Source of the DNA: Bryoerythrophyllum caledonicum
Lineage: Eukaryota > Streptophyta > Bryopsida > Pottiales > Pottiaceae
Direction of reading: 5' to 3'
NCBI GenBank assembly: GCA_963971425.1
Contig: OZ020525.1
Span: 1,550,001-1,614,000 of the forward strand
DNA length: 64,000 bases
Shown here: positions 1 to 64,000 of the stretch, piece by piece
How the letters are laid out: each line of letters starts with the position of its first letter
Numbering within the stretch: position 1 is the first letter of the stretch
Translations under genes and position numbers: made by a program
Notes under the pieces: model-generated
The model's database searches: none
The model's input: only the letters and a program-made list of their open reading frames with translations
What the model was told of the DNA's origin: nothing

Positions 1-3000
1 CCTTTCATCCCTTCTTCCAAAGACGGTAGAATAAGACCGTCACAGAAAAACACGATTAAGGGATGAGGCTGACCTGATACCCAGCGCAGATCACTTCAAT
101 AAGGCCAAGAAAGGCAACCACCGTCTTTCCGCATCCCACGTCTCCCTGCAAGCATGACAAATATAAATGAGAAAAACTGAAAAGGAACACTTATTTCCCA
201 ACAACAGCGAAACACTACTAGAAGAAGTATTTCAAGCAAGAAATTACTTCAATCAACAATCTCTCTCTATATAAAGCCATTATATGATTGGTTGAATTTG
301 ATTACAATATATGAAACCTGTTTCAATTCCTCAAACATACAAGGTTTTATGCATTCACATGAAGTACTGAGGTGTGACCTACACAACGAGTAACAACAAG
401 AACTTTGCTTTTCACATCTAATCTGTGTGTGGAGAGATACGCAAATTCAGCGCTCACGTTCAACAGCCATTTGGATCTAAGAATTAATATTATCTCAATG
501 AACAAGCATGAGGATAATGAGGATCCTGTATGTACCTGCAAAAGACGGCTCATTGGGACTGGTCTTTGAAGATCCCACATTATTTCAGAAGCTGCCTTTT
601 TTTGAGAATTCGTCAACGTGTAAGGGAGTGAGTTCACCAACTTCAGAGTCAACGGCGACCACTGTTCCATATCCAAGGTGCCACATTCTCCGACAACTGA
701 TGGTCCTGCGTCTCCTAAGTACTTGTCTGCCAATTGCTGCCTATGTAGAAGCAACCCCAACTGCACGAACAGCGGAGTAATACGATATTAGCCACAAAGT
801 TCCAGTTCTTAGTAAATAACTGTGCATCTGCGACAGAGCTGCTTCATCGATACAACCGCAGTCAAACATAAATGAACACTTTGGAGGGTTCCGTGCTAAT
901 CTAAGAGAGAACCTGAAGATACAAGAACTCATCAAACACGAGTCTCTGGCGAGCTTGTTCAGCATCCTTTGCGTCCTGGGGGGTGTGTATCCCAAGGTAT
1001 GCCTGCACCCAGGTTTCAATTATAAGAGTAAGGAGGCGAATAAAATAGCTCTACAATACAAACTGTGCCTTCCCTGAGTTGCACTGCAATAAACAATGAT
1101 TCAATGAGATTGATGTTTAATAAAGAACAACCATTATATAGTAAAAACTGCGGAAAGAAGACATCGCATTTGGAAGAGTTCAATAAAGCAACGAGATCTA
1201 AGTCCGGCTACAACTTTGGGACATACTTCTAACTCGGAAAGTGGTCATGATAATAGGATCATCCTAAATACCTGTCTTAATTCTACAAGCTCGTATTTTT
1301 CGAGGATGTTCTTCGGTAATGGATCGAGATCCAATGGAAGTGCTGGCAATAATCTGTGAGAACAGAGACTAAACATAAATCGCACCTCGTGAACTTTAAC
1401 CATGTGCAATACCTACAGAACAATTGATCCTCACATGACAGCCTGACAGGTATCCTCAACTTTAGAGATAAGAATGAGAATATCTATGTAAAAATACAAG
1501 TCAATAAAAGGTGACAGGAAGAAGTAAAAGATTACCGTTGAATACAGAACTCCAGTGTTTTGGGTTGCAACCCGCCCTTGGAAGGGTAGACAGGATACGG
1601 TCTTCCACTCATCTCAAGCTCGGGTTTCAACTCCTCAACACCATCTACAGAGGAGTCAATGGCGTCCGGGTCCCAGAGTTCCAGGTTGTACTCCCTTATC
1701 TCAAAGTGGTCCTCTTTGAGATAAGGAGCCATGGATTTGACCTGTTGCAGTCTATCATTGTAAGGCTCTAATGCTAGCGAGTCAACAAGCACGTTACTAC
1801 ACATCTGAACTGAACGAATTACATACTACCGTACAGATCCAAAAAGAGAGGACATAATTCCAAGCCCAAAGCTCACCTTGCCACCCACGGCCACTTGTGC
1901 GTATAAAGGGTATTTTGCAGCCATCTTGTTCAAAAACCATGGATTCGTGAAGCGAACACCCCTAAAGAATTTCTTCAGATGAAGGAACACTGTTTTTCCT
2001 TGTTCAGAACTGCTATCATCAGAATGCTCGTCTGAAGGACCCTGGGCATCAACTTTGCTCTTGACAATGACTTCAATGGCACCCAGGCTTGGTCCCAAGC
2101 GAAGACCTCTGCGCACGCACATGTCGGACTTACCGATACTTGCTACGGCAAAAACTGCAGCACATACTCTAATAACAGCTACGGACTCGTATACAACTTA
2201 GAGTGCAAGAGTAGGGGCAATATGGTGTAAAATATATTTTCATGATTAACAAACTACTGATACACCCATGCAGATTGGTGCACACAATCGTTGGTACACG
2301 AACAGTAACCTAAAAAGTACCTGGACGACATGATGGTTCCTACAAATGTTAGATGTTGTCCATCTTCAATTCTCTGCCCGGCCTGCTGGAAATTTACGTA
2401 TGTCCTGGGAAAGTGCTGAAGCAGCATCCGCAGCTGATAGCCCACATGTGCTCATTAGAATGGGAAGTTTACCTCACGTGAGGAGATTCAAAAGTTCCAA
2501 TAACTAGCTTACACTTCTAAATGCAGTAGGGCAGAACGGCTTCTACCTACGATTTTCTTACTGACAACCCATCTAGCAAAAACCAATATAACATTGACAG
2601 GGTTCCTTCGACTTACCGTGTGGAAACCGTTTTCATCTAATCGAGAACGTTGATATACTGATAAATTCTTGATGAAGCCCACAGGAATATCAAGCACGCA
2701 GTCTTTGTACTTAGCAGCTCCCCTCATCAGCATCAGTTCCGTACTAGTCTCTTCCACATAGGAATCAGATTCCGAGGCTTTCATCTGGGTATCAGCATCG
2801 CCAACAGGGTCAGTGTTGGGTGCACTCCTCGTATCTAGCGTTGGAGTTACTGCCATCAAACTTTTGGGCAATTCTGTCTTCATCTGTTGTATGACTTTCT
2901 CATTGGGTGCCTTCGTCCGACTCACGGTTGTCTCGGAAGAACTGACGTTCTCGACACTGTATTTTAATTCACTTGTGGATTGCTTCGCTTTGCCGCCCAC

Positions 3001-4761
3001 AGGCGGTTTGTAAAGCTCAATCGGCTCACTACTTCCAAATTTTATTGCTGAATGAACTGATTTGGAAGGCGTCATCACTCTGTTCGTACCAAAAGTGATT
3101 TCGTCCTTGGGACTTTCTACTTGCCTGCCTTTCAATTTAGTTGCAGGACCTTCTGATGAATACCTCGGTGGATCTTGAAGGTCAATGCTTGACTCCCGTA
3201 AGGCAATATGATGCGCAATAAGATCCTGGGTGTTGAGAAAGCCCATGGCTTGAGCCACCTAATAATCCCAAAGACACTGTTACAACCACCCCGTACAAAC
3301 CTCCTCTTACAATCCAATGGGAACAAATTCCAAATGAACCGAGAGGTAAAATACCCTGCAAAAGTTTCAGACCGAAACCATCCAAGATCCAAATACAATC
3401 ACAATAACAGAATGATAAAATCTACATTCAAAATTTACTTGATGATTTGCAGGCATACTCTGTCCAGAAGCTCGGCACGATTTTCGGAATCCAACCGATC
3501 ATATCTTCTGGCATCGATCTCCAGAGATGAAAACACGTTATCAGCTGCTGTCGACCTCAGAGAAAGTTGCGCATACAGAAACTCCCCGAACCTGTAAAAC
3601 AGAACACAATCAATATTCATAAACCCTGCTCAAACCCCCATATCAGGAACCCCATCTTACACTCTCACAGTTGGAATAAATCTGATGCAAAGTCATATAA
3701 TTTCAGGAAACCCCTGCAACCTCTTTGCAGAAGCCATTTCGTTCGTATGAATAACGAACGCGGCTTACCGAGACGCAATGCCGGAAACATTCGAAAAACC
3801 ATGTTGCGCTTCGTATATCATAGCCTTAAGCAGCTTCCCATCATCCGCTACCTGGACGGTTCAACACAGCCCCGAGTCACATCAAACCAGGGCCAAACAT
3901 CAAATGGCAGCAGAGCCAAGCAACGAATTCACAGTTATGTCGCTCACTAAGCATAAGAATATATTCCTTACCATAGGTTGTCCTTGAGAACTTGTACAAA
4001 CTTGAGAAAGAAACCTTCTTCTAGTAGATTTGACAACAGTACTTCCAAATGTGACGGGTGGAGTTACTGGAGGGCGAATTTGACATATAAAACTACCTGT
4101 GCATACAAGAAGTATCAACCGGTTAAGCCACCGATGACAGATGAATCACCTCCATCCAGAGACGCTCCATCAAGCTCGTCTCCTTTAAGTGGTTACCAGC
4201 AAAGAAAACGTCACCTCCTTAACCTAATCCTCCCACAACATCGTTCCCAAAAGTGTTGCACATGGATCCAGAAACTACACATGGCCAGGGTTTAGGGCTT
4301 CAGGGTTTAAGGTTCCAAGGTTCCCGTTCCAGGGATCGTATGAGCCCACACTTGCCACAAAATGCTCGACGTCAAGGCATCGCATCGTCGAAACACGTAC
4401 CTAGCGAACTGCTTGATCAAATCGTGAATTAAACAAGCCAAATCTCGACCTGGAGTGGCTATTTTCACGACCTGGAGACCAGAATTGCCCGAGCGCTAAA
4501 TTCGATAAGTCAGTGAAACCCTAACTCACTCACTTGCCACATACCTGAGGAATAGCCACGAAAATAGAGCCACGGCAGCGAGCCCGTCCGCCTCCCGTCG
4601 CTCCAGCGGTGGCCGTAGACGAGGTTACGAAGCATGGCGAGGCGTAGGGAGTTAGAGGTTTTGGCAGGACATCGCGTGGACGGGGCAAAAGCGGTGCAGC
4701 ACGGCCTACAGCAGGGAGCGAGCGAGGCCATCCGGGCAATTGGCAGCGGCGGAACCTTCAT
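1..4761 (-). CDS. RECG1: ATP-dependent DNA helicase RecG homologue, organelle-type (3' part outside window)
   Basis: RecG is a superfamily-2 helicase that remodels stalled forks and Holliday junctions; plant RECG1 acts in mitochondria and plastids. I assembled twelve exons on the minus strand: 4761-4545, 4096-3972, 3851-3769, 3591-3459, 3258-2617, 2433-2321, 2108-1877, 1741-1536, 1353-1272, 1002-913, 760-536 and 145-74. All junctions are GT-AG and the phases close, giving 740 codons before the gene leaves the window. Residues 1 to about 75 are basic and serine-rich, as in a transit peptide. The wedge/OB region lies near residues 390-580 (LLQHFPRTY, then EDHFEIREYNLE). The DEAD core begins with LTNSQKKAASEI and the Walker A motif GDVGCGKT (residues 717-724). 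Residues about 215-370 are poorly conserved, acidic and low in complexity. ATG 4761 was chosen as the first in-frame ATG of exon 1; ATG 4731 (MASLAP) is an alternative. Downstream helicase motifs are not visible here. Confidence 0.93.
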
Positions 4762-5091
4762 CGGCCAAGCTCCAGCAGCAACACTCCCATCCTCGTGAGG
4801 GCAATAATCAGCAGGTGCGCAGCAAGGACAGCAAGCGGACGCTGCGCACCGAATGGCCACGCAATCCACAGGAGCACATCATCGGCGCCGCGGCTGGAGA
4901 AAACACGAAACCATGAGCACGAGAGTGGCGCTGGCAACGGCGATGGCGACGGCGATGGCGATGGTTTTCGGGAACAAATGCAAGCAATTGCGTCTCCTTG
5001 AATCTTCTCCTCTCTCTCTCTCTCTCTTTCTCACTCTCACGAGCTCCCAATCTCAATCAGTAGGAGCACGGTGTACACTAAACACTTATCC

Positions 5092-5147
5092 CACTCACTA
5101 ATCCACTCACTAATCTACTCACTAATCTACTCACTAATCTACTCACT
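5092..5147. repeat. 12-bp tandem repeat upstream of RECG1
   Basis: Four to five copies of the unit CTCACTAATCTA lie about 330 bp upstream of the RECG1 start. The first copies differ by one or two bases. No coding potential is seen. Confidence 0.8.
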
Positions 5148-5153
5148 TCGATT

Positions 5154-5189
5154 AGTCCATAAAAAAGTGTATCAACTTTTTTATGGACT
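5154..5189. repeat. 15-bp perfect inverted repeat (hairpin)
   Basis: AGTCCATAAAAAAGT at 5154-5168 is the exact reverse complement of 5175-5189, with a 6-base loop. A third, imperfect copy of the arm (AGTCCGTAAAAAAGTGTAT) follows at about 5196. This could be the end of a small foldback or MITE-like element; no partner end was found. Confidence 0.7.
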
Positions 5190-6597
5190 GATTGAAGTCC
5201 GTAAAAAAGTGTATGTTTAGGAAATTAGCATGTCTTGTGAAATTTTAAAGATGAAGTTTGCCTTGACCTTTGGTATCATTAAAGCCTCAAGTAGTTTAGT
5301 TCAAAAAAGGAAAGGTTGGCTTGAGTAGTTAAGTAGCAATTGTCTTTGAATCCATATGGTCAAAATTCACGAAATGTTTCCCACATCATCTCATATAAAT
5401 ATAGAAGAAGATCCTACGGTTACATTTTTAAGAAGCTCATGTGGAAAGTTTTTAATTGATGGAGTAAACATTCCTCTAAAATGCCTTGGTCTTTAGGGAT
5501 TAACATCTAAGAATTCTTGACAATTTCTCATCCAAAAATATTTAAATTTTATTTAGAATTAATAAAATAGTTTATTTTGAATATTCTCACAAATCTTAAT
5601 CTTCTTGTATTTCCATAATAAATTAACCATAAAAACAATGAAGTGCAACTGTAAGAGATGGCTTAAGATTTGCAAAAATCCACATCGGGGGTTTGGAGCT
5701 CTAAGGATCAAAAAGCGGCTTTTAAGTTGAGGAATTTTTTCCCATTCCTTCCATGTCCAATAATCCTTAAAAGTGAACAAATAGTATTATTATTAATAAC
5801 AATTTTGATATCTCATTTCAACTTCATATGACTTTACAAATACATTGAAGTATTTGTAATATTTTTAAATAGTCTATTACAAAGGAGAATAGTTTATTTT
5901 AACCATTTTACTATGAATCAATATTTCAATTGAATGAACATAAAATGAATTTTCTTTGTTAAACTTATTGGTTAGCCATGGTAATGAATAATATGGATTC
6001 TTGGAAAATTACATATTCTTTATGGTCAAAATTAATGTTAGGTCTAGATGTGTAACATAAATATCGTATCATTTTGGTTGTAGAGTGCAAATCGAACATT
6101 TCAAGTTTTACAAAAAAATTGAAGACATATAAAAACAGTTTTAGTGATATTCTAGACATGTTTTACTGTGTGGATGTGATAGAATATGTTAGAGTTATTA
6201 CAGAAGTGGAGAAGATTAGATTAGACAAATGTAACAAAAATAGCATTTGAATGTAACATCTTCATAGTGATATCATTTAGGCTATTTCTCTCAAAAGCGT
6301 AATGAATACACTGACTAATATCTATGTACAGAATGTATATACACGAGCACAACAATGAAGCCTGGCAGTTGGTTGTGCATATTCCCAGCACATGAGCAAG
6401 TGGCCTCTTTCTTCAGCCCAATCTCGTCCTGGAAAACCGCTGGTGAAGACCCTATGACGCTTGTATGAACGAATTGCTGCAAATCATCTTCTGCCCTGGA
6501 AAACGTGGATAGGTTTTCTTCTTTGGAAGACAAGTAACCGTGACTGTCTCCTGACCCTGTTGAGTTATCGATCTGGAAGCAAACCCAGACAGACAGC
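5190..6597. other. AT-rich intergenic region; 3' end probably the NSE2 3' UTR
   Basis: No convincing gene is present. Short open frames at 5559-5780 and 5965-6159 are AT-driven and show no recognisable motif. The last 300 bases (about 6300-6597) are less AT-rich and follow directly on the NSE2 stop codon, so they are probably its 3' untranslated region. Confidence 0.5.
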
Positions 6598-8178
6598 CTA
6601 GCGAGAAGGTCCAGGTTTTTTCAACGGGGTATCATCGTCCTCCTCAAGAAGGGTGAAGTCAGCAACAGTATCAACATTGCTGGACTGTTGTCGCAGCATG
6701 TACTCTCGGATTTCTATCTTTAATGAACGATCACAAACCAATTGCTCTTCAACCAAGAATCCAGGGCAACCTGCATTCATATGGCAAGCACGACAAATCA
6801 GGCCCACCTGAGCAGCATCAAGAAGAAACATGTAGATATGTGGTAGCGAGTACAATCTTGAGCAAAACACTCCAAAGGACTCACCGGCTGCAGCGCATTT
6901 GCAGGGTTGAGCGCGCCTTCTCCCATGCGCTGTCACAGTATGCCTTCGAACATATTCAAGGACAGCGTCGCGCTCATAGATGTGTCGGCATCGTTGACTG
7001 TAACAACCAAAACCACATCGAACTTATCAGCACAATTGGCTGCCAAAAGAGGCACCTAGCAGTTTTATGACAAGTATGTTGAGATGCACTCCAACTTCAC
7101 ATCGAACATCGACATTCTCATCTCACCTGCGAACGGGATTCTCCAGTTGATCCACAGGCTTTCCACTTAACGGGCAAGTCTTGTTGGGAAGCGCCTGGGA
7201 ACCAGCCATAACAACAATCTCTTCCTCTTCCTGCCCTGGCATTGGCTCCCCTGCATGGTGTACTTTCTGGTGCAAAACCCGCAAAAGCGCATAACAACGT
7301 CAGTAGATATAGCAGACGACCTGAACTCGAAATGTAAGCAAACTAATAAAAACTCCTAAATTAAGAAGAAGACTATTCTCCAAGGAATCATCACAAACAT
7401 CAACTAGCAGTTCCATACAAAACGCTGCTCCGGATGTCCACCACGACATTCCGCCCTTCAATTTTAACTAGCGAATGTAAGAAAAATGTTCGTCTTCCAG
7501 CTCCTCGTCCAAGCATTGCAGAAATGAATACATGAACTCTGTTCCTCACGCATTGATTCCAGACTCTGTGTCTGGAACTCAAAGTCTAATAGGAACTCCT
7601 AAAGTCACTCAAGCCAGGTGCAAACTATTTCCGCAGATCGTACGTCATGAGAAATCGATCTCAACGACCTAATGTAAGAAAAACATTCGCCGTGTCCGGC
7701 CATTGCAGAAAACTCTCAACCTAACTTACCCAGACAGCCTCTTTGAACTGCTTGATGAAGTCGTGTTGCTCGGGGTCGAAGGGCGCTTGCTGGCGGAGGT
7801 CCTTGACGTGATCCTTGAGCAGGTTCTTGAAGTCAGTGGCCTGTGGCAAAGGCAGGCAGGCGGTGAGAAGTGAGGGCAGGGTTAGGGTTACGGTAAGGGA
7901 AGAGGAGGAGAGGACCGGACCTCGGAGGCGGGCTGATACGAGGCAGCCAAGGAATCGAGCGCGTCGCGGTAAGAGCGCAGCGTGTGCGAGTACGTAACGA
8001 GCGAGAGCGTGGCATCCAGCAAGTCCTGCACGGAGGCGTCGTCGTTTTGGCGCTCCAGGTCCTCCGCCACCATCTTCGCCGTAAGGAACGTGTTGTCGCA
8101 GTCCGAGAGCAGCTCCTCGTTCTTCATAGTGAGCGTGCGTATGGTGGAGCGCACGCGATCCATCGCCGGAGTCGCCAT
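6598..8178 (-). CDS. MMS21: E3 SUMO-protein ligase NSE2/MMS21 (HPY2)
   Basis: NSE2 is the SP-RING SUMO ligase subunit of the SMC5/6 complex; it acts in DNA repair and, in plants, in root meristem maintenance. Five minus-strand exons (8178-7921, 7840-7730, 7266-7127, 6997-6885, 6770-6598) have compatible phases and give 264 residues, close to the usual length (about 250). The N-terminal half is helical (the SMC5-binding part in homologues). The SP-RING spans about residues 150-225: CPLSGKPVDQLENPVR (Cys154), then CRHIYERDAV (Cys173, His175), then CKCAAAGCP (Cys204, Cys209). The VHHAGEPMPG segment just before the RING is typical of plant members. The usual C-G-H is C-R-H here. ATG 8178 is the only ATG that fits the N terminus; the 5' leader carries a (GAC)n repeat. 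Confidence 0.94.
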
Positions 8179-8193
8179 GGCCAGAGGAGAACA

Positions 8194-8230
<37 letters not shown>
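8194..8230. repeat. (GAC)n microsatellite in the NSE2 5' leader
   Basis: About twelve uninterrupted GAC/CGA units lie 16 bp upstream of the NSE2 ATG, so they are probably in its 5' UTR (read as GTC on the mRNA strand). The long open frames that cross them on both strands are repeat artefacts. Confidence 0.9.
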
Positions 8231-9229
8231 AAGCGAAGAGATGGCCAGAAACACAAAACAGACACAAAACTCACACGAGAAAGCTTGAGAGACCATCGGG
8301 GTTTGAGGTGGGACCCATCTTTCTCCCCTTGTTTGAAAATACCATAATAAAAATTTAAAAAATTGATAACAAACAATGGAATTTGAAGTTAAGTTAAAGC
8401 TTGACTGGTTATAGAAATTTCTTAACATCATTAATAGTGCAAATTTCTTACATTTTTTAATCTCGAAATAAATTATCATGACTACATTTTAAAATATTTT
8501 TCATATTACCTTCAAATTTTTGAAATTTGATACACAGACTAATATAAATCATTGTGATTGGCCCTCTTCAAACATTGAGGTTGAATGTAAAAGATTTACA
8601 ACACAGGAGATTTTTTAAATAACATGTGTAAAGGATTGGAATCCATTTTCTACCCATGTGGCTATTTTCTGGCCAAATTCTTCGTAATGCAAATCTAGTA
8701 TCTCACATGAAATATGCCTTCATGGTCAAGTTAGACTTTCTTAGATCCATAATGTATGAGAGTCTTTATAATGACTCATACATTATGTTTACTGTAATTT
8801 GTGTCAAATCTTTTAGTACTATGCTTTTGGAGATTTTTTTTCATTTCTCCAATAATTAAATTTTTTTTCCCTACAACTTCATGACATAATTCGAGAACTT
8901 TCAACAATCATTCTAGGCATGTTTGAAGATGGTTCTAAGATGAGGTTAGAACTTCTTGAACCAAACTGGAATAGACGAACAAAAATGAAGCAAGTGATTG
9001 TCAATGGAGTGTGAGTGAGGGAATGAGTTGGACCATAACAAAAGAGATTAATGAGTGATGAGACTTAATAATGGTTCTAGAAGGTCACATAACTCCTACA
9101 TTCGTCTGTGGAGAATAACATATAGAAAATCGTGTATCTGGCCATTGAAGTGGTAGTAGGATACGCCAACAAATGTAGGCAAGAAAGTTCAAACAACAAA
9201 TGGAATCAGAAACAACAGTAAATGACAGA
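8231..9229. other. Intergenic region between NSE2 and ALG6, with one hairpin
   Basis: AT-rich with no gene signal. A 13-bp perfect inverted repeat, CATAATGTATGAG at 8748-8760 and its complement at 8775-8787, is the only structure I see. The last 100-200 bases before 9229 are likely the ALG6 3' UTR. Confidence 0.5.
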
Positions 9230-11991
9230 TCAATTAATTTTCTTAGTAGACGACAGCCAGTGGTCATCATCGGCAGGCACCCGCCACTGCTTGCAATTGG
9301 TATACACAACCAAAACCAGAAAATGTGCAAAGGAGTAGGACGTAATGAACGCCTCGAACAGGAACGGGTACCTCACGGGCGGCTCCACCAAAAGGTACAG
9401 CAAGTGCAGAATCACAGCTCCTGCTATGGACACCATTTTCACCAGAGGAGTGTCCAGTAGAAACTTGGGTGCTGGCCTGTCTGTGCCTGCTGCTGCTATC
9501 TCTGCAGGGCGCTTAGGCAGGAGGAAGAAGAGAGCCAGCAGGGCGAAGTAGGGCACAATCAGGCCATCCCGTCGGAGCAGGGGGAACATGGATATCACAG
9601 CGTACGGCACCAGGAACTGCAACAACTCAGGCTCCTCTAGAGATAACAGAGTGGCTGGGAGCAGTGGTAGCAAGACCGACTTCTCGTGCACTGCCATCAA
9701 ATAACACAATCACATCCATGACATTAGAGTTATCGAGCTTAGAAGGTTAGGAGTCCACCAAGATCTTCCATTCTTTATTATGAAAGCCCGCCATGCCTGA
9801 TAACTGTTTAGAGTGAGCAACAAAGTCGTTTGATAAATCAAAAGAGGGGGTGTTTTATTCAAAGTCGGGTGACTTCACGAAAAAACTATATGTAGGTGTC
9901 CACAAGGTTATAAGTGAAATTTCTAACCTTGAAAAGCGAAGAAGAAGAATGCAAAAGAGCCGTTGAGCATGGCGAAAAGAAAGCCACGAGCGCTGGGAGC
10001 CCAGATCTGTTGCAGCATAGATGGCAAGGCCGCTGTAACAGTGGCGCCCAAAGCCATGCGAGCTAGCACTGGGATAGAAAACAGCTGCTTCCACTTTATG
10101 AGCATGGAAGTCCCGCACCAGAAGTTTGCAACGTAGTCCTCAAACAGCCCACGTTCAAAGGGGGCCAATCGACTGAGGACCTGGAGAGAGAAACAAACCA
10201 AAATCACATGAGAGATAATACTAGGGTCCAGATTTCCCAAATGAGTGCAACCTCGTACCATAGGATTTCTAAGTACAGAGGTGGAAATGGAGAAAAAAGC
10301 AGTGGTTGACAAATAGAGCGTTTGTAAAGAAAGAAATTGCATGCACTGAGGCTACAAAAGCTGAGATGAATTTTGAGACATATTGCAAGGGAATTACCTG
10401 TAAAGCCGACTGCCTAGATGACAGAAAAGGCCACCAACAAATTGTGAATGTAGTCAAGACCACGATTCCTAGTTTCATGACACCAAAAATTGGAGAGCGA
10501 CGTTGGATGCACCGTCCAAGAAGATGAGCAAAGAACGCCGGCGCATAATATGCACTCATCTATATGGTCCCACCAATATCAACAAATTCACGAGCGAATT
10601 AATTTCATCGAGTTGAAAGCAGGAACACGGCTAATAAACAAAGAAGCAGGAGCTAGAGCACGTTATAAAAGTTTGTAAGCTCTGAGCTACTGAACTGAAA
10701 GCAATGTGTCTTTAAGAGTAAACAATATTCAGTCGAGTGTGATGTCTTCTTGCATAATGCTGAACACGTGCCCAAAAAGTCTACACCACCACTAATCATG
10801 ATTATAGTAGGTTCATGTACGATTAATTATAACAATTATTTACAGGCAACACTTACTTACTGGTGCTTGGTGTCTAATAGTTGGTGATTTTAAGGAGCTA
10901 CACGTAGTATTGGCAGAAGCTAGGGGAAAAAAGTAGCACCTGTTTGTGATTGAGAGACAGAGAATATAACACACAGGCGATGAGCTCGTATTTCGAAGTA
11001 ACAGCCACGGCGGCTCCAGCTGCTAAGCCCAAACTGATGCAGTTAAACTGGTAACATCCACATTAGTCAGAACTTTATCGATACCATATAGAGCTAAAAA
11101 TCCTTCCCTGTAGAGTAATTCAACAAAATTGGACAATCACTCTCAGCATCAATCAATACACAAAAGCCAGCAATTCAACTGACGACAAAATCAAGGAAAG
11201 ACAAGAAGGCCACCTGAAAGTGACCATGATCAATGAGCATGAGAGCTGGTTGGAGCAGTATCATGCCCAAAGCCCACGCCCGCTCTTCAAACCGCCTACG
11301 CTTATAATATGAAGCAACGAACGCCATAGCTGCAGGAAAGAACACAAGGATGTCTGATGACAAAACCGTCCATCGCATCAAAAATTTGCTGCACCCCTCC
11401 AACCAGCAACCAATTCCCCGTTCCATCCACTTTAAAACGAAAGCTCCGCCATGTCTTCAAAATTACGCGATTCTACAAGATCTAACACCATCCTTGCACT
11501 GGAAAAGAGCAAATATGAAAAACATAAGAAATGCGAGCTAGTACTGTACCTTTTGGTAGTCTCGTAGCCTCGAGAGGCTTTGAGAACTACTGCTGCAGGA
11601 TCGAGGAAATGGAGGATGCGGCCATGGAACCAGCTCTGGTAGGCTGTCAAGGGCGGATAATCGAGCCCCCAGTAGCGCAGATCGTTTTCGGTGGTGTTGG
11701 TGTACCATTCAGTGACAGGCGTGTGCACAGTGATCTCCATCCAGTGCCGCTGCGCTTCATAATCTCCAAATTTGGGGCCCACGCCAGCACCTGGACCACA
11801 AATCCAATGCACGTCCCTTCAAATTTCTAAAACCTCAAGCAGCCTCAATTGATGACCTAATTTGGAAGAAACAAGAGCTGGAGAAATATGATACCGGAAT
11901 AGGAATGCAGCGAGACGAGGATGCGGAGGAGCAAGGCGAAGACTGCCAGGGCCGCGATGGAGAGCCTGCGGTGGTGGTGCCTGGACTCCAT
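9230..11991 (-). CDS. ALG6: Dolichyl-P-Glc:Man9GlcNAc2-PP-dolichol alpha-1,3-glucosyltransferase
   Basis: ALG6 (glycosyltransferase family 57) adds the first glucose to the lipid-linked N-glycan precursor in the ER lumen. Seven minus-strand exons (11991-11895, 11790-11550, 11388-11214, 11047-10940, 10559-10398, 10180-9928, 9690-9230) splice in phase to 498 residues, the expected size for a complete protein. Diagnostic segments are FGDYEAQRHWMEIT and YPPLTAY after the first membrane segment, LMRWTVLSSD, DHGHFQFNCISLGL across the exon 3/4 junction, MSAYYAPAFFAHLLG, and LSRLAPFERGLFEDYVANFW followed by VHEKSVLLPLLP. The chain is strongly hydrophobic throughout, as expected for a polytopic ER protein. 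ALG8 is the closest paralogue, but the acceptor-loop segments favour ALG6. Telomere-like motifs lie just upstream. Confidence 0.95.
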
Positions 11992-12044
11992 GTCCCTTCA
12001 ACCCCAAACCCTACACCTCTCCCACAGTCCGTCACATCAGCAGC

Positions 12045-12078
12045 AACCCTAAACCCTAAACCCCAAACCCTAAACCCT
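12045..12078. promoter_or_regulatory. Telo-box cluster (AAACCCTAA-type) upstream of ALG6
   Basis: Four near-perfect CCCTAAA units lie 54-88 bp upstream of the ALG6 ATG. AAACCCTAA telo-boxes are known plant promoter or 5' UTR elements in housekeeping genes. The position suits that role; the function here is inferred. Confidence 0.6.
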
Positions 12079-12267
12079 GAACTCAGTACGCCTGGCTACG
12101 GGGCACCACCTCCCACAATCGCTGCAACGGACCTCATCAAAAAAAAATTGCTGCAGAACAAAGGTGCATTCATTTGGCGAATCAATTAACCCTTAAACGT
12201 CGGGCCCTAAACCCGTGTCCGAATTGGTCATATAGACCTATCACCGTTGAAGTTCAGTTGAAGCATC

Positions 12268-12440
12268 TCAACAGAAGAAGAGAAAAAGATCTCTGATCTC
12301 CGAAGGAAACCCGCGTGAATATAGTGTTTGTTAATTCTCTTCACTAAGCATATGACCACGGGAAATGGGCTAGTGAAGTAGAACTACTTCCCCCTGTCAA
12401 GGATAAACACTTTTCTACACTAAGTGCTTTCCCACACTAA
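12268..12440 (-). repeat. Dispersed repeat family A, inverted copy
   Basis: Read on the minus strand, this matches the plus-strand sequences at 15733-15862 and 16750-16892. Shared stretches include TAGTGTAGAAAAGTGTTTA, a GAAGTAGTTCTA block, a CCCGTGG block and AACAAACACTATATTCACGC. It directly abuts the MITE-like element. Confidence 0.7.
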
Positions 12441-12984
12441 AGTGAAGGCACCCAATTCTGATCGGCCACCCAATTCCGATCAGTAGAGTATGCATGGCAT
12501 GGTGCATGAAAATGGTAAATGCATGATGTGGTGCATAAAGCGACCCAACACCGATAACTCAAAATCTGAAAACTCCAGTCATTATTAGCATTGGATCATG
12601 AAGTGTGCAATTTTGGGTTGCTCCACCTCAATTGAAACTCATCGGTGGCCTTGCCTCAAAAAGTCGAACAAGGCCGATTGGCATTGGGTACCTCCATGAG
12701 TTGGTTACCCATGGCATGTCTTTTCTCTTTTTACTCACTCTCACTTATTGGCATTGGGCAAAGGAGGGCACCAAATCTCACCTACTCTAGAGTTTGATTA
12801 TGGGCTTCGGTGGTTTATGGGCTTTTAAATTCTATATTAGTTCCAAATCTCTGAGATTAAATTTGAAAAAATATTTGTTGAATTTCATTCCTAATTCTGC
12901 ATCTTTTTGCATAATTTTTTTGACATACAATGTCATTTGAGTCCCGAACTGGCTTAAGTGATCGGAATTGGGTGCCTCTACATT
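12441..12984. mobile_element. MITE-like element, copy 1
   Basis: A non-coding segment of about 540 bp starts near AAGGCACCCAATTCTGATC and ends with the inverted counterpart GATCGGAATTGGGTGCCTCT, so it has terminal inverted repeats of about 20 bp (consensus GAGGCACCCAATTCCGATCA). A second internal CACCCAATTCCGATC follows the left end. Both halves recur at 22850-23375. No clear target duplication was found, so the superfamily is open. The short open frame at 12605-12790 is not a gene. Confidence 0.7.
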
Positions 12985-14024
12985 AAATAGATACAAATCT
13001 ATACTCCCACTTGTGAAATATGAAAACTTTATGACTCCAAGTCATGATTCTATGTTTGCCCCTTCCCTTTGCAGAGTCAAGTTGCAGACCAAACAAGTGT
13101 AATCGACAACTAAAATGGGTGTAATATCCTCTCCTCATGATGAATCATTTGAATCTCTTGTGATTGATTCTGATTATGTAGAATAATGATTGATTTTGAT
13201 TACATGTTTATGTTGATACATGGCAAGTGTTTCAAAGAAATGTGTTTTGGATTGGCGACGTGCTATGAGGGACGGTTGTCTTTTTCGTTGTCATGGGGCA
13301 ATATTTTGTATTGACTTTGAATATAGTACAAACCACCTTAAAAAATAGCCTCATTTATCATGGGCATATTATCATTATAGATTGTCTACACTCATTTCTA
13401 CAACTAGTATGGACACATTAAGTTTGGATTAGATTCATTTTTAAGCAAGTGTGTACTAATAAAGAATTCATAGAATTTCCAATTTCTACAAAAACGTGGA
13501 TTACTTCAATTCACATAAATTATTTAGTGATCTACAAATTGTCTTGTATCCACTTATGCACATTGTTTCAATACTAAATTGTTGTTTGTTGGCTTTTAGA
13601 TTGCTACAAGACTAATTCTAAACCCTTGCTAATACTTATATTGATAGTGATTTCACATTTATGAATCCGAAAGAGGATCTCCTCATCTTCTTGCTTGTAA
13701 GATTATTGCACCTATGCTAGAGATGGGCAAGCTTGGGAAGTAAGGAGTAAGTAGAGGACAAAGCTGATGAGTTTTCATGGTTACAAAGACCAATTATATG
13801 GCCATGGAGACTAAATTTGTCACCAAGGCGAGTGTTGCAATCGATATCACACATTAACGTGGTAGTGGCACTTGACACCATGACCTTGAACCCTAACCCA
13901 TCCACCACGCAAAAAGTATTCCATAAGAATCATTTGAATATATAAGTTGGTGGAATGTGAACCTTGAAATCCTTACAGTTGTCTATGTACATCATTGCTC
14001 ATAGTTTCAACCTTGCCCCGTTGT

Positions 14025-14100
14025 CCCCAATGGATCATTACACTATCTTTCAAAAATTCATACCCCAATGGATCATTACACTATCTTTCAAAAATTCATA
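14025..14100. repeat. Exact 38-bp tandem duplication
   Basis: The 38-bp sequence at 14025-14062, beginning CCCCAATGGATCATTACACT, is repeated without a mismatch at 14063-14100. The identity suggests a recent slippage or unequal-exchange event. Confidence 0.95.
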
Positions 14101-14193
14101 CCGTCAAAATTCACACTTTTTTAACCACATCCTCTCATGTAAGTTTAAAAGAAGATCCTATGATTAGATTCTCAAAAAAAATTCATCTTGACA

Positions 14194-14330
14194 ATTTTTA
14201 ATGAGTAGTTTTTAATGAGTCATTTTTAATGAGTAATTTTTAATGAGTAGTTTTGTCCTTACTCATTGTTAAAAATTGTGCAATGAGTAAAACTTGTTAT
14301 AGTGCAATGAGTAAGGACAAAACAAAAACT
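14194..14330. repeat. 14-bp tandem repeat followed by inverted copies
   Basis: Four copies of TTTTTAATGAGTAG-like units run from 14194 to 14250. Then complementary and direct versions follow (ACTCATTGTTAAAAATT, GCAATGAGTAA), so the block could fold into a hairpin. Confidence 0.75.
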
Positions 14331-15732
14331 TTTACTTCTAGTTTAAACCGTAGGATTTCAATAGAGACTTATTAACAAACTTACACTAAAAAATTCATAA
14401 AGTTTGACCGCATGGATTGTAATATTATAGTATTCGAAGTAGACAAAAGGGTCCATTTTCTTTCATGCTTGGATCTGCAGACTTTGACTTCACTTGGTGT
14501 CAAATTTTTGTACTACACATTGGACTAAATTTATTAACATCGTGTTAAGCATGATATTAGCTCCTTGTATTCCAATTTGTAGAGGTAGAAAAAGGATGTA
14601 GCATATTCGAAAAAGTTGTGCAAGGAGTGGAGGTTCAAAAAATTGTCAATTTGCGTCATAATTTTTTGTGAACTAAGTATGTTTTAGAATGAGAATCCAA
14701 GTGGTCAATAAGAAGTTTTACACCACATAATGCTGTGGAAAAATTTTAAAAATATGATGATCTCGAAGTATTATGTGAAAAAGTAGAATTTATTTTGGTA
14801 TATTGTCCGACATTGTGCGATAATGTATGAAAATGTTTGACTTGGATTTATATGCCTTTTCACTTTAGACAAAAGATTATTTTGACAATATGAAAGGAAA
14901 TAATATTATTTGTTGTTATTGAAAATCTCACATTCAATAGAGTGTCCTAGCAAAAGTTTTTGGAGTTGCCTGACGTGCTCACTTTCCTGATTTGAACTTC
15001 AAAACCCTATAACTTTTTCATGAAATGTCGGCTTTAGGAAAAGCTTAGACTCACACAAAGCTTTTAGTAATGTCCATCGACATAAAAAAATTCAAAGAAA
15101 ACTATTACAAAAGGACACCATAAGAACCTGCATGAACCTTTAAGAGTCTTCCGAGGGGACTCTTGGAAATTTAGGGGTTAAGATGAGTACATATGCGACA
15201 TGAATGAGGGGACATGGAGAAAAAGTTGCTACATTGTCCCATTGGGAACAACGGGTTAGTGTACTAGTATTTTTATAAGTGTGTATTTTCTTGTGTTTCT
15301 ACAATCAAGCCATGATCTTAATCTATTGATTGGAATGGATGTGCTTAAAAAGATGGATCCCGGTTTGAAACTTTACGGATTCATTTGAGTGGTTCTATAT
15401 TTTATAGTGGCTTGACATTGCTTGTGAAAAATCACGAGCAAGAATTGTACAATTTGTGCCACCCAAAGGATTCCACTTTCCCTCTATTGTGAAATTTTAT
15501 ACCCGTGGTTTGTAACCACTAATTCTATAAAGGTAGTAATTGATACTATTTTATTGTTTTAAATTAGGTCTAATGGTAGTGTTTCTTTGTTTTCAAACCT
15601 TCTTTTTGTTAGGATGATGTGCACTAGGAATTTAATAAAGTTGTGTGCATGGCTTTCGATACTTTTTGGATGTTGCATAGTTTTTGGATGCTTTCGATAC
15701 TTTTTGGATGTTTTGGATACTTGTTACATAGT

Positions 15733-15862
15733 GTCTACCCTCGAGAGGAGGAAGTAGTTCCATACTACTTATTCCTTGTCCGGTGGGCATGGCCTTAGTG
15801 GTGGAATGAACAGACACTTTATTCACGCCGGCCCCCTTCGGAGACCGGCGTTCTTCTTCTGG
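15733..15862 (+). repeat. Dispersed repeat family A, copy 2
   Basis: Shares the GAAGTAGTTC block, the GAATGAACAGACACTTTATTCACGC block and a GAGACCGGCGTTCTTCTTC end with copies at 12268-12440 (inverted) and 16750-16892. A fainter relative follows at about 15905-15965. Confidence 0.65.
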
Positions 15863-16542
15863 ATGTTGCATTTATGGATTTTCGGTTGTGGGTGGTCATG
15901 AAGAATATCACTCTATTTATCCACACCGCTCTCTTTTTACTCGCCTCCCAAGACCGAAGTTCATCTACACCGTTCACCTTATATGGGGTGGGTATATCAT
16001 CGATGTGGATCATCTACACGAATTTGCACCACGCACATGTACGTTAAATTTTGATTGGATATTCAATTCAAGCAAGTGTGTGCAAGCCAAAGATTGCATG
16101 TATATTTCCAGTTAATAGAAACTCAAACCACTCTGGTCCACACAATTGTACGTTTGGTTCAATTTTGACACCTAATTGCGAAAATATATATTTCCCCTTT
16201 TGTAAGCATTCAAACACGATGGGGGGTATCACCTTGGCATTACATGGATATCTTTTGAATTTTCCTAAATTTTTGGACATTCTCCATACCGGTAACTGAG
16301 AAGAAATTTTATACGGAACTAACCGTAGATATAGTGTATGGTGTAGCATACGGCACGGTGTCCACCTGGGTGCAAGCTGACTGTCCTACTCCACTTGGAC
16401 AAGCCCGAAGTCCTATCAATCCCATAATGAATTTATGAAAATTAGTATAAGTGCTACAACCTACACTTTGAAGTAGCGAAGGAAGCTATTCAAGCACATA
16501 CTGTGCGGAGATACGTAGGCCATATCTTGGAATATCCAAGGC

Positions 16543-16892
16543 ACCACGACCTTGGTGTAGTGGTTTAAGTCATGGCACACCAATGAGGTGGTTGTGAGCT
16601 CAAGTCCTATTGCCGGCGTGGTGCATACCACCACAGTCCACCCAATTATGGTGGGGGGGGGTCCCAAGGCCTCATTACATGGGGACCAACAAAACCCTTG
16701 GAGGAGATGACATGTCCGTTGTCTCTTAGGCAATTAGTGTAGGGAAGCACCTAGTGTAGAAAAGTATTTACCCGGAGAGGGGGGAGTAGTTCTATTTCAC
16801 TAGCCTATGTCCCGTGGCCATATGCTCAATGAAGAGAATGAACAAACACTATATTCACGCTGGTCTCCTTCAAAGACCGGAGTTCTTCTTCG
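16543..16892 (+). mobile_element. Possible tRNA-derived SINE with family A tail
   Basis: The segment begins with CTTGGTGTAGTGGTTTAAGT, which fits a polymerase III A box (TGGTGTAGTGG), and about 37 bp later has GGTTGTGAGCTCAAGTCC, which resembles a B box (GGTTCGAATCC). A G-rich run follows at about 16650-16660. The 3' part (from about 16750) is the dispersed family A repeat. No poly(A) tail or clean target duplication was found, so the SINE assignment is tentative; a tRNA pseudogene next to an unrelated repeat would look similar. Confidence 0.45.
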
Positions 16893-17096
16893 TCGAATAT
16901 CCATCATTTACCTATACGATACCCATGATATACATTCTAGCTGAATTTAATTATTCTTTTCAAATTCAACCGTGTATTATTAGCAGCCCGATTTTACTTG
17001 TAACATCGCTGCTAAAAATAGCCAGTTTAGGAATCGATGGGCCGGACGAACGGAAAAGAAGGCGGGCCTGATCCGTCGGACGCGACGGACGGGGCC

Positions 17097-17128
17097 ACGA
17101 CGACAACGACGACGACGACGACGACGAG
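17097..17128. repeat. (CGA)n microsatellite
   Basis: About ten CGA units, with one interrupting CAA, lie about 210 bp upstream of the PIG-Y start. It is the same trinucleotide as in the NSE2 leader. Open frames across it are artefacts. Confidence 0.85.
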
Positions 17129-17335
17129 AGTGAGGACGAAGGCCTGCGGACAGTGAGGTGATCGTCCTGAGTCGCCAGAGCTCACGGCAGACACGCCAGA
17201 GACATGAGCAGCACCTCCATCATCGGCGTCGCCACAAATGAGCCTGGTCGCCCTCATTGATGATAAATCCATTGATTACCTCCGTTGCAGCAGCAGCAGC
17301 AGCAGCGCCATAGCCAGGCAAGCAAGCCGCGGGCT

Positions 17336-17849
17336 ATGGACGGCCGCCCTGCGCCTGCGCTCTTCCGCTTGCCGTCGCTCGCGCGCAAGTCGTCTGCTCC
17401 GCCGCAGCTGCTGCTCTGCTGGGGCCTGCTGCTCATCTGCACCGGCGTCCTAGGTTTTGCCGTGCTCCTCTACGCGTCCCTGCTCTCCAAGCTGCTCCCG
17501 TCCTCCGGCGTGCCGTTCCTCGACGCCGTGCGCCGCGACTGGTGCGCGCTCTCCTCTCTCTGCGTAGATCTGCTTTAACCCTCACTGTTGCTGGGGCTGT
17601 GACGGATCCGAGAGTTGTTGTCGGTAGCGGGTTTGGATCTTGCGATGTGGCGGACGTGTTTTTTTTCTTCCTACATTTCGTGTGCTTCGTTGCGGAATTG
17701 TGCGGCGTCAGCGTGAGCGACTGCTGACAGGGAGTTGTTGTTGCTGTGGCTGCAGGTACTACAGTTTGGTTGTGCCGCTGACAGGGCCGGTGATTGTCGC
17801 GGCGGTGTATTTTCATTGGTTGAGTATGAAGCTCTTCAAGCATGCTTGA
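17336..17849 (+). CDS. PIGY: GPI-GlcNAc transferase subunit Y (PIG-Y)
   Basis: PIG-Y is a small subunit of the ER complex (with PIG-A, C, H, P, Q) that starts GPI-anchor synthesis by moving GlcNAc to phosphatidylinositol. Two exons, 17336-17541 and 17756-17849, join in phase 2 (GACTG|gtgcgc and ctgcag|GTACTAC) to give 99 residues. The protein has two hydrophobic segments: LLLCWGLLLICTGVLGFAVL (about residues 27-46) and the C-terminal YYSLVVPLTGPVIVAAVYFH. It ends in WLSMKLFKHA, which matches the family signature YSLLLP...GIKLFRH at the very C terminus. A CAG run (17286-17308) lies just before the gene. If the splice is not used, the first exon would end in an unrelated tail with a stop at 17577. 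The C-terminal signature makes the spliced form far more likely. Confidence 0.85.
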
Positions 17850-18334
17850 GGTTAAGTGGTGAACGGGACAGCAGGTACTGTTGGAGCTGTGATCTGATAG
17901 GTGAGGTGGTGATCCGTGAGTGTGATTAGGTTTATGTTGGTTTTCTAGGGTTTGGCATCTGGGAACAGCTGGTGTTTCATGTTTTTGTCAGTGGAGTGGT
18001 AATCATGGACGGGCTTTCGGTCACTGCAATTCCAGGGGAGTCACTTTTGAGTGAATGAGGAATAATACTTTGTGCTCAGGAGTTTTGTATTTGCTGGTGA
18101 CTTGAACAATCGCATGTTGGCCTGTTCCTGCAGATTTGACTGCGCATTCGTTAGTTGAGCTGTGCAAAATATGCTCGACGGCACAATGTGATGATTTGTG
18201 GGAGGACCGGGAAGAGCTTTTAGGGTTTTAGGGGTTGAATTCTTGCATTTGATTGGAAATCAGTGAATTCTCTGGTTTATAGGAAGTGGGAGGGTAGAGG
18301 GGCAGGAAGTTTGAAGGTGAGCCACTGGTCAGCG

Positions 18335-20032
18335 ATGGCCGAGAGGGAGAGGAATGGAAGCCCTTTGCTAGGCCGGCAAAGGAGCGTCCATGGAAGTCTG
18401 GGGGGAATTCCTCCGGCGCGATCTGGCTCGGGGTCTAGTTCCGGTTCGATCAATTCGCTGAAGAAAAGCCAGAATTATGCTGCGAAGGCTGCGGCAGCGC
18501 GTCTTGCGCAAGTGATGCAACAGAATCGTGACTCCATAGACGACGATGACGAGGATGATATGCCCCGTTACAGTCCCTACATACCCAGTGCAAGAGACTC
18601 TACACGAGACCAGTCTCCTGGATTCAAGGGCCACTTTGACTCCAGTCCGGCCGCTTTCGGAAGCACGTCGCGGCCGTCTGCAAACCCGCGAGGTTCGTTG
18701 CGTCCGACAGCTCTGGCGGCATCGTCCCAACCCGTCGCTCAGCGTCCGAGATCCGTCCTACCCATGGGGCCTGCGTCCACCTTGCGATCAGTGTCTCCGA
18801 CGCCCGAGCCACTCGCTGACCGGGTTCGCCGATTTTCCTCTGAAATGCCAACCGCTGGCGGCGGCGGTCATGATTCCTCTGGGCCCAACTCAAGAAGAGA
18901 AACGGCCGCGTTGCGTGACGAAATTGACATGCTCCAGGAAGAGAACGAAACGCTTCTTGACAAGCTGCGAATTGTGGAGGAGAAGCTCGCTGAGAGGGAT
19001 CGGAGATCACGAGAACTGGAGAAGCAGGTGACTGCACTTGGCGAAGGCATCTCTCTGGACTCCCGCATCCTCAACAGAAAGGAGCAGTTCTTGAAGCAGC
19101 GAGAAGCAGCCTTGAAAGCCGCCAAGGAGCAGAGCAAAGATGTCAAGGACGATGAAATCGCAGCGTTGCGTGTGGAGGCGGAGGTGGCCAGGGAGGAGGC
19201 CGTGGCGGCTTCCGAGGCCGCGCGCGAGGTGGAGATCGAAGTGAAGGCGTTGCGGACCATGACACATCGTATGATCCTGACGCAAGAAGAAATGGAAGAG
19301 GTGGTTCTGAAGCGGTGCTGGCTGGCACGCTTCTGGGGACTGGCTGCGAAGCACGGGATCCATCCCGAGATCGCCTCTGGAAAGTCAGACTTCTGGTCGT
19401 CTCTGGCGCCATTACCCTTGGAGGTGGTTTTGTCTGCAGGACAACGCGCCAAGGAAGAGCCCAGCTCGCAGAACCGAACCAGTGCAGCAGCGAATCAAAT
19501 CAAAGGCAAGACCCGGGACGTGAACGACATCACCGGGGAGGGCAACATTGAGAGCATGCTGGCGGTGGAGAAAGGGTTGCGGGAGCTGGCTGCGCTTAAG
19601 GTGGAAGACGCGGTGATGCTGGCGCTGACACGGCACCGCCAGACCTCAGACGTGCGCAAGTCCACGGATGGGCCCAAAGGGGCAGATGCGTTTGAGCTGA
19701 GCCCCATCGAGGTAGAGGATGTGCAGTTCAAGCAGGCGTGGCTGGTGTACTTCTGGCGCCGGGCCAAGACCAACGGCGTGGAGGCCGACTACGCGGACGA
19801 ATGCATCCAGCTGTGGATCAGCCGGACCATGTTGCAACCCACCATGCGCGACCTGGTGGATGTGGAGCGCGGGTTGATGGAGCTCAGGAAGCTCGGCATT
19901 GAGGAGCAGCTGTGGAACGTCTCCCGCCGGGAGATCGCCAACGAAGCCGCCAACCAGAAGGTTGATGTGCTCGAGGTCTTGCAGGCGCCCAGCACTATGC
20001 AACGCGTCACCAGTGCACCTACTCTCCAGTAG
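18335..20032 (+). CDS. SCD2: Coiled-coil protein SCD2 (stomatal cytokinesis defective 2)
   Basis: SCD2 works with the DENN protein SCD1 in clathrin-linked membrane traffic, exocytosis and cell-plate formation. One coding exon encodes 565 residues. The N terminus [17 protein letters not shown] and the block [20 protein letters not shown] are characteristic. A serine/proline-rich region follows, then a coiled coil (about residues 205-320, rich in E, K, L and R), then two conserved C-terminal blocks, [20 protein letters not shown] and [20 protein letters not shown], ending near [18 protein letters not shown]. The frame stays open upstream to 18263, but family alignment supports ATG 18335. A probable acceptor (TTTATAG, 18281) suggests a 5' UTR intron. 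Codon use is GC-rich. The gene is convergent with PILS, whose stop lies about 540 bp beyond. Confidence 0.92.
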
Positions 20033-20569
20033 TTGTTACCCCGAAGTCTTTTAGCATATCGGCTTATCATTTCTTCAGGAGCCCACCGTGAGTAGACCAT
20101 CATGAGCCTCGAAAAAATTTGCCCTTTTCTTGTTTAGACCTGCAGCAGAAGTAGTTTAGCATCGTTTCTTTCCAGTCGTTGTAAGAGCCCACGCTGACAG
20201 GGTCTCCTTTTGAATCGTATTTGTATGATGACAATCCAATACCGGGTTGTTTTTTCACAACATTCCTTGCTTGCATAAGCTTGTGCACCTCTAAAGATAC
20301 ATGGATTGACACCCTTTCCTGTACAATATTTATCCAAATACCACAATCGTATATAGTTTGCCCACGTCACAACACAATCCCTCACCACATCCGCTCTAGC
20401 TCAATTGAAGAATTGTAACACCAAAAATTATATATACAAATGGCAGCCATAAGAGCACAGTTTCGGGTCCCGGATATGGAAACGTTTTGTTACGAGGTGC
20501 ACTGGGACCAAGGTTTTTGTATGACTAAACTTCTGTTTCTACTGGGAAAAACTTATCATTGAGCTGTGT

Positions 20570-22435
20570 CTAAAGTTGACTAACAATCTTGAGGAAAATT
20601 ACGATGTAGGCAGCAATCGTGACAACTGCCGAGATGTGTTGCCAGAAGAGCAGGGCCGAGGCTTCGCGCTCTCCATATCCGCGCATACTCGTCATGGCTC
20701 CGGAGAGGATGGCCGTGGGCATGGTGTGTTGTAGCATAAGCACAAACATGAACATTTTGTCGTCGTGTGGCACGACACCAAGCTTGTGAGCAAGCAGAAC
20801 AACAGCGATGCCAATGGGCGGCAGCAACACCAGGCGAGTCACCGTGATGCCAATGGTCGTCTTCAAGCCTAACTCCGAGCTCCCTGGGCCGACTGAGAGA
20901 GTCCCACCCAGTACCAGCATGACGCAAGGGACCAACGCTGCGCCCAGGATGGTGAGGCTGTCCGTGAACCAGCCCAGAGGCGCGTCGTCTCCAAATAAGA
21001 GCGCATTGGTGTTGGGGAAAATCCCCACCGCGATTGCCAACAGAGATGCGATGATCGGAGGCTGCATCAGGTGCCGGATGGGAGTCTTCTCCGCAACCAC
21101 ACGGATCTTTCTGATCACGCGAGGCTCAGCTAGACACCGCACACTCGCTCTTGGACTGTCTCCATCATCATGTACTGTTAATACAGATACAAGCATCAAC
21201 TAACTGTCAACACAACTGTCATCGTCATCTGATCCCAAGAACTTTTCACCAACATCAAACAGGACTAGCATTTCCACCTTTACAGAACAAAATGATGGTG
21301 ATTGGTGATTGGTGAACGATGCGTGTGCAAGAATGAATTACTAACAATTGAAATACGGATTTGAGCTTCATACTCAAAGTTTCATCTGGACAATTTTCTT
21401 GTTATGCAAATCATTTTTAAAGGTAACGGTAACAATGTCCTCTGACTTATGAAAGAAAGCACAGACCACAACAACACCTCGATGTGAAAACTTCCATGAA
21501 GCGAGAGCTTTCTCACCTCCTTGCGATACAGAAGGATACCGAAACACTCTCGCCAGCAACGGCGTCTTCATTTCCTCGGTCGTTGCATCTTTGACACCCG
21601 GCCACTCCGCAGACGTCACGGAAGGCATGGATTCTGCTTCCAGAGCGCCATTCCAGTCGTTGCCTCCTCCCTCAGATCCGTCCGACTCTGCATCCTCCGA
21701 CACAAGCTCATAATACTCCTCCGGCGGCTCCAGCATGTGGTATACGAAAGTGTATATCACGATGACGGCAATCCATTGCGAGAACGCAACGTATGCCACC
21801 CCTGACTTGTTGCACCTACGACAACATTACCAAATCCTCATCCGATAAATGCCAAATTTCTCATCAGAAAAATCCAAAGCCTCAATGATAGCTTCTCACC
21901 AGAAAAAAATCAAGCATCAATGTCAGATTCTCATCGGAAAGAATTGACGCATCAACATATGTAGAGGCAATCGATGAACCTACTTTATGCCGAAGGGATG
22001 CGTTTGGCCGTGGCAGATGGAGCCGATGATGGCGAGCGGGAGGTTGCCAGCGTTCCCGATCCCGGTCATGACGACCGTGAAGCGGAAGAAGCGCGCGGGC
22101 GGCCGGCAGACGAGCGCGACGCCGACGCCGGCGACGCAGCCAACGAAGTAGCTGAGGAGCACGTTGACGGGGATGAACCACCAGCGGAGCATGTTGGCGA
22201 GCGTCATGGACTCGCCGAGCTCCGTGAAGATGAGGCACGGCAGGAACAGCGCGAAGACGAGCTTGCTGAGCAGGCGCGTGGCGGCGGGCGTGATGATGCT
22301 GATCCGCGGCTGCGCCAGCAGCGTGCCCAGCGCACACATGGTGAGCACCTTCATCACCGGCACCACGGACAGCTCGATCATGTCCCGGAGCTCCCCGCTC
22401 CGCAGCTCCGACAGCAGCGGCAGCACCCTCGACAT
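20570..22435 (-). CDS. PILS: PIN-LIKES (PILS) auxin carrier
   Basis: PILS proteins sit in the ER membrane and hold auxin there, lowering nuclear auxin signalling. Three minus-strand exons (22435-21984, 21815-21517, 21174-20570) splice in phase to 451 residues, a normal length. The N-terminal half has about five membrane segments (MIELSVVPVMKVLTMCALG, then LSKLVFALFLPCLIFTELG). The segment VVMTGIGNAGNLPLAIIGSI and, across the first splice, HPFGIKCNKSGVAYVAFSQW are typical of the family. A hydrophilic central loop (about residues 190-280, acidic and serine-rich) precedes the second membrane half (PPIIASLLAIAVGIFPNTN, LVPCVMLVLGGTL). The ATG at 22435 gives MSRVLPLL; the reading frame upstream has no closer ATG. 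I cannot assign it to a numbered PILS paralogue. Confidence 0.93.
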
Positions 22436-22849
22436 GGTGCTCCTCAAGGGTGACGAGCCGATCGCGCCACGAATCGTGAGACTTCCCGCAAGCGATCGAT
22501 CGGATCAACACTAGTCTCTGCTAATTCTAGATCCTCCCCTCCATTCCAGCAACGGCAAACCCTAATGCTAGCTTCAAACCAGTAATCGACGCAAGCTGGT
22601 GTGCGAGATCAAGCTCAATTGCACCATCGTCGTAGTCGTCATCGCAAGAAGGAAGTCCCAAGTTAGGGCCCAAAATCACATGACATGACGAATCTCGCAA
22701 GCGAGCTTGGTTTATTCTATTTAATTGGAACCATGATCTGTACGAGGAGGCGTGACTGGACCGCCAGCCTGGTTTGTCAGCCTCTCTTTTCTGCCTCTCT
22801 TTTCTGGACTCCCTCTCCCCTTTCAGAATCTTTTTCATCCTCTGCCACT

Positions 22850-23375
22850 GAGGTAGAGGCACCCAATTCCGATCCCTTCAGCCAGTTGGGGACTTAAAAA
22901 CGTTTATGTAGAAAGATGCGGAATTAGGAATGAAACTCGGTAAATATTTTTTCAAATTTTATCACCAAGATTTGGAATTGATATTGAATTTAAAAGCCCG
23001 GAAACCACTAGGCATAATCAAACTGTAGAGTAGGTGAGATTTGGTGCCTTCCTTTGCCCAATGCCAACTAAGGTAGAGGCACCCAATTCTGATCAGCCAC
23101 CCAATTCCGAAGAATAGAGCATGCATGGCATGGTGCATGAAAATGGCAAATGCTTGAAATGGTACATGAAGTGACCCAAAACCGATAACTCAAAATCTGA
23201 AAACACTAGTCGTTATTGGCATTGGGTCATGATGTGTGCAATTTTGGGTTGCTCCACCTCAATTGGGCTCTCATTGGTGGCATTGCCTTGAAAGTCGAAC
23301 AAGGCCAATCGGTATTGGGTACCCTCCATGAGTTGGTTATCCATGGCATGTCTTCTCTCTTTTACTCACTCTACA
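22850..23375. mobile_element. MITE-like element, rearranged copy 2
   Basis: Bases from about 22853 to 23070 are the reverse complement of the right half of the copy at 12730-12984, beginning with the terminal repeat GAGGCACCCAATTCCGATC. Bases from about 23072 to 23375 are a direct copy of its left half, again starting with GAGGCACCCAATTCTGATC. The two halves are thus joined in an unusual order and orientation, with a terminal repeat at the internal joint. Confidence 0.75.
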
Positions 23376-24943
23376 ATGCATGAAATCTGTGAGGAAATTT
23401 CAATGCATGAAATCCGTGGGGAATTAGGTTGTGGAATGGAAGTTTAGATTTGCTCACACATCACATGGACACTCTACAAAATTCAGATCATGATTTAGAG
23501 CTATAGAACTCATGGGAAAGCCACGAATACAATACATAACACATCAAATATAGTGAATACCATGCCGCATACTATGTTGTATTTTTGTACACATGTACGA
23601 CATGATTTTGGTCTTAAATTTTGATTAAAGTAATCTTTCAAAGATTCTTCATTGTTTTGTGATTGTTGATCTCTCTCATCACATATAAAACTTTTGTTTT
23701 AATTTGTAAAAGTTTGGAGCATTTTTGTATTTAATGAAGAAGACGAAGGTAAAAAAATTGTCAATAATCATGTATAAATGTTTTCTCCGCGTATGATGTG
23801 TCAATGCAAAGCTATCGACCTAGTGCACATGCAAACCTCTTTTATTCAAGGTACAAAAATTCTTGCAAGAATCTATTGATGGATAAAGTAGTATACCCTC
23901 CAAAGTCCACAATTTTCATTACCAATATACGGTAGCTTTAAACACTATAATTTATTCCATCAACGGTTGGATGTTGTGAAAATTTTCCCCAAAGTGTAGC
24001 TCATGGTTTGAGTTTGATTCATTAAAGGTTGGATACTTAAATTAGGCATTTTATTTCCATCAAAGTTACTTCAAAGAAAAAAATCAACACATTTCTTGGT
24101 TTTGGAGAAACATGACCCGGGCGCAAAAGGGTTAAAGATGATGAATCCCTCAAGGATTTGAGGTTTAATTTAGTAGACCATTATGGAAATGTGTGGAAAA
24201 AACTTCAACCCATTAGATTGCAAAGTGTGGAAGATTATCACAATTGAAGTTCTAAAAAAGTTTTTTCAACCTTGCTTGACGGGGACAACAAACTTTGAAT
24301 CCTCTTGGCATAAAGTTTTTGCTCTACACATAATCGAGGCTCTTTACCATTCATGAGTACATCTTCTTTGCTTCATCCATGCAAAATTTGATAAGCCAAA
24401 TTATATGCAATGTAGCCTACTCGTGATGACCATGCAATACAAGGAAATCCATGCAATAACAACAATACACTAACCAATTTTCAAGAAATTGTTGCACACT
24501 TAATTGGGTGAGGATTGTCATATCACATTGATACCCTCTTTGCACTTGTACATACATAGGCTATACTTGGATCCTATAATTAAATCAAGCTTACCATCCA
24601 TATAAAAAGGTTTATGAAAACTCTCGGGGAATCTTTTGGTTGGGCAGGTGGGGCATCACCGACACAAATCCAAGGGCAAGCGACAGAGGTATGAACATCA
24701 ATTGCGAGAAAAGGTCACAAACACCAACATTGGAAGGGGTTTTGGACATCAATAGTGGAAAGTGTGGAGAGTGCAAGGAGAGAGGGAGGGAATTTGGCAG
24801 GGAAGGAGATGCAATCCTAAAAGGGGCACGACGCTCTAGAAGAAGCCCTTTTTGGCTCCACCTTCTTGCGTGTCTCCAAGCGGAGGGCATTTTTCCTCGC
24901 CCTCATGCTCACTACCCCTAGGCTCCCTCTTCGTACCTTTGCC
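23376..24943. other. AT-rich intergenic DNA
   Basis: No gene, RNA or clear repeat boundary is seen. The open frames at about 24610-24920 lie just upstream of the uS9 pseudogene and show no known motif. Confidence 0.4.
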
Positions 24944-25364
24944 ATGGCTACCCCTATGGAGTCCATGCAATGCTTTGATCGCAAGAAGACAATTGTGGCT
25001 GTCACCTACTGCAAAGAAGGGGTGTGGCCTCATCATTATCGAGCTTGTCAAGCCGAAGATTCAACGCTACAAGGCCTTCAAGCCCGTGGTGCTCCTCGAT
25101 CAGTGAAAGTTTGTCACAGTTGACATGTGCATCCACGTCAAGGATAGACGTCATACCTCGCAGATTTACGCCATCCACCAGAGCATTGCAAAGGCGCTCG
25201 TTGCCTACTTCCAAAAGTACGTCAATCAACAATCCAAAAAGGAAATAAAGGATGAACTCCTAAGGTACAACCGCACCTTGCTTGTGGCCGACCGCTGCCA
25301 TTGCGAGTCCAAGAAGTTCGGAGGTTGTGGTGCCCGCTCTCGCTTCCAGAAGACTTATTGTTAA
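24944..25364 (+). pseudogene. Processed pseudogene of cytosolic ribosomal protein uS9 (RPS16)
   Basis: uS9/S16 is a small-subunit ribosomal protein. The sequence starts at ATG 24944 with MATPMESMQCFDRKKTIVAV and continues with TYCKEG. A deletion and frameshift then remove the GLIKLNG-type segment. It resumes in another frame with IELVKPKIQRYKAFKPVVLL and meets an in-frame TGA at about 25104. After this come [52 protein letters not shown] and a C-terminal RFQKTYC where functional genes end in RFQKSYR. The whole coding length is collinear with no introns, which indicates reverse transcription of an mRNA. No poly(A) tract is preserved right after it. It cannot encode a working protein. Confidence 0.88.
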
Positions 25365-28300
25365 TCCCTGAAGGCCCTAGTGTACCTACGAGGTACAATA
25401 TTTTTCACTTTGTTTGAAATTATCTTTCAATCCGTATGGTCAAAATTCACAAAATTTTAAGCATATTATCTAATGAAAATTTAGAAGAAGATCCCGCAGT
25501 TACATTCTCATAAAGTTCATCTTGGCAAATAATAATCAACCGAGTAGAGATTCCTCTTAAACACCTTGGGCCTTTAGGGATTAAACAATAGTTGTGGTGG
25601 CGATGGTGTTCTAAGGTTGGATGACCTATCTTACATGGATTATGTTCTCACTAGTACTAATTGCAAGTCTGCTGTGTTTTTTTGAGGGTTTGAATTTTGT
25701 GTAAAAACCCTACTGTTTATGTGCTTGTTTTTTTTCTTCTAAATTTCTGCTTACCAGGTTTTGAGAGCTTTCGTCTCTACATTCATAGGATTGTAATCAC
25801 GTGATAGCTTATCCACTCTTCCTCAACTCTAGTTTCATCCCATCGGTTCTTTTGACTTTGCTATTGACTACTTTCCTTAGTGTTTGTAGTTCTTCACCTC
25901 AATTAGATATATAGATTGCTTCCAAATATATCTTCATCTTAGTCTAGAATTTCATTCTCATACAAGGACATGTAATCGTAGTACATCAATGAGCCTTTGG
26001 ATGTTTTTTTTTGGTATGTTGTTTGGCAATACTAATGAAGAAGCACCTAATTAGGCTAAAATTAGATTTTTCTAAGGGATGGAATCAGATATAATCATGT
26101 TTCAGTATATGTTTCAAATTTGGAGAAGAAATTGAATGACACTTGGCTCACGTTTTCGTAAAAACTATGTAGGTTTTCTACCACAATTTCAAATTTCAAA
26201 CTGATTTTCGTTGAGATTATTCAATTTTAGAGTTGTGCAAGAGGTGAGTCCATTTTTGCACATTCTAGACCATAATCTCAATATGTTATTTGAGGAAGCA
26301 GTCTAGAGTCATAACTTCTTACATCTTAATTATGATGCTTTTGAGGTGGCCAATTTGGGGTGCCTACCCTAATGTATTGTATTTCTACGTGTGGAAAATT
26401 TAGGTTTTGAAGGCCCTTCAACATGTTCCATTGTGTGTAGGGATTGAATAATATAATATTTTAATTTTGGTTTTGTGAGTGTGACTTAGAATTTGACTTG
26501 ATTTATAAATTGGAGTTAAATTGGCAAATTTATGGCATGGAAGATTGAGTGTTTTCTTTTTGTATTATCCCTTTGTTTTGGAACCTTTCAAGTGACTAAA
26601 ATATGCACACCTATAGGGTTGTTTCACTTGAGCAAAATACTTCCTTATTATTCTACAAAGAAATTCTACCAGTCTATTTTAAAGATAGACTTACAAAATG
26701 AAGGTTTTTTGATTTGATGAAAATATTTGTGAATAGATGTTATCCAATTGGATATTCATACTAATATCCTTTTGATATTAGAAGTCATTTTTAATATTTT
26801 AGTAAGATACCTTTTTAAAAAATTCCTTATACCATGGTACTACTTTTTTTTTGAATGGGCAACTTTTTATTTGCTTCCGTTATCTAACTTATGGTTCAAA
26901 AGTCACAAAAAAGTTTTAGTGACAATGACAAATAGTGCAGCAAATCTCTAATCAACCCTTAATTCAATAGAAATTCAAGTTTTAGCCCAATTTTCTTTGT
27001 TCTCTATCCTCTTGGAAAGGAAATGAAGATCTTTGCATCTACTGTGGGAATTTGAGTTTTTAAAATAAAAGAAGAAAATGGTATATGCAAAATTTGTTAG
27101 TGAATTGTTAATTCTTGGCATATAGTTTAATTCTAAGATTTTAAGGAACATATAAGAGTGGTTTCATGCATAAACCATTTCTTGCATTAGCCAATCATAT
27201 TGTAGCTAGAAGAGCACTCTGTGTGATCCCCGGCCCCATGTATGAGATATTGGTCTCTTTTATAATATAAGATTTGACTGTATACGCGACAGATACTGAT
27301 GTGACCTTTGGTTGTAAAAGTTCGTTGATGTGTCTTTCTCTATTCTTTGCGCATAGGACCTTTTAGAGACACTACCTTAGGTAGAATCTGCTACTCGGAA
27401 AGGCCTGCAAGCAATTATTTTTCATGTTGAGTTTGGATTGAGACAGGATTGCGTTGTGTTGATTCTTTGGTGGGGACACCGACTGCAGTCTCTGAATAGG
27501 TAGCGGTCAAGATTCAATAATAACTAGGTTTAGACGTCAACACAAACACATGGATTGAAGCATGGATGGAATCGATGAGTGAAGATTGAGAGAGAAGTAC
27601 AGTGTGGAAAGCAATAGCACAAATACAAGAGGTGCACGATCGTGTGGCAGCAAAGATTTAGAAGTTCGGTGATTTGGTAGATGAAGCATTTTTTACACCG
27701 CCCAACTACCTATAATCAACGACCTCATTTCAATCACAGACTTCCATTGTTGTGTGCTAGAGCAAGTGTCGAATCCTCTATCACATGATTCTAAGCACAA
27801 TTGCCCTAGGCCAACGCCGTGCTACCGTGAAACCATGAACCTAGAGTTGGAGGATTTGAATTGGAATTGCACCACCATAGTATCTTGAGAAGCTTCATAT
27901 CTAACAACGCTCTTTCAACACACCCTAGGAAACATCAACTCAGATCTAGAAGGTAATCCATCAGCACGGATGCCAACAATTGCAACACGCACTACCTTGA
28001 AGGCGTTAGTGGAGATTATCCCTCCGCATGTACCATGCTCTCCGATCTTCAGCAAATGAGAATAACTTCTCAACAAAGGAGCATTATAGCATCTTCTAAG
28101 CGGTACTAGTGCTATCACTTGCACCAGATCATGAAGGACCCTCACTCCATAGCAAGAGGCCAACACTCTTCCTCCAACTTGTAAGCTTTATTAAAACAAA
28201 ATCCTTTAAAGGTTGGAGAAATAATCTTTGTGTTATGCCAGAGACAATTAAGCTACTACACGTAGTTGAGTGAGACATTAATTACAAGGATAACAAAGGC

Positions 28301-30309
28301 TTTGGCATTCACAACATCTTATTGGCTCTTCAAGACGAGCACAATCAATATTAGTTATGAGCCCGACAAATAATAATTGAAGAATTCTCTGAGCGAGGAG
28401 CGACTCTTTTCGATAGGAAGTATTCGCCATTGATATGCAGTTGTTGTGGTCTCCTTGGAATCCATCTCCAACTCATCCTAAATATCCCCACCCGTGCTAA
28501 GTGATCGTCTGTTCGATTCTTTCATTTCTTCTAATTTCACGCTATGAAAGGAGGAGAGCAAAGACTCGACAAGCTAAGCATATCAAGAGCTCCTACGACA
28601 ATGTCACTCATGGAGACACCAAGCTCTAGCTCGTAATTTGTCACCGCAAAGGGCTTTGGGGGCTAAGTGCAGCGTTGTAAGGTCACTCTACTCCGATCAA
28701 ACTCGCTGCTCAAAGAGGAATCCACGCCACCTTTGGCAACATAGATGTTACAACAACACCTTCTCAAAATGTTTTAAGTTGAAGTCATAGACATACTACT
28801 TGAGGACAACGTCATGCACACAATTTGGTCCATCATGGATATGGAAGATTCTGAGTCTTGGCTTCCAGCTCTGGCCGCAAATAGAGTACCGGCCCTGATT
28901 AGTTGTAATTGATCTATAATTAATGAGATTGCATGCTCCAGCTGTTGAAGAGGATCAAACTTGGGATGCGGGCGAAGGCTTGCAGATATGCATATCTCAT
29001 GTCATGCTAGATCTGGTCATAGATCTACCACTTTGTCACGTGCATAGGCAATGAATGCAGCTAGGTTGAGCTTGTTCAACTGTTTGGTTTTAATTAGCTT
29101 TGAGAATTGGAGATGTAAAGCATGACTTCTTCGTTGGCAAAGTGGTGATTGCCTCCCTCTCACATTAAATTTGATGGCAGCAAACAAATGAAGTGCATAA
29201 TTGTTGTATTTTCTTAACTGGTTCTCAACTGGTTCAGGTTCTCTTCTCTTGTTTTTCTTCCCTCCATATACATTTGTTGCTTTTTGTTGTTTGTTCTTCC
29301 TTTTTATGGTTTTATGTTTTCATCATAATTTTTAGTGAATATCCAGATGTCTAATAAATATGTAGAGTTATATCCAGTTCATGTCTAGTTTTGTTCGGAT
29401 TCTTTACTGATATATCTAGTAATTGTCCAGATTTCCTGTTAACGTCCTGTTACTGTCTGTGTTCAGTTACTAGTATTTGTTTAACATACATGGATGACCT
29501 TTGACCAAACAACATCCCCATTCCATCTCATTGTTGCAGAACTGCGAAATGTTTGGATTTGGAACTTACCTCAGTAACACTGGACTATCCCCCTTTTGAC
29601 GTAGGATCAGTCCTCTGATCCAGATGTGGACAAGTCTTAGCTGCACGCTGTCTCCTTCAGTGTATCGTCTCCTAGACCATTGCTCCAAGGTTCCAATGCC
29701 AATACCTCGGTCATGACCGGTGTGCGGGGGTCATAGTCAGAAGTGTTGGGCGCGTCACTGTCAGTTTGCTGCTGAGGTCGAGGTGCAGACACGTATGGCT
29801 CCAAACTGGAGAATGATGGTGCTCCGCTATCTGCGCTTGTGTCCCTTCTTTCTGCTGCAGAAACTGGATCTGCTTGTGGAGAGTCCAAATGTAGTCTTCT
29901 AGACTGGTGCAACTCCAACGCCGGGATTGTAATCATGGACGTTTCCCTATTGCGCGGGATTGGTCGGGGAAGGTTTTGATTAGGGTGATAGGAGTCTAGA
30001 CACTCCACATGTAGTGAGATGCCCCTCTGAAATTCTTCGGTTGTGAGATGGTCGCAGTCGGAAGGGTTGTTTGGGGCAGCCTAGAAGGCTTCTTCCTCTG
30101 CAAAGCCTCGGTAGTGACGATTGCCAACGTAGCGGTCAAAGTCTACAATGGTTTGTTCTAGTGTCCGCTATGCGTCACTGTTGGGCTCGTTGTTCTTCCT
30201 GGACCCCATCCACTTGTCGCTAAGCAACTATATGGATATGTGACAATTATTGTAGTAAGTGTCACAAGTGTTGGAAAACACTGTCCATCTCTAGACTGGA
30301 TGGTGCTGT
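25365..30309. other. About 5 kb of AT-rich DNA without recognisable genes
   Basis: Open frames at 26532-26951, 27915-28166 and 29637-30008 are present but show no domain that I recognise. The last one (minus strand, 123 codons, rich in S, P, D and R) might be a remnant of an element coding region. The stretch probably consists of old transposon remains. Confidence 0.35.
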
Positions 30310-30570
30310 AGGGGTATATGTCTAGGATCTCTACTGGACGTTACTACATGCGGATATGTCCAGGGTACGTGCTGAACTTTCTCCAGTCGGGTATCACGTG
30401 GATATCTGTCGGGCGTCACTCCAGTAGGGTATCCCCAAGGTATGTGTTGGACGTCACTTTCAACAGAGTATCATCGGGTATCCTCGAGACTTCACTCCAA
30501 CATGGTATCGCCAGGGTCTCCTCCGGACTTCACTCTAGCAGAGTATCGCCAGGGTATCTTTCGGACTTCA
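30310..30570. repeat. Degenerate minisatellite split by the CACTA insertion (left part)
   Basis: Imperfect units of about 38-45 bp carry the pieces GGTATCGCCAGGGT and GGACTTCACTCCAGCAG. The array continues after the transposon at 43639-43745 in the same orientation, so the transposon landed inside one unit (GGACTTCA|CTTCAGC). Confidence 0.85.
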
Positions 30571-30880
30571 CACTACGACAGATTGCTACCTTTATGACTG
30601 GGAAAATATGACTGGGGATGACAGGCGACTAGAGGCAGTCACATTTTTTTTGGTCGAAACTGTTGGTGGCAATCTAATTTGAGAATATGACTGGCAGTCA
30701 TATTCTGCAGTCATATTTGCCAGCTGTACCGTATAAAATGCATGGGAGGGTCGTATACCTTCGTAGGGAACAAATGGGAACGATCGTAGGGAACGTCTAG
30801 TCATATTTTCACAGCGGTCATATTTTGCAGTCATATTTTTTCTGTAGTCATATTTTTTTTTTTTTGGGCAGCCCAATATT
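30571..30880. repeat. CACTA left terminal and subterminal repeats
   Basis: The 25-bp terminal inverted repeat is followed by repeated motifs in both orientations (AATATGACTG, CAGTCATATT, GTCATATTTTGCAG) up to about 30850, and then a T-run. In En/Spm elements such subterminal motifs bind TNPA. Confidence 0.85.
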
Positions 30881-31326
30881 ATATACACTGCCCTAGGCAG
30901 TTTACATGTATTTTGGCCCTCCCAATCACTGCATAGTATGAGGATTTAGTGTATTTAGTTAGTAAAAATGATTCATGTCCCAAATTGAGTAATTCTAAGG
31001 TGCCTTACCATTATTAGAATTGTCCATGAATATAATTTGAAAAGATGATGATTAATTTTTTGTTTAATTCAGCTAACTGGGGGGGGGGTTACATTGGCAT
31101 GGAATATGGAAAAGAGCGGTTGCTCAGTTTATAATTTTGAGCATGCATGTCGTAATGGTTTTCAATTGGCTTGAAAATGGTGCATATTGGTTACAGAGGT
31201 TTAAGTGCATGTTTATTATCTGCCCAAGCCGTGAGGTTGCTGATTAAATATGCATATGTGAATATATGTATACATAGATATGGCAACGACTGAAATGTAT
31301 AGAACTGTCAATGATTGAACCGAGAC

Positions 31327-34300
31327 TCAATCCTCCTCTGAGTCGCTGTACTCTAAATCATCTACCGATGTGTCATCCTCTCTGAGGCGTTCTAATGTTG
31401 TGGCGACCACCTCTGGGGCTACTTCCACCGCACCAACCAGAATAGGTGTCTGTGCTATCGAATCCGAATCTAGGCTCGTAGATTTCAGTCCGGGAAAGTC
31501 ACACGCTCTACCCAATGATATGCATTGGACTTCATCCGAGAAGTGGTGTTTGGAGAATGACCGAGCTCCTCTCGGTTCTTTGCGCATCACAACTTCCCAT
31601 CCACGCTTCGCCAAGTCTGGTGCAAAAAAAACTTGTTCGATGTGGAGGGGAAAGGCAAATGACTGTGCAGAGTATGGGATCAATCTCTGAAAGTTAACGG
31701 TGCTGAAACCGTAATCGTCGCGCTTCATGGTGGCGCCATCTCCTCTCATGTTTGCAACCACCCAATTGCAATATAGGACCACCACCTCAAACTGTCCATA
31801 GTCCACTGATAGTATTTCCTCCACCCACCCCACATACTCCAACTGTGCAGCCCTAAGATTTGTATCCTTTGTACCCGCGCGACAAAGTTGACCAAAGGTA
31901 GCGGCTACTCCAGAGTCTGTGGTTGTGAGTTGCGCCTCTGCACTCCGCACCCGTAGGTGGTTTCCAAATGCATACATGGACCGATACGACTTGGCTTCGT
32001 CCGATGGAGGTACCATCAAGGCCAATACGTCGGTAGGGACCTGCTCGTCTCCATCTTGTACAGCTCGTAACACAGCCTTTGGAAACCAGACATGGAAATC
32101 TTCATCACACATCTCTGACGGGTAGGCTGTCCTACCCTTCCGCTTCTTGCGCCTGTACTCGTGTCGCTCCGCTTCACGACGTGCCATGTCATCTTCGTGT
32201 CGCCTGTAGGATAGAAGAGTTATTTATGGTCCAGTGCACCTTCACAAAATTGTCTAAGAGTAGAAGGTAATATGTAGCTGACTGTGGTCGGTCTTGGCAA
32301 CAACTACATCATTGGGTGCAGTCACAGCCAACAGTGAAGGCAAACAGTGATGTCACTAGAAGCAGACGTCAACATTTATGGGCAGTCATTGATATCACGA
32401 GGAGTCGTCGTAAACATCACTGAAGGTAGTCATGAATATCATCAACATCACTGGATACAGTTATACTAGGTATAGTCGCAGTCATATTCTACGTAAGCCA
32501 TAGTGATGTTAACTCACCTGCGCCAATCTTCCAATGGCGCCGCGTTATTCACCACGAACTCGTGAATCCATCCCCGAAGGTTAACTGACAATCTGCGTGG
32601 ACGCTCGTTGCCTTCAAGTATCTCGTCGTACATGGACGGGTCTTCTTTATCATCCCACACTCTTCGTGTAGTAGTCGTATACTCTTGCATATACTCGGTG
32701 CAAAATCCCAATGCTTGTACTACAGCATAGCCTTCAGCCATGCTGCCTTCTGGTTGACATCGATTTCGAACGTAGCCTTTGAGTGTCTTCAAATACCTCT
32801 CTATAGGGTACATCCATCGCGTATGCACGGGTCCACAAATTTCAATTTCCTCTACAAGGTGTATAACCAAGTGACTCATAATGTCAAAGAACGACGGCGG
32901 GAACTCCTTTTCCAACATGCATAAAACGATGGCCGCTTCGCATCTCATATCTTCTATTGCCTTGGGATCAATGGACTTAGCACATATCCGCCGAAATACC
33001 CGGCTCAACATTATTATTGCCGTACGAACTTCCTTGGCCATTGTAGTGCGCACACATAGTGGCAACACTTGCTGGAGAAGGACATGGTAGTCATGTGATT
33101 TCAGACCTTTGATACTCCCATCCATGCTAACACGCTTCTTTAGCTGCCCAACGTACTGAGATGGGGTTCGCAAGGAACGCACTTGGTTTACAAAGACCTG
33201 TCGCTCTTCTTTCGTAAGAACATACGATGAGCGAGGTAATATGACGCTGCCGGGTTTCTTACCTTGTACAGGCCATAGATGTTTGCGTATCCCCGCTTCC
33301 TTCATATCGAGGCGGGCTGCAAGGGTGTCCTTCTCTCCAAATATGGTCTTCATGATATTCTCAGCGATGTTTTTTTCACAGTGCATGACATCCAACGTGT
33401 GTTGGATTAGAAGATCCTGTACAGTGACTCCGGTCAGTCACAAATTAGATTCCATGAAGTACAGCAACAACTATATTTAGTCACATTCCACAGTATTTGA
33501 CTGCACATTGAGTCCTAAACATTAGTGCCAATGAAACTGATTATCACTATGCACAGTCATAATGTAGAGTCCACGCAACATAACATCACTACATACTGTC
33601 ATGTCACACTACAACAGTGCGTTAGACACACGTACTTTCCAATACGGAAGGTCAAAGAGAGATGTCCTTCTCTTTACTCCATGTTCATGTATAGGGTCTG
33701 GCATCTGTCCTCCTTCGTTTTCGCGGTTATTTCTTGTCCACTGTTGTCGCTCATTCGCGAAGTGCAATTGCTCTCGACCGCTCATCCTTCGTGGTGGAGG
33801 TCTCATGTTGGGTTGGCCATCAAAATTGGCCCTTTGTCGTCTCCATTGGTGCGCCATTGGCAAATGCCGTCTATGCCCAAGGTAGACATTCTTCTTCAGT
33901 GCCTTTGAGCGCCGAGTTACTACATTGGGGCCACACACGGTACACGCCTTATGTCCTTTTGTGACTTGGCCAGAAATCAATCCATATGCCGGGAAGTCGT
34001 TCACCGTCCACAATAACATGCCCCGGAGTTTGAATGTATTGTTGATAGAGTTTCTTTGTGATCCATCTACGCAATCGGTCCCTTTCCACAGCTCTTGTAG
34101 CTCTTCCATTAATGGTGCTAGGTACACATCCACATTTTTATCCGTCACGCTCTCTTTTCCGGGTATCAGTAACGTGAGCATCATGAAGAAGTTTTTGGTC
34201 ACTAGCCAAGGGGGAAGATTGTAGTTTAGCATGACCACGGGCCACGTTGAGTGGCTAAGGCTTTGGTTCCGAAACGGGTTAACACCATCTAGTGCCAAGC

Positions 34301-35210
34301 CTAGCCTAACATTACGTTCTTCATTTGCAAACTCAGGCCATCTATTATTCACGTGATTCCATGCCTTTGAGTCAACCACAGATCTCATAACCTTGTCATT
34401 GCTTTTTCCGCCTACGTGCCATTTCATGAGCTCTGCCAAACGTGTGCAACTGTACATTCTTCGCAAACGAGGGATCAATGGGAAGTGTCTCAATACTTTG
34501 ACAGGTATTGTGGTGGAGTTGTCTACATACCGGGATTTGTAGCAAACAGGGCACGCCGTTGCATCCTCTAAATCTTTCCGAAATAAACAGCACCCATCTC
34601 TACACGCATGTATAGAGTCGTAGGACAACCCCAATTTCATCAACATACACTTTGCCTCGTAAAATGTTTTCGGAAGTGTGTTGCCCTTGGGCAATATTGT
34701 CTCCCGTAATAACTTCAACAACTCGTCCACAAATTTGTTTGGTACGCCAAATGTGGTGCAACAAACAAGTAGCATGAGCGTGGAGGTGAGACGGTTGGAA
34801 GAGCTCCCTACATAAAGTGGAGTCTTCGCATCGCGTAATAGGATGTCCACGGCTATGCCGCTAGGGTCGTTCATGTTCATGGTTGTCCCTCTTGATTCCA
34901 TGGGGTTGTTGCGTTCCTCCGTCTCGTCATCGCTACCTTCGTTGTCACTCGGTACGAAGCCATCCTCCGGGCAGTGCGCAGCTTCAAGTACCACATCATC
35001 AACTCCGTCATCATGAGTTGGGATTGTCTCGCTCCCCCCTAAGTTGACATTGTCATACTTGTTGAAGCAATCTGCCACCATGCGCAAAACATCTACTTCT
35101 CCAACTTCTCCGCCGTCCAATGTATGATTAGACTCAGACTCGCTATCTTCACCATTGCGCTCTATATTTTGGACCAAATTCAGGGGGCTGTACTCATCCT
35201 GCAAATTCAT
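31327..35210 (-). CDS. TNP2-type CACTA transposase
   Basis: This is the catalytic (TNPD-like) transposase of the element. Three exons (35210-33636, 33416-32518, 32203-31327) splice in phase to 1,116 residues with no stop. Exon 1 has an acidic leader and then the transposase domain: WPVVMLNYNLPPWLVTKNFF, LLIPGKESVTDKNVDVYLAP, a DFPAYG segment, and an upstream Cys-rich stretch CRDGCCLFRKD...CPVC. The exon 1/2 junction reads LPYWK|DLLIQHTLDVMHCEKN, a conserved TNP2 sequence. The second part of exon 2 corresponds to the DUF4218-like region (SHLVIHLVEEIEICGPVHTR, then RYLKTLKGYVRNR). Exon 3 carries the DUF4216-like block (YVGWVEEILSVDYG, then DDYGFSTVNFQRLIPYSAQS) and an acidic tail. ATG 35210 gives MNLQDEYSP. 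Confidence 0.92.
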
Positions 35211-35444
35211 CCACGTGCATGACAAGTGTGTCCATGTGTTAAGTGTTGTTCACACAAAGAAGGTACTCATTGAAGACGTGCTGTGCAAAATATGACTGAC
35301 AGTAATCACATTACAGGAGTGAATAGTGACTGTTTGTAGTCATCTTGAAAACAACTTGACTGATACTAGTCATATTACATAGACATGCACCGATTGTAGT
35401 TCTGCCGTTCAGGCCTCAACTAGTCTTTCATTATATTTACTCAT

Positions 35445-36347
35445 TTACCACACAGTGCTCTGATGTAGGAAGTAATGCGCATAGAGTTCTTCTCCAGCCC
35501 TGATGTCCCTTGTTGCGATGGTAATCACATATCCCCATTCCGAAGTGTTCCACGGTTTAGGAAACATGCGAAACTCCCACACAACATTTCCTATCTCACT
35601 GCGCCCAATGGAACTATTAATGAATCCAGCGACATTCCCTTTCACTACATCTCCGTCAATGTACAAGTCCGACTCCGCACGCATCACGTACGACTTCATT
35701 CGAGGTTGTGCCTTGCTCAATATTTTGTATTCTGCCGAGGTGTATTGTGGTCCTACGAAAGGAAGCAGTTCCTCACCCTCTCTGGCGGGTTGCATTGCAA
35801 ATAGACCCCAACCCATGAAGCCAAATTTGGACACCTTCACTTCCCAATCTCTTTTCCAATATGAAAATCGTGTTAGCTTTGGAATGAGCCCGTCGCACCA
35901 TTGTCCGTCGTACACATCTGAACGCCACTTTTGCAAGCGACTGACTCTTGCGGATGTAGGTGTGGATATGGCGTGATCGGAGGATTTTTTTTGACTTAAG
36001 AACGTTGTCAGTGATTTTAAACATGCTGATCTGACAACGGGTCTCCACCGATCCTACATAATTAATGAACACAAACTTTTAAACCCTACAACAGTACATA
36101 GAACCACATCGCTTTAATTTAGAAGGACTGGTTGGTTGCAATCACTTACCAAGATCGATGCTGTAAAAACGGGGTCCCTTTTTCTACTACGAAGATGCTT
36201 CCGAATTGCGGCTCGATCAAGAACTTTCCCTCCTGCACATTCAGTGCATGGACATGGGTATTTTGTTAATCGCAAGGTATCCGCTTGAATCTCTTCCTCT
36301 TGCCATAATTGTAGATGCTTTAAGCATTGGAGCTCCCCTTCTTCCAT
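35445..36347 (-). CDS. SET-domain protein fused to a transposase-associated-like Cys segment
   Basis: The likely role is a lysine methyltransferase carried by the transposon. Two exons (36347-36150 and 36053-35445, joined in phase 0 at ATCTTG|gtaagt and tatgtag|GATCGG) encode 268 residues. Exon 1 contains CPCTEC and a following RKHL, like the transposase-associated domain found at the start of many CACTA transposases. The SET domain covers about residues 140-262. It has GWGLFA (147-152), IDGDVVKGNVAGFINSS at the usual NHS position, and IATRDIRAGEELYAHY at the place of the catalytic ELTYDY-type motif. No pre-SET or post-SET cysteines are seen. It lies 234 bp upstream of the transposase on the same strand. 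I tested joining it to the transposase by splicing, but the phases do not agree, so it appears to be a separate gene. Catalytic activity and substrate are unknown. Confidence 0.8.
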
Positions 36348-38578
36348 CCTATGGAAAGAACCAAAACACACGTTCAGGGTGACAAGGAGCTCTTGGAGGC
36401 AATGACAATACAATTCTTATACACATTACACGCCACTTATGATATTGAAATCAGCATACCTTTGTGCAACGGAAATATCACCGGAGAAAGTCATATAAGA
36501 GGAATCGCTCATATTTATTACAAGAGATAGTGATGCAAATGACGAGAGGGTGTTATATGACTTCCGAATGTCACATACATGACTGGAAGTTGTCATAAAA
36601 TTCTGAGAATCTATAATCAGGAATCAAACCATTCACCACCCAATCTAATCAAGTACCCACATACAATCTAACCCCTACTTAACATTAGAAAGCCACCGTA
36701 CACTTATCCTACACCACAACACAAACAAGCTCTGATTCCAAACTGCAAACCAGCTTATCAACACATGCAAGCCATGTGTAGTATATGTGAGTTGTTAATG
36801 ATTGAATAGAACAAAAATCTATACCATACATCATAATGGACTTATCTAAATTTGAGAATTAAGTACCTACTCTAAACCTTATCGTGCACCACAGGACAAG
36901 AAAGCAGACACAATTCTACATCCAAACTGCAAACTTCAAACTAGCTTATCAGGACATGCAAGCTATACGTAGTGTATGTGATTTGGTAGTGATTCAGATG
37001 AACAGGAATTTGACACCCACCAACATATTACATTAATGGTGCTTCTCACCACACCGGTCACCATTGAAGTTTTACTGAAAAAACAGCAACAAAGTTAAAA
37101 ATCAATTGGTATTATAATCTAACACCCAATCACCGAGAGGCATACGCACTGCATGAGCGATAAGCCGGAGACGTCACTGTGTCGTTTAAATTTTCTACAC
37201 ACAATCACAGGAAACCAATCCATACCAAATTCAAGGGGCTCTCCACCCCTGTCCCGGCCCGGAGGATGGAGTCACATGACTATAGCCAGTCATACGTATG
37301 ACTGAAGTCAGTCACACAGATACGAATGACCAAAGGTAGTAACACGTATAACTGGAGCCCGTAACCGAGACCAGGTCGGCGGGGATCGGTCAAAGGACGT
37401 TGACCAGGGCGACGTGGCCGACTAACAAACCCTACCGTGCACTGTAGCGACCATCCTCGACTGCCGTTAGTGCGCTTCTCACAGGCGGAGTGTGTGACCA
37501 AGCACGATGGCCCCTGAGCAATCAGATTACGAGAAGCTGAGAAACAACACGATTGCCAAGAACAAGGAGGTGATGCGTGGTTTAGGCTTGCCTGTGGCTG
37601 CACCAACGACCTTCAAGCGACCGCAAGACAAGAGGTGAGTTGAAACCTCGTGCGCCTTGCTGCTTGGTCTTGAGTCCAGGCCGAAGTTAGGGTTTCACAG
37701 GGGCAAAGCATCGAGGCTCCGATGTCGGTTGTGAGGTCGCCCTTCCAGCGCTCAGGGGTGAGGATATGGCCGAATTCGGAGAAGACTCCCTCCTGGCCGT
37801 CGCCCTCGTGGCCGTCGCCCTCCTGGTCGCCCTCGTGGCCGTCGCCCTCCTGGTCGCCCTCCTGGCCGTCGCCCTCCTGGCCGTTGCCCTCTTGGTCGCC
37901 CTCCTGGTCGCCCTCGTGGCCGTCGCCTTCCTAGTCGCCCTCGTGGCCGTCGCCCTCCTGGTCGCCCTCGTGGCCGTCCGTAGCCGAGGTCAACACCGGT
38001 GGTGTCGTCGCCCTCTTGGTTGCTCGGGGGTGTGGCCGTCGCCCTCCTACCCGTGATCAGGTTGCCCTCCTGGCCTTCAAGCTCAGAGCTGCTGCGGTGA
38101 AGCCTTTTTGGGGTGAGGTCGCCCTCATGGCCTTCGATTAGAGTTGTGCCATCATTGATAGTTTAGGGTTTGGTCCACCGATAATCCACGAGGCCTCTAT
38201 ACTAGCTCAGCAACTGCTCATTCTTTGTCTCTCACTCACAAACTTCATACCCCCGAGCATGAGTCTCCTTGTTCTTGCTTTGTCAAGTTTTTCGTGGGTG
38301 GGGATCTGAACTTTTCGTTGTCACATGTTATGGTCTTGAACGATTGCTTCAAATCCATGCATGTTAGTTTTGGAGTTTATTCTTTTGGGTTTAGGGTCTT
38401 CTTTGAATAATGTATGAGAAATTAATGAATTCCCAGTAATTTACATAAACCCCAAATATCATGAATGAAGTTGTAATTCATATTGTGAGACCGTGGGGTT
38501 GTATGTGCAGAGATCGTGACTTTCTGTAGTCACATTCAGCTGCAGCAGTGACTTGGAGTAGTCATAAATTCTGTGGAT
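36348..38578. promoter_or_regulatory. Divergent intergenic region of the CACTA element
   Basis: This 2.2 kb separates the minus-strand genes (SET, transposase) from the plus-strand TNPA-like gene and so should hold both promoters. It contains scattered TATGACT/AGTCAT motifs (near 36560-36600 and 37275-37345) and two similar blocks, about 36610-36790 and 36840-37000 (AAACTGCAAAC, CTAGCTTATCA, ACATGCAAGC in both). No open frame with a recognisable domain is present. Confidence 0.5.
37780..37985. repeat. GC-rich minisatellite (GTCGCCCTCNTGGCC-type)
   Basis: Alternating 12- and 15-bp units, GTCGCCCTCCTG and GCCGTCGCCCTCGTG, repeat about 14-15 times. The frames across it read as WPSPS or LVALVAVAL runs and are artefacts. 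Confidence 0.9.
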
Positions 38579-41500
38579 ATGGCTAATTTAGTTGGAAAAG
38601 TAATAAGAGACATTGCTAATCTATCGGACCATGCACAAATTGGAGTTTTTCGAACAATTGCTAGTTTCCCTGCGATTACCTTGCCGGTCTTGGAAATGAC
38701 TTCGATTGAGATTGCGGATGTTGTTGAGAGCAGCCATAATGTGCCCTTCGAAGGGCCTTCCAGTGTTCAGCCATCGCGGACCCGATCAACGCAAAGGAGG
38801 CTACTACCACAGGGTGTTAGCGGCAAAGACGACGACGGTGAGGACAAACTCGTAGAAGAGCCGTTACAAACAAAAAAACAAAAGGCAAGAATCCAAACTA
38901 CTTGTACTTTGCCTTAGTATATGGTTTGATGCAAGGCATGGTGAGTGCAAAATATGTTTCGGTCATGGTGAGTACAACATAACTAGTTTCAGTCATGCTG
39001 AGTGTCGAATATGACTACCTGTAGTGATGTTGTTGTGATTATGACTACGTGAAGTCATAATTGAATAAACATAGCGGGTTTCAGTCATACTGTAGGCGCC
39101 CGTTAAATTCCATCTCAATCATTTCCTGTAGGGGGTACGTTGTTCTGGCGATAAGCCTACCTCCTGGAGAGTGCAATCTCGTCCAAGGAAGAGCAACATG
39201 GCTTCTTCGACAATGCTGGGGAGTACAACCGATGGTGAAGATGAGACCCTTCTAAGGTCTGAAGGAGAAGAGGATGCCGAGGAAGAGCGGTACACTGAAG
39301 ATGAAGAGGAGGAGGCACCACCGGAGCAATGCACGGAACTCCTTGATGAGATTGAATTACGTGAACTTGGGGTCTTGAGGCGGATGGCGCAAAAGGGTGC
39401 AGATCCGAATGAATTACGAAAGAAGGTACGGAATCTTGAAACATCTCCACACCGTCAGTCCAAGTTGAAGGATTTGAGGCGGAGTATGAAGAGATCCGGA
39501 GACAAGGAGTCCCAAATGTGGGTTGAAGTTGATAATCTGGGATGCCCGACGGGAGCGCATAGGCCTGATTGGCTAACCAAACTTCGTGGCTATTCTCGCG
39601 ACTTGGACTGGAGCGTAGACAACTTCAAATTGCATCCTCGAGTGCTGCTCATGGCAATCAAGGACAGGATGGCGGCACAGTTTGAATACCGGAGTGGGCT
39701 GGAGGATGTTCCAGAGGACGTGTTCTTCCAAGAATTGCGTCAACAAATGCGCACAAAGAGGGCAAATATGAAGAGGCTTCTCGATAAGGGCGAGCCTCTG
39801 CCAGGGTACGTGAAAAAGGAGCATGCGGAGAACTTCAAGAAGTTGATAGCAAGGACAGACAAGATTGCAGAGGCAGAACGTATGAAGAACGTGAGACAAG
39901 TTGTCCAGAACGTGTCGCACTCCAGGAGGTCTGAAGGGGAAGTGAGATCTCGCCTTGTAAGTCACGTTCACCAACTTCTGCTAAAATGTTTTTGATGGTA
40001 TGACTGCTTGCTGACATTCACTTTACTACTGACAGTGAGATTTCCTACAGAGAATGACTGAAGGCAGTCATATTCTCCAGCCACATGCAACTAGATTTTG
40101 TGACGTTATAGAGTCATATTACCAATCTCAAGACAATTAGGTGACTGCAGATAGTGATATCACTGTACAATTATAAAACGCTTCTCTTCACTGTGATTCT
40201 GACCCGTATTGATAATTGCATAGATCTTTAAGGATGATCAGTTGCTTCTCTCACAGGCCGTACAGTTGGATCGGCCTCCAACGCAATTGGAAATCGAAGC
40301 AGAGCTCATGACACCCGGAAAATCAGGTCGCCCACAGTCGTCCACTTCAAGAGGCGGAGGGTCCAATCCAAGAGGCCTTGCAGCTTTAAGGAGCGAGGTG
40401 GAGGCACACATACAAGATGTTAAAGGCGAGTTAGAGGACATGAAAAGCAGCATGAAGGAGCTGCTACTCGAGTTCCGGAAGCATCGGCTGCCATCGACCG
40501 CACCTGAATCCTCAGAAATGGGCAATACGGGATTGGAGGAGGCCCATCCACAATCAGCAAAATTGCCGGTTGTTTCTATGGCAATCATGGATCCTGTGTG
40601 GGGCACAAATGAAACCGCAACAAACACGGATGAAGAGGTCCACATGACTCGTCATGAGGTAGCTGAAGGAGCAGCAAAGGTATGACTTCAACACCCAGGA
40701 ACGTACTGAAAATAGTGAATCAAGCTAATAGATGGTTGGTCAATCAGTTAGGTTGTTTGTTGTACTCACTTCTCTTTGATGTCTGCTATTAGGAGGAAGG
40801 GGCTACTGTGAAGTCCGGTGACGCCGAGGGCGTTGTATGTTTGAATTCTCAGATTGAACCAGCCAAGGCTGCCAAAAACTCTGAGGAAGGTGCGGATCCG
40901 GAACCCCCCTCAATGCCAAAGAAGGATAAAAAATCGCCGAAGAAGAGGAAGGGCGAGGCCGAGAAGCTCTTGGAGGATCGCAAAGGTCGTACCACGCGCC
41001 GCGCGACCGCGAAGGACAAGGTACCCTTCCACTTCCAAATACATGAAATGTATGAGAGAGTAGATTAAATGTATGGATTAGTCAACCCTGTGATTAGCAT
41101 GAACTAGTGATAAACCACGTGAATGCTACAGGGATCAGTAATGTACCCAACGAATGTGACAGGGATCAGTAATATACCGAGCGAATGTGACAAGACACAG
41201 TAATATAAGCAATGAAATGTCACAAGTATGAGTAACGTATCTCAAAAATGTGACACAATCCAGTGACAATTCCACTGTATATTACACGTATTAGTCATAA
41301 ATGCACTACAGCACTGTATCACAGAGTCTTGTTACATATGCATTCGTTTGTGGGAAACCATTGTTTGACTGTATGTAAGCAATGTGGTGCTCGAAGGATG
41401 ATGAAGAGAGCCAGGAGGAGCTTGCCGCAAAGAAGAAGCGGGCAAACAAAGGAAGTAGTCCTGCTAAGAAGAAGAAGGCTAGAGGCGAGGGGAAATGTCC

Positions 41501-42574
41501 ACCGGTAAGGATTTGTGATGATTTGCGTAGAAAGGTCATCGTTTTGAACGTTGTGGGGCTTCTATGTGATATCAGGCTACTACACGATAGGCAAGAGTGG
41601 GGTGCAGATCTACTGGTCCACTACGATCAAGACCACAAGGTCAAAATCAAGAAAAGGGCTGATTGTGGCCCTTTCTTGTCCATGTTACGTAGTCGATTTG
41701 ACGTGGGAATATGGTCGCCTATTGAGCATAGTCTGCTCGAGATTGTAGCTAAGTTCTTGGTAAACTCCACATCGGTGAAGTGGAGTTTTTTGTGGGGAAA
41801 GGAAATTGGCGGTAGTAAGAGAAATCTACATGATTTCTTTAGCGCAGTCCCTATGTCATCAGCTATTAAAGCTCGTTGCCTTCAATTCGATTGCGATGCA
41901 ACCGCAACGGATGAGTCTCCTCCCTCAAATGTCCTCACTTGTCCACGATGGGACCCACTAGAGCCTAACGACGACTACTTGAGCCGCCTAATAGAGCCAT
42001 TTCAGGCCTTAGCCCGTAACCCATCGGACATGGAATATTGCGTGGAATATTTGGGCAAGAACATCCGCCTAGCTGCAATAACACTTATCCCGGTAGGTCC
42101 ATGACCGCTTCATATGCCATATAATGAAACCATGCAAGCTCTCTCTCCCTTTCTTCTCCATCCTATTGTTAGGTATTTGTTTTAGAAATTGTTAGTTGTA
42201 TTTTCTAGTCATTAATATGGTGGACCTTTCAACTCTTGACACAGGAACGTGAAGCCGTGCAGCTGATAGGGGAGGTGGCACTTGCAACGTTGGCACCGCA
42301 ATCGAAGGTGGCCGTCATGGATTTTGACGATAATAACGAGCCCACTGACAAAGTTGTGGCTCATGGCTCGATTGTGAGCCTTGCAGGAGGCACGATGCAC
42401 GGCCGGATGATTGAGGAAGACAATGCGTCGGTAATGATTTCATCGGTTGTCCCAGGTTCGGAAACGCTCTATTTGTTCGAGCCTAACAATGACGATGATC
42501 CACCAATGCAACGCTTGGGGGATGCACTCAACTCCATTACGAAATGGCCCGTAGCTGCATTGAAGGCAGCGTGA
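38579..42574 (+). CDS. TNPA-like second protein of the CACTA element
   Basis: The probable role is the accessory DNA-binding protein of the element, by analogy with TNPA of En/Spm; this is inferred from position. Six exons: 38579-38884, 39132-39956, 40257-40679, 40793-41020, 41397-42092 and 42245-42574. All junctions are phase 0 and the chain has no stop, giving 935 residues. Exon 1 must end at a GC donor (CAAAAG|gcaaga) to stay in frame; the others are GT-AG. The acceptor of exon 5 is the least certain. Exon 2 has an acidic run (EGEEDAEEERYTEDEEEE) and helical charged segments, exon 3 a coiled-coil-like stretch, and exon 4 and early exon 5 lysine-rich segments (KKDKKSPKKRKGE, KKKRANKGSSPAKKKKAR) that look like nuclear signals. 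Exons 5-6 form a globular part that I do not recognise. Confidence 0.75.
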
Positions 42575-42779
42575 GCTATAGTACGTAAGACCTCTCCAAG
42601 AACTAAATACAACCTATTGAGGCTTTTTTTGCACAAAGTTCTTGTTGATGGACCCCATTACGTTTCCCTACATTGCGCCATCATTGCCTGTGATGAAGAA
42701 GAATACAGAAGTGTAGTTAACAACTGTCTCTAATACAACTATAACAGCACGCCGTCATTTGTGATGCCAGAATCTCTGA

Positions 42780-43635
42780 ATTCTCGCTCTTAGATTCTCA
42801 GTATATGACTCCACAAAGTCATACAGCTAAATTGATGTGACTGGAACCAGTTATCCATCTCTTGCACTTAAATATGACTAGTGATCTGGAAAACATGACT
42901 AAAAGTAGTCACAACACTAGGAATAACGGACCGTCATATCGGCCCATATATGACTCCACGTAGTCATATTCCACGTAAGCAAAAATATCACTAGCAGTCG
43001 CATTTTACGTGGCTGATTTTATGACTGAAAGTATGACTTCACAGAGTTGTATTCCACGTCAGCACAAAATATGACTAGCAAACACATTTCACGTGCTGAA
43101 CATTATGATTGAAAATATGACTCCACAGAGTCGTATTCCACGTCAGCACAAAATATGACTAGCAAACACATTTCACGTGCTCAACATTATGAGCGAAAAT
43201 ATGACTTCACAGAGTCATATTCCACGTCAGCCCAAAATATGACTGGCTGTCATATTCCACGTGGCGGTGCCACGTCAGCAAAATACGACTCCACGGAGTC
43301 ATAATCCACGTCAGCAAAAAATATGACTAGCCAGAGTCACATGCCACGTCGGATTTTGGCCTCAGCTGCCCGGGCAGGTCAAAAAAAGTCTTGGTCAATG
43401 GGACCGGTCAAATTGGGGGCGGAAATGCTGACGTGGCACGTACATTCGGGCTGAGTATACGTTTCAAGGCGTATTTATTCAAATGACTGGCTGTCCGAAG
43501 CGACTTGTCGGTAACTACTAGACCCTGTCACCGCGCGCGTCATATTCTGAAAAACCACTGTAGTCATATTCCTGTGAATTTATGACTCTGCGCAGTCATA
43601 AACGCCTGCAATAAAGGTAGCAATCTGTCGTAGTG
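42780..43635. repeat. CACTA right subterminal array and terminal repeat
   Basis: More than fifteen copies of TATGACT or its complement AGTCATA occur here, many inside a unit of the form ATATGACTCCACAGAGTCAT followed by ATTCCACGTCAGCA. The end is the 25-bp inverted repeat at 43611-43635. The right side is more regular and longer than the left side. Confidence 0.9.
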
Positions 43636-44899
43636 TCACTTCAGCAAGGTATTGCCAGGGTATCCTTCGGACTTCACTCCAGTAGGGTATTGCCAGGGTA
43701 TCTGCCAGGCTTCACTCCAGCAGGGTATCTTCTGGACTTCTGCTGACTGTGGCTGTCTGTAGCTGTCTGTGGCTGTCTGTGTCTATCTACAATTGTCTGT
43801 ATCGTCCGTAGCTGTTTGTAATGTTTTGTTGCCGCTTGATCAGCCACTGCCTGCTATCCTTCAACAAACTGTTGTCTTGCGCAACCAGTCAACAAGAGCC
43901 ACATGATTCAAACTTATGCATGGTCGCCAATGTTAAAGGGAGATTTCACCTAAAGGTTCAATGAACAATCGTCTCTACGCTCATTCAAACGGCACTTCAG
44001 GGCAATAAGACAAAAGTCCCGATCCGGACCTTTACTGGGTCTAAAACTCTAGAATCGATCTAGATCTAAATCTAGATCTGAATCTAGAGATAGTTAGAAT
44101 TGCGTTTCCGCTATTTTGCTTAAGTTTAACTCACAGATCTGAAGTTTCCGCACTCGATTACATCAAATCAGACCATACCCACAACAAATCCGGACTTGTT
44201 TCTAACTCCAACACACTAGATTTGATTAGAATATAGTAGATCAAGCTAGATCTATATGAGATCTAGGGTATTTAGGCTAGATCTACAATACCCACAACCA
44301 AGTTTCACCCCAAATGCTCTTCTAACAACAAGATCTACTCACACATTCACAATACTAACACAAACACACAATTGATAGTATCCAAGTCTTGCTTTACTTC
44401 CTCAAACCTCCATAAACCTCTTCCATACTTTATACAAGTCAAGATCCACACAATACATTCACTTCCTAGCTCTCTAATTCCACTACACACTCTAAGTCTA
44501 ACACACCAAAAGAGATCCACACACACTCACACACAAGAGAGAGAAGAGAAGAAGAGAAGAGAGTCCCCAAGTCCAAGAGGGTGGCTCTCTACCCCCTTCA
44601 AACCCTAATCTTCTCTAATGGATGAAAGGTGTCCGGATGGATGACATTCATGTCCGGACAGTTTCATCCGAAGTCCAGACAGTTTCATCCACTGTCATTG
44701 AGGACAGTTTCATCCACAGTCCGGATTCATCCATTGTTTTACTTTTTATCCATAACTACTTGGTAACATCAAAAAATTACTACCAAGACCTTACAATAAG
44801 CCGAAATCTCCGGTTAACAACACCGGATAGCGAGATTCTGTTGGGAGAACGGCCTTCTATTTTGCGTGTGGCCAGATAAGACTAGGCGTATAGTTCTTA
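43636..44899. other. Flank of the CACTA insertion: minisatellite end and unassigned DNA
   Basis: 43639-43745 continues the pre-insertion minisatellite. A CTGTCTGTGGCTGT-type run follows at about 43744-43820, and 44050-44110 holds overlapping AGATCT/TCTAGA palindromes (GATCTAGATCTAAATCTAGA). Around 44620-44730 the sequence GTCCGGACAGTTTCATCC recurs in imperfect copies. No gene is supported. Confidence 0.5.
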
Positions 44900-45242
44900 G
44901 GTCGGATCAGAGGGCTTCCTTGGTACGGCAGGTACACCAAGACCTTAGTCATTTTCGTGTGTGACGGACACATTCCATGTTGTGCAGCTAGTACTGGTGG
45001 ATCGACATGTATCAGTAGGTCGCCACTTATGTTTCTTGGTGTGAAGTCTGTGATCGGATCAGATCGAGCTTCAACACGTTGTCACCGCAGTTGCAGCCTT
45101 TGCTCACTATGGGTTTGGGCTATCGTTGATTTCTGGATTTTGCCGGGCCGCTTGTTGTCACCCCACGTGGAGCCAAGTACGTGTTGATGATGGTGGAGCA
45201 CATTAACAAGTGGACTAAGCTTGTGGCACTACCCAACGACGC
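44900..45242 (+). pseudogene. Ty3/gypsy integrase fragment, N-terminal part
   Basis: Translation of the plus strand shows the zinc-binding segment (an HFRVRRTH-like region, then YWWIDMYQ and CEVCDRIR), followed by LQPLLTMGLGYR, a stop codon, and FLDFAGPLVVTPRGAKYVLM with the first catalytic Asp, then KWTKLVALPNDA. Frameshifts and stops are present. The reading continues at 53726 after an 8.5-kb interruption. No reverse transcriptase is seen upstream, so the retroelement is truncated on its 5' side. Confidence 0.82.
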
Positions 45243-45305
45243 TAGGGTGTGAGCCATGAGCCATGAGCCATGAGCCATGAGCGGAGATTTCATGAGCGGT
45301 GAGCT
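45243..45305. repeat. Left terminal ATGAGCC array
   Basis: Four direct GAGCCAT units (GAGCCATGAGCCATGAGCCA) follow the TAGGG end, then a GGAGATTTC spacer and CATGAGCGGTGAGC. The complementary array at the right end has units varying between ATGAGC and GTGAGCG. Confidence 0.85.
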
Positions 45306-46102
45306 CTGATTTACCAAAAATAGGTTTATTTTTCTAAAAATAATGTTATCCGTGTAAGAAAAAATTGTGATTAAAATATTTTTAGTAAATTTTAAGTGCC
45401 TATAACCGTGCAATTAGAATAGACTACAATATTTCAGGTCCATTTGCAATCAAATTCAAGTAGTGTTGGGTCTTCCTATTTCGCAAAGTTGAAGGTGTAT
45501 TGAAGAGATTGTAGGCACTACAAGTTTAGGACCTAGAGAGGATTTTTATACATACGATACTCTTATTTAGTGTATGTACAGTATATATAACGATGGTAGA
45601 TAATTAAGTTGGTGAAGTATTGTAAAAGTAATGGAGACTTATACTAACAACATTCAACAACAATCCATATGAGTTGGGCTATAAATGGTATTGATTCATA
45701 TTGCAATGTCCTTATTTTTGAAGCTACACATCATATAAGCTCCAAGACACCACTCTCCAGCACTTTCTTGATCTCGTTGAAGCTTAAGGTAGCAGCATGG
45801 ACAAAAGCATTGTCCTCAAAATCAAGCTTGCATACCACTCGAAAAATATAGTAGAGATGTTTTGCAATGGTACCAAGTACCTCTCTTCTTGGATTAAACC
45901 ACCATGTCCTTGAAGTCGCCGCAAGAGCAATTTGGGAGAGGGCCTATAGTAAGGCGATATTTACTCGTCTTATGCCCCTTCTTTGACTGTAGTACAATGA
46001 TGCATCCGAGGGCGGAGTAGAGAAGAATTGAGATGGAGTTGATGCGGACGTTGAGGTTGTCCGCTGATGCCCATCAATTTTTTGCTTTACGGAAACCTTT
46101 GC

Positions 46103-48152
46103 CTAACGACGGATACGGCAGCCTTCATGCAATATTGGGTAAGAGTCGGCATCTACAAGTGCAGGCACGGATGCAGCTTGCACAATAGGATTGAGAGCAC
46201 CTCCAAAGAGCCGCCTTGGTGACACTTCCCGTCGCTCTTCAAGTTGAAATCCTGCCTCTTCTAGCTTGAGAATCTCAGCCTTGGCAAGGTTGGTGTCCTT
46301 CACCACAGACCATATATCTAGAACAAGCGGATGGTGATTCACCTACTTCCGCTTTGTTCCCTTACGCACCTTTCAATGTCATCCGGGCAATGGAAGAACT
46401 CGGTAACTTGGTCCTTTAAGAGTCTACGAACATGGAGGAGCCCGGTGTATGTAGGAGCAGGAGTGTTTTTCCCCAAACACACAATCTTCTTGGTGCACGT
46501 CTTACCCGTCCTAGCTTGTTTAGCATGACAACACTTACCGGAAGTCTTCGGTAGCCTTGCAATATGCCATTTATGTATGTCACACTTAGATTCTTGAACA
46601 CTCGTAACATGCTTTACTTCCCTAGGTGCTTAAGATGGAGACAACGATGGAGATACAAGCTTTACATCGTCCAAAGATGAAGATGGAGAGGTTGGAGGCA
46701 ACGTTGTCGCTAGTGAACAATTGTCTTGGCGTCCCTTCCTGGACCTTGTAGAAGCCTTTGGACGGGAGAAGTTTATATATCATGGCGATGACTATCAAGG
46801 TTTAAACCAAATGGTCCATCAAGCTTTCGTTTGCTGGAGCCAAACACCTCTTCTCCTTCAAAGTGAGGTGTACGTGTGCACCACTCCTTGGCCTTCGGTA
46901 TGCTCTCCATGGCTTCAATCACCTTCTCGTGTTTACCGGTCCTTTGGGCAAGTCTCATTTGCAACTCATGCTTGGAAGGGTCGGTCCCTGATCGCCCTCT
47001 TTTTAAAAAATGATAATAGTTCGTGCATTGCATAAACGGGAAAACAAAGTTGTCCACCGTAGCATCGTATAGGTCATTTCCTCTATTCCCTGATTGTTGA
47101 AACCAACGATTCTGGGCTGTCTCCGCCAAATTACATGATGGCATTTTGGCCATCTCTTCGTCTATAAGATTCAGTAACACAAATCACAACGTCACTTATA
47201 TGGTTGTTTGGACTGTAAATTGAAATGAAATTATAATCAAATATAATACAACTGATACCAATTCCATAAATGCTCCCCATTGGCAGTAGCGGTAATGCCA
47301 AAAGGTAAGCCACTGGTCAAGTTGTCTGAGGGCCTCATCATTTTGGGCACCACGAGATTGCCACAAAGCTCCAATAGCAAGGTAACGAATCGCAGAGTTT
47401 GCCAAATTCTTGGCATACTTATATTGCTTGCCTAGAAGACGGTGCTGGTCTTGGAACTTGCTCTTCATATACTTGTCCGTGTGGAGGTTCATGGATGTTG
47501 TCCAATGAAGTAGACATGTGCGTTCTCAATCTACCATAACCTCTTGGAGATTACCTCAACCATAGACCGTCCGAACAACATTCCAATTTGCTCCTGCGCT
47601 ATCCGCCATAAAAACTTTGAAGTTGACATTGTCAACCCCGTGCCTCTCCATAACTTTGTTGATGCTCCTCCACATGATGCATTGGGCTTCTGTGTCTTCA
47701 GATTGCATGTCGCAAACTGCAATAGTCATAACTCTGCAGTACCGAGAGTCGTACACATGGCAACCCATGGTGGTCCAATTCCTGACCCGCTTTACATGAT
47801 CAAACATGATCCATGTGTCTTGTAGGTCTCCACCAGGCTACATACGCAAAACTAGATCGACTCCTGAACCAGGGCCTATCTCGCACATCTTAAAGACAAA
47901 AATTTTGTCCTTGTCGCCTCCTTAACCCGGAAACATGTTGCGCTAGACAAATGGCCAAGTTGTACAACCTCTCACTGTGCGGATACCGTCCATTGTGCTT
48001 GTACGTCCCACTTGCTTGAAGGATGAAATGGTATTTTTGACATTTGGAGATGCCAAGTTAGTATACTTCTCCATCATGTCCTTCATGTCTTCCATAGTCA
48101 TAGTCATTTGAATTTGATGGAATTCTAGGACTGAAATGTGCACCGATACCAT
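46103..48152 (-). pseudogene. Decayed transposase gene of an uncharacterised plant family
   Basis: Minus-strand pieces can be followed in order: KNTISSFKQVGRTSTMDGIR near 48000, then a stretch with stops (KDKIFVFKMCEIG), the strongest block RVRNWTTMGCHVYDSRYCRV with TIAVCDMQSEDTEAQCIMWR and FMADSAGANWNVVRTVYG (47807-47556), an LHTDKYMKSKFQDQH exon (47490-47280), and DEEMAKMPSCNLAETAQNRW with EEVFGSSKRKLDGP (47180-46780). The MADSAGANW block with its Asp looks like part of a DDE catalytic core, and similar proteins are widespread in land plants. I know no superfamily name for it; MULE-like is a guess. Stops and frameshifts make this copy inactive. Confidence 0.6.
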
Positions 48153-49334
48153 TTTGTTATGTAGTAGCTGAGCTCAATTAGTGGAGCGGCGTCAATGGCA
48201 ATGGCTGAAGACAAGGTTGCAGAAGGATCTGAGGTGCCTCTTCATGACCTAACCAAGCTGGTTCGAGATTTTGTTTATGACCATGATTGCTTGGATTTAA
48301 TAGGTCTCAGTGTCGAGACAATCATTTTGGTCGAAATTGTATTCAGAGATTGTCTTCAAAATTTGCATCGTTATTGCCTATTTTGGATGTTTGGATTAGT
48401 TTGTCATGGCCCCACAGTCTGTTGTTCTCGATTGCCTTCTTATACTCGCGGCTCATGTTGTTTTTCTCCTTGGATGTTAATAGATTTGATGTTTAAAGTC
48501 AATGTGTTAGTTTGCAATCTCTAGAATTTTTAGATGTTGACTTTGAGGGTCTCGGGGCCGAGACACTCTTTCTCTTGAAAACTTTTTAAGAACATTAAAT
48601 TTTGACCCTAAAGAACCATGTGTGACTTGGAAGGACAATATAGATTTTTGGCACGTTCCTAAAATTTGATTTATTTTTATTTCTAGCTTGTCCTTGATAA
48701 CAACGGTATGTGATGAGAACCTTCAGATTGGCTGTTTGGATTATTATTCTTGAGTGTATCAAGTTCACAAAGGAATATAATGTGAAATGGCAATTTTTGT
48801 ATCTCCACTCCATGCACACTTGTTTCCTCCATGCTACACCCCTTCTCTATCTCTAAAAACTGGTGTATTGGGAACTAACACTATGCTCAAGATAATGGTT
48901 ATAGATTTATACCTTGTGTATTGCAAAGTGAAATATAAGAAATCTAAACCTCTCAACGCAAAGAAGAAATGAACCTATTTCTTGACTTCAAACACTATAA
49001 TCTTTTAATCTGTGCGGTCAATGTTTATGAAATTTTTTTGAGTAGATTATTTCAAAAGTCATAATTGAGATCCTACCGTCAAAAACATAATAAGGTTTTG
49101 TTTCCTTCCTAACTTATTGCACTAAAACCAACAATTTTGAAGTGTTTTTAATGTGAATTGTCACAGTCCTTTAGGGGTTAATCAAATGACCAAGTATATT
49201 GATACTAATATTGGTGATCACTTCCATGGATCTTAGTGGCGAGACATTCTTTTTTGTCAGAATGTTTTAGAGAGATTGTCATAGAATCTTGTTAGGAACC
49301 TTCTTGATTTCAGTTCTTGAATGGTCATTACAAG

Positions 49335-49790
49335 GTGTCTCGGTGCCAAGATCATTTGATTTCTATGAATTATTTTGTGGTAGGTTCTAGTCATTTGTTC
49401 TCAATCTTGATGATTTCAAATTCTTAGAGCTCTATATGAGGTATCTCGGTGCCGAGATCATTTTATTATTATGAATTATTTTGTGGTAGGTCCTAGTCAT
49501 TTGTTGTCAAGCTCGATGATTTCAAATTCTTAGAGCTCAATATGAGGTATCTCGGTGCCGAGATCATTTTATTACTATGAATTATTTTGTGGTAGGTCCT
49601 AGTCATTTGTTGTCAAGCTCGATGATTTCAAATTCTTAGAGCTCAATATGAGGTATCTCGGTGCCGAGATCATTTTATTATTATGAATTATTTTGTGGTA
49701 CGTCCTAGTCATTTGTTGTCACTTTTGATGATTTCAAATTCATAGAGCTTAATATGAAGTGTCTCGGTGCCAAGACCCTAATTTTTACGA
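49335..49790. repeat. 106-bp tandem repeat containing the TCTCGGTGCCGAGA palindrome
   Basis: Four full units and part of a fifth start at 49335, 49441, 49547, 49653 and 49759, each exactly 106 bp apart. Each begins with GTRTCTCGGTGCC. The palindrome CTCGGTGCCGAG is perfect in the central three units (49445, 49551, 49657) and mutated (GTGCCAAG) in the first and last. Confidence 0.95.
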
Positions 49791-50454
49791 GAATTTATTG
49801 TGAACTCTATGTGCATTGGTCAGTTTAGGGAACCACATGACAAATTATTTATTTTTCCTTAGAATGTGTTACGTCCACAGTGGAAATTACCTAGGCATTG
49901 CACGGGTGTCACCAGGGTATTACATAGGTATCCCATATTCAAATCTCGTAACTTTCGTCAAACCTTGGGGCAATAACAACAGTAAAATTTAGCTACACGT
50001 AAACCGATGTTAGAATACCATAGTATACGATGATAAGTGTATAGTGTAATACGAAGAGCTCACGATATAATACGGCGATATAATACGTATATCTAAATTT
50101 TACCGCCTAGGTGATTTCCATCCACAGTGGAAAATCACCTAGGCATTGCCATCCAAAGTATCTCTGAATAATACCAAAGAATGATACCAATTGTTGTTCA
50201 ATAGTCATATTCTCGTCCAATCGTCATACTCTCGTCCAACCTAACAGTTCTCGTCCAACCTTATCAGGTTCATGAACCTCAACACCTCACACTGGAATCA
50301 CTGCATTCAATCTTCACAAGCTCAATGATCTCAAACCGTGCTTCCTCCGTTGCACCAGGGCAGAGCCGTGACTTTCAATCATGAATCGAAGTTGCATACT
50401 TTTGCTTACATTGTTTAGAAGGTCTCGGTTACATTGGTGACAGTCCCTTACTAT

Positions 50455-50978
50455 CTCGGTGCCGAGGTATGTTGATACAGGTGGTATTGATCTTCGTGGG
50501 TCGTCGTGACTTGGTTGGTGACGGCCCTTTACTATCTCGGTGCCGAGGTACTTTCAAAACATGTTTTAGATAACACTAGTACGAAAGTGGGAAAAATAAC
50601 CGCCCTACATTTTTTGGAATTTTTGGGCGTGTAATACACTGTTGGAAGCGCATTTTCAAGACCTTTCCAATGGTGTATTACACTTCCAAAACTTCTAAGA
50701 ACTGAAGAAGTTATGAGCAAAAAACTGCGGCAGCCCAAACCATGAACAATGTAATAGAATTCTGGCAGCGTGGTCAAAAGAACGGCAACATGAAAATGAA
50801 TGCGGTTTTTTTTTCCACTTTTGTACTAGTGTAAGTGTGTATGGAGAGGTTGGATCGGAAGCGACGCAGTGCCGAGCCACATCAATCTTCAGCACTTCGG
50901 TTGTCACCGAGATATATTGGTTGGATTGAGTTTGTTGCGGTGCTGTGAAGAGCACTTTTGTACTGTCTCGGTGCCGAG
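50455..50978. repeat. Further CTCGGTGCCGAG palindromes
   Basis: Perfect 12-bp palindromes at 50455-50466, 50536-50547 and 50967-50978, outside the 106-bp array. A variant CTCGGGGCCGAG lies at about 48552. All fall between the 5' ends of the transposase and methyltransferase-like genes of the nested element, so they may be binding sites in its divergent control region. Confidence 0.75.
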
Positions 50979-51019
50979 ACCCTTGTTCAAGTCAAAACAA
51001 CCGCGTGATCTATAGCCAC

Positions 51020-52855
51020 CTGTATTGGATGCCCCCAAAGTTGCTACGGCACAAATAACAACTCAGAAAGGGAAGAGAAAGGCAACAACAACAACAAAGG
51101 CTACAAAGGCAACAAAGTCATCCAAGTCATCCAAGTCATCCAAGGCATCTAAAGCTTCAAAGGTAACATAGACTTCTACTGCAACTATTATTCCAGTCAG
51201 GTGATTGCATCACCTAATTTATTGAATTTAGTAGATTCATCAATTCCTTCTTAGGCCACTAATGCCAACCAAGTTTATTAAACCAATATTTAGGCCAAGA
51301 AAAATGTCAATACTACCTGTATTGCTTCTTCCTCTATGGTCTCTTCAACAAAAATTCTTGTTGAAAATCTTTCAATTTTCACATTGATGGAATCTGGAAG
51401 CAATCATCCTCTTATGAAGAAGATGCATGATTTTGTTCTAACGGTATGTAGCATCATTCATAATCATTTACATTGCTATAACTAGTATTTAATTTGTTAT
51501 AATTTTCTAGAGTAATTTATTGCCTTCTTGAGAGTGATAATTTTTTGGAGTAGTTAATTGATGTTTGTTATATTTTATATGTGTAGGTTGGAAAGGGTCA
51601 AGGAACTCAGGTGCGTTTTGCATTGTGCCCTCGTGATGGATTTGATCTCATCATTATTGATATTCTCGATGGTTTACCGGTTCCAAAGATTTCATTTGTT
51701 ACGAATGACATTCTGCAGTGGAATACATATAATGTGTCTGAATTGGAAGCTATCTTCGAATTTGCTCATTACTATTTGCAAAGTCATGCATCTTTACTTA
51801 TCTTTATGTCTGAATCAATGACCATTTGAGGAGACGTACGTACATATGCAAAGACTTATGACTTCAAAATCATCAAAGCTTGGTGGGGCATCAATGAGCT
51901 TCAATTGACATCTCCAACAAACTAGTCAATGTTGGTGTCTTTCCCTATCTCTACTCTTTCCATGTTATTTTCCCACTTATTTGTTTTAACAACAAGACTG
52001 TTTTTGGGTAGACACGACGTTTTTACATCCTCCTCCTTGTTCATGATTCGCATCAAGTTCTCAGTTCTCCTTTCAACAAGATCAACCACTCTTGGATGGC
52101 AATACCAACCTTGGCAAGGATGATGTTCTTTTCAACTTTGTATCAGTAACATCACAACTTGTGAATGGAATTGTTCCTTAGAGAGGAGGCCAGGAGAAAG
52201 ATCCAATTTTATTACAAATTTTAATTCAAGTTCTGACTAAGCCAGGTGGTGTCATTCTTGATGCCTATGCTTCTTCAGGTAATTTTGATACATTTGATGT
52301 TTAAATCTTTGATGATATAGAGTTCCATTAATATTTTCCTTTTAAATTTAGGAGCCTCAATTCACGCTTGCTACCGCTTAAGTCGCCATTTGGTTGTTTT
52401 TTAGACGGATCGTGTTATTTTTGAGGCCATCCTCGCACCACTTCGAGATGCATCACTTCGAGACGCGCCACCATTGGTAGAGATTGTTGTGTCTTCACAA
52501 GCGGATATTGATTTGGAGAGGGATGATATTTCTGTCCGTCATGTTGCAAAACAAAACCGTTTGAGAAAATAACTTGTGAATTATTATTTTCTTGCATTCT
52601 TTTAAATATTTTAAAGTTCAGCGTTGACATTATTGTTTGACTCATTGTAGATTGATAGCGGACGCCGAAGCACCTCCTAAACCGTTTCTACTTCCTTCGC
52701 ATATAGAAGACTTAGCTCAATTATTAGCTACTTTACCATCTCCTAGTCCATCGTATGGGACACGTCGTTATGACCCTCGTATTGTTCAATTTGTGAACAT
52801 TGAAGCGATTGAGGCTAGCGAGGATAGTAATGATAGTTTTAATTCTACTTTCTAA
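51020..52855 (+). pseudogene. Decayed spliced gene resembling N6/N4 amino-methyltransferases
   Basis: Exon-like pieces in order: a Lys/Ser/Thr-rich leader ending at about 51160 (TKATKATKSSKSSKSSKASK); SIFTLMESGSNHPLMKKMHD to 51450; VGKGQGTQVRFALCPRDG with FDLIIIDILDG (51589-51829); a decayed middle with stops; EKDPILLQILIQVLTKPGGV with ILDAYASSG at 52200-52279, donor gtaatt; then ASIHACYRLSRHLVVF, a stop in place of a likely Glu, and TDRVIFEAILAPL from 52352. The order (DLII-type motif first, D-x-x-x-S-G S-adenosylmethionine motif near the C terminus) resembles beta-class DNA amino-methyltransferases. The DPPY-type catalytic motif is not intact (DILDG). Stops and frameshifts show that this copy is dead. 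Confidence 0.5.
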
Positions 52856-53718
52856 TTTTGCTATAGTCATGTACTTCTTCATTTCAAAACTTTCTTTGTT
52901 CACTTTGTACGTGTCTTTTACATTGCAGTGTTCCTTTCATATGTAGTACTCAGTTTCATGTTCTTGTCTTCCTAACTTGTAACTTGTATTCATTATATTA
53001 TCCATTTTATTTTCTATACTTTAATTTTTCAATAGATATTAGCATAGCTTGTGAAAGATAAATAACAAATATTATAATTTAAAATAAAAACTAAGTTATA
53101 TGATTAGTTTGTAAACTCTAGACAGCATTCTATTAGTATCAGATTTCTCAGACTCTGGAAATACTACAATTAATATAGACATAAATCAAAGCATTTCAAA
53201 TACATACCAATTATTGTCTTTTAAAAAATGATATAGGTTAGAGAGAAATAGATAATTTCATGAACGTAACAAAAAACAATTTGGAAAGAATAAACAATAA
53301 TGAATAATTTATTTTTTGGTCAAATTGATTTATATAATAAAAGGCAAGGCCATAATAGAAAAAATAAGTAACAAGTATATTCAAAAATATAAGAATGAAA
53401 TGGTAAAAACATATATCACAGCACCTTATAATTGATAGCACTAAAAGGAGTTGTCAAAATACGGGGACCAATGTGAGACTAAAATGAGAATAGATACTAA
53501 CACAATGAAATTAGAAGCATATTTACACGGATATAGGCATTACATCATATATAGGTTGTACAAATTTTCCACGGATATAGACTTTCATACTGCTATTTTT
53601 CCACAGTTCTCCGATCATATACAAAAAAAAATAGGGTATTTTTTTGTGACTATCATTGCTCATAGCTCACCGCTCACCGCTCACCACTCATCGCTCATGG
53701 CTCATAGCTCATGCCCTA

Positions 53719-54716
53719 GCAATCCTGTGGCACTACCACAAGACTCCTCGGAGTTGGCGGCCATGTCATTCCTTGACCGGATGCTGGAACGTTTTTGAGC
53801 CCCAGCTGAGGTGTTGACTAACCAAGGGCGTGAGTTCTTTGGTGCTTTCAAGGCTTTGTGTACCAAAGCTTTGGTTGACCACCGGACCACTTCTCGGGAT
53901 CATCCGGAAGCAGACGGTTTGGCGGAGCGTGTGGTTCAGACGGTTAAGCGTGGACTACGGAAGTATGGATTACTTCAGGGTGGCCACCGTGATTGGGATC
54001 TCATGATACCATGGATCGCCATGCAATACCGGTTTAGCCGGCAGACCTCTTTGGCCGCTTTCAGTCCGTATCGGTTGTTGTACGGATGGGAGCCAATTCT
54101 ACCCAATTTTATACGGGAGAAATTTGCCCCAGTTGTGGACTTCAATGATCCAGAGGTCTGGATCCAGTGTCTATGTGATCGGACGGAGTTCTTCAAGCGG
54201 GCCATGCCAATGGCCATGGAGAATTTATCCATCGCTCAGCATCGCGACACGTTACCGTACGCTCGCATTCACAATGGCGCTTACCGACCTTAGTTGCGGC
54301 GTTTCTTCACTGGAGATTACGTTTATCTGCAGCGTGAGGCGCCTACGATGTTGGACGTCAAGGCCGGGCGCACCATTCTTCGTGTGAAGGATGTGTTGCC
54401 CAGTGGCATCTTGTTGCTGGAAGGCAAAGATGGCCGGGAGTGTCGGGAGTACTCCAAAAATTGCACGCCCTGCCATTTGCCATTGATGGCTTCGTGCATC
54501 TAGAGTTGGCCGTTGTGCCACAAGGTCTTCCGTGTTTTGTGAGTGGTGAGAAGAAGGTTGCGGCTACCATGTTATTATGCGACCGTTGTCAGCGTGGATG
54601 GCATATGGCTTGCTTGACACCGCCCCTCTCTACTCTACCGTCTGGGGATTGGACTTGCTCTCGTTGTCAAAGGTCTTCGAGCGACGTTTCAGCCAATGAA
54701 ACGGCTTGAATTCCTC
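53719..54716 (+). pseudogene. Ty3/gypsy integrase, C-terminal part, ending in a PHD finger
   Basis: The integrase core resumes with VALPQDSSELAAMSFLDRML, a stop codon, then APAEVLTNQGREFFGAFKAL, where the usual catalytic LTDQG is LTNQG (Asp to Asn). HPEADGLAERVVQTVKRGLR supplies the catalytic Glu, and YRFSRQTSLAAFSPYRLLYG is the typical end of the core. After a stop at 54291 come an SH3/chromo-like segment (GDYVYLQREAPTMLDVKAGR, then VLPSGILLLEGKDGRECREY) and, in a shifted frame, a PHD finger: CFVSGEKKV, MLLCDRCQRGWHMACLTPPL, SGDWTCSRC. The first CxxC pair is CxxS here. The element is inactive. Confidence 0.82.
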
Positions 54717-54915
54717 GTGGCTTGTCACTGTGTGGTGCGTTGCCATCCAGTTGGAGTTTCCTGGTTTCAATTCAGGGATAGGCAACGTGGAGATTGACCA
54801 AGAGATTGGCAACAAAGTTGCTTAAGGCGATAAAAGATGGGGCTCACATTGCACCCGGCCTACCCTCTCTTTGTAACTTCTCCATATGCTTATTGATTCG
54901 GCGACGGGCAACATT

Positions 54916-55463
54916 GTTTTAGTGTATGTTTTTTGTTTATTTGATGTTGATTAGGAGTCTCGATCTATTGTGGTTATCGATCTTTCTTTACACGACAGCT
55001 GTCACGGGATGTGGCATCAAGGGCCACTCCGTATCGCTGTGTTTTAGCGTAGGTTAGTTGTTACTAATCTATGGGTGTTTAGGGACGTATGGCGGCGCAC
55101 CCAATTCATCCATGGATGACTTTCATCCATTTAGGATTGCACCTGTGTACGTATAGTGTCGCATTTGTCCTTGACTTGACGTCTTTGTCAAGTCAAGCTT
55201 TGTGAGTGAGTTAGAGAGTGTTGGTGAGTTCCTTCGCTTGTAAATGATGTGATTTCATTTGTGAAGGCTCCGCATTCTTCTACTGCTACTTGCACTCGTT
55301 GATTCTGCCTTTGTGGTGTGCGAGACGCTTGACTACTTAGTGACTTGCTATCTATTCCTTGAGGGTGTATTACATATACTAGTTTTAGTGTATGTTTTTT
55401 GTTTATTTGATGTTGGTTATGACTCTCAATCTGTTGTGGTTATTGATCTTTCTTTATACGACA
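54916..55463. repeat. 82-bp direct repeats 466 bp apart
   Basis: 54916-54997 and 55382-55463 share GTTTTAGTGTATGTTTTTTG, a GATCT-T-TCTTTA block and an ACGACA end at roughly 90 percent identity. They may be pieces of a long terminal repeat of the gypsy element or a local duplication. The segment between them starts near TGTCACGGGATGTGGCAT. Confidence 0.65.
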
Positions 55464-56095
55464 ACATACCTCTTGAGAATTCATAGTATAAATAACTACT
55501 TATTTAGAACTTACTTATCACACAAGATTGGACAGTGGATCCTACCTCCCTTGAAGCTAGTTGATTAGACTCTCAAGTTTGTAAAAGTATTTGTTTCTAT
55601 TTATGCATATTGTTTATTATTAGTATTTTTGTACTTGCATGTAGTAAGTCGTATTTTTCCTAAGTTTTATGTATGGGTACTTGATATAAGGTCTTTGTAG
55701 ATTAGGTTAGGAAAACACCCTATTCAATAAGGTCAAGTGCGTGAACTAGAATGTTTAAAAAGTTAAACATAAGAGAGCAGAGTCTTATGAGAATGAACTT
55801 GTAATCAGGTTACTTGAGTGATAGTATGCGCGTGAGTAAAAGCCTTAAGTGGGAGTGTTAGAAGCTTATGGTATATGATAATTAGAATATAAATCATTAT
55901 TCTTATTAATGCAATTGTATTGTTTAAAGCCTTACCAAAATCAAAATGAGCAAAGTAAATGACATTCCTACTTAATGCTATCATGGACCCTAGGTGAAGA
56001 TCGGAAAGACCTCACGGGTCTTTAGAATGAAACTTTTGATGAAGGCAAGATCCATGATAAGCTTAAGGTTTGATGAAGGTTTGATGAAGGTTTGA
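55464..56095. other. Unassigned AT-rich DNA
   Basis: No gene or clear repeat. A triple GATGAAGGTTT run occurs at about 56067-56096, just before the LINE fragment. Confidence 0.4.
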
Positions 56096-56440
56096 TGTCT
56101 TTGATTCCTAAATTTAGTTCTAAAACCAATGCAAAGAGTTATTATCCAGTTTTGGTTTTATATAGTACGTACAAGATTATCCGAGAGACTCTCGCTAACA
56201 GACATCAACCATTTCTACTAGGATAGATTTGGCCTACACTAACATGTTTTGTCAAGGAAAGGTTTATTCTTGACAACATCTTTACAGCCTTTGAATTGCT
56301 GGAGTAGGCAAAAGAGAGCAAACAAGATCTAGATATTCTATTTTTGGACATGAAAAAGCTTATGATAGGGTTAACTGGGAATTGCTCTAGGATGCAATGA
56401 GAACCATAAGATCACGTGAAGAATGGATGAGATGGTCGTT
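56096..56440 (+). pseudogene. LINE (L1-type) reverse-transcriptase fragment
   Basis: One plus-strand frame reads LIPKFSSKTNAKSYYPVLVL, YKIIRETLANRHQPFLLG, a stop, FVKERFILDNIFTAFELLE, a stop, then AKESKQDLDILFLDMKKAYD and RVNWELL. RFILDNI and FLDxxKAYDRV are conserved in plant L1-like reverse transcriptases (domains 2a and A). Only about 110 codons survive, with three stops. No YADD box or poly(A) end was found. Confidence 0.82.
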
Positions 56441-58043
56441 GACGTTATACCAAGTGTAAGGTTCGACGCGTTGGAGGGTTTGTGGAGGTTGGTTTATACG
56501 TTGTAAACCAACTAGGAGGTTAAACGGCCCAAGGAAGACCTAGATGCTAGCTCTAGTTATTAACCCCTAAAAATCCTTGTGTTCTTGGGAGCTCGAAAAC
56601 CAAAAATTGCGAATTTCTACCACCTTGTTGGAATTGAGGTATGGTCAATGTATTTACTGTTTTTTAGTACTTTCAACCGTAGGATCTTGAACCTGGCTAC
56701 TATGGAATATACTATGTCAAATTTGAGCCGTTGGATGTGCACCATTTGTGAGATTATAATGTTCAAAGTTGATGCAAAACTTTTTTTGGGCATTGTTTAA
56801 AAGACATAGTCTACTTTGTGCAAAGGAAAACTTGATGATTGCTACACCAATAATTTTTCTCATATTTTTTTCCATGTGGAGAATCATGTTTTGAATGCCT
56901 ATACAAAATTTTAGAGACTCATTTGGCTTATTGGACCTTCATGCAAATTATTTTCCAGCAGAAGGTATAAAAACGGTGATTTGGAAAAACATGCATCACG
57001 TTTATTGTATTTAATTTAGGAAAAAAATAAACGGTGAGTAGGTACCTCTTTAAGTTTGTGAATTTTGGGAAAAATTAATTTTGAAAAATTATTAAATCTC
57101 AAATTTTGACGAATTTTGAAAGAAAAAAATGTAATATTGTGGAAAACTTTGAAACTTGTTGTTGTAATTTTTAAAGGCTGCCCTTGCAGAATTGGTAAAA
57201 GGTTCAACATGGGTCACTTGGAAATTTGAACAGAAACTTAGTTATGAACATATTAGCAAAAAAACATTTCAAAAAAATGTTGAAAATAAAAAGTTTTTTT
57301 CTGCCCGCCCAAAGGTTGAAAACTAAAATTTGAGTAAATAAGCTCAAAAATTGGAATTCGACTTTGCAAATTGTTGCACATACACCTTGTAGTATAGAGA
57401 ACATCCCGGAAAAATCTTTTGCAAAAATATTAAGTTTAACCCCTTGAACTAGGCTGCCTGAAATAGCAAAAAGCCATTTTGGCTTTCAAGGATCTTTAGG
57501 GGTTAATTAGAGTTAGTATTAGGGTCTTTTGACTTTTAGGGCATTGTTGGTGTCTTTTGACACCTCATTTGGGACGTGGAGTCCAAATGACCTCCACGTG
57601 TAGTGTGAGGAGACCCATCTTTCTCAAGTTGAGTCTCCTACGTGATGGAGTGAGAGAGTGCGTGCATGCGTGCACTTCTTAAACTTCATTGTTATTATGC
57701 GACCATTCTTTAAGAATGGCATTGGCTTGACTATGTGTAGTTTATGAGTATTTTCTACTTGTTTATTACTTGAGAAAGATCATCACTAAGATATGAGTGT
57801 ATTCCTAGTGATTTAGTGACACTTAAAACCCTCAAAATGTTGTGTTTAGGGTGTTTTTGAGCAATGTTTTAGTGCTGAAATTTTGTTGCAAAACCTCAAG
57901 TGTGCTTAGCTAAGCGGATGAAATCCATTGGATAAGGGTGAGAATGAGTGGCGGATGTCAACTCTAAGCCAATCCAAGTGGATGATAGTCCGTTGACCTT
58001 TGACTTCATCCATACTTTCTGTGAGGATCTGTAGATCCGCTAC
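56441..58043. other. AT-rich DNA without recognisable genes
   Basis: Open frames at 56579-56800 and on the minus strand at 57016-57404 are composition-driven. The sequence at about 57840-58043 may be the decayed 5' leader of the La-motif fragment that follows. Confidence 0.35.
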
Positions 58044-58572
58044 GTGCACGCAGCAGAGGTAGTCGCGAACTCTGGAGTCGACAGGAGAGAGGTGCGAGTT
58101 TGTTCGCGTGTGCATGGAGCACCGGCGTTCGTTCCGAAGGGGTGGCAGATCGCTTTTTCTAGTTCACTACTGGGGCCCGGTGAAGGACTAGGGTTCAGCC
58201 CCCCGGCGCTTGTGCAGGCTCCATCGTCTATGATTTCGGCGTCTGTAGTGGCACCTACAAGTGCAGGTGCAGCGTCTTCGGCAAGAATGGTTGAGGCGTT
58301 GGTTGTTCCTGCGGAGGAGCATGTTTCGGAGTCGCCAATCGGTGTCGAGAAGTCCTAGTCGAAGGACGAGGCGGATGTAGGAGAGGTGGTGGCGTCGTGG
58401 GAGCGTGGCGGGGATGCTGAGCAGGGCTAGGGTCTTGCGGTGACTTCGAGAGCGGGAAGGAAACCCGTGGTGACGGAGGAGCTAAAGGCAAAGATCGTGA
58501 AGCAGGTGGAGTTTTATTTCAACGACATGAACCTGCCATCGGACAATTAGCTGATGAAATTATAAGCAGGTA
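58044..58572 (+). pseudogene. LARP6-like first-exon fragment (La motif)
   Basis: La-related proteins bind RNA through a La motif. After a low-complexity Ala/Ser/Val-rich leader (an SSMISASVVAPTSAGAASSA region) with two stops, the plus strand reads VVTEELKAKIVKQVEFYFND and MNLPSDN, then TAG, then LMKL. This matches the start of a La motif (E-x-Y-F-S-D-x-N-L pattern). The end, AAATTATAAGCAG|gtattt, looks like a former exon end coding LMKFISR with one T lost. It is a broken gene fragment; the rest of the La module is not found downstream. Confidence 0.72.
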
Positions 58573-58837
58573 TTTAGAGGAGTGGACTTTTCTGGTTTTC
58601 GGGATGGAGAGTGTAGGTGAGGAGAGGTCGAGGTAGAATGCGAGAAGTGTGCATGTGAGGACGCAATGAGTGCGGTTTGGGAGTTGTTGCGAGATCTTGA
58701 TGTGTGTGAGGAAAGGACGGGTGAGGGAGTGATTCTGTGAGGTGAGGGGTTGTGCACAGGCAGAAGCGGCGGGAGATTCAACACACACAGACACGGGGTC
58801 TATGTGTACAGACGCGGCACAGTCGCTGTTTGCGCGG

Positions 58838-59660
58838 TGACCTATCTAGACTCTGCAATCTACCCGACTCCGTAACTGTGGTACCCTACCCGGCTCCGTA
58901 ACTGTGGTACCCTACCCGGCTCCATACCTACGGTACCCTACCCGGCCATACTTATACCTTGCCCTTACTGGTACCCTACTCTATACCCGCTTAGTGAGAT
59001 GACACCCAACTTGTACACGATATCTGGGTCTGATACCCTTATCCAGACCTGATACCCGGTTTTCAGCTTGTACCCGGACTAGTAGTTGGTATCCGGTTTG
59101 AGTTGATATCCAACATTTGGGTAGATATCCGGTGTTGGATCTGATACCCTGTTATCATACTGGTACCCTGATCTATTTGCTACTTGTACTCGGTCTTCTG
59201 GTTTATGGTTTATACCCTACTGTTGCTCTATACCCGGATATGATATAATACCCGATCCTCGCAGCTCATACCCGGCATACCGATTTATATCCGGACCGTT
59301 GATTGGTATTCGGCAGTGGTAATGTTACCCGGTTTTGTCCATGCTACCCAGTCTTTGTGCTGAGAACCGGCCCTTGTGACTAATACCCGTATCCGCATTT
59401 ATACCCGATACCCGGTTCAGGTGTTAGTACCCGGTTCAGTGGTTGAGACTGGGCAGGAGTGGTACCCGAGTTGCTTGGTTTATACCCGGCCCCTTGGTTG
59501 TTGACTGGCTATGGGGTTGATGACATGCAATCGGATTGATAACCGACAGTCGGGTTGATGACCGGCTGTGGGGGTTGATAACCAAAATTGGGACTGATAA
59601 CCGGTAGTAAGTAACACCCGCTTGGTTGCAGATACACGGGTTTATGGTATGTGCCCAGAT
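58838..59660. repeat. Diffuse TACCCGG-type repeat region
   Basis: More than thirty irregular copies of TACCCGG, TATACCCGG or GATACCCG over about 800 bp. The left end has three closer copies of a 26-bp unit (GGTACCCTACCCGGCTCCGT). The origin is unclear; it lies between the La fragment and the gag region of the last retroelement, where a long terminal repeat or leader might be expected. Confidence 0.75.
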
Positions 59661-59889
59661 TTGCACACGTTACCTAGTTCCGTTGTAGATATGCGGCTGC
59701 TATATCTCGTCACCCGTAGCTTCTTCTCGTAAACGGAAAATCTGTACGATACCCGCAGTGGGACTGTATTTGTGGTTGCCATATTCGTATGAGGTCAGGA
59801 AGGGCTTGCATGTGAGGTCATGTGAGGATCAAGGTTGATTATGAGGAGGTTGAGAGGTGATTGCATACTCACAGCACCTAGTGGAAGGT

Positions 59890-61620
59890 AAAGTGGAAGC
59901 TTGAAAGCTTGCAGGGACATTGTTATCATTGTTCAAGGGGTTCGAAGGGTATTCGGCACTCAAATTATGGACCATGGAGGGAAGAGGTAAGTCCAAGAAA
60001 CCCGAGAAGACTAGTGGGCCGAAGGTGGAAATTGATGGGCAGGTGTTGGACACCTTGATCGATTGTTTGCAGAGCCTACGAGTGAAAGGCTCCCCCTCCA
60101 CAACAAGTGGTAGCCACGGGGACTTTGAGCTCTCTCCCATAGTTCGATCTCGTACAGGGCCTCAGAATTTGTGTTAACCGGGCACGAAAGTGTTGAGCAC
60201 GGAATCGGTGAAGTATTGGACTTCATTAGGTGGGGTGCAGAAGGTCCGCTCACTTCGGGTGAAGGAGGGAATTCCAGCACCTTTATGCCGCGCTCATGGG
60301 CGAGTATTTGGTGATTGGAGGAAAGGCAGTAAACCTTTGAAATTCTAGGTCAAGGTATGGTGTAGAGGTCGAGGATTTCTCTTCAGGCATCCAACTACCC
60401 ACATTTTCCCTTATTTTCACCGAGTTCGAGAGCAAAGGATTTTTATTCCACACTACTTGGCAGTGGGAGGTTAATTCGTCGCAAGAGCGTGCCTCGAGTG
60501 TGTGGGATATTCTTACCTTAGAGTTGCTGGATTGGAAAGTGACACCTACTATCTATGCCCCAGAGATGAAAGGAACCCATGAAGCTTGGCAGTTGTTCGA
60601 GTAGATCGCGAAACTAGCAATCTAGAGAACTAGAAGGGTCCCGGGTTTACACCTTGAAACACCCTCTTCTCAGTAGATGCTAGTGAGAAAGTGTTGACAG
60701 AAAATCTTGGTCAATTAGAAGAGGCAGAGGAGAGTGCTTTGCCACTGGTAGAAGAGGAGGAATTTCTTGAAAGCCCACAAGTGAGTGTTCAGGTTCCAGT
60801 TTTACCTACAAAGCCTTACCAATCATACTTTGATTGGGAGGAGATGGCTTCACCATATGGAGGTGAAGAATAAGGGGTACAAAGATTTTTGGGTGCCACG
60901 GACACCATCAAAGTCGATGACTTCAAGAGGGAGTTCACCATGTGGTATGAACTCCAGAAGTCCCGTAATCCCAACTTCAATCCGTACATGGTGTGCAGAG
61001 CATTGTTTGGGTGTCTGGAGGGAGCTCCATTGGCGAACTACGGGGTGTTCAAGGTAGCTCATTTCACCGAAATCATGGCCTGCAGAGACTTCTACGCACC
61101 GAACTACGTGGATGTGTTCGGTGGAGCACCGAGGGTGACAACACCACTCTCGTCCAAAGAGAAGATGGAGAAAGGCACGAGCATAATAGAGGATGTGGTG
61201 CAGCCAGAGGGACTGGTTAATCATCCACCTCTATTTAATGCCACTGTGGATTTTTTTGTGCAACTTCACAGAGATTATCAAGGACAAAGGGCGGATAAGA
61301 TGAAGGCCCTTCGTTCCTTCACATCTGGAGGTGACGAGTCTCTGAGAGAGGCTCATGCGAGATTAAGGAGACTAATCTCAGCCACTCACGGAGTAACAGA
61401 ACAACAGACAATACAACATTGGTACAATATCTTGGACAAGGAGTTGAAGACCTTGGTTCGCAATGAGGCGTTGCGATTGTGAGTACCGATGACACTACGG
61501 TTTGTTTTTGAGACTTTGGAGCAGATTGAGATAAATTTACTGGAAGAGAAGGACGTAGTGGGATTTTTCAAACGTGAAGAGAAGGTCCCGGAGAAGGTTA
61601 AGGAGGCCAAGGAGGCTATC
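59890..61620 (+). pseudogene. Gag region of the DNMT-bearing retroelement
   Basis: Successive plus-strand frames read MEGRGKSKKPEKTSGPKVEI (59974), later LVEEEEFLESPQVSVQVPVL (60750-60810), and then the longest intact piece, 60889-61482, with DDFKREFTMWYELQKSRNPN, a DFFVQLHRDYQG segment and ETLEQIEINLLEEKD further on. The helical, Trp/Leu-rich capsid-like part followed by a zinc knuckle supports a gag role. Stops and frameshifts occur at several points (for example about 60174 and 60872). The protein is not assignable to a named retroelement lineage. Confidence 0.65.
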
Positions 61621-63055
61621 TCTTAGTATAATGCAGACTCTGGTGCCTTGTGTTTCGAATGTGGGAAGCCAGGACATCAGAAGAAGGATTGCAAGGAAGG
61701 TAAGACTTCCACACCTCAGATTGGAGGTTTTTGCTTGGATTGTGGTGCCAAGGGGCCTGTGGAGGTTAGCTGCATCCAGAATTAAAGCCCACGGGGAGCA
61801 AGGGAGCTAAAGGAGTCCAAGACCAGTGGAGGGGAGAAGAAGAGCTGGAAAGCCAAATTCGCAAAATTGGAGGCTAAAATGGAAGCAATGAGTGCGAACA
61901 CTACTGTGGTAGGTGGCAACCCTCAGGTTACTCCCAGTTTCCATGCTGGAGGCGATTTTAGCTCCGTGGATGATGAATTTAGAGACTTTATGTTGAGTGA
62001 CATGACACTTGCCATCAGGGATGGTATACATGAGGCCTATGCTCTCACATAGAGCCATACTCCAGTTTCTAAGGGTATTCTACGTGGTGCTACTCCAACT
62101 TTGGATCCTCACCATGGAAAGGATAACCGACAAGCAAGGTTGCCATAATCCTTCACGTTAGAAGAGATGGTGCCCACGTCGTCTATCGTGCCTCCACCAT
62201 GACCAGTCGCGTCATCCATACGAGCCTCACCACGAGTTGGAGGACTCACAGGAGGTTCGGAAGCACTTATGGAGGCAACAACTTCCGTGTGGGAAGCCTC
62301 TTTATTTTCTGCTAAGATAGTGTCACAAGATGGCTTCAGTGTGGCAGAGGTTTTTAAGAGTGTAGCCTCAATGTATGAGTTGGACAACTCCCCGGGGGTT
62401 AATGCGTTGAAGACGGAGATAATCATTGCAGAGGAGAGCTAGAGTGACAACGTGGAGGGGCTGCTTTCAGCAGCCATGCGTGTGAGGACAATAGCCGCTA
62501 GACCTGCGATTGAGAGATCATCCATTATCTCTGGTGTGGTTGTGGTTGATAATTCCCAAGGTATTTTCCATCTCGTTGAGCCTAAGGAGAAGGTTTTTGT
62601 ACCTTGACGTGTACTTCTGGATTCGGGAGCTCAACCTTTGATGCTGGGAGCGTTTGCTATTGAAAGGTTGGATTTAACTGGGGATATTTTGGAGAAGTGT
62701 CCTTAGACCATTAGCACATCTATGGAGGGTACAGAGCACGCTACAGGGATGACAAGGGCTGAGTTGGTGCTACAACTGAATCAAAGTGATGTGACGGATG
62801 CTAGTTCCATGAAGGAGAAGGCAATAGTCACGGAGGCCAAGTCATATGATGTCTTGGTGGGCTCGGCGTTGCTATATCCAATGGGATTCACCTTGGACTT
62901 CTGGGAGGAGTCAGCAAGCTGTAGACCAGGATGGCAATCAGAAGATGGGCGGAAGGCTCAGCTGCCAGCTCGATTTGTTCGAGTTCTTCCTGGCAATTTT
63001 GTTGACGTGTTTACCTTCTCCGGATGTATGAATATGAAACCTTCATGGTTTTAGG
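61621..63055 (+). pseudogene. Nucleocapsid zinc knuckle and retropepsin region
   Basis: CFECGKPGHQKKDC at about 61650-61691 is a perfect CCHC knuckle (C-x2-C-x4-H-x4-C). A second, imperfect CxxC (FCLDCGAKG) follows. After a linker with stops, VLLDSGAQPLMLG (about 62612-62650) is the aspartic-protease active site (DSGA), and YDVLVGSALLYPMGFTLDFW (about 62845-62905) matches the C-terminal part of the fold, where hydrophobic-x-G is expected. Stop codons interrupt the frame at several places (for example 62606 and 62704). Confidence 0.78.
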
Positions 63056-63189
63056 TAGGTTTTGAGGATCCTTCCATTGCACACCACACTTCAGACAAGG
63101 TGGATGTTTATATGGGCAACACGAGTGGTGGAGAGGAAAAATGACACCAACCTGGGATTGAGGCGGCGTGGAATAACACCACCTAGTTG

Positions 63190-64000
63190 AGGGAGGCCGC
63201 GGAGTTAGCAGTGGAAGAGGCATGGCATCATTCTATGCCACCACGGATGCAACAGGAGCCTGGAGTTGACCAAGACCTAGGGCCTCCATTAGACACTGCG
63301 ACCATCCATTGGAAGGCACTAACAGATGGCATCGTGTTGTTGGAGCTATTTGGAGGAATAAACACAGGATTGGCATATATTTTACAAGCTGGGATAAAAG
63401 TTAAGCGCTACATTTACGTGGATGTGGATTAAGCAGCAAGACATGTGGCCAAACGTCACACACGGAGACTCATGACACAATTTCCAGAATTGTTGGCCAC
63501 TAGTGCCATCAAAACTTCTTTCTCTACAGTTGTGAGCGATACTTCCTTGCTATCACAGGATGACATTCACCGTGTAGGTCATGTGGATCTTGTCATTGCA
63601 GGATGGCCTTGCCAAGGCATGTCTATGGCAGGCAATCAGAACTCCCGTTAAAGGACTCCCGTTCTTCCAGGTTCTTTGACATGATTCGAGTATTGCGGTT
63701 GCTTCAGACTTCTCAGAGGCAACTGCCTTGTTATATTGTAGAGAACGTGCCAGTTGTGAGCAATTTGAGGTCTAGGACACTAGATAGTATGCATAGAATC
63801 CATCAGACTCTGGGTTTGTCAGTGTTAATTGATGCGACTGCAGTAGGGTCAAGGGCACATCGACCACGCTTGTGGTGGACGAATCTGGCACCAACAAAGT
63901 TGCTACAGTCCGCGGTGGGTTGCATTAAACGCCCAGATATGTATGTGAGTGATATTTTGGATCCTCACAAGACACTACGGCACGTGTATCACGATGACTA
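63190..64000 (+). pseudogene. Cytosine-C5 DNA methyltransferase domain of a retroelement (runs off the window)
   Basis: The domain follows the protease in the same element. Motifs appear in the canonical order: LLELFGGINTGLAYILQAG (motif I, AdoMet binding), YVDVD then a TAA where the next residue should be, VDLVIAGWPCQGMSMAGNQ (motif IV with the catalytic PC), a frameshift at about 63650, CYIVENVP (motif VI, ENV) and GSRAHRPRLWWTN (motif VIII, R-x-R). The order I-IV-VI-VIII excludes the rearranged DRM type. Motifs IX-X and any reverse transcriptase lie beyond the right edge. One stop and one frameshift in about 270 codons show decay, but every visible catalytic motif is preserved. Confidence 0.85.

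What the first reader, a model, noticed from the sequence alone, without database searches (positions are those of the whole stretch)
63190..64000. Retroelement with a cytosine-C5 DNA methyltransferase downstream of its protease
Seen: gag, CCHC knuckle, DSGA protease and then the ordered C5-methyltransferase motifs (FGG, PCQ, ENV, R-x-R) on one strand over about 4 kb. Established: methyltransferase capture by retrotransposons has been described in some algae and dinoflagellates, and I am not aware of a well-known land-plant case. Inference: an element that could methylate its own or host DNA. This copy is dead, so active relatives may exist elsewhere in the genome.
Basis: partly seen in the sequence, partly recalled or inferred. 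Interest (0 to 1): 0.9.

Follow-up and report, generated by a model that had tools for sequence, protein, structure and literature searches.

The report
Moss retrotransposon carrying a DNA methyltransferase
A decayed retrotransposon in a moss genome carries a DNA-methylating enzyme behind its protease, and relatives in liverworts and in soil-crust DNA show that the enzyme is a regular part of such elements, extending to land plants something reported so far from algae and dinoflagellates.

The parts
60844..61539 (+). Gag of the finding's element (decayed)
   Evidence: GAG profile 60934-61539 E 1e-52; P0052 residue 1 aligns at 60844; Pfam Retrotrans_gag E 0.001, below its cut-off
61651..61692 (+). 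CCHC zinc knuckle
   Evidence: Pfam zf-CCHC 27.6 bits against cut-off 20.8; position
62599..62979 (+). retroviral-type aspartic protease, DSGA motif within 62611-62646
   Evidence: PRO profile E 5.3e-57; no Pfam match for this decayed copy; the relatives P0059 and P0058 match Asp_protease_2 in that region, P0058 above its cut-off, P0059 just below
63313..64000 (+). DNMT3-type C5 cytosine methyltransferase, motifs I, IV, VI, VIII in native order, frameshift near 63649, cut by the window end
   Evidence: Pfam DNA_methylase 1.1e-9; PDB best match DNMT3A 8.6e-9; 64-70% identity to the nine best protein rows, 49-52% to the next nine
44820..45233 (+). relic of a second element (L003 type): integrase zinc-binding part
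   Evidence: 83% nt identity to L003 5249-5662; 80% aa to L003 ORF2
53727..54914 (+). same relic: integrase core, C-terminus and PHD finger, then 3' untranslated part
   Evidence: 85.7% nt identity to L003 5652-6839; 84-86% aa
54914..55463 (+). same relic: pieces of the putative LTR start (a 78% match and a second, short 88% match)
   Evidence: matches to L003 6971-7420 and 6949-7054; direct repeat pair D4
45234..53726 (.). about 8.5-kb insertion that splits the relic's integrase, with 47-nt imperfect inverted ends
   Evidence: gap in the L003 match; inverted arms 45241-45287 and 53674-53720, 83% complementary; 12-nt direct repeat at the junctions, read by eye

Best explanation
It is the dead 5' half of a Ty3/gypsy retrotransposon of a lineage found in mosses and liverworts that carries a DNMT3-type methyltransferase as a regular domain. 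Shown: Gag-CCHC-protease-DNMT in one reading frame; in relatives RT-RNase H (Marchantia) or RT-RNase H-integrase-PHD (L003) behind it; in L003 a single TAG stop, followed by CAATCA, between DNMT and RT in the same frame. Inferred: most translation ends at that stop, so the DNMT is made at Gag level, is packed with Gag into the virus-like particle, is freed by the element's protease, and methylates the element's double-stranded cDNA de novo (probably at CG) before integration; occasional read-through gives the polymerase part. The PHD finger would read histone H3 and steer insertion. The likely gain is that the cDNA enters the nucleus marked like resident heterochromatin, so that it is not treated as foreign and the new copy settles quietly. 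Identity about 0.95, mechanism about 0.4; the number below is for the whole.
Against: No enzyme activity, expression, read-through or packaging was tested. RT/IN of the finding's own copy lie outside the window. L003 is one assembled metagenome contig, filed under a cyanobacterial MAG; its moss-type origin is inferred from 83-86% nt identity to the relic, and that relic keeps no DNMT. No dN/dS could be computed; constraint is read from protein identity among sequences held in a protein database, which favours open frames. The DNMT is less conserved than RT and RNase H between L003 and Marchantia P0057 (44% over 233 residues against 68% and 71%, P0057's DNMT being incomplete), and its lead over Gag is small or absent in closer pairs (P0018/P0059: Gag 55, Pro 62, DNMT 60; L003/P0018: 90, 91, 91). 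Six of 79 domains lack one or more of the four catalytic residues. The charophyte relative's DNMT gave no methylation in yeast, which its authors call inconclusive.
Confidence: 0.6

Rival explanations
1. The methyltransferase is a host DNMT3 pseudogene or a chance neighbour of a gag-pro fragment.
For: The window copy is broken and cut off, so by itself it does not prove linkage.
Against: One collinear alignment through Gag, Pro and DNMT to single proteins; 91 of 101 DNMT-matching homologues carry another retroelement domain; L003 has it between Pro and RT.
Confidence: 0.02
2. The enzyme serves self-restraint: element-encoded methylation of its own LTRs in trans lowers copy number and harm to the host.
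For: Same anatomy; slower retrotransposition to the host's benefit is listed among possible roles in PMC5890265 (section 11). Catalytic residues kept in 73 of 79 domains.
Against: Selection for self-restraint in a multicopy element should be weak (general reasoning); nothing here measures LTR methylation.
Confidence: 0.15
3. The enzyme acts on the host genome or on other invaders (for instance DNA viruses) rather than on the element's cDNA.
For: An antiviral role is proposed in PMC6338049 (passages read).
Against: Encoded with Gag and protease ahead of the stop, which predicts packaging with the cDNA.
Confidence: 0.12
4. The enzyme methylates RNA, or acts by binding only.
For: An RNA role is suggested for a LINE DNMT in PMC5890265.
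Against: Best matches by sequence and fold are DNMT3A/3B.
Confidence: 0.06

Closest known systems
KnitGypsy-Dnmt3 of the charophyte Klebsormidium nitens (de Mendoza et al. 2018, PMC5890265; abstract, passages and sections 9, 10, 11, 15 seen)
   Same: LTR Gypsy element with a captured, non-rearranged DNMT3 catalytic domain; key residues kept.
   Different: That paper places the DNMT in the Pol polyprotein ORF and describes DIRS-like repeats, in a charophyte. In L003 it lies with Gag and protease ahead of a stop, the integrase ends in a PHD finger, and the named hosts here are mosses and liverworts. No K. nitens protein was among my hits, so descent from a common element is untested.
SymbioDIRS-Dnmt3 of Symbiodinium (same paper)
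   Same: Retroelement-encoded DNMT3; shown there to methylate CG de novo in yeast.
   Different: DIRS class in a dinoflagellate; the paper treats the charophyte case as an independent acquisition.
Ty3/gypsy elements without a methyltransferase
   Same: RT-RH-IN order and sequence in L003 (Ty3-G match 6.7e-100).
   Different: Extra DNMT domain and PHD finger. That mosses carry chromodomain Gypsy clades is known to me here only from a title in the reference list of PMC6338049.
Host plant DNMT3 and DRM
   Same: DNMT3-type catalytic domain.
   Different: DRM has rearranged motifs; this has the native order. Host DNMT3 sequences of plants were not fetched, so no tree includes them.

Membership tests
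Ty3/gypsy LTR retrotransposon | Gag with CCHC knuckle and aspartic protease | tested here: met
   Window: (Gag and protease by profiles built here, CCHC by Pfam); relatives:
Ty3/gypsy LTR retrotransposon | Order PR-RT-RH-IN with Ty3-type RT | tested here: inconclusive
   Not visible for the window copy (cut off). Present in relative L003: PR 1548-1925, RT 3783-4385, RH 4536-4925, H2C2 5301-5492, IN 5541-5972; Ty3-G 6.7e-100
Ty3/gypsy LTR retrotransposon | Long terminal repeats and target-site duplication | tested here: inconclusive
   No LTR pair for this copy among the repeats found from 40 to 64 kb; primer-site patterns gave no match. L003 has 127-nt identical ends, as expected from a collapsed LTR element or a circle; its LTR limits were not proved
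DNMT3 family of C5 methyltransferases | Motifs I, IV (PCQ), VI (ENV), VIII (RxR) in native order | tested here: met
   Window positions; L003 model residues 17-342 align to DNMT3A 630-909
DNMT3 family of C5 methyltransferases | Closer to DNMT3 than to other C5 methyltransferase families | tested here: met
   Only against solved structures: DNMT3A 8.6e-9, DRM2 2.3e-6, HhaI 2.5e-4; L003: DNMT3A 5.2e-8, HaeIII 1.7e-5, HhaI 4.3e-5, DRM2 0.075; fold Z DNMT3B 28.9, HhaI 24.5, DNMT1 22.8. No tree with host DNMT families was made
DRM (rearranged plant de novo methyltransferase) | Catalytic motifs rearranged (motif I after motif VI and later ones; order recalled) | tested here: not met
   Order I, IV, VI, VIII on one strand in the window
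KnitGypsy-Dnmt3 | DNMT in the Pol polyprotein ORF | tested here: not met
   In relative L003 the DNMT shares the ORF with Gag and protease and a TAG stop parts it from RT, same frame. If the stop is read through, the difference is one of degree. Feature taken from PMC5890265 section 9
KnitGypsy-Dnmt3 | Sequence descent from the same element lineage | not tested

The most novel reading that the evidence does not exclude
Bryophytes and green algae share an old lineage of PHD-gypsy elements that carry both a DNA-methylation writer and a histone reader, and in the land-plant branch the writer sits on the Gag side of a leaky stop so that it is made in bulk and enters every particle: retroelements that bring their own epigenetic state with them, pre-methylating their cDNA before insertion.
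Probability: 0.3. Interest if true: 0.82.

Novelty: new variant of a known kind. Interest (0 to 1): 0.62.

Why it matters
[quoted passage not shown] Moss and liverwort genomes have them, including Marchantia polymorpha, a genetic model. That makes the open question of why a retroelement should carry the enzyme used to silence retroelements testable in a tractable plant. Surveys that count plant DNMT3 genes by domain may also count transposon copies.

Tried and rejected
Host pseudogene beside gag-pro: rejected (see rivals). DRM-type enzyme: rejected on motif order. Chance motifs: rejected.

CpG decay as a mark of methylation of the copy: o/e 0.54, but 6 of 61 overlapping like-sized windows are at or below that, one of them the finding's own region, so no claim. 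Transitions of the relic against L003: C-to-T or G-to-A at 35 of 250 CG, 17 of 159 CHG and 60 of 644 CHH sites, a mild CG excess; direction not polarised.

Searches that gave nothing of use: Rfam 0 matches; tRNA 0 (bacterial settings); primer-site patterns from 40 kb to the window end, none printed; viral contigs with P0005, none; viral contigs with A2, 2 weak matches of 27-30% over part of the domain, L001 and L002, not pursued. NCBIfam added only a sub-cut-off dcm match for L003 ORF1 and P0013 and an IS481-type integrase match for L003 ORF2. PADLOC and PHROGs were not used. PHD fingers in gypsy integrases of algae: paper search empty.

DNMT tree: 88 rows = 75 database proteins and L003 with a placed layout, plus 11 unplaced database proteins and the window; 15 of the 103 DNMT-matching rows were dropped for length. 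No host DNMT families; midpoint drawn. The branch between the two layouts has 91/72 support, not starred. P0100 (DNMT-RT-RH-IN-PHD), counted with layout A, is a very long branch and sits alone at the root; P0086 is long too. One capture with a later move, and two captures, cannot be told apart.

Full report
What was checked. The last 4 kb of the window were read in all forward frames. In one frame, with 14 stops from 60844 and a frame change near 63649, they encode Gag, a CCHC knuckle, a protease with VLLDSGAQPLML, and a C5-methyltransferase with motifs I (LLELFGGINTG), IV (AGWPCQGMS), VI (IVENVP) and VIII (RAHRPRLWWTNL). Motif names are recalled. Over 925 codons this frame has 13 stops against 45 and 50 in the two others.

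The host. ORF 18239-20029 is a plant SCD2 coiled-coil protein: 92% identical to Ceratodon purpureus, 83% to Physcomitrium patens, at most 67% to Sphagnum; the best row named as a non-bryophyte is 55% over 84% of the query (Cryptomeria); the top row (95%) is a sequence without an organism name (best 120 of 1596 listed). So the window comes from a moss, most likely a Bryopsida; Ceratodon is in Dicranidae. The species is not identified.

Linkage to a retroelement. Two protein searches (51 and 64 rows, 102 distinct proteins; one search scored only the 8000 candidates sharing most words) were scanned with eight profiles built here. 101 match the DNMT profile (P0051 does not). Of these 101, 91 also hold a Gag, Pro, RT, RH, H2C2 or IN match in the same predicted protein; 45 hold protease, 28 Gag and protease, 26 RT, 40 IN. 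By layout 47 are Pro-DNMT or DNMT-RT (A), 43 are RH-DNMT or DNMT-IN (B), 11 are unplaced. The 10 with the DNMT profile alone are 437-594 aa long. Catalytic residues were read off an alignment of 79 near-complete domains (78 database proteins and L003; the window's cut domain is not among them): Cys in 77, Glu in 78, the two Arg in 77 and 77, all four in 73. A first, cruder pattern count had 64 of 79.

Named hosts. Mp_4g09160 (P0013, 1278 aa) runs through Gag-CCHC-Pro-DNMT. P0054 and P0057 (Marchantia) go on into RT and RNase H. The Sphagnum model P0068 holds Gag, Pro, broken-up DNMT matches, the start of RT and an integrase core. These are annotated models, not checked against genome DNA here.

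A relative with open frames. The one genome-contig scan gave L003, 9285 bp, filed under an uncultured Synechococcales MAG. It holds an open frame 3-3491 with part of Gag, CCHC, protease 1548-1925 and DNMT 2313-3206; an open frame 3492-6635 with RT, RNase H, integrase zinc finger and core, and a PHD finger at 6456-6593; and an open frame 8582-9283 with the start of Gag. That the sample is a biocrust is inferred from the isolate name. The first two frames are in phase: one TAG followed by CAATCA parts them. TAG-CAR-YYA is, from memory, the tobacco-mosaic-virus type of leaky stop. Seven of 24 database proteins whose ends I printed stop at the same place (ALSAT plus one residue), all of the L003 clade; the others end elsewhere or run on. 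The contig's ends repeat 127 nt exactly, a usual sign of a circular path in assembly; for an LTR element this most simply means two collapsed LTRs, though a real circle cannot be excluded. That it is moss-type is my inference from eukaryotic domains and from the window: 44820-45233 and 53727-54914 match it at 83% and 85.7% nt identity. So the same moss window holds a 3' relic of the L003 family (integrase, PHD, putative LTR start), split by an insertion of about 8.5 kb and ending about 5.4 kb upstream of the finding's Gag. The relic keeps no RT or DNMT that tblastn could find.

Relationships. In a tree of 88 DNMT domains the window groups with seven JGI metagenome proteins (8 rows, 100/97), next with P0010 (100/98), then with the liverwort clade (89/93, below the starring limit), apart from the L003 clade; all lie on the Pro-DNMT side of a branch (91/72, not starred) that separates the two layouts. 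A PHD finger is present in L003, in P0100 and in 29 of 43 B members; for the Marchantia and Sphagnum proteins, which end before that point, it is unknown. So either one capture and a later move, or two captures into related gypsy elements. Without host DNMT3 sequences this stays open. Conservation: P0013 against P0018, Gag 26%, Pro 48%, DNMT 49%; in closer pairs the three are nearly equal; L003 against P0057, DNMT 44% but RT 68% and RNase H 71%.

How it may work. Shown: reading frame, order, catalytic residues, predicted fold, and the stop between DNMT and RT in L003. Inferred: with a leaky stop the DNMT is made at Gag level and RT at a fraction of it, so the enzyme would be packed with Gag beside the nascent cDNA, and the protease would free it; DNMT3-type enzymes methylate unmodified DNA, and a retroelement DNMT3 was shown to do so at CG in yeast (PMC5890265 section 10). 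The PHD finger's best solved relatives include PHF12, UHRF1, CHD4, KDM5A/B, PHF21A and AIRE; that several of these read H3 tails unmodified at K4 or R2 is recalled, and a like role here is a guess. The likely gain is camouflage and quiet settlement of the new copy; self-restraint and action on other DNA are live rivals.

What is known. DNMT capture by retroelements was reported in dinoflagellates and the charophyte K. nitens (PMC5890265: abstract, passages, sections 9, 10, 11, 15). A 2025 survey repeats this for streptophytes and dinoflagellates (PMC12344493: passages and section 5). [quoted passage not shown] Passages of PMC6453930, PMC10952607, PMC9033089 and PMC10538959 showed nothing on retroelement DNMTs in bryophytes. 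Ten paper searches listed no title or abstract start that reports a land-plant case; some listings were partial (20 of 46, 5 of 4,656), other papers were seen as listings only, and the library lacks most subscription journals and all preprints. This is no proof of absence.

Verdict. A real, decayed member of a bryophyte lineage of methyltransferase-bearing gypsy elements: the kind is known; the hosts, the place ahead of a leaky-type stop and the PHD integrase appear new. Interest 0.62, because the precedent exists and the function is untested.

Noticed in passing
window 44820-45233 and 53727-55463: 3' relic of an L003-type element (integrase, PHD, putative LTR start), 78-88% nt identical in pieces to a biocrust contig.
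   Followed up: yes
L003 3489-3506: In-frame TAG followed by CAATCA between the Gag-Pro-DNMT and RT-RH-IN-PHD parts; fits a leaky stop of tobacco-mosaic-virus type (context recalled).
   Followed up: partly
window 45234-53726: Insertion of about 8.5 kb in the relic's integrase with 47-nt imperfect inverted ends and a 12-nt direct repeat at the junctions; looks like a DNA transposon, perhaps of Mutator type (type is a guess).
   Followed up: partly
L003 1-9285: A retrotransposon contig with moss-type relatives is filed as part of a cyanobacterial MAG (CADCWO010000201.1); P0021 and P0102 are similar retroelement proteins filed under bacterial MAGs.
   Followed up: partly
homologues of layout B: Second layout with DNMT between RNase H and integrase, nearly all without an organism name; 29 of 43 members carry the PHD finger.
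   Followed up: partly
window 32517-35249: Large tnp2-type transposase (Pfam Transposase_21, 1.4e-72, and DUF4218, 1.3e-37) with long open frames on the - strand.
   Followed up: no
window 35448-36053: SET-domain ORF (Pfam SET, 5.2e-11) next to the tnp2-type transposase on the same strand, possibly a captured gene.
   Followed up: no
window 58840-59640: Imperfect repeats rich in TACCCGG ahead of the Gag frame; may belong to the element's 5' LTR or leader.
   Followed up: no
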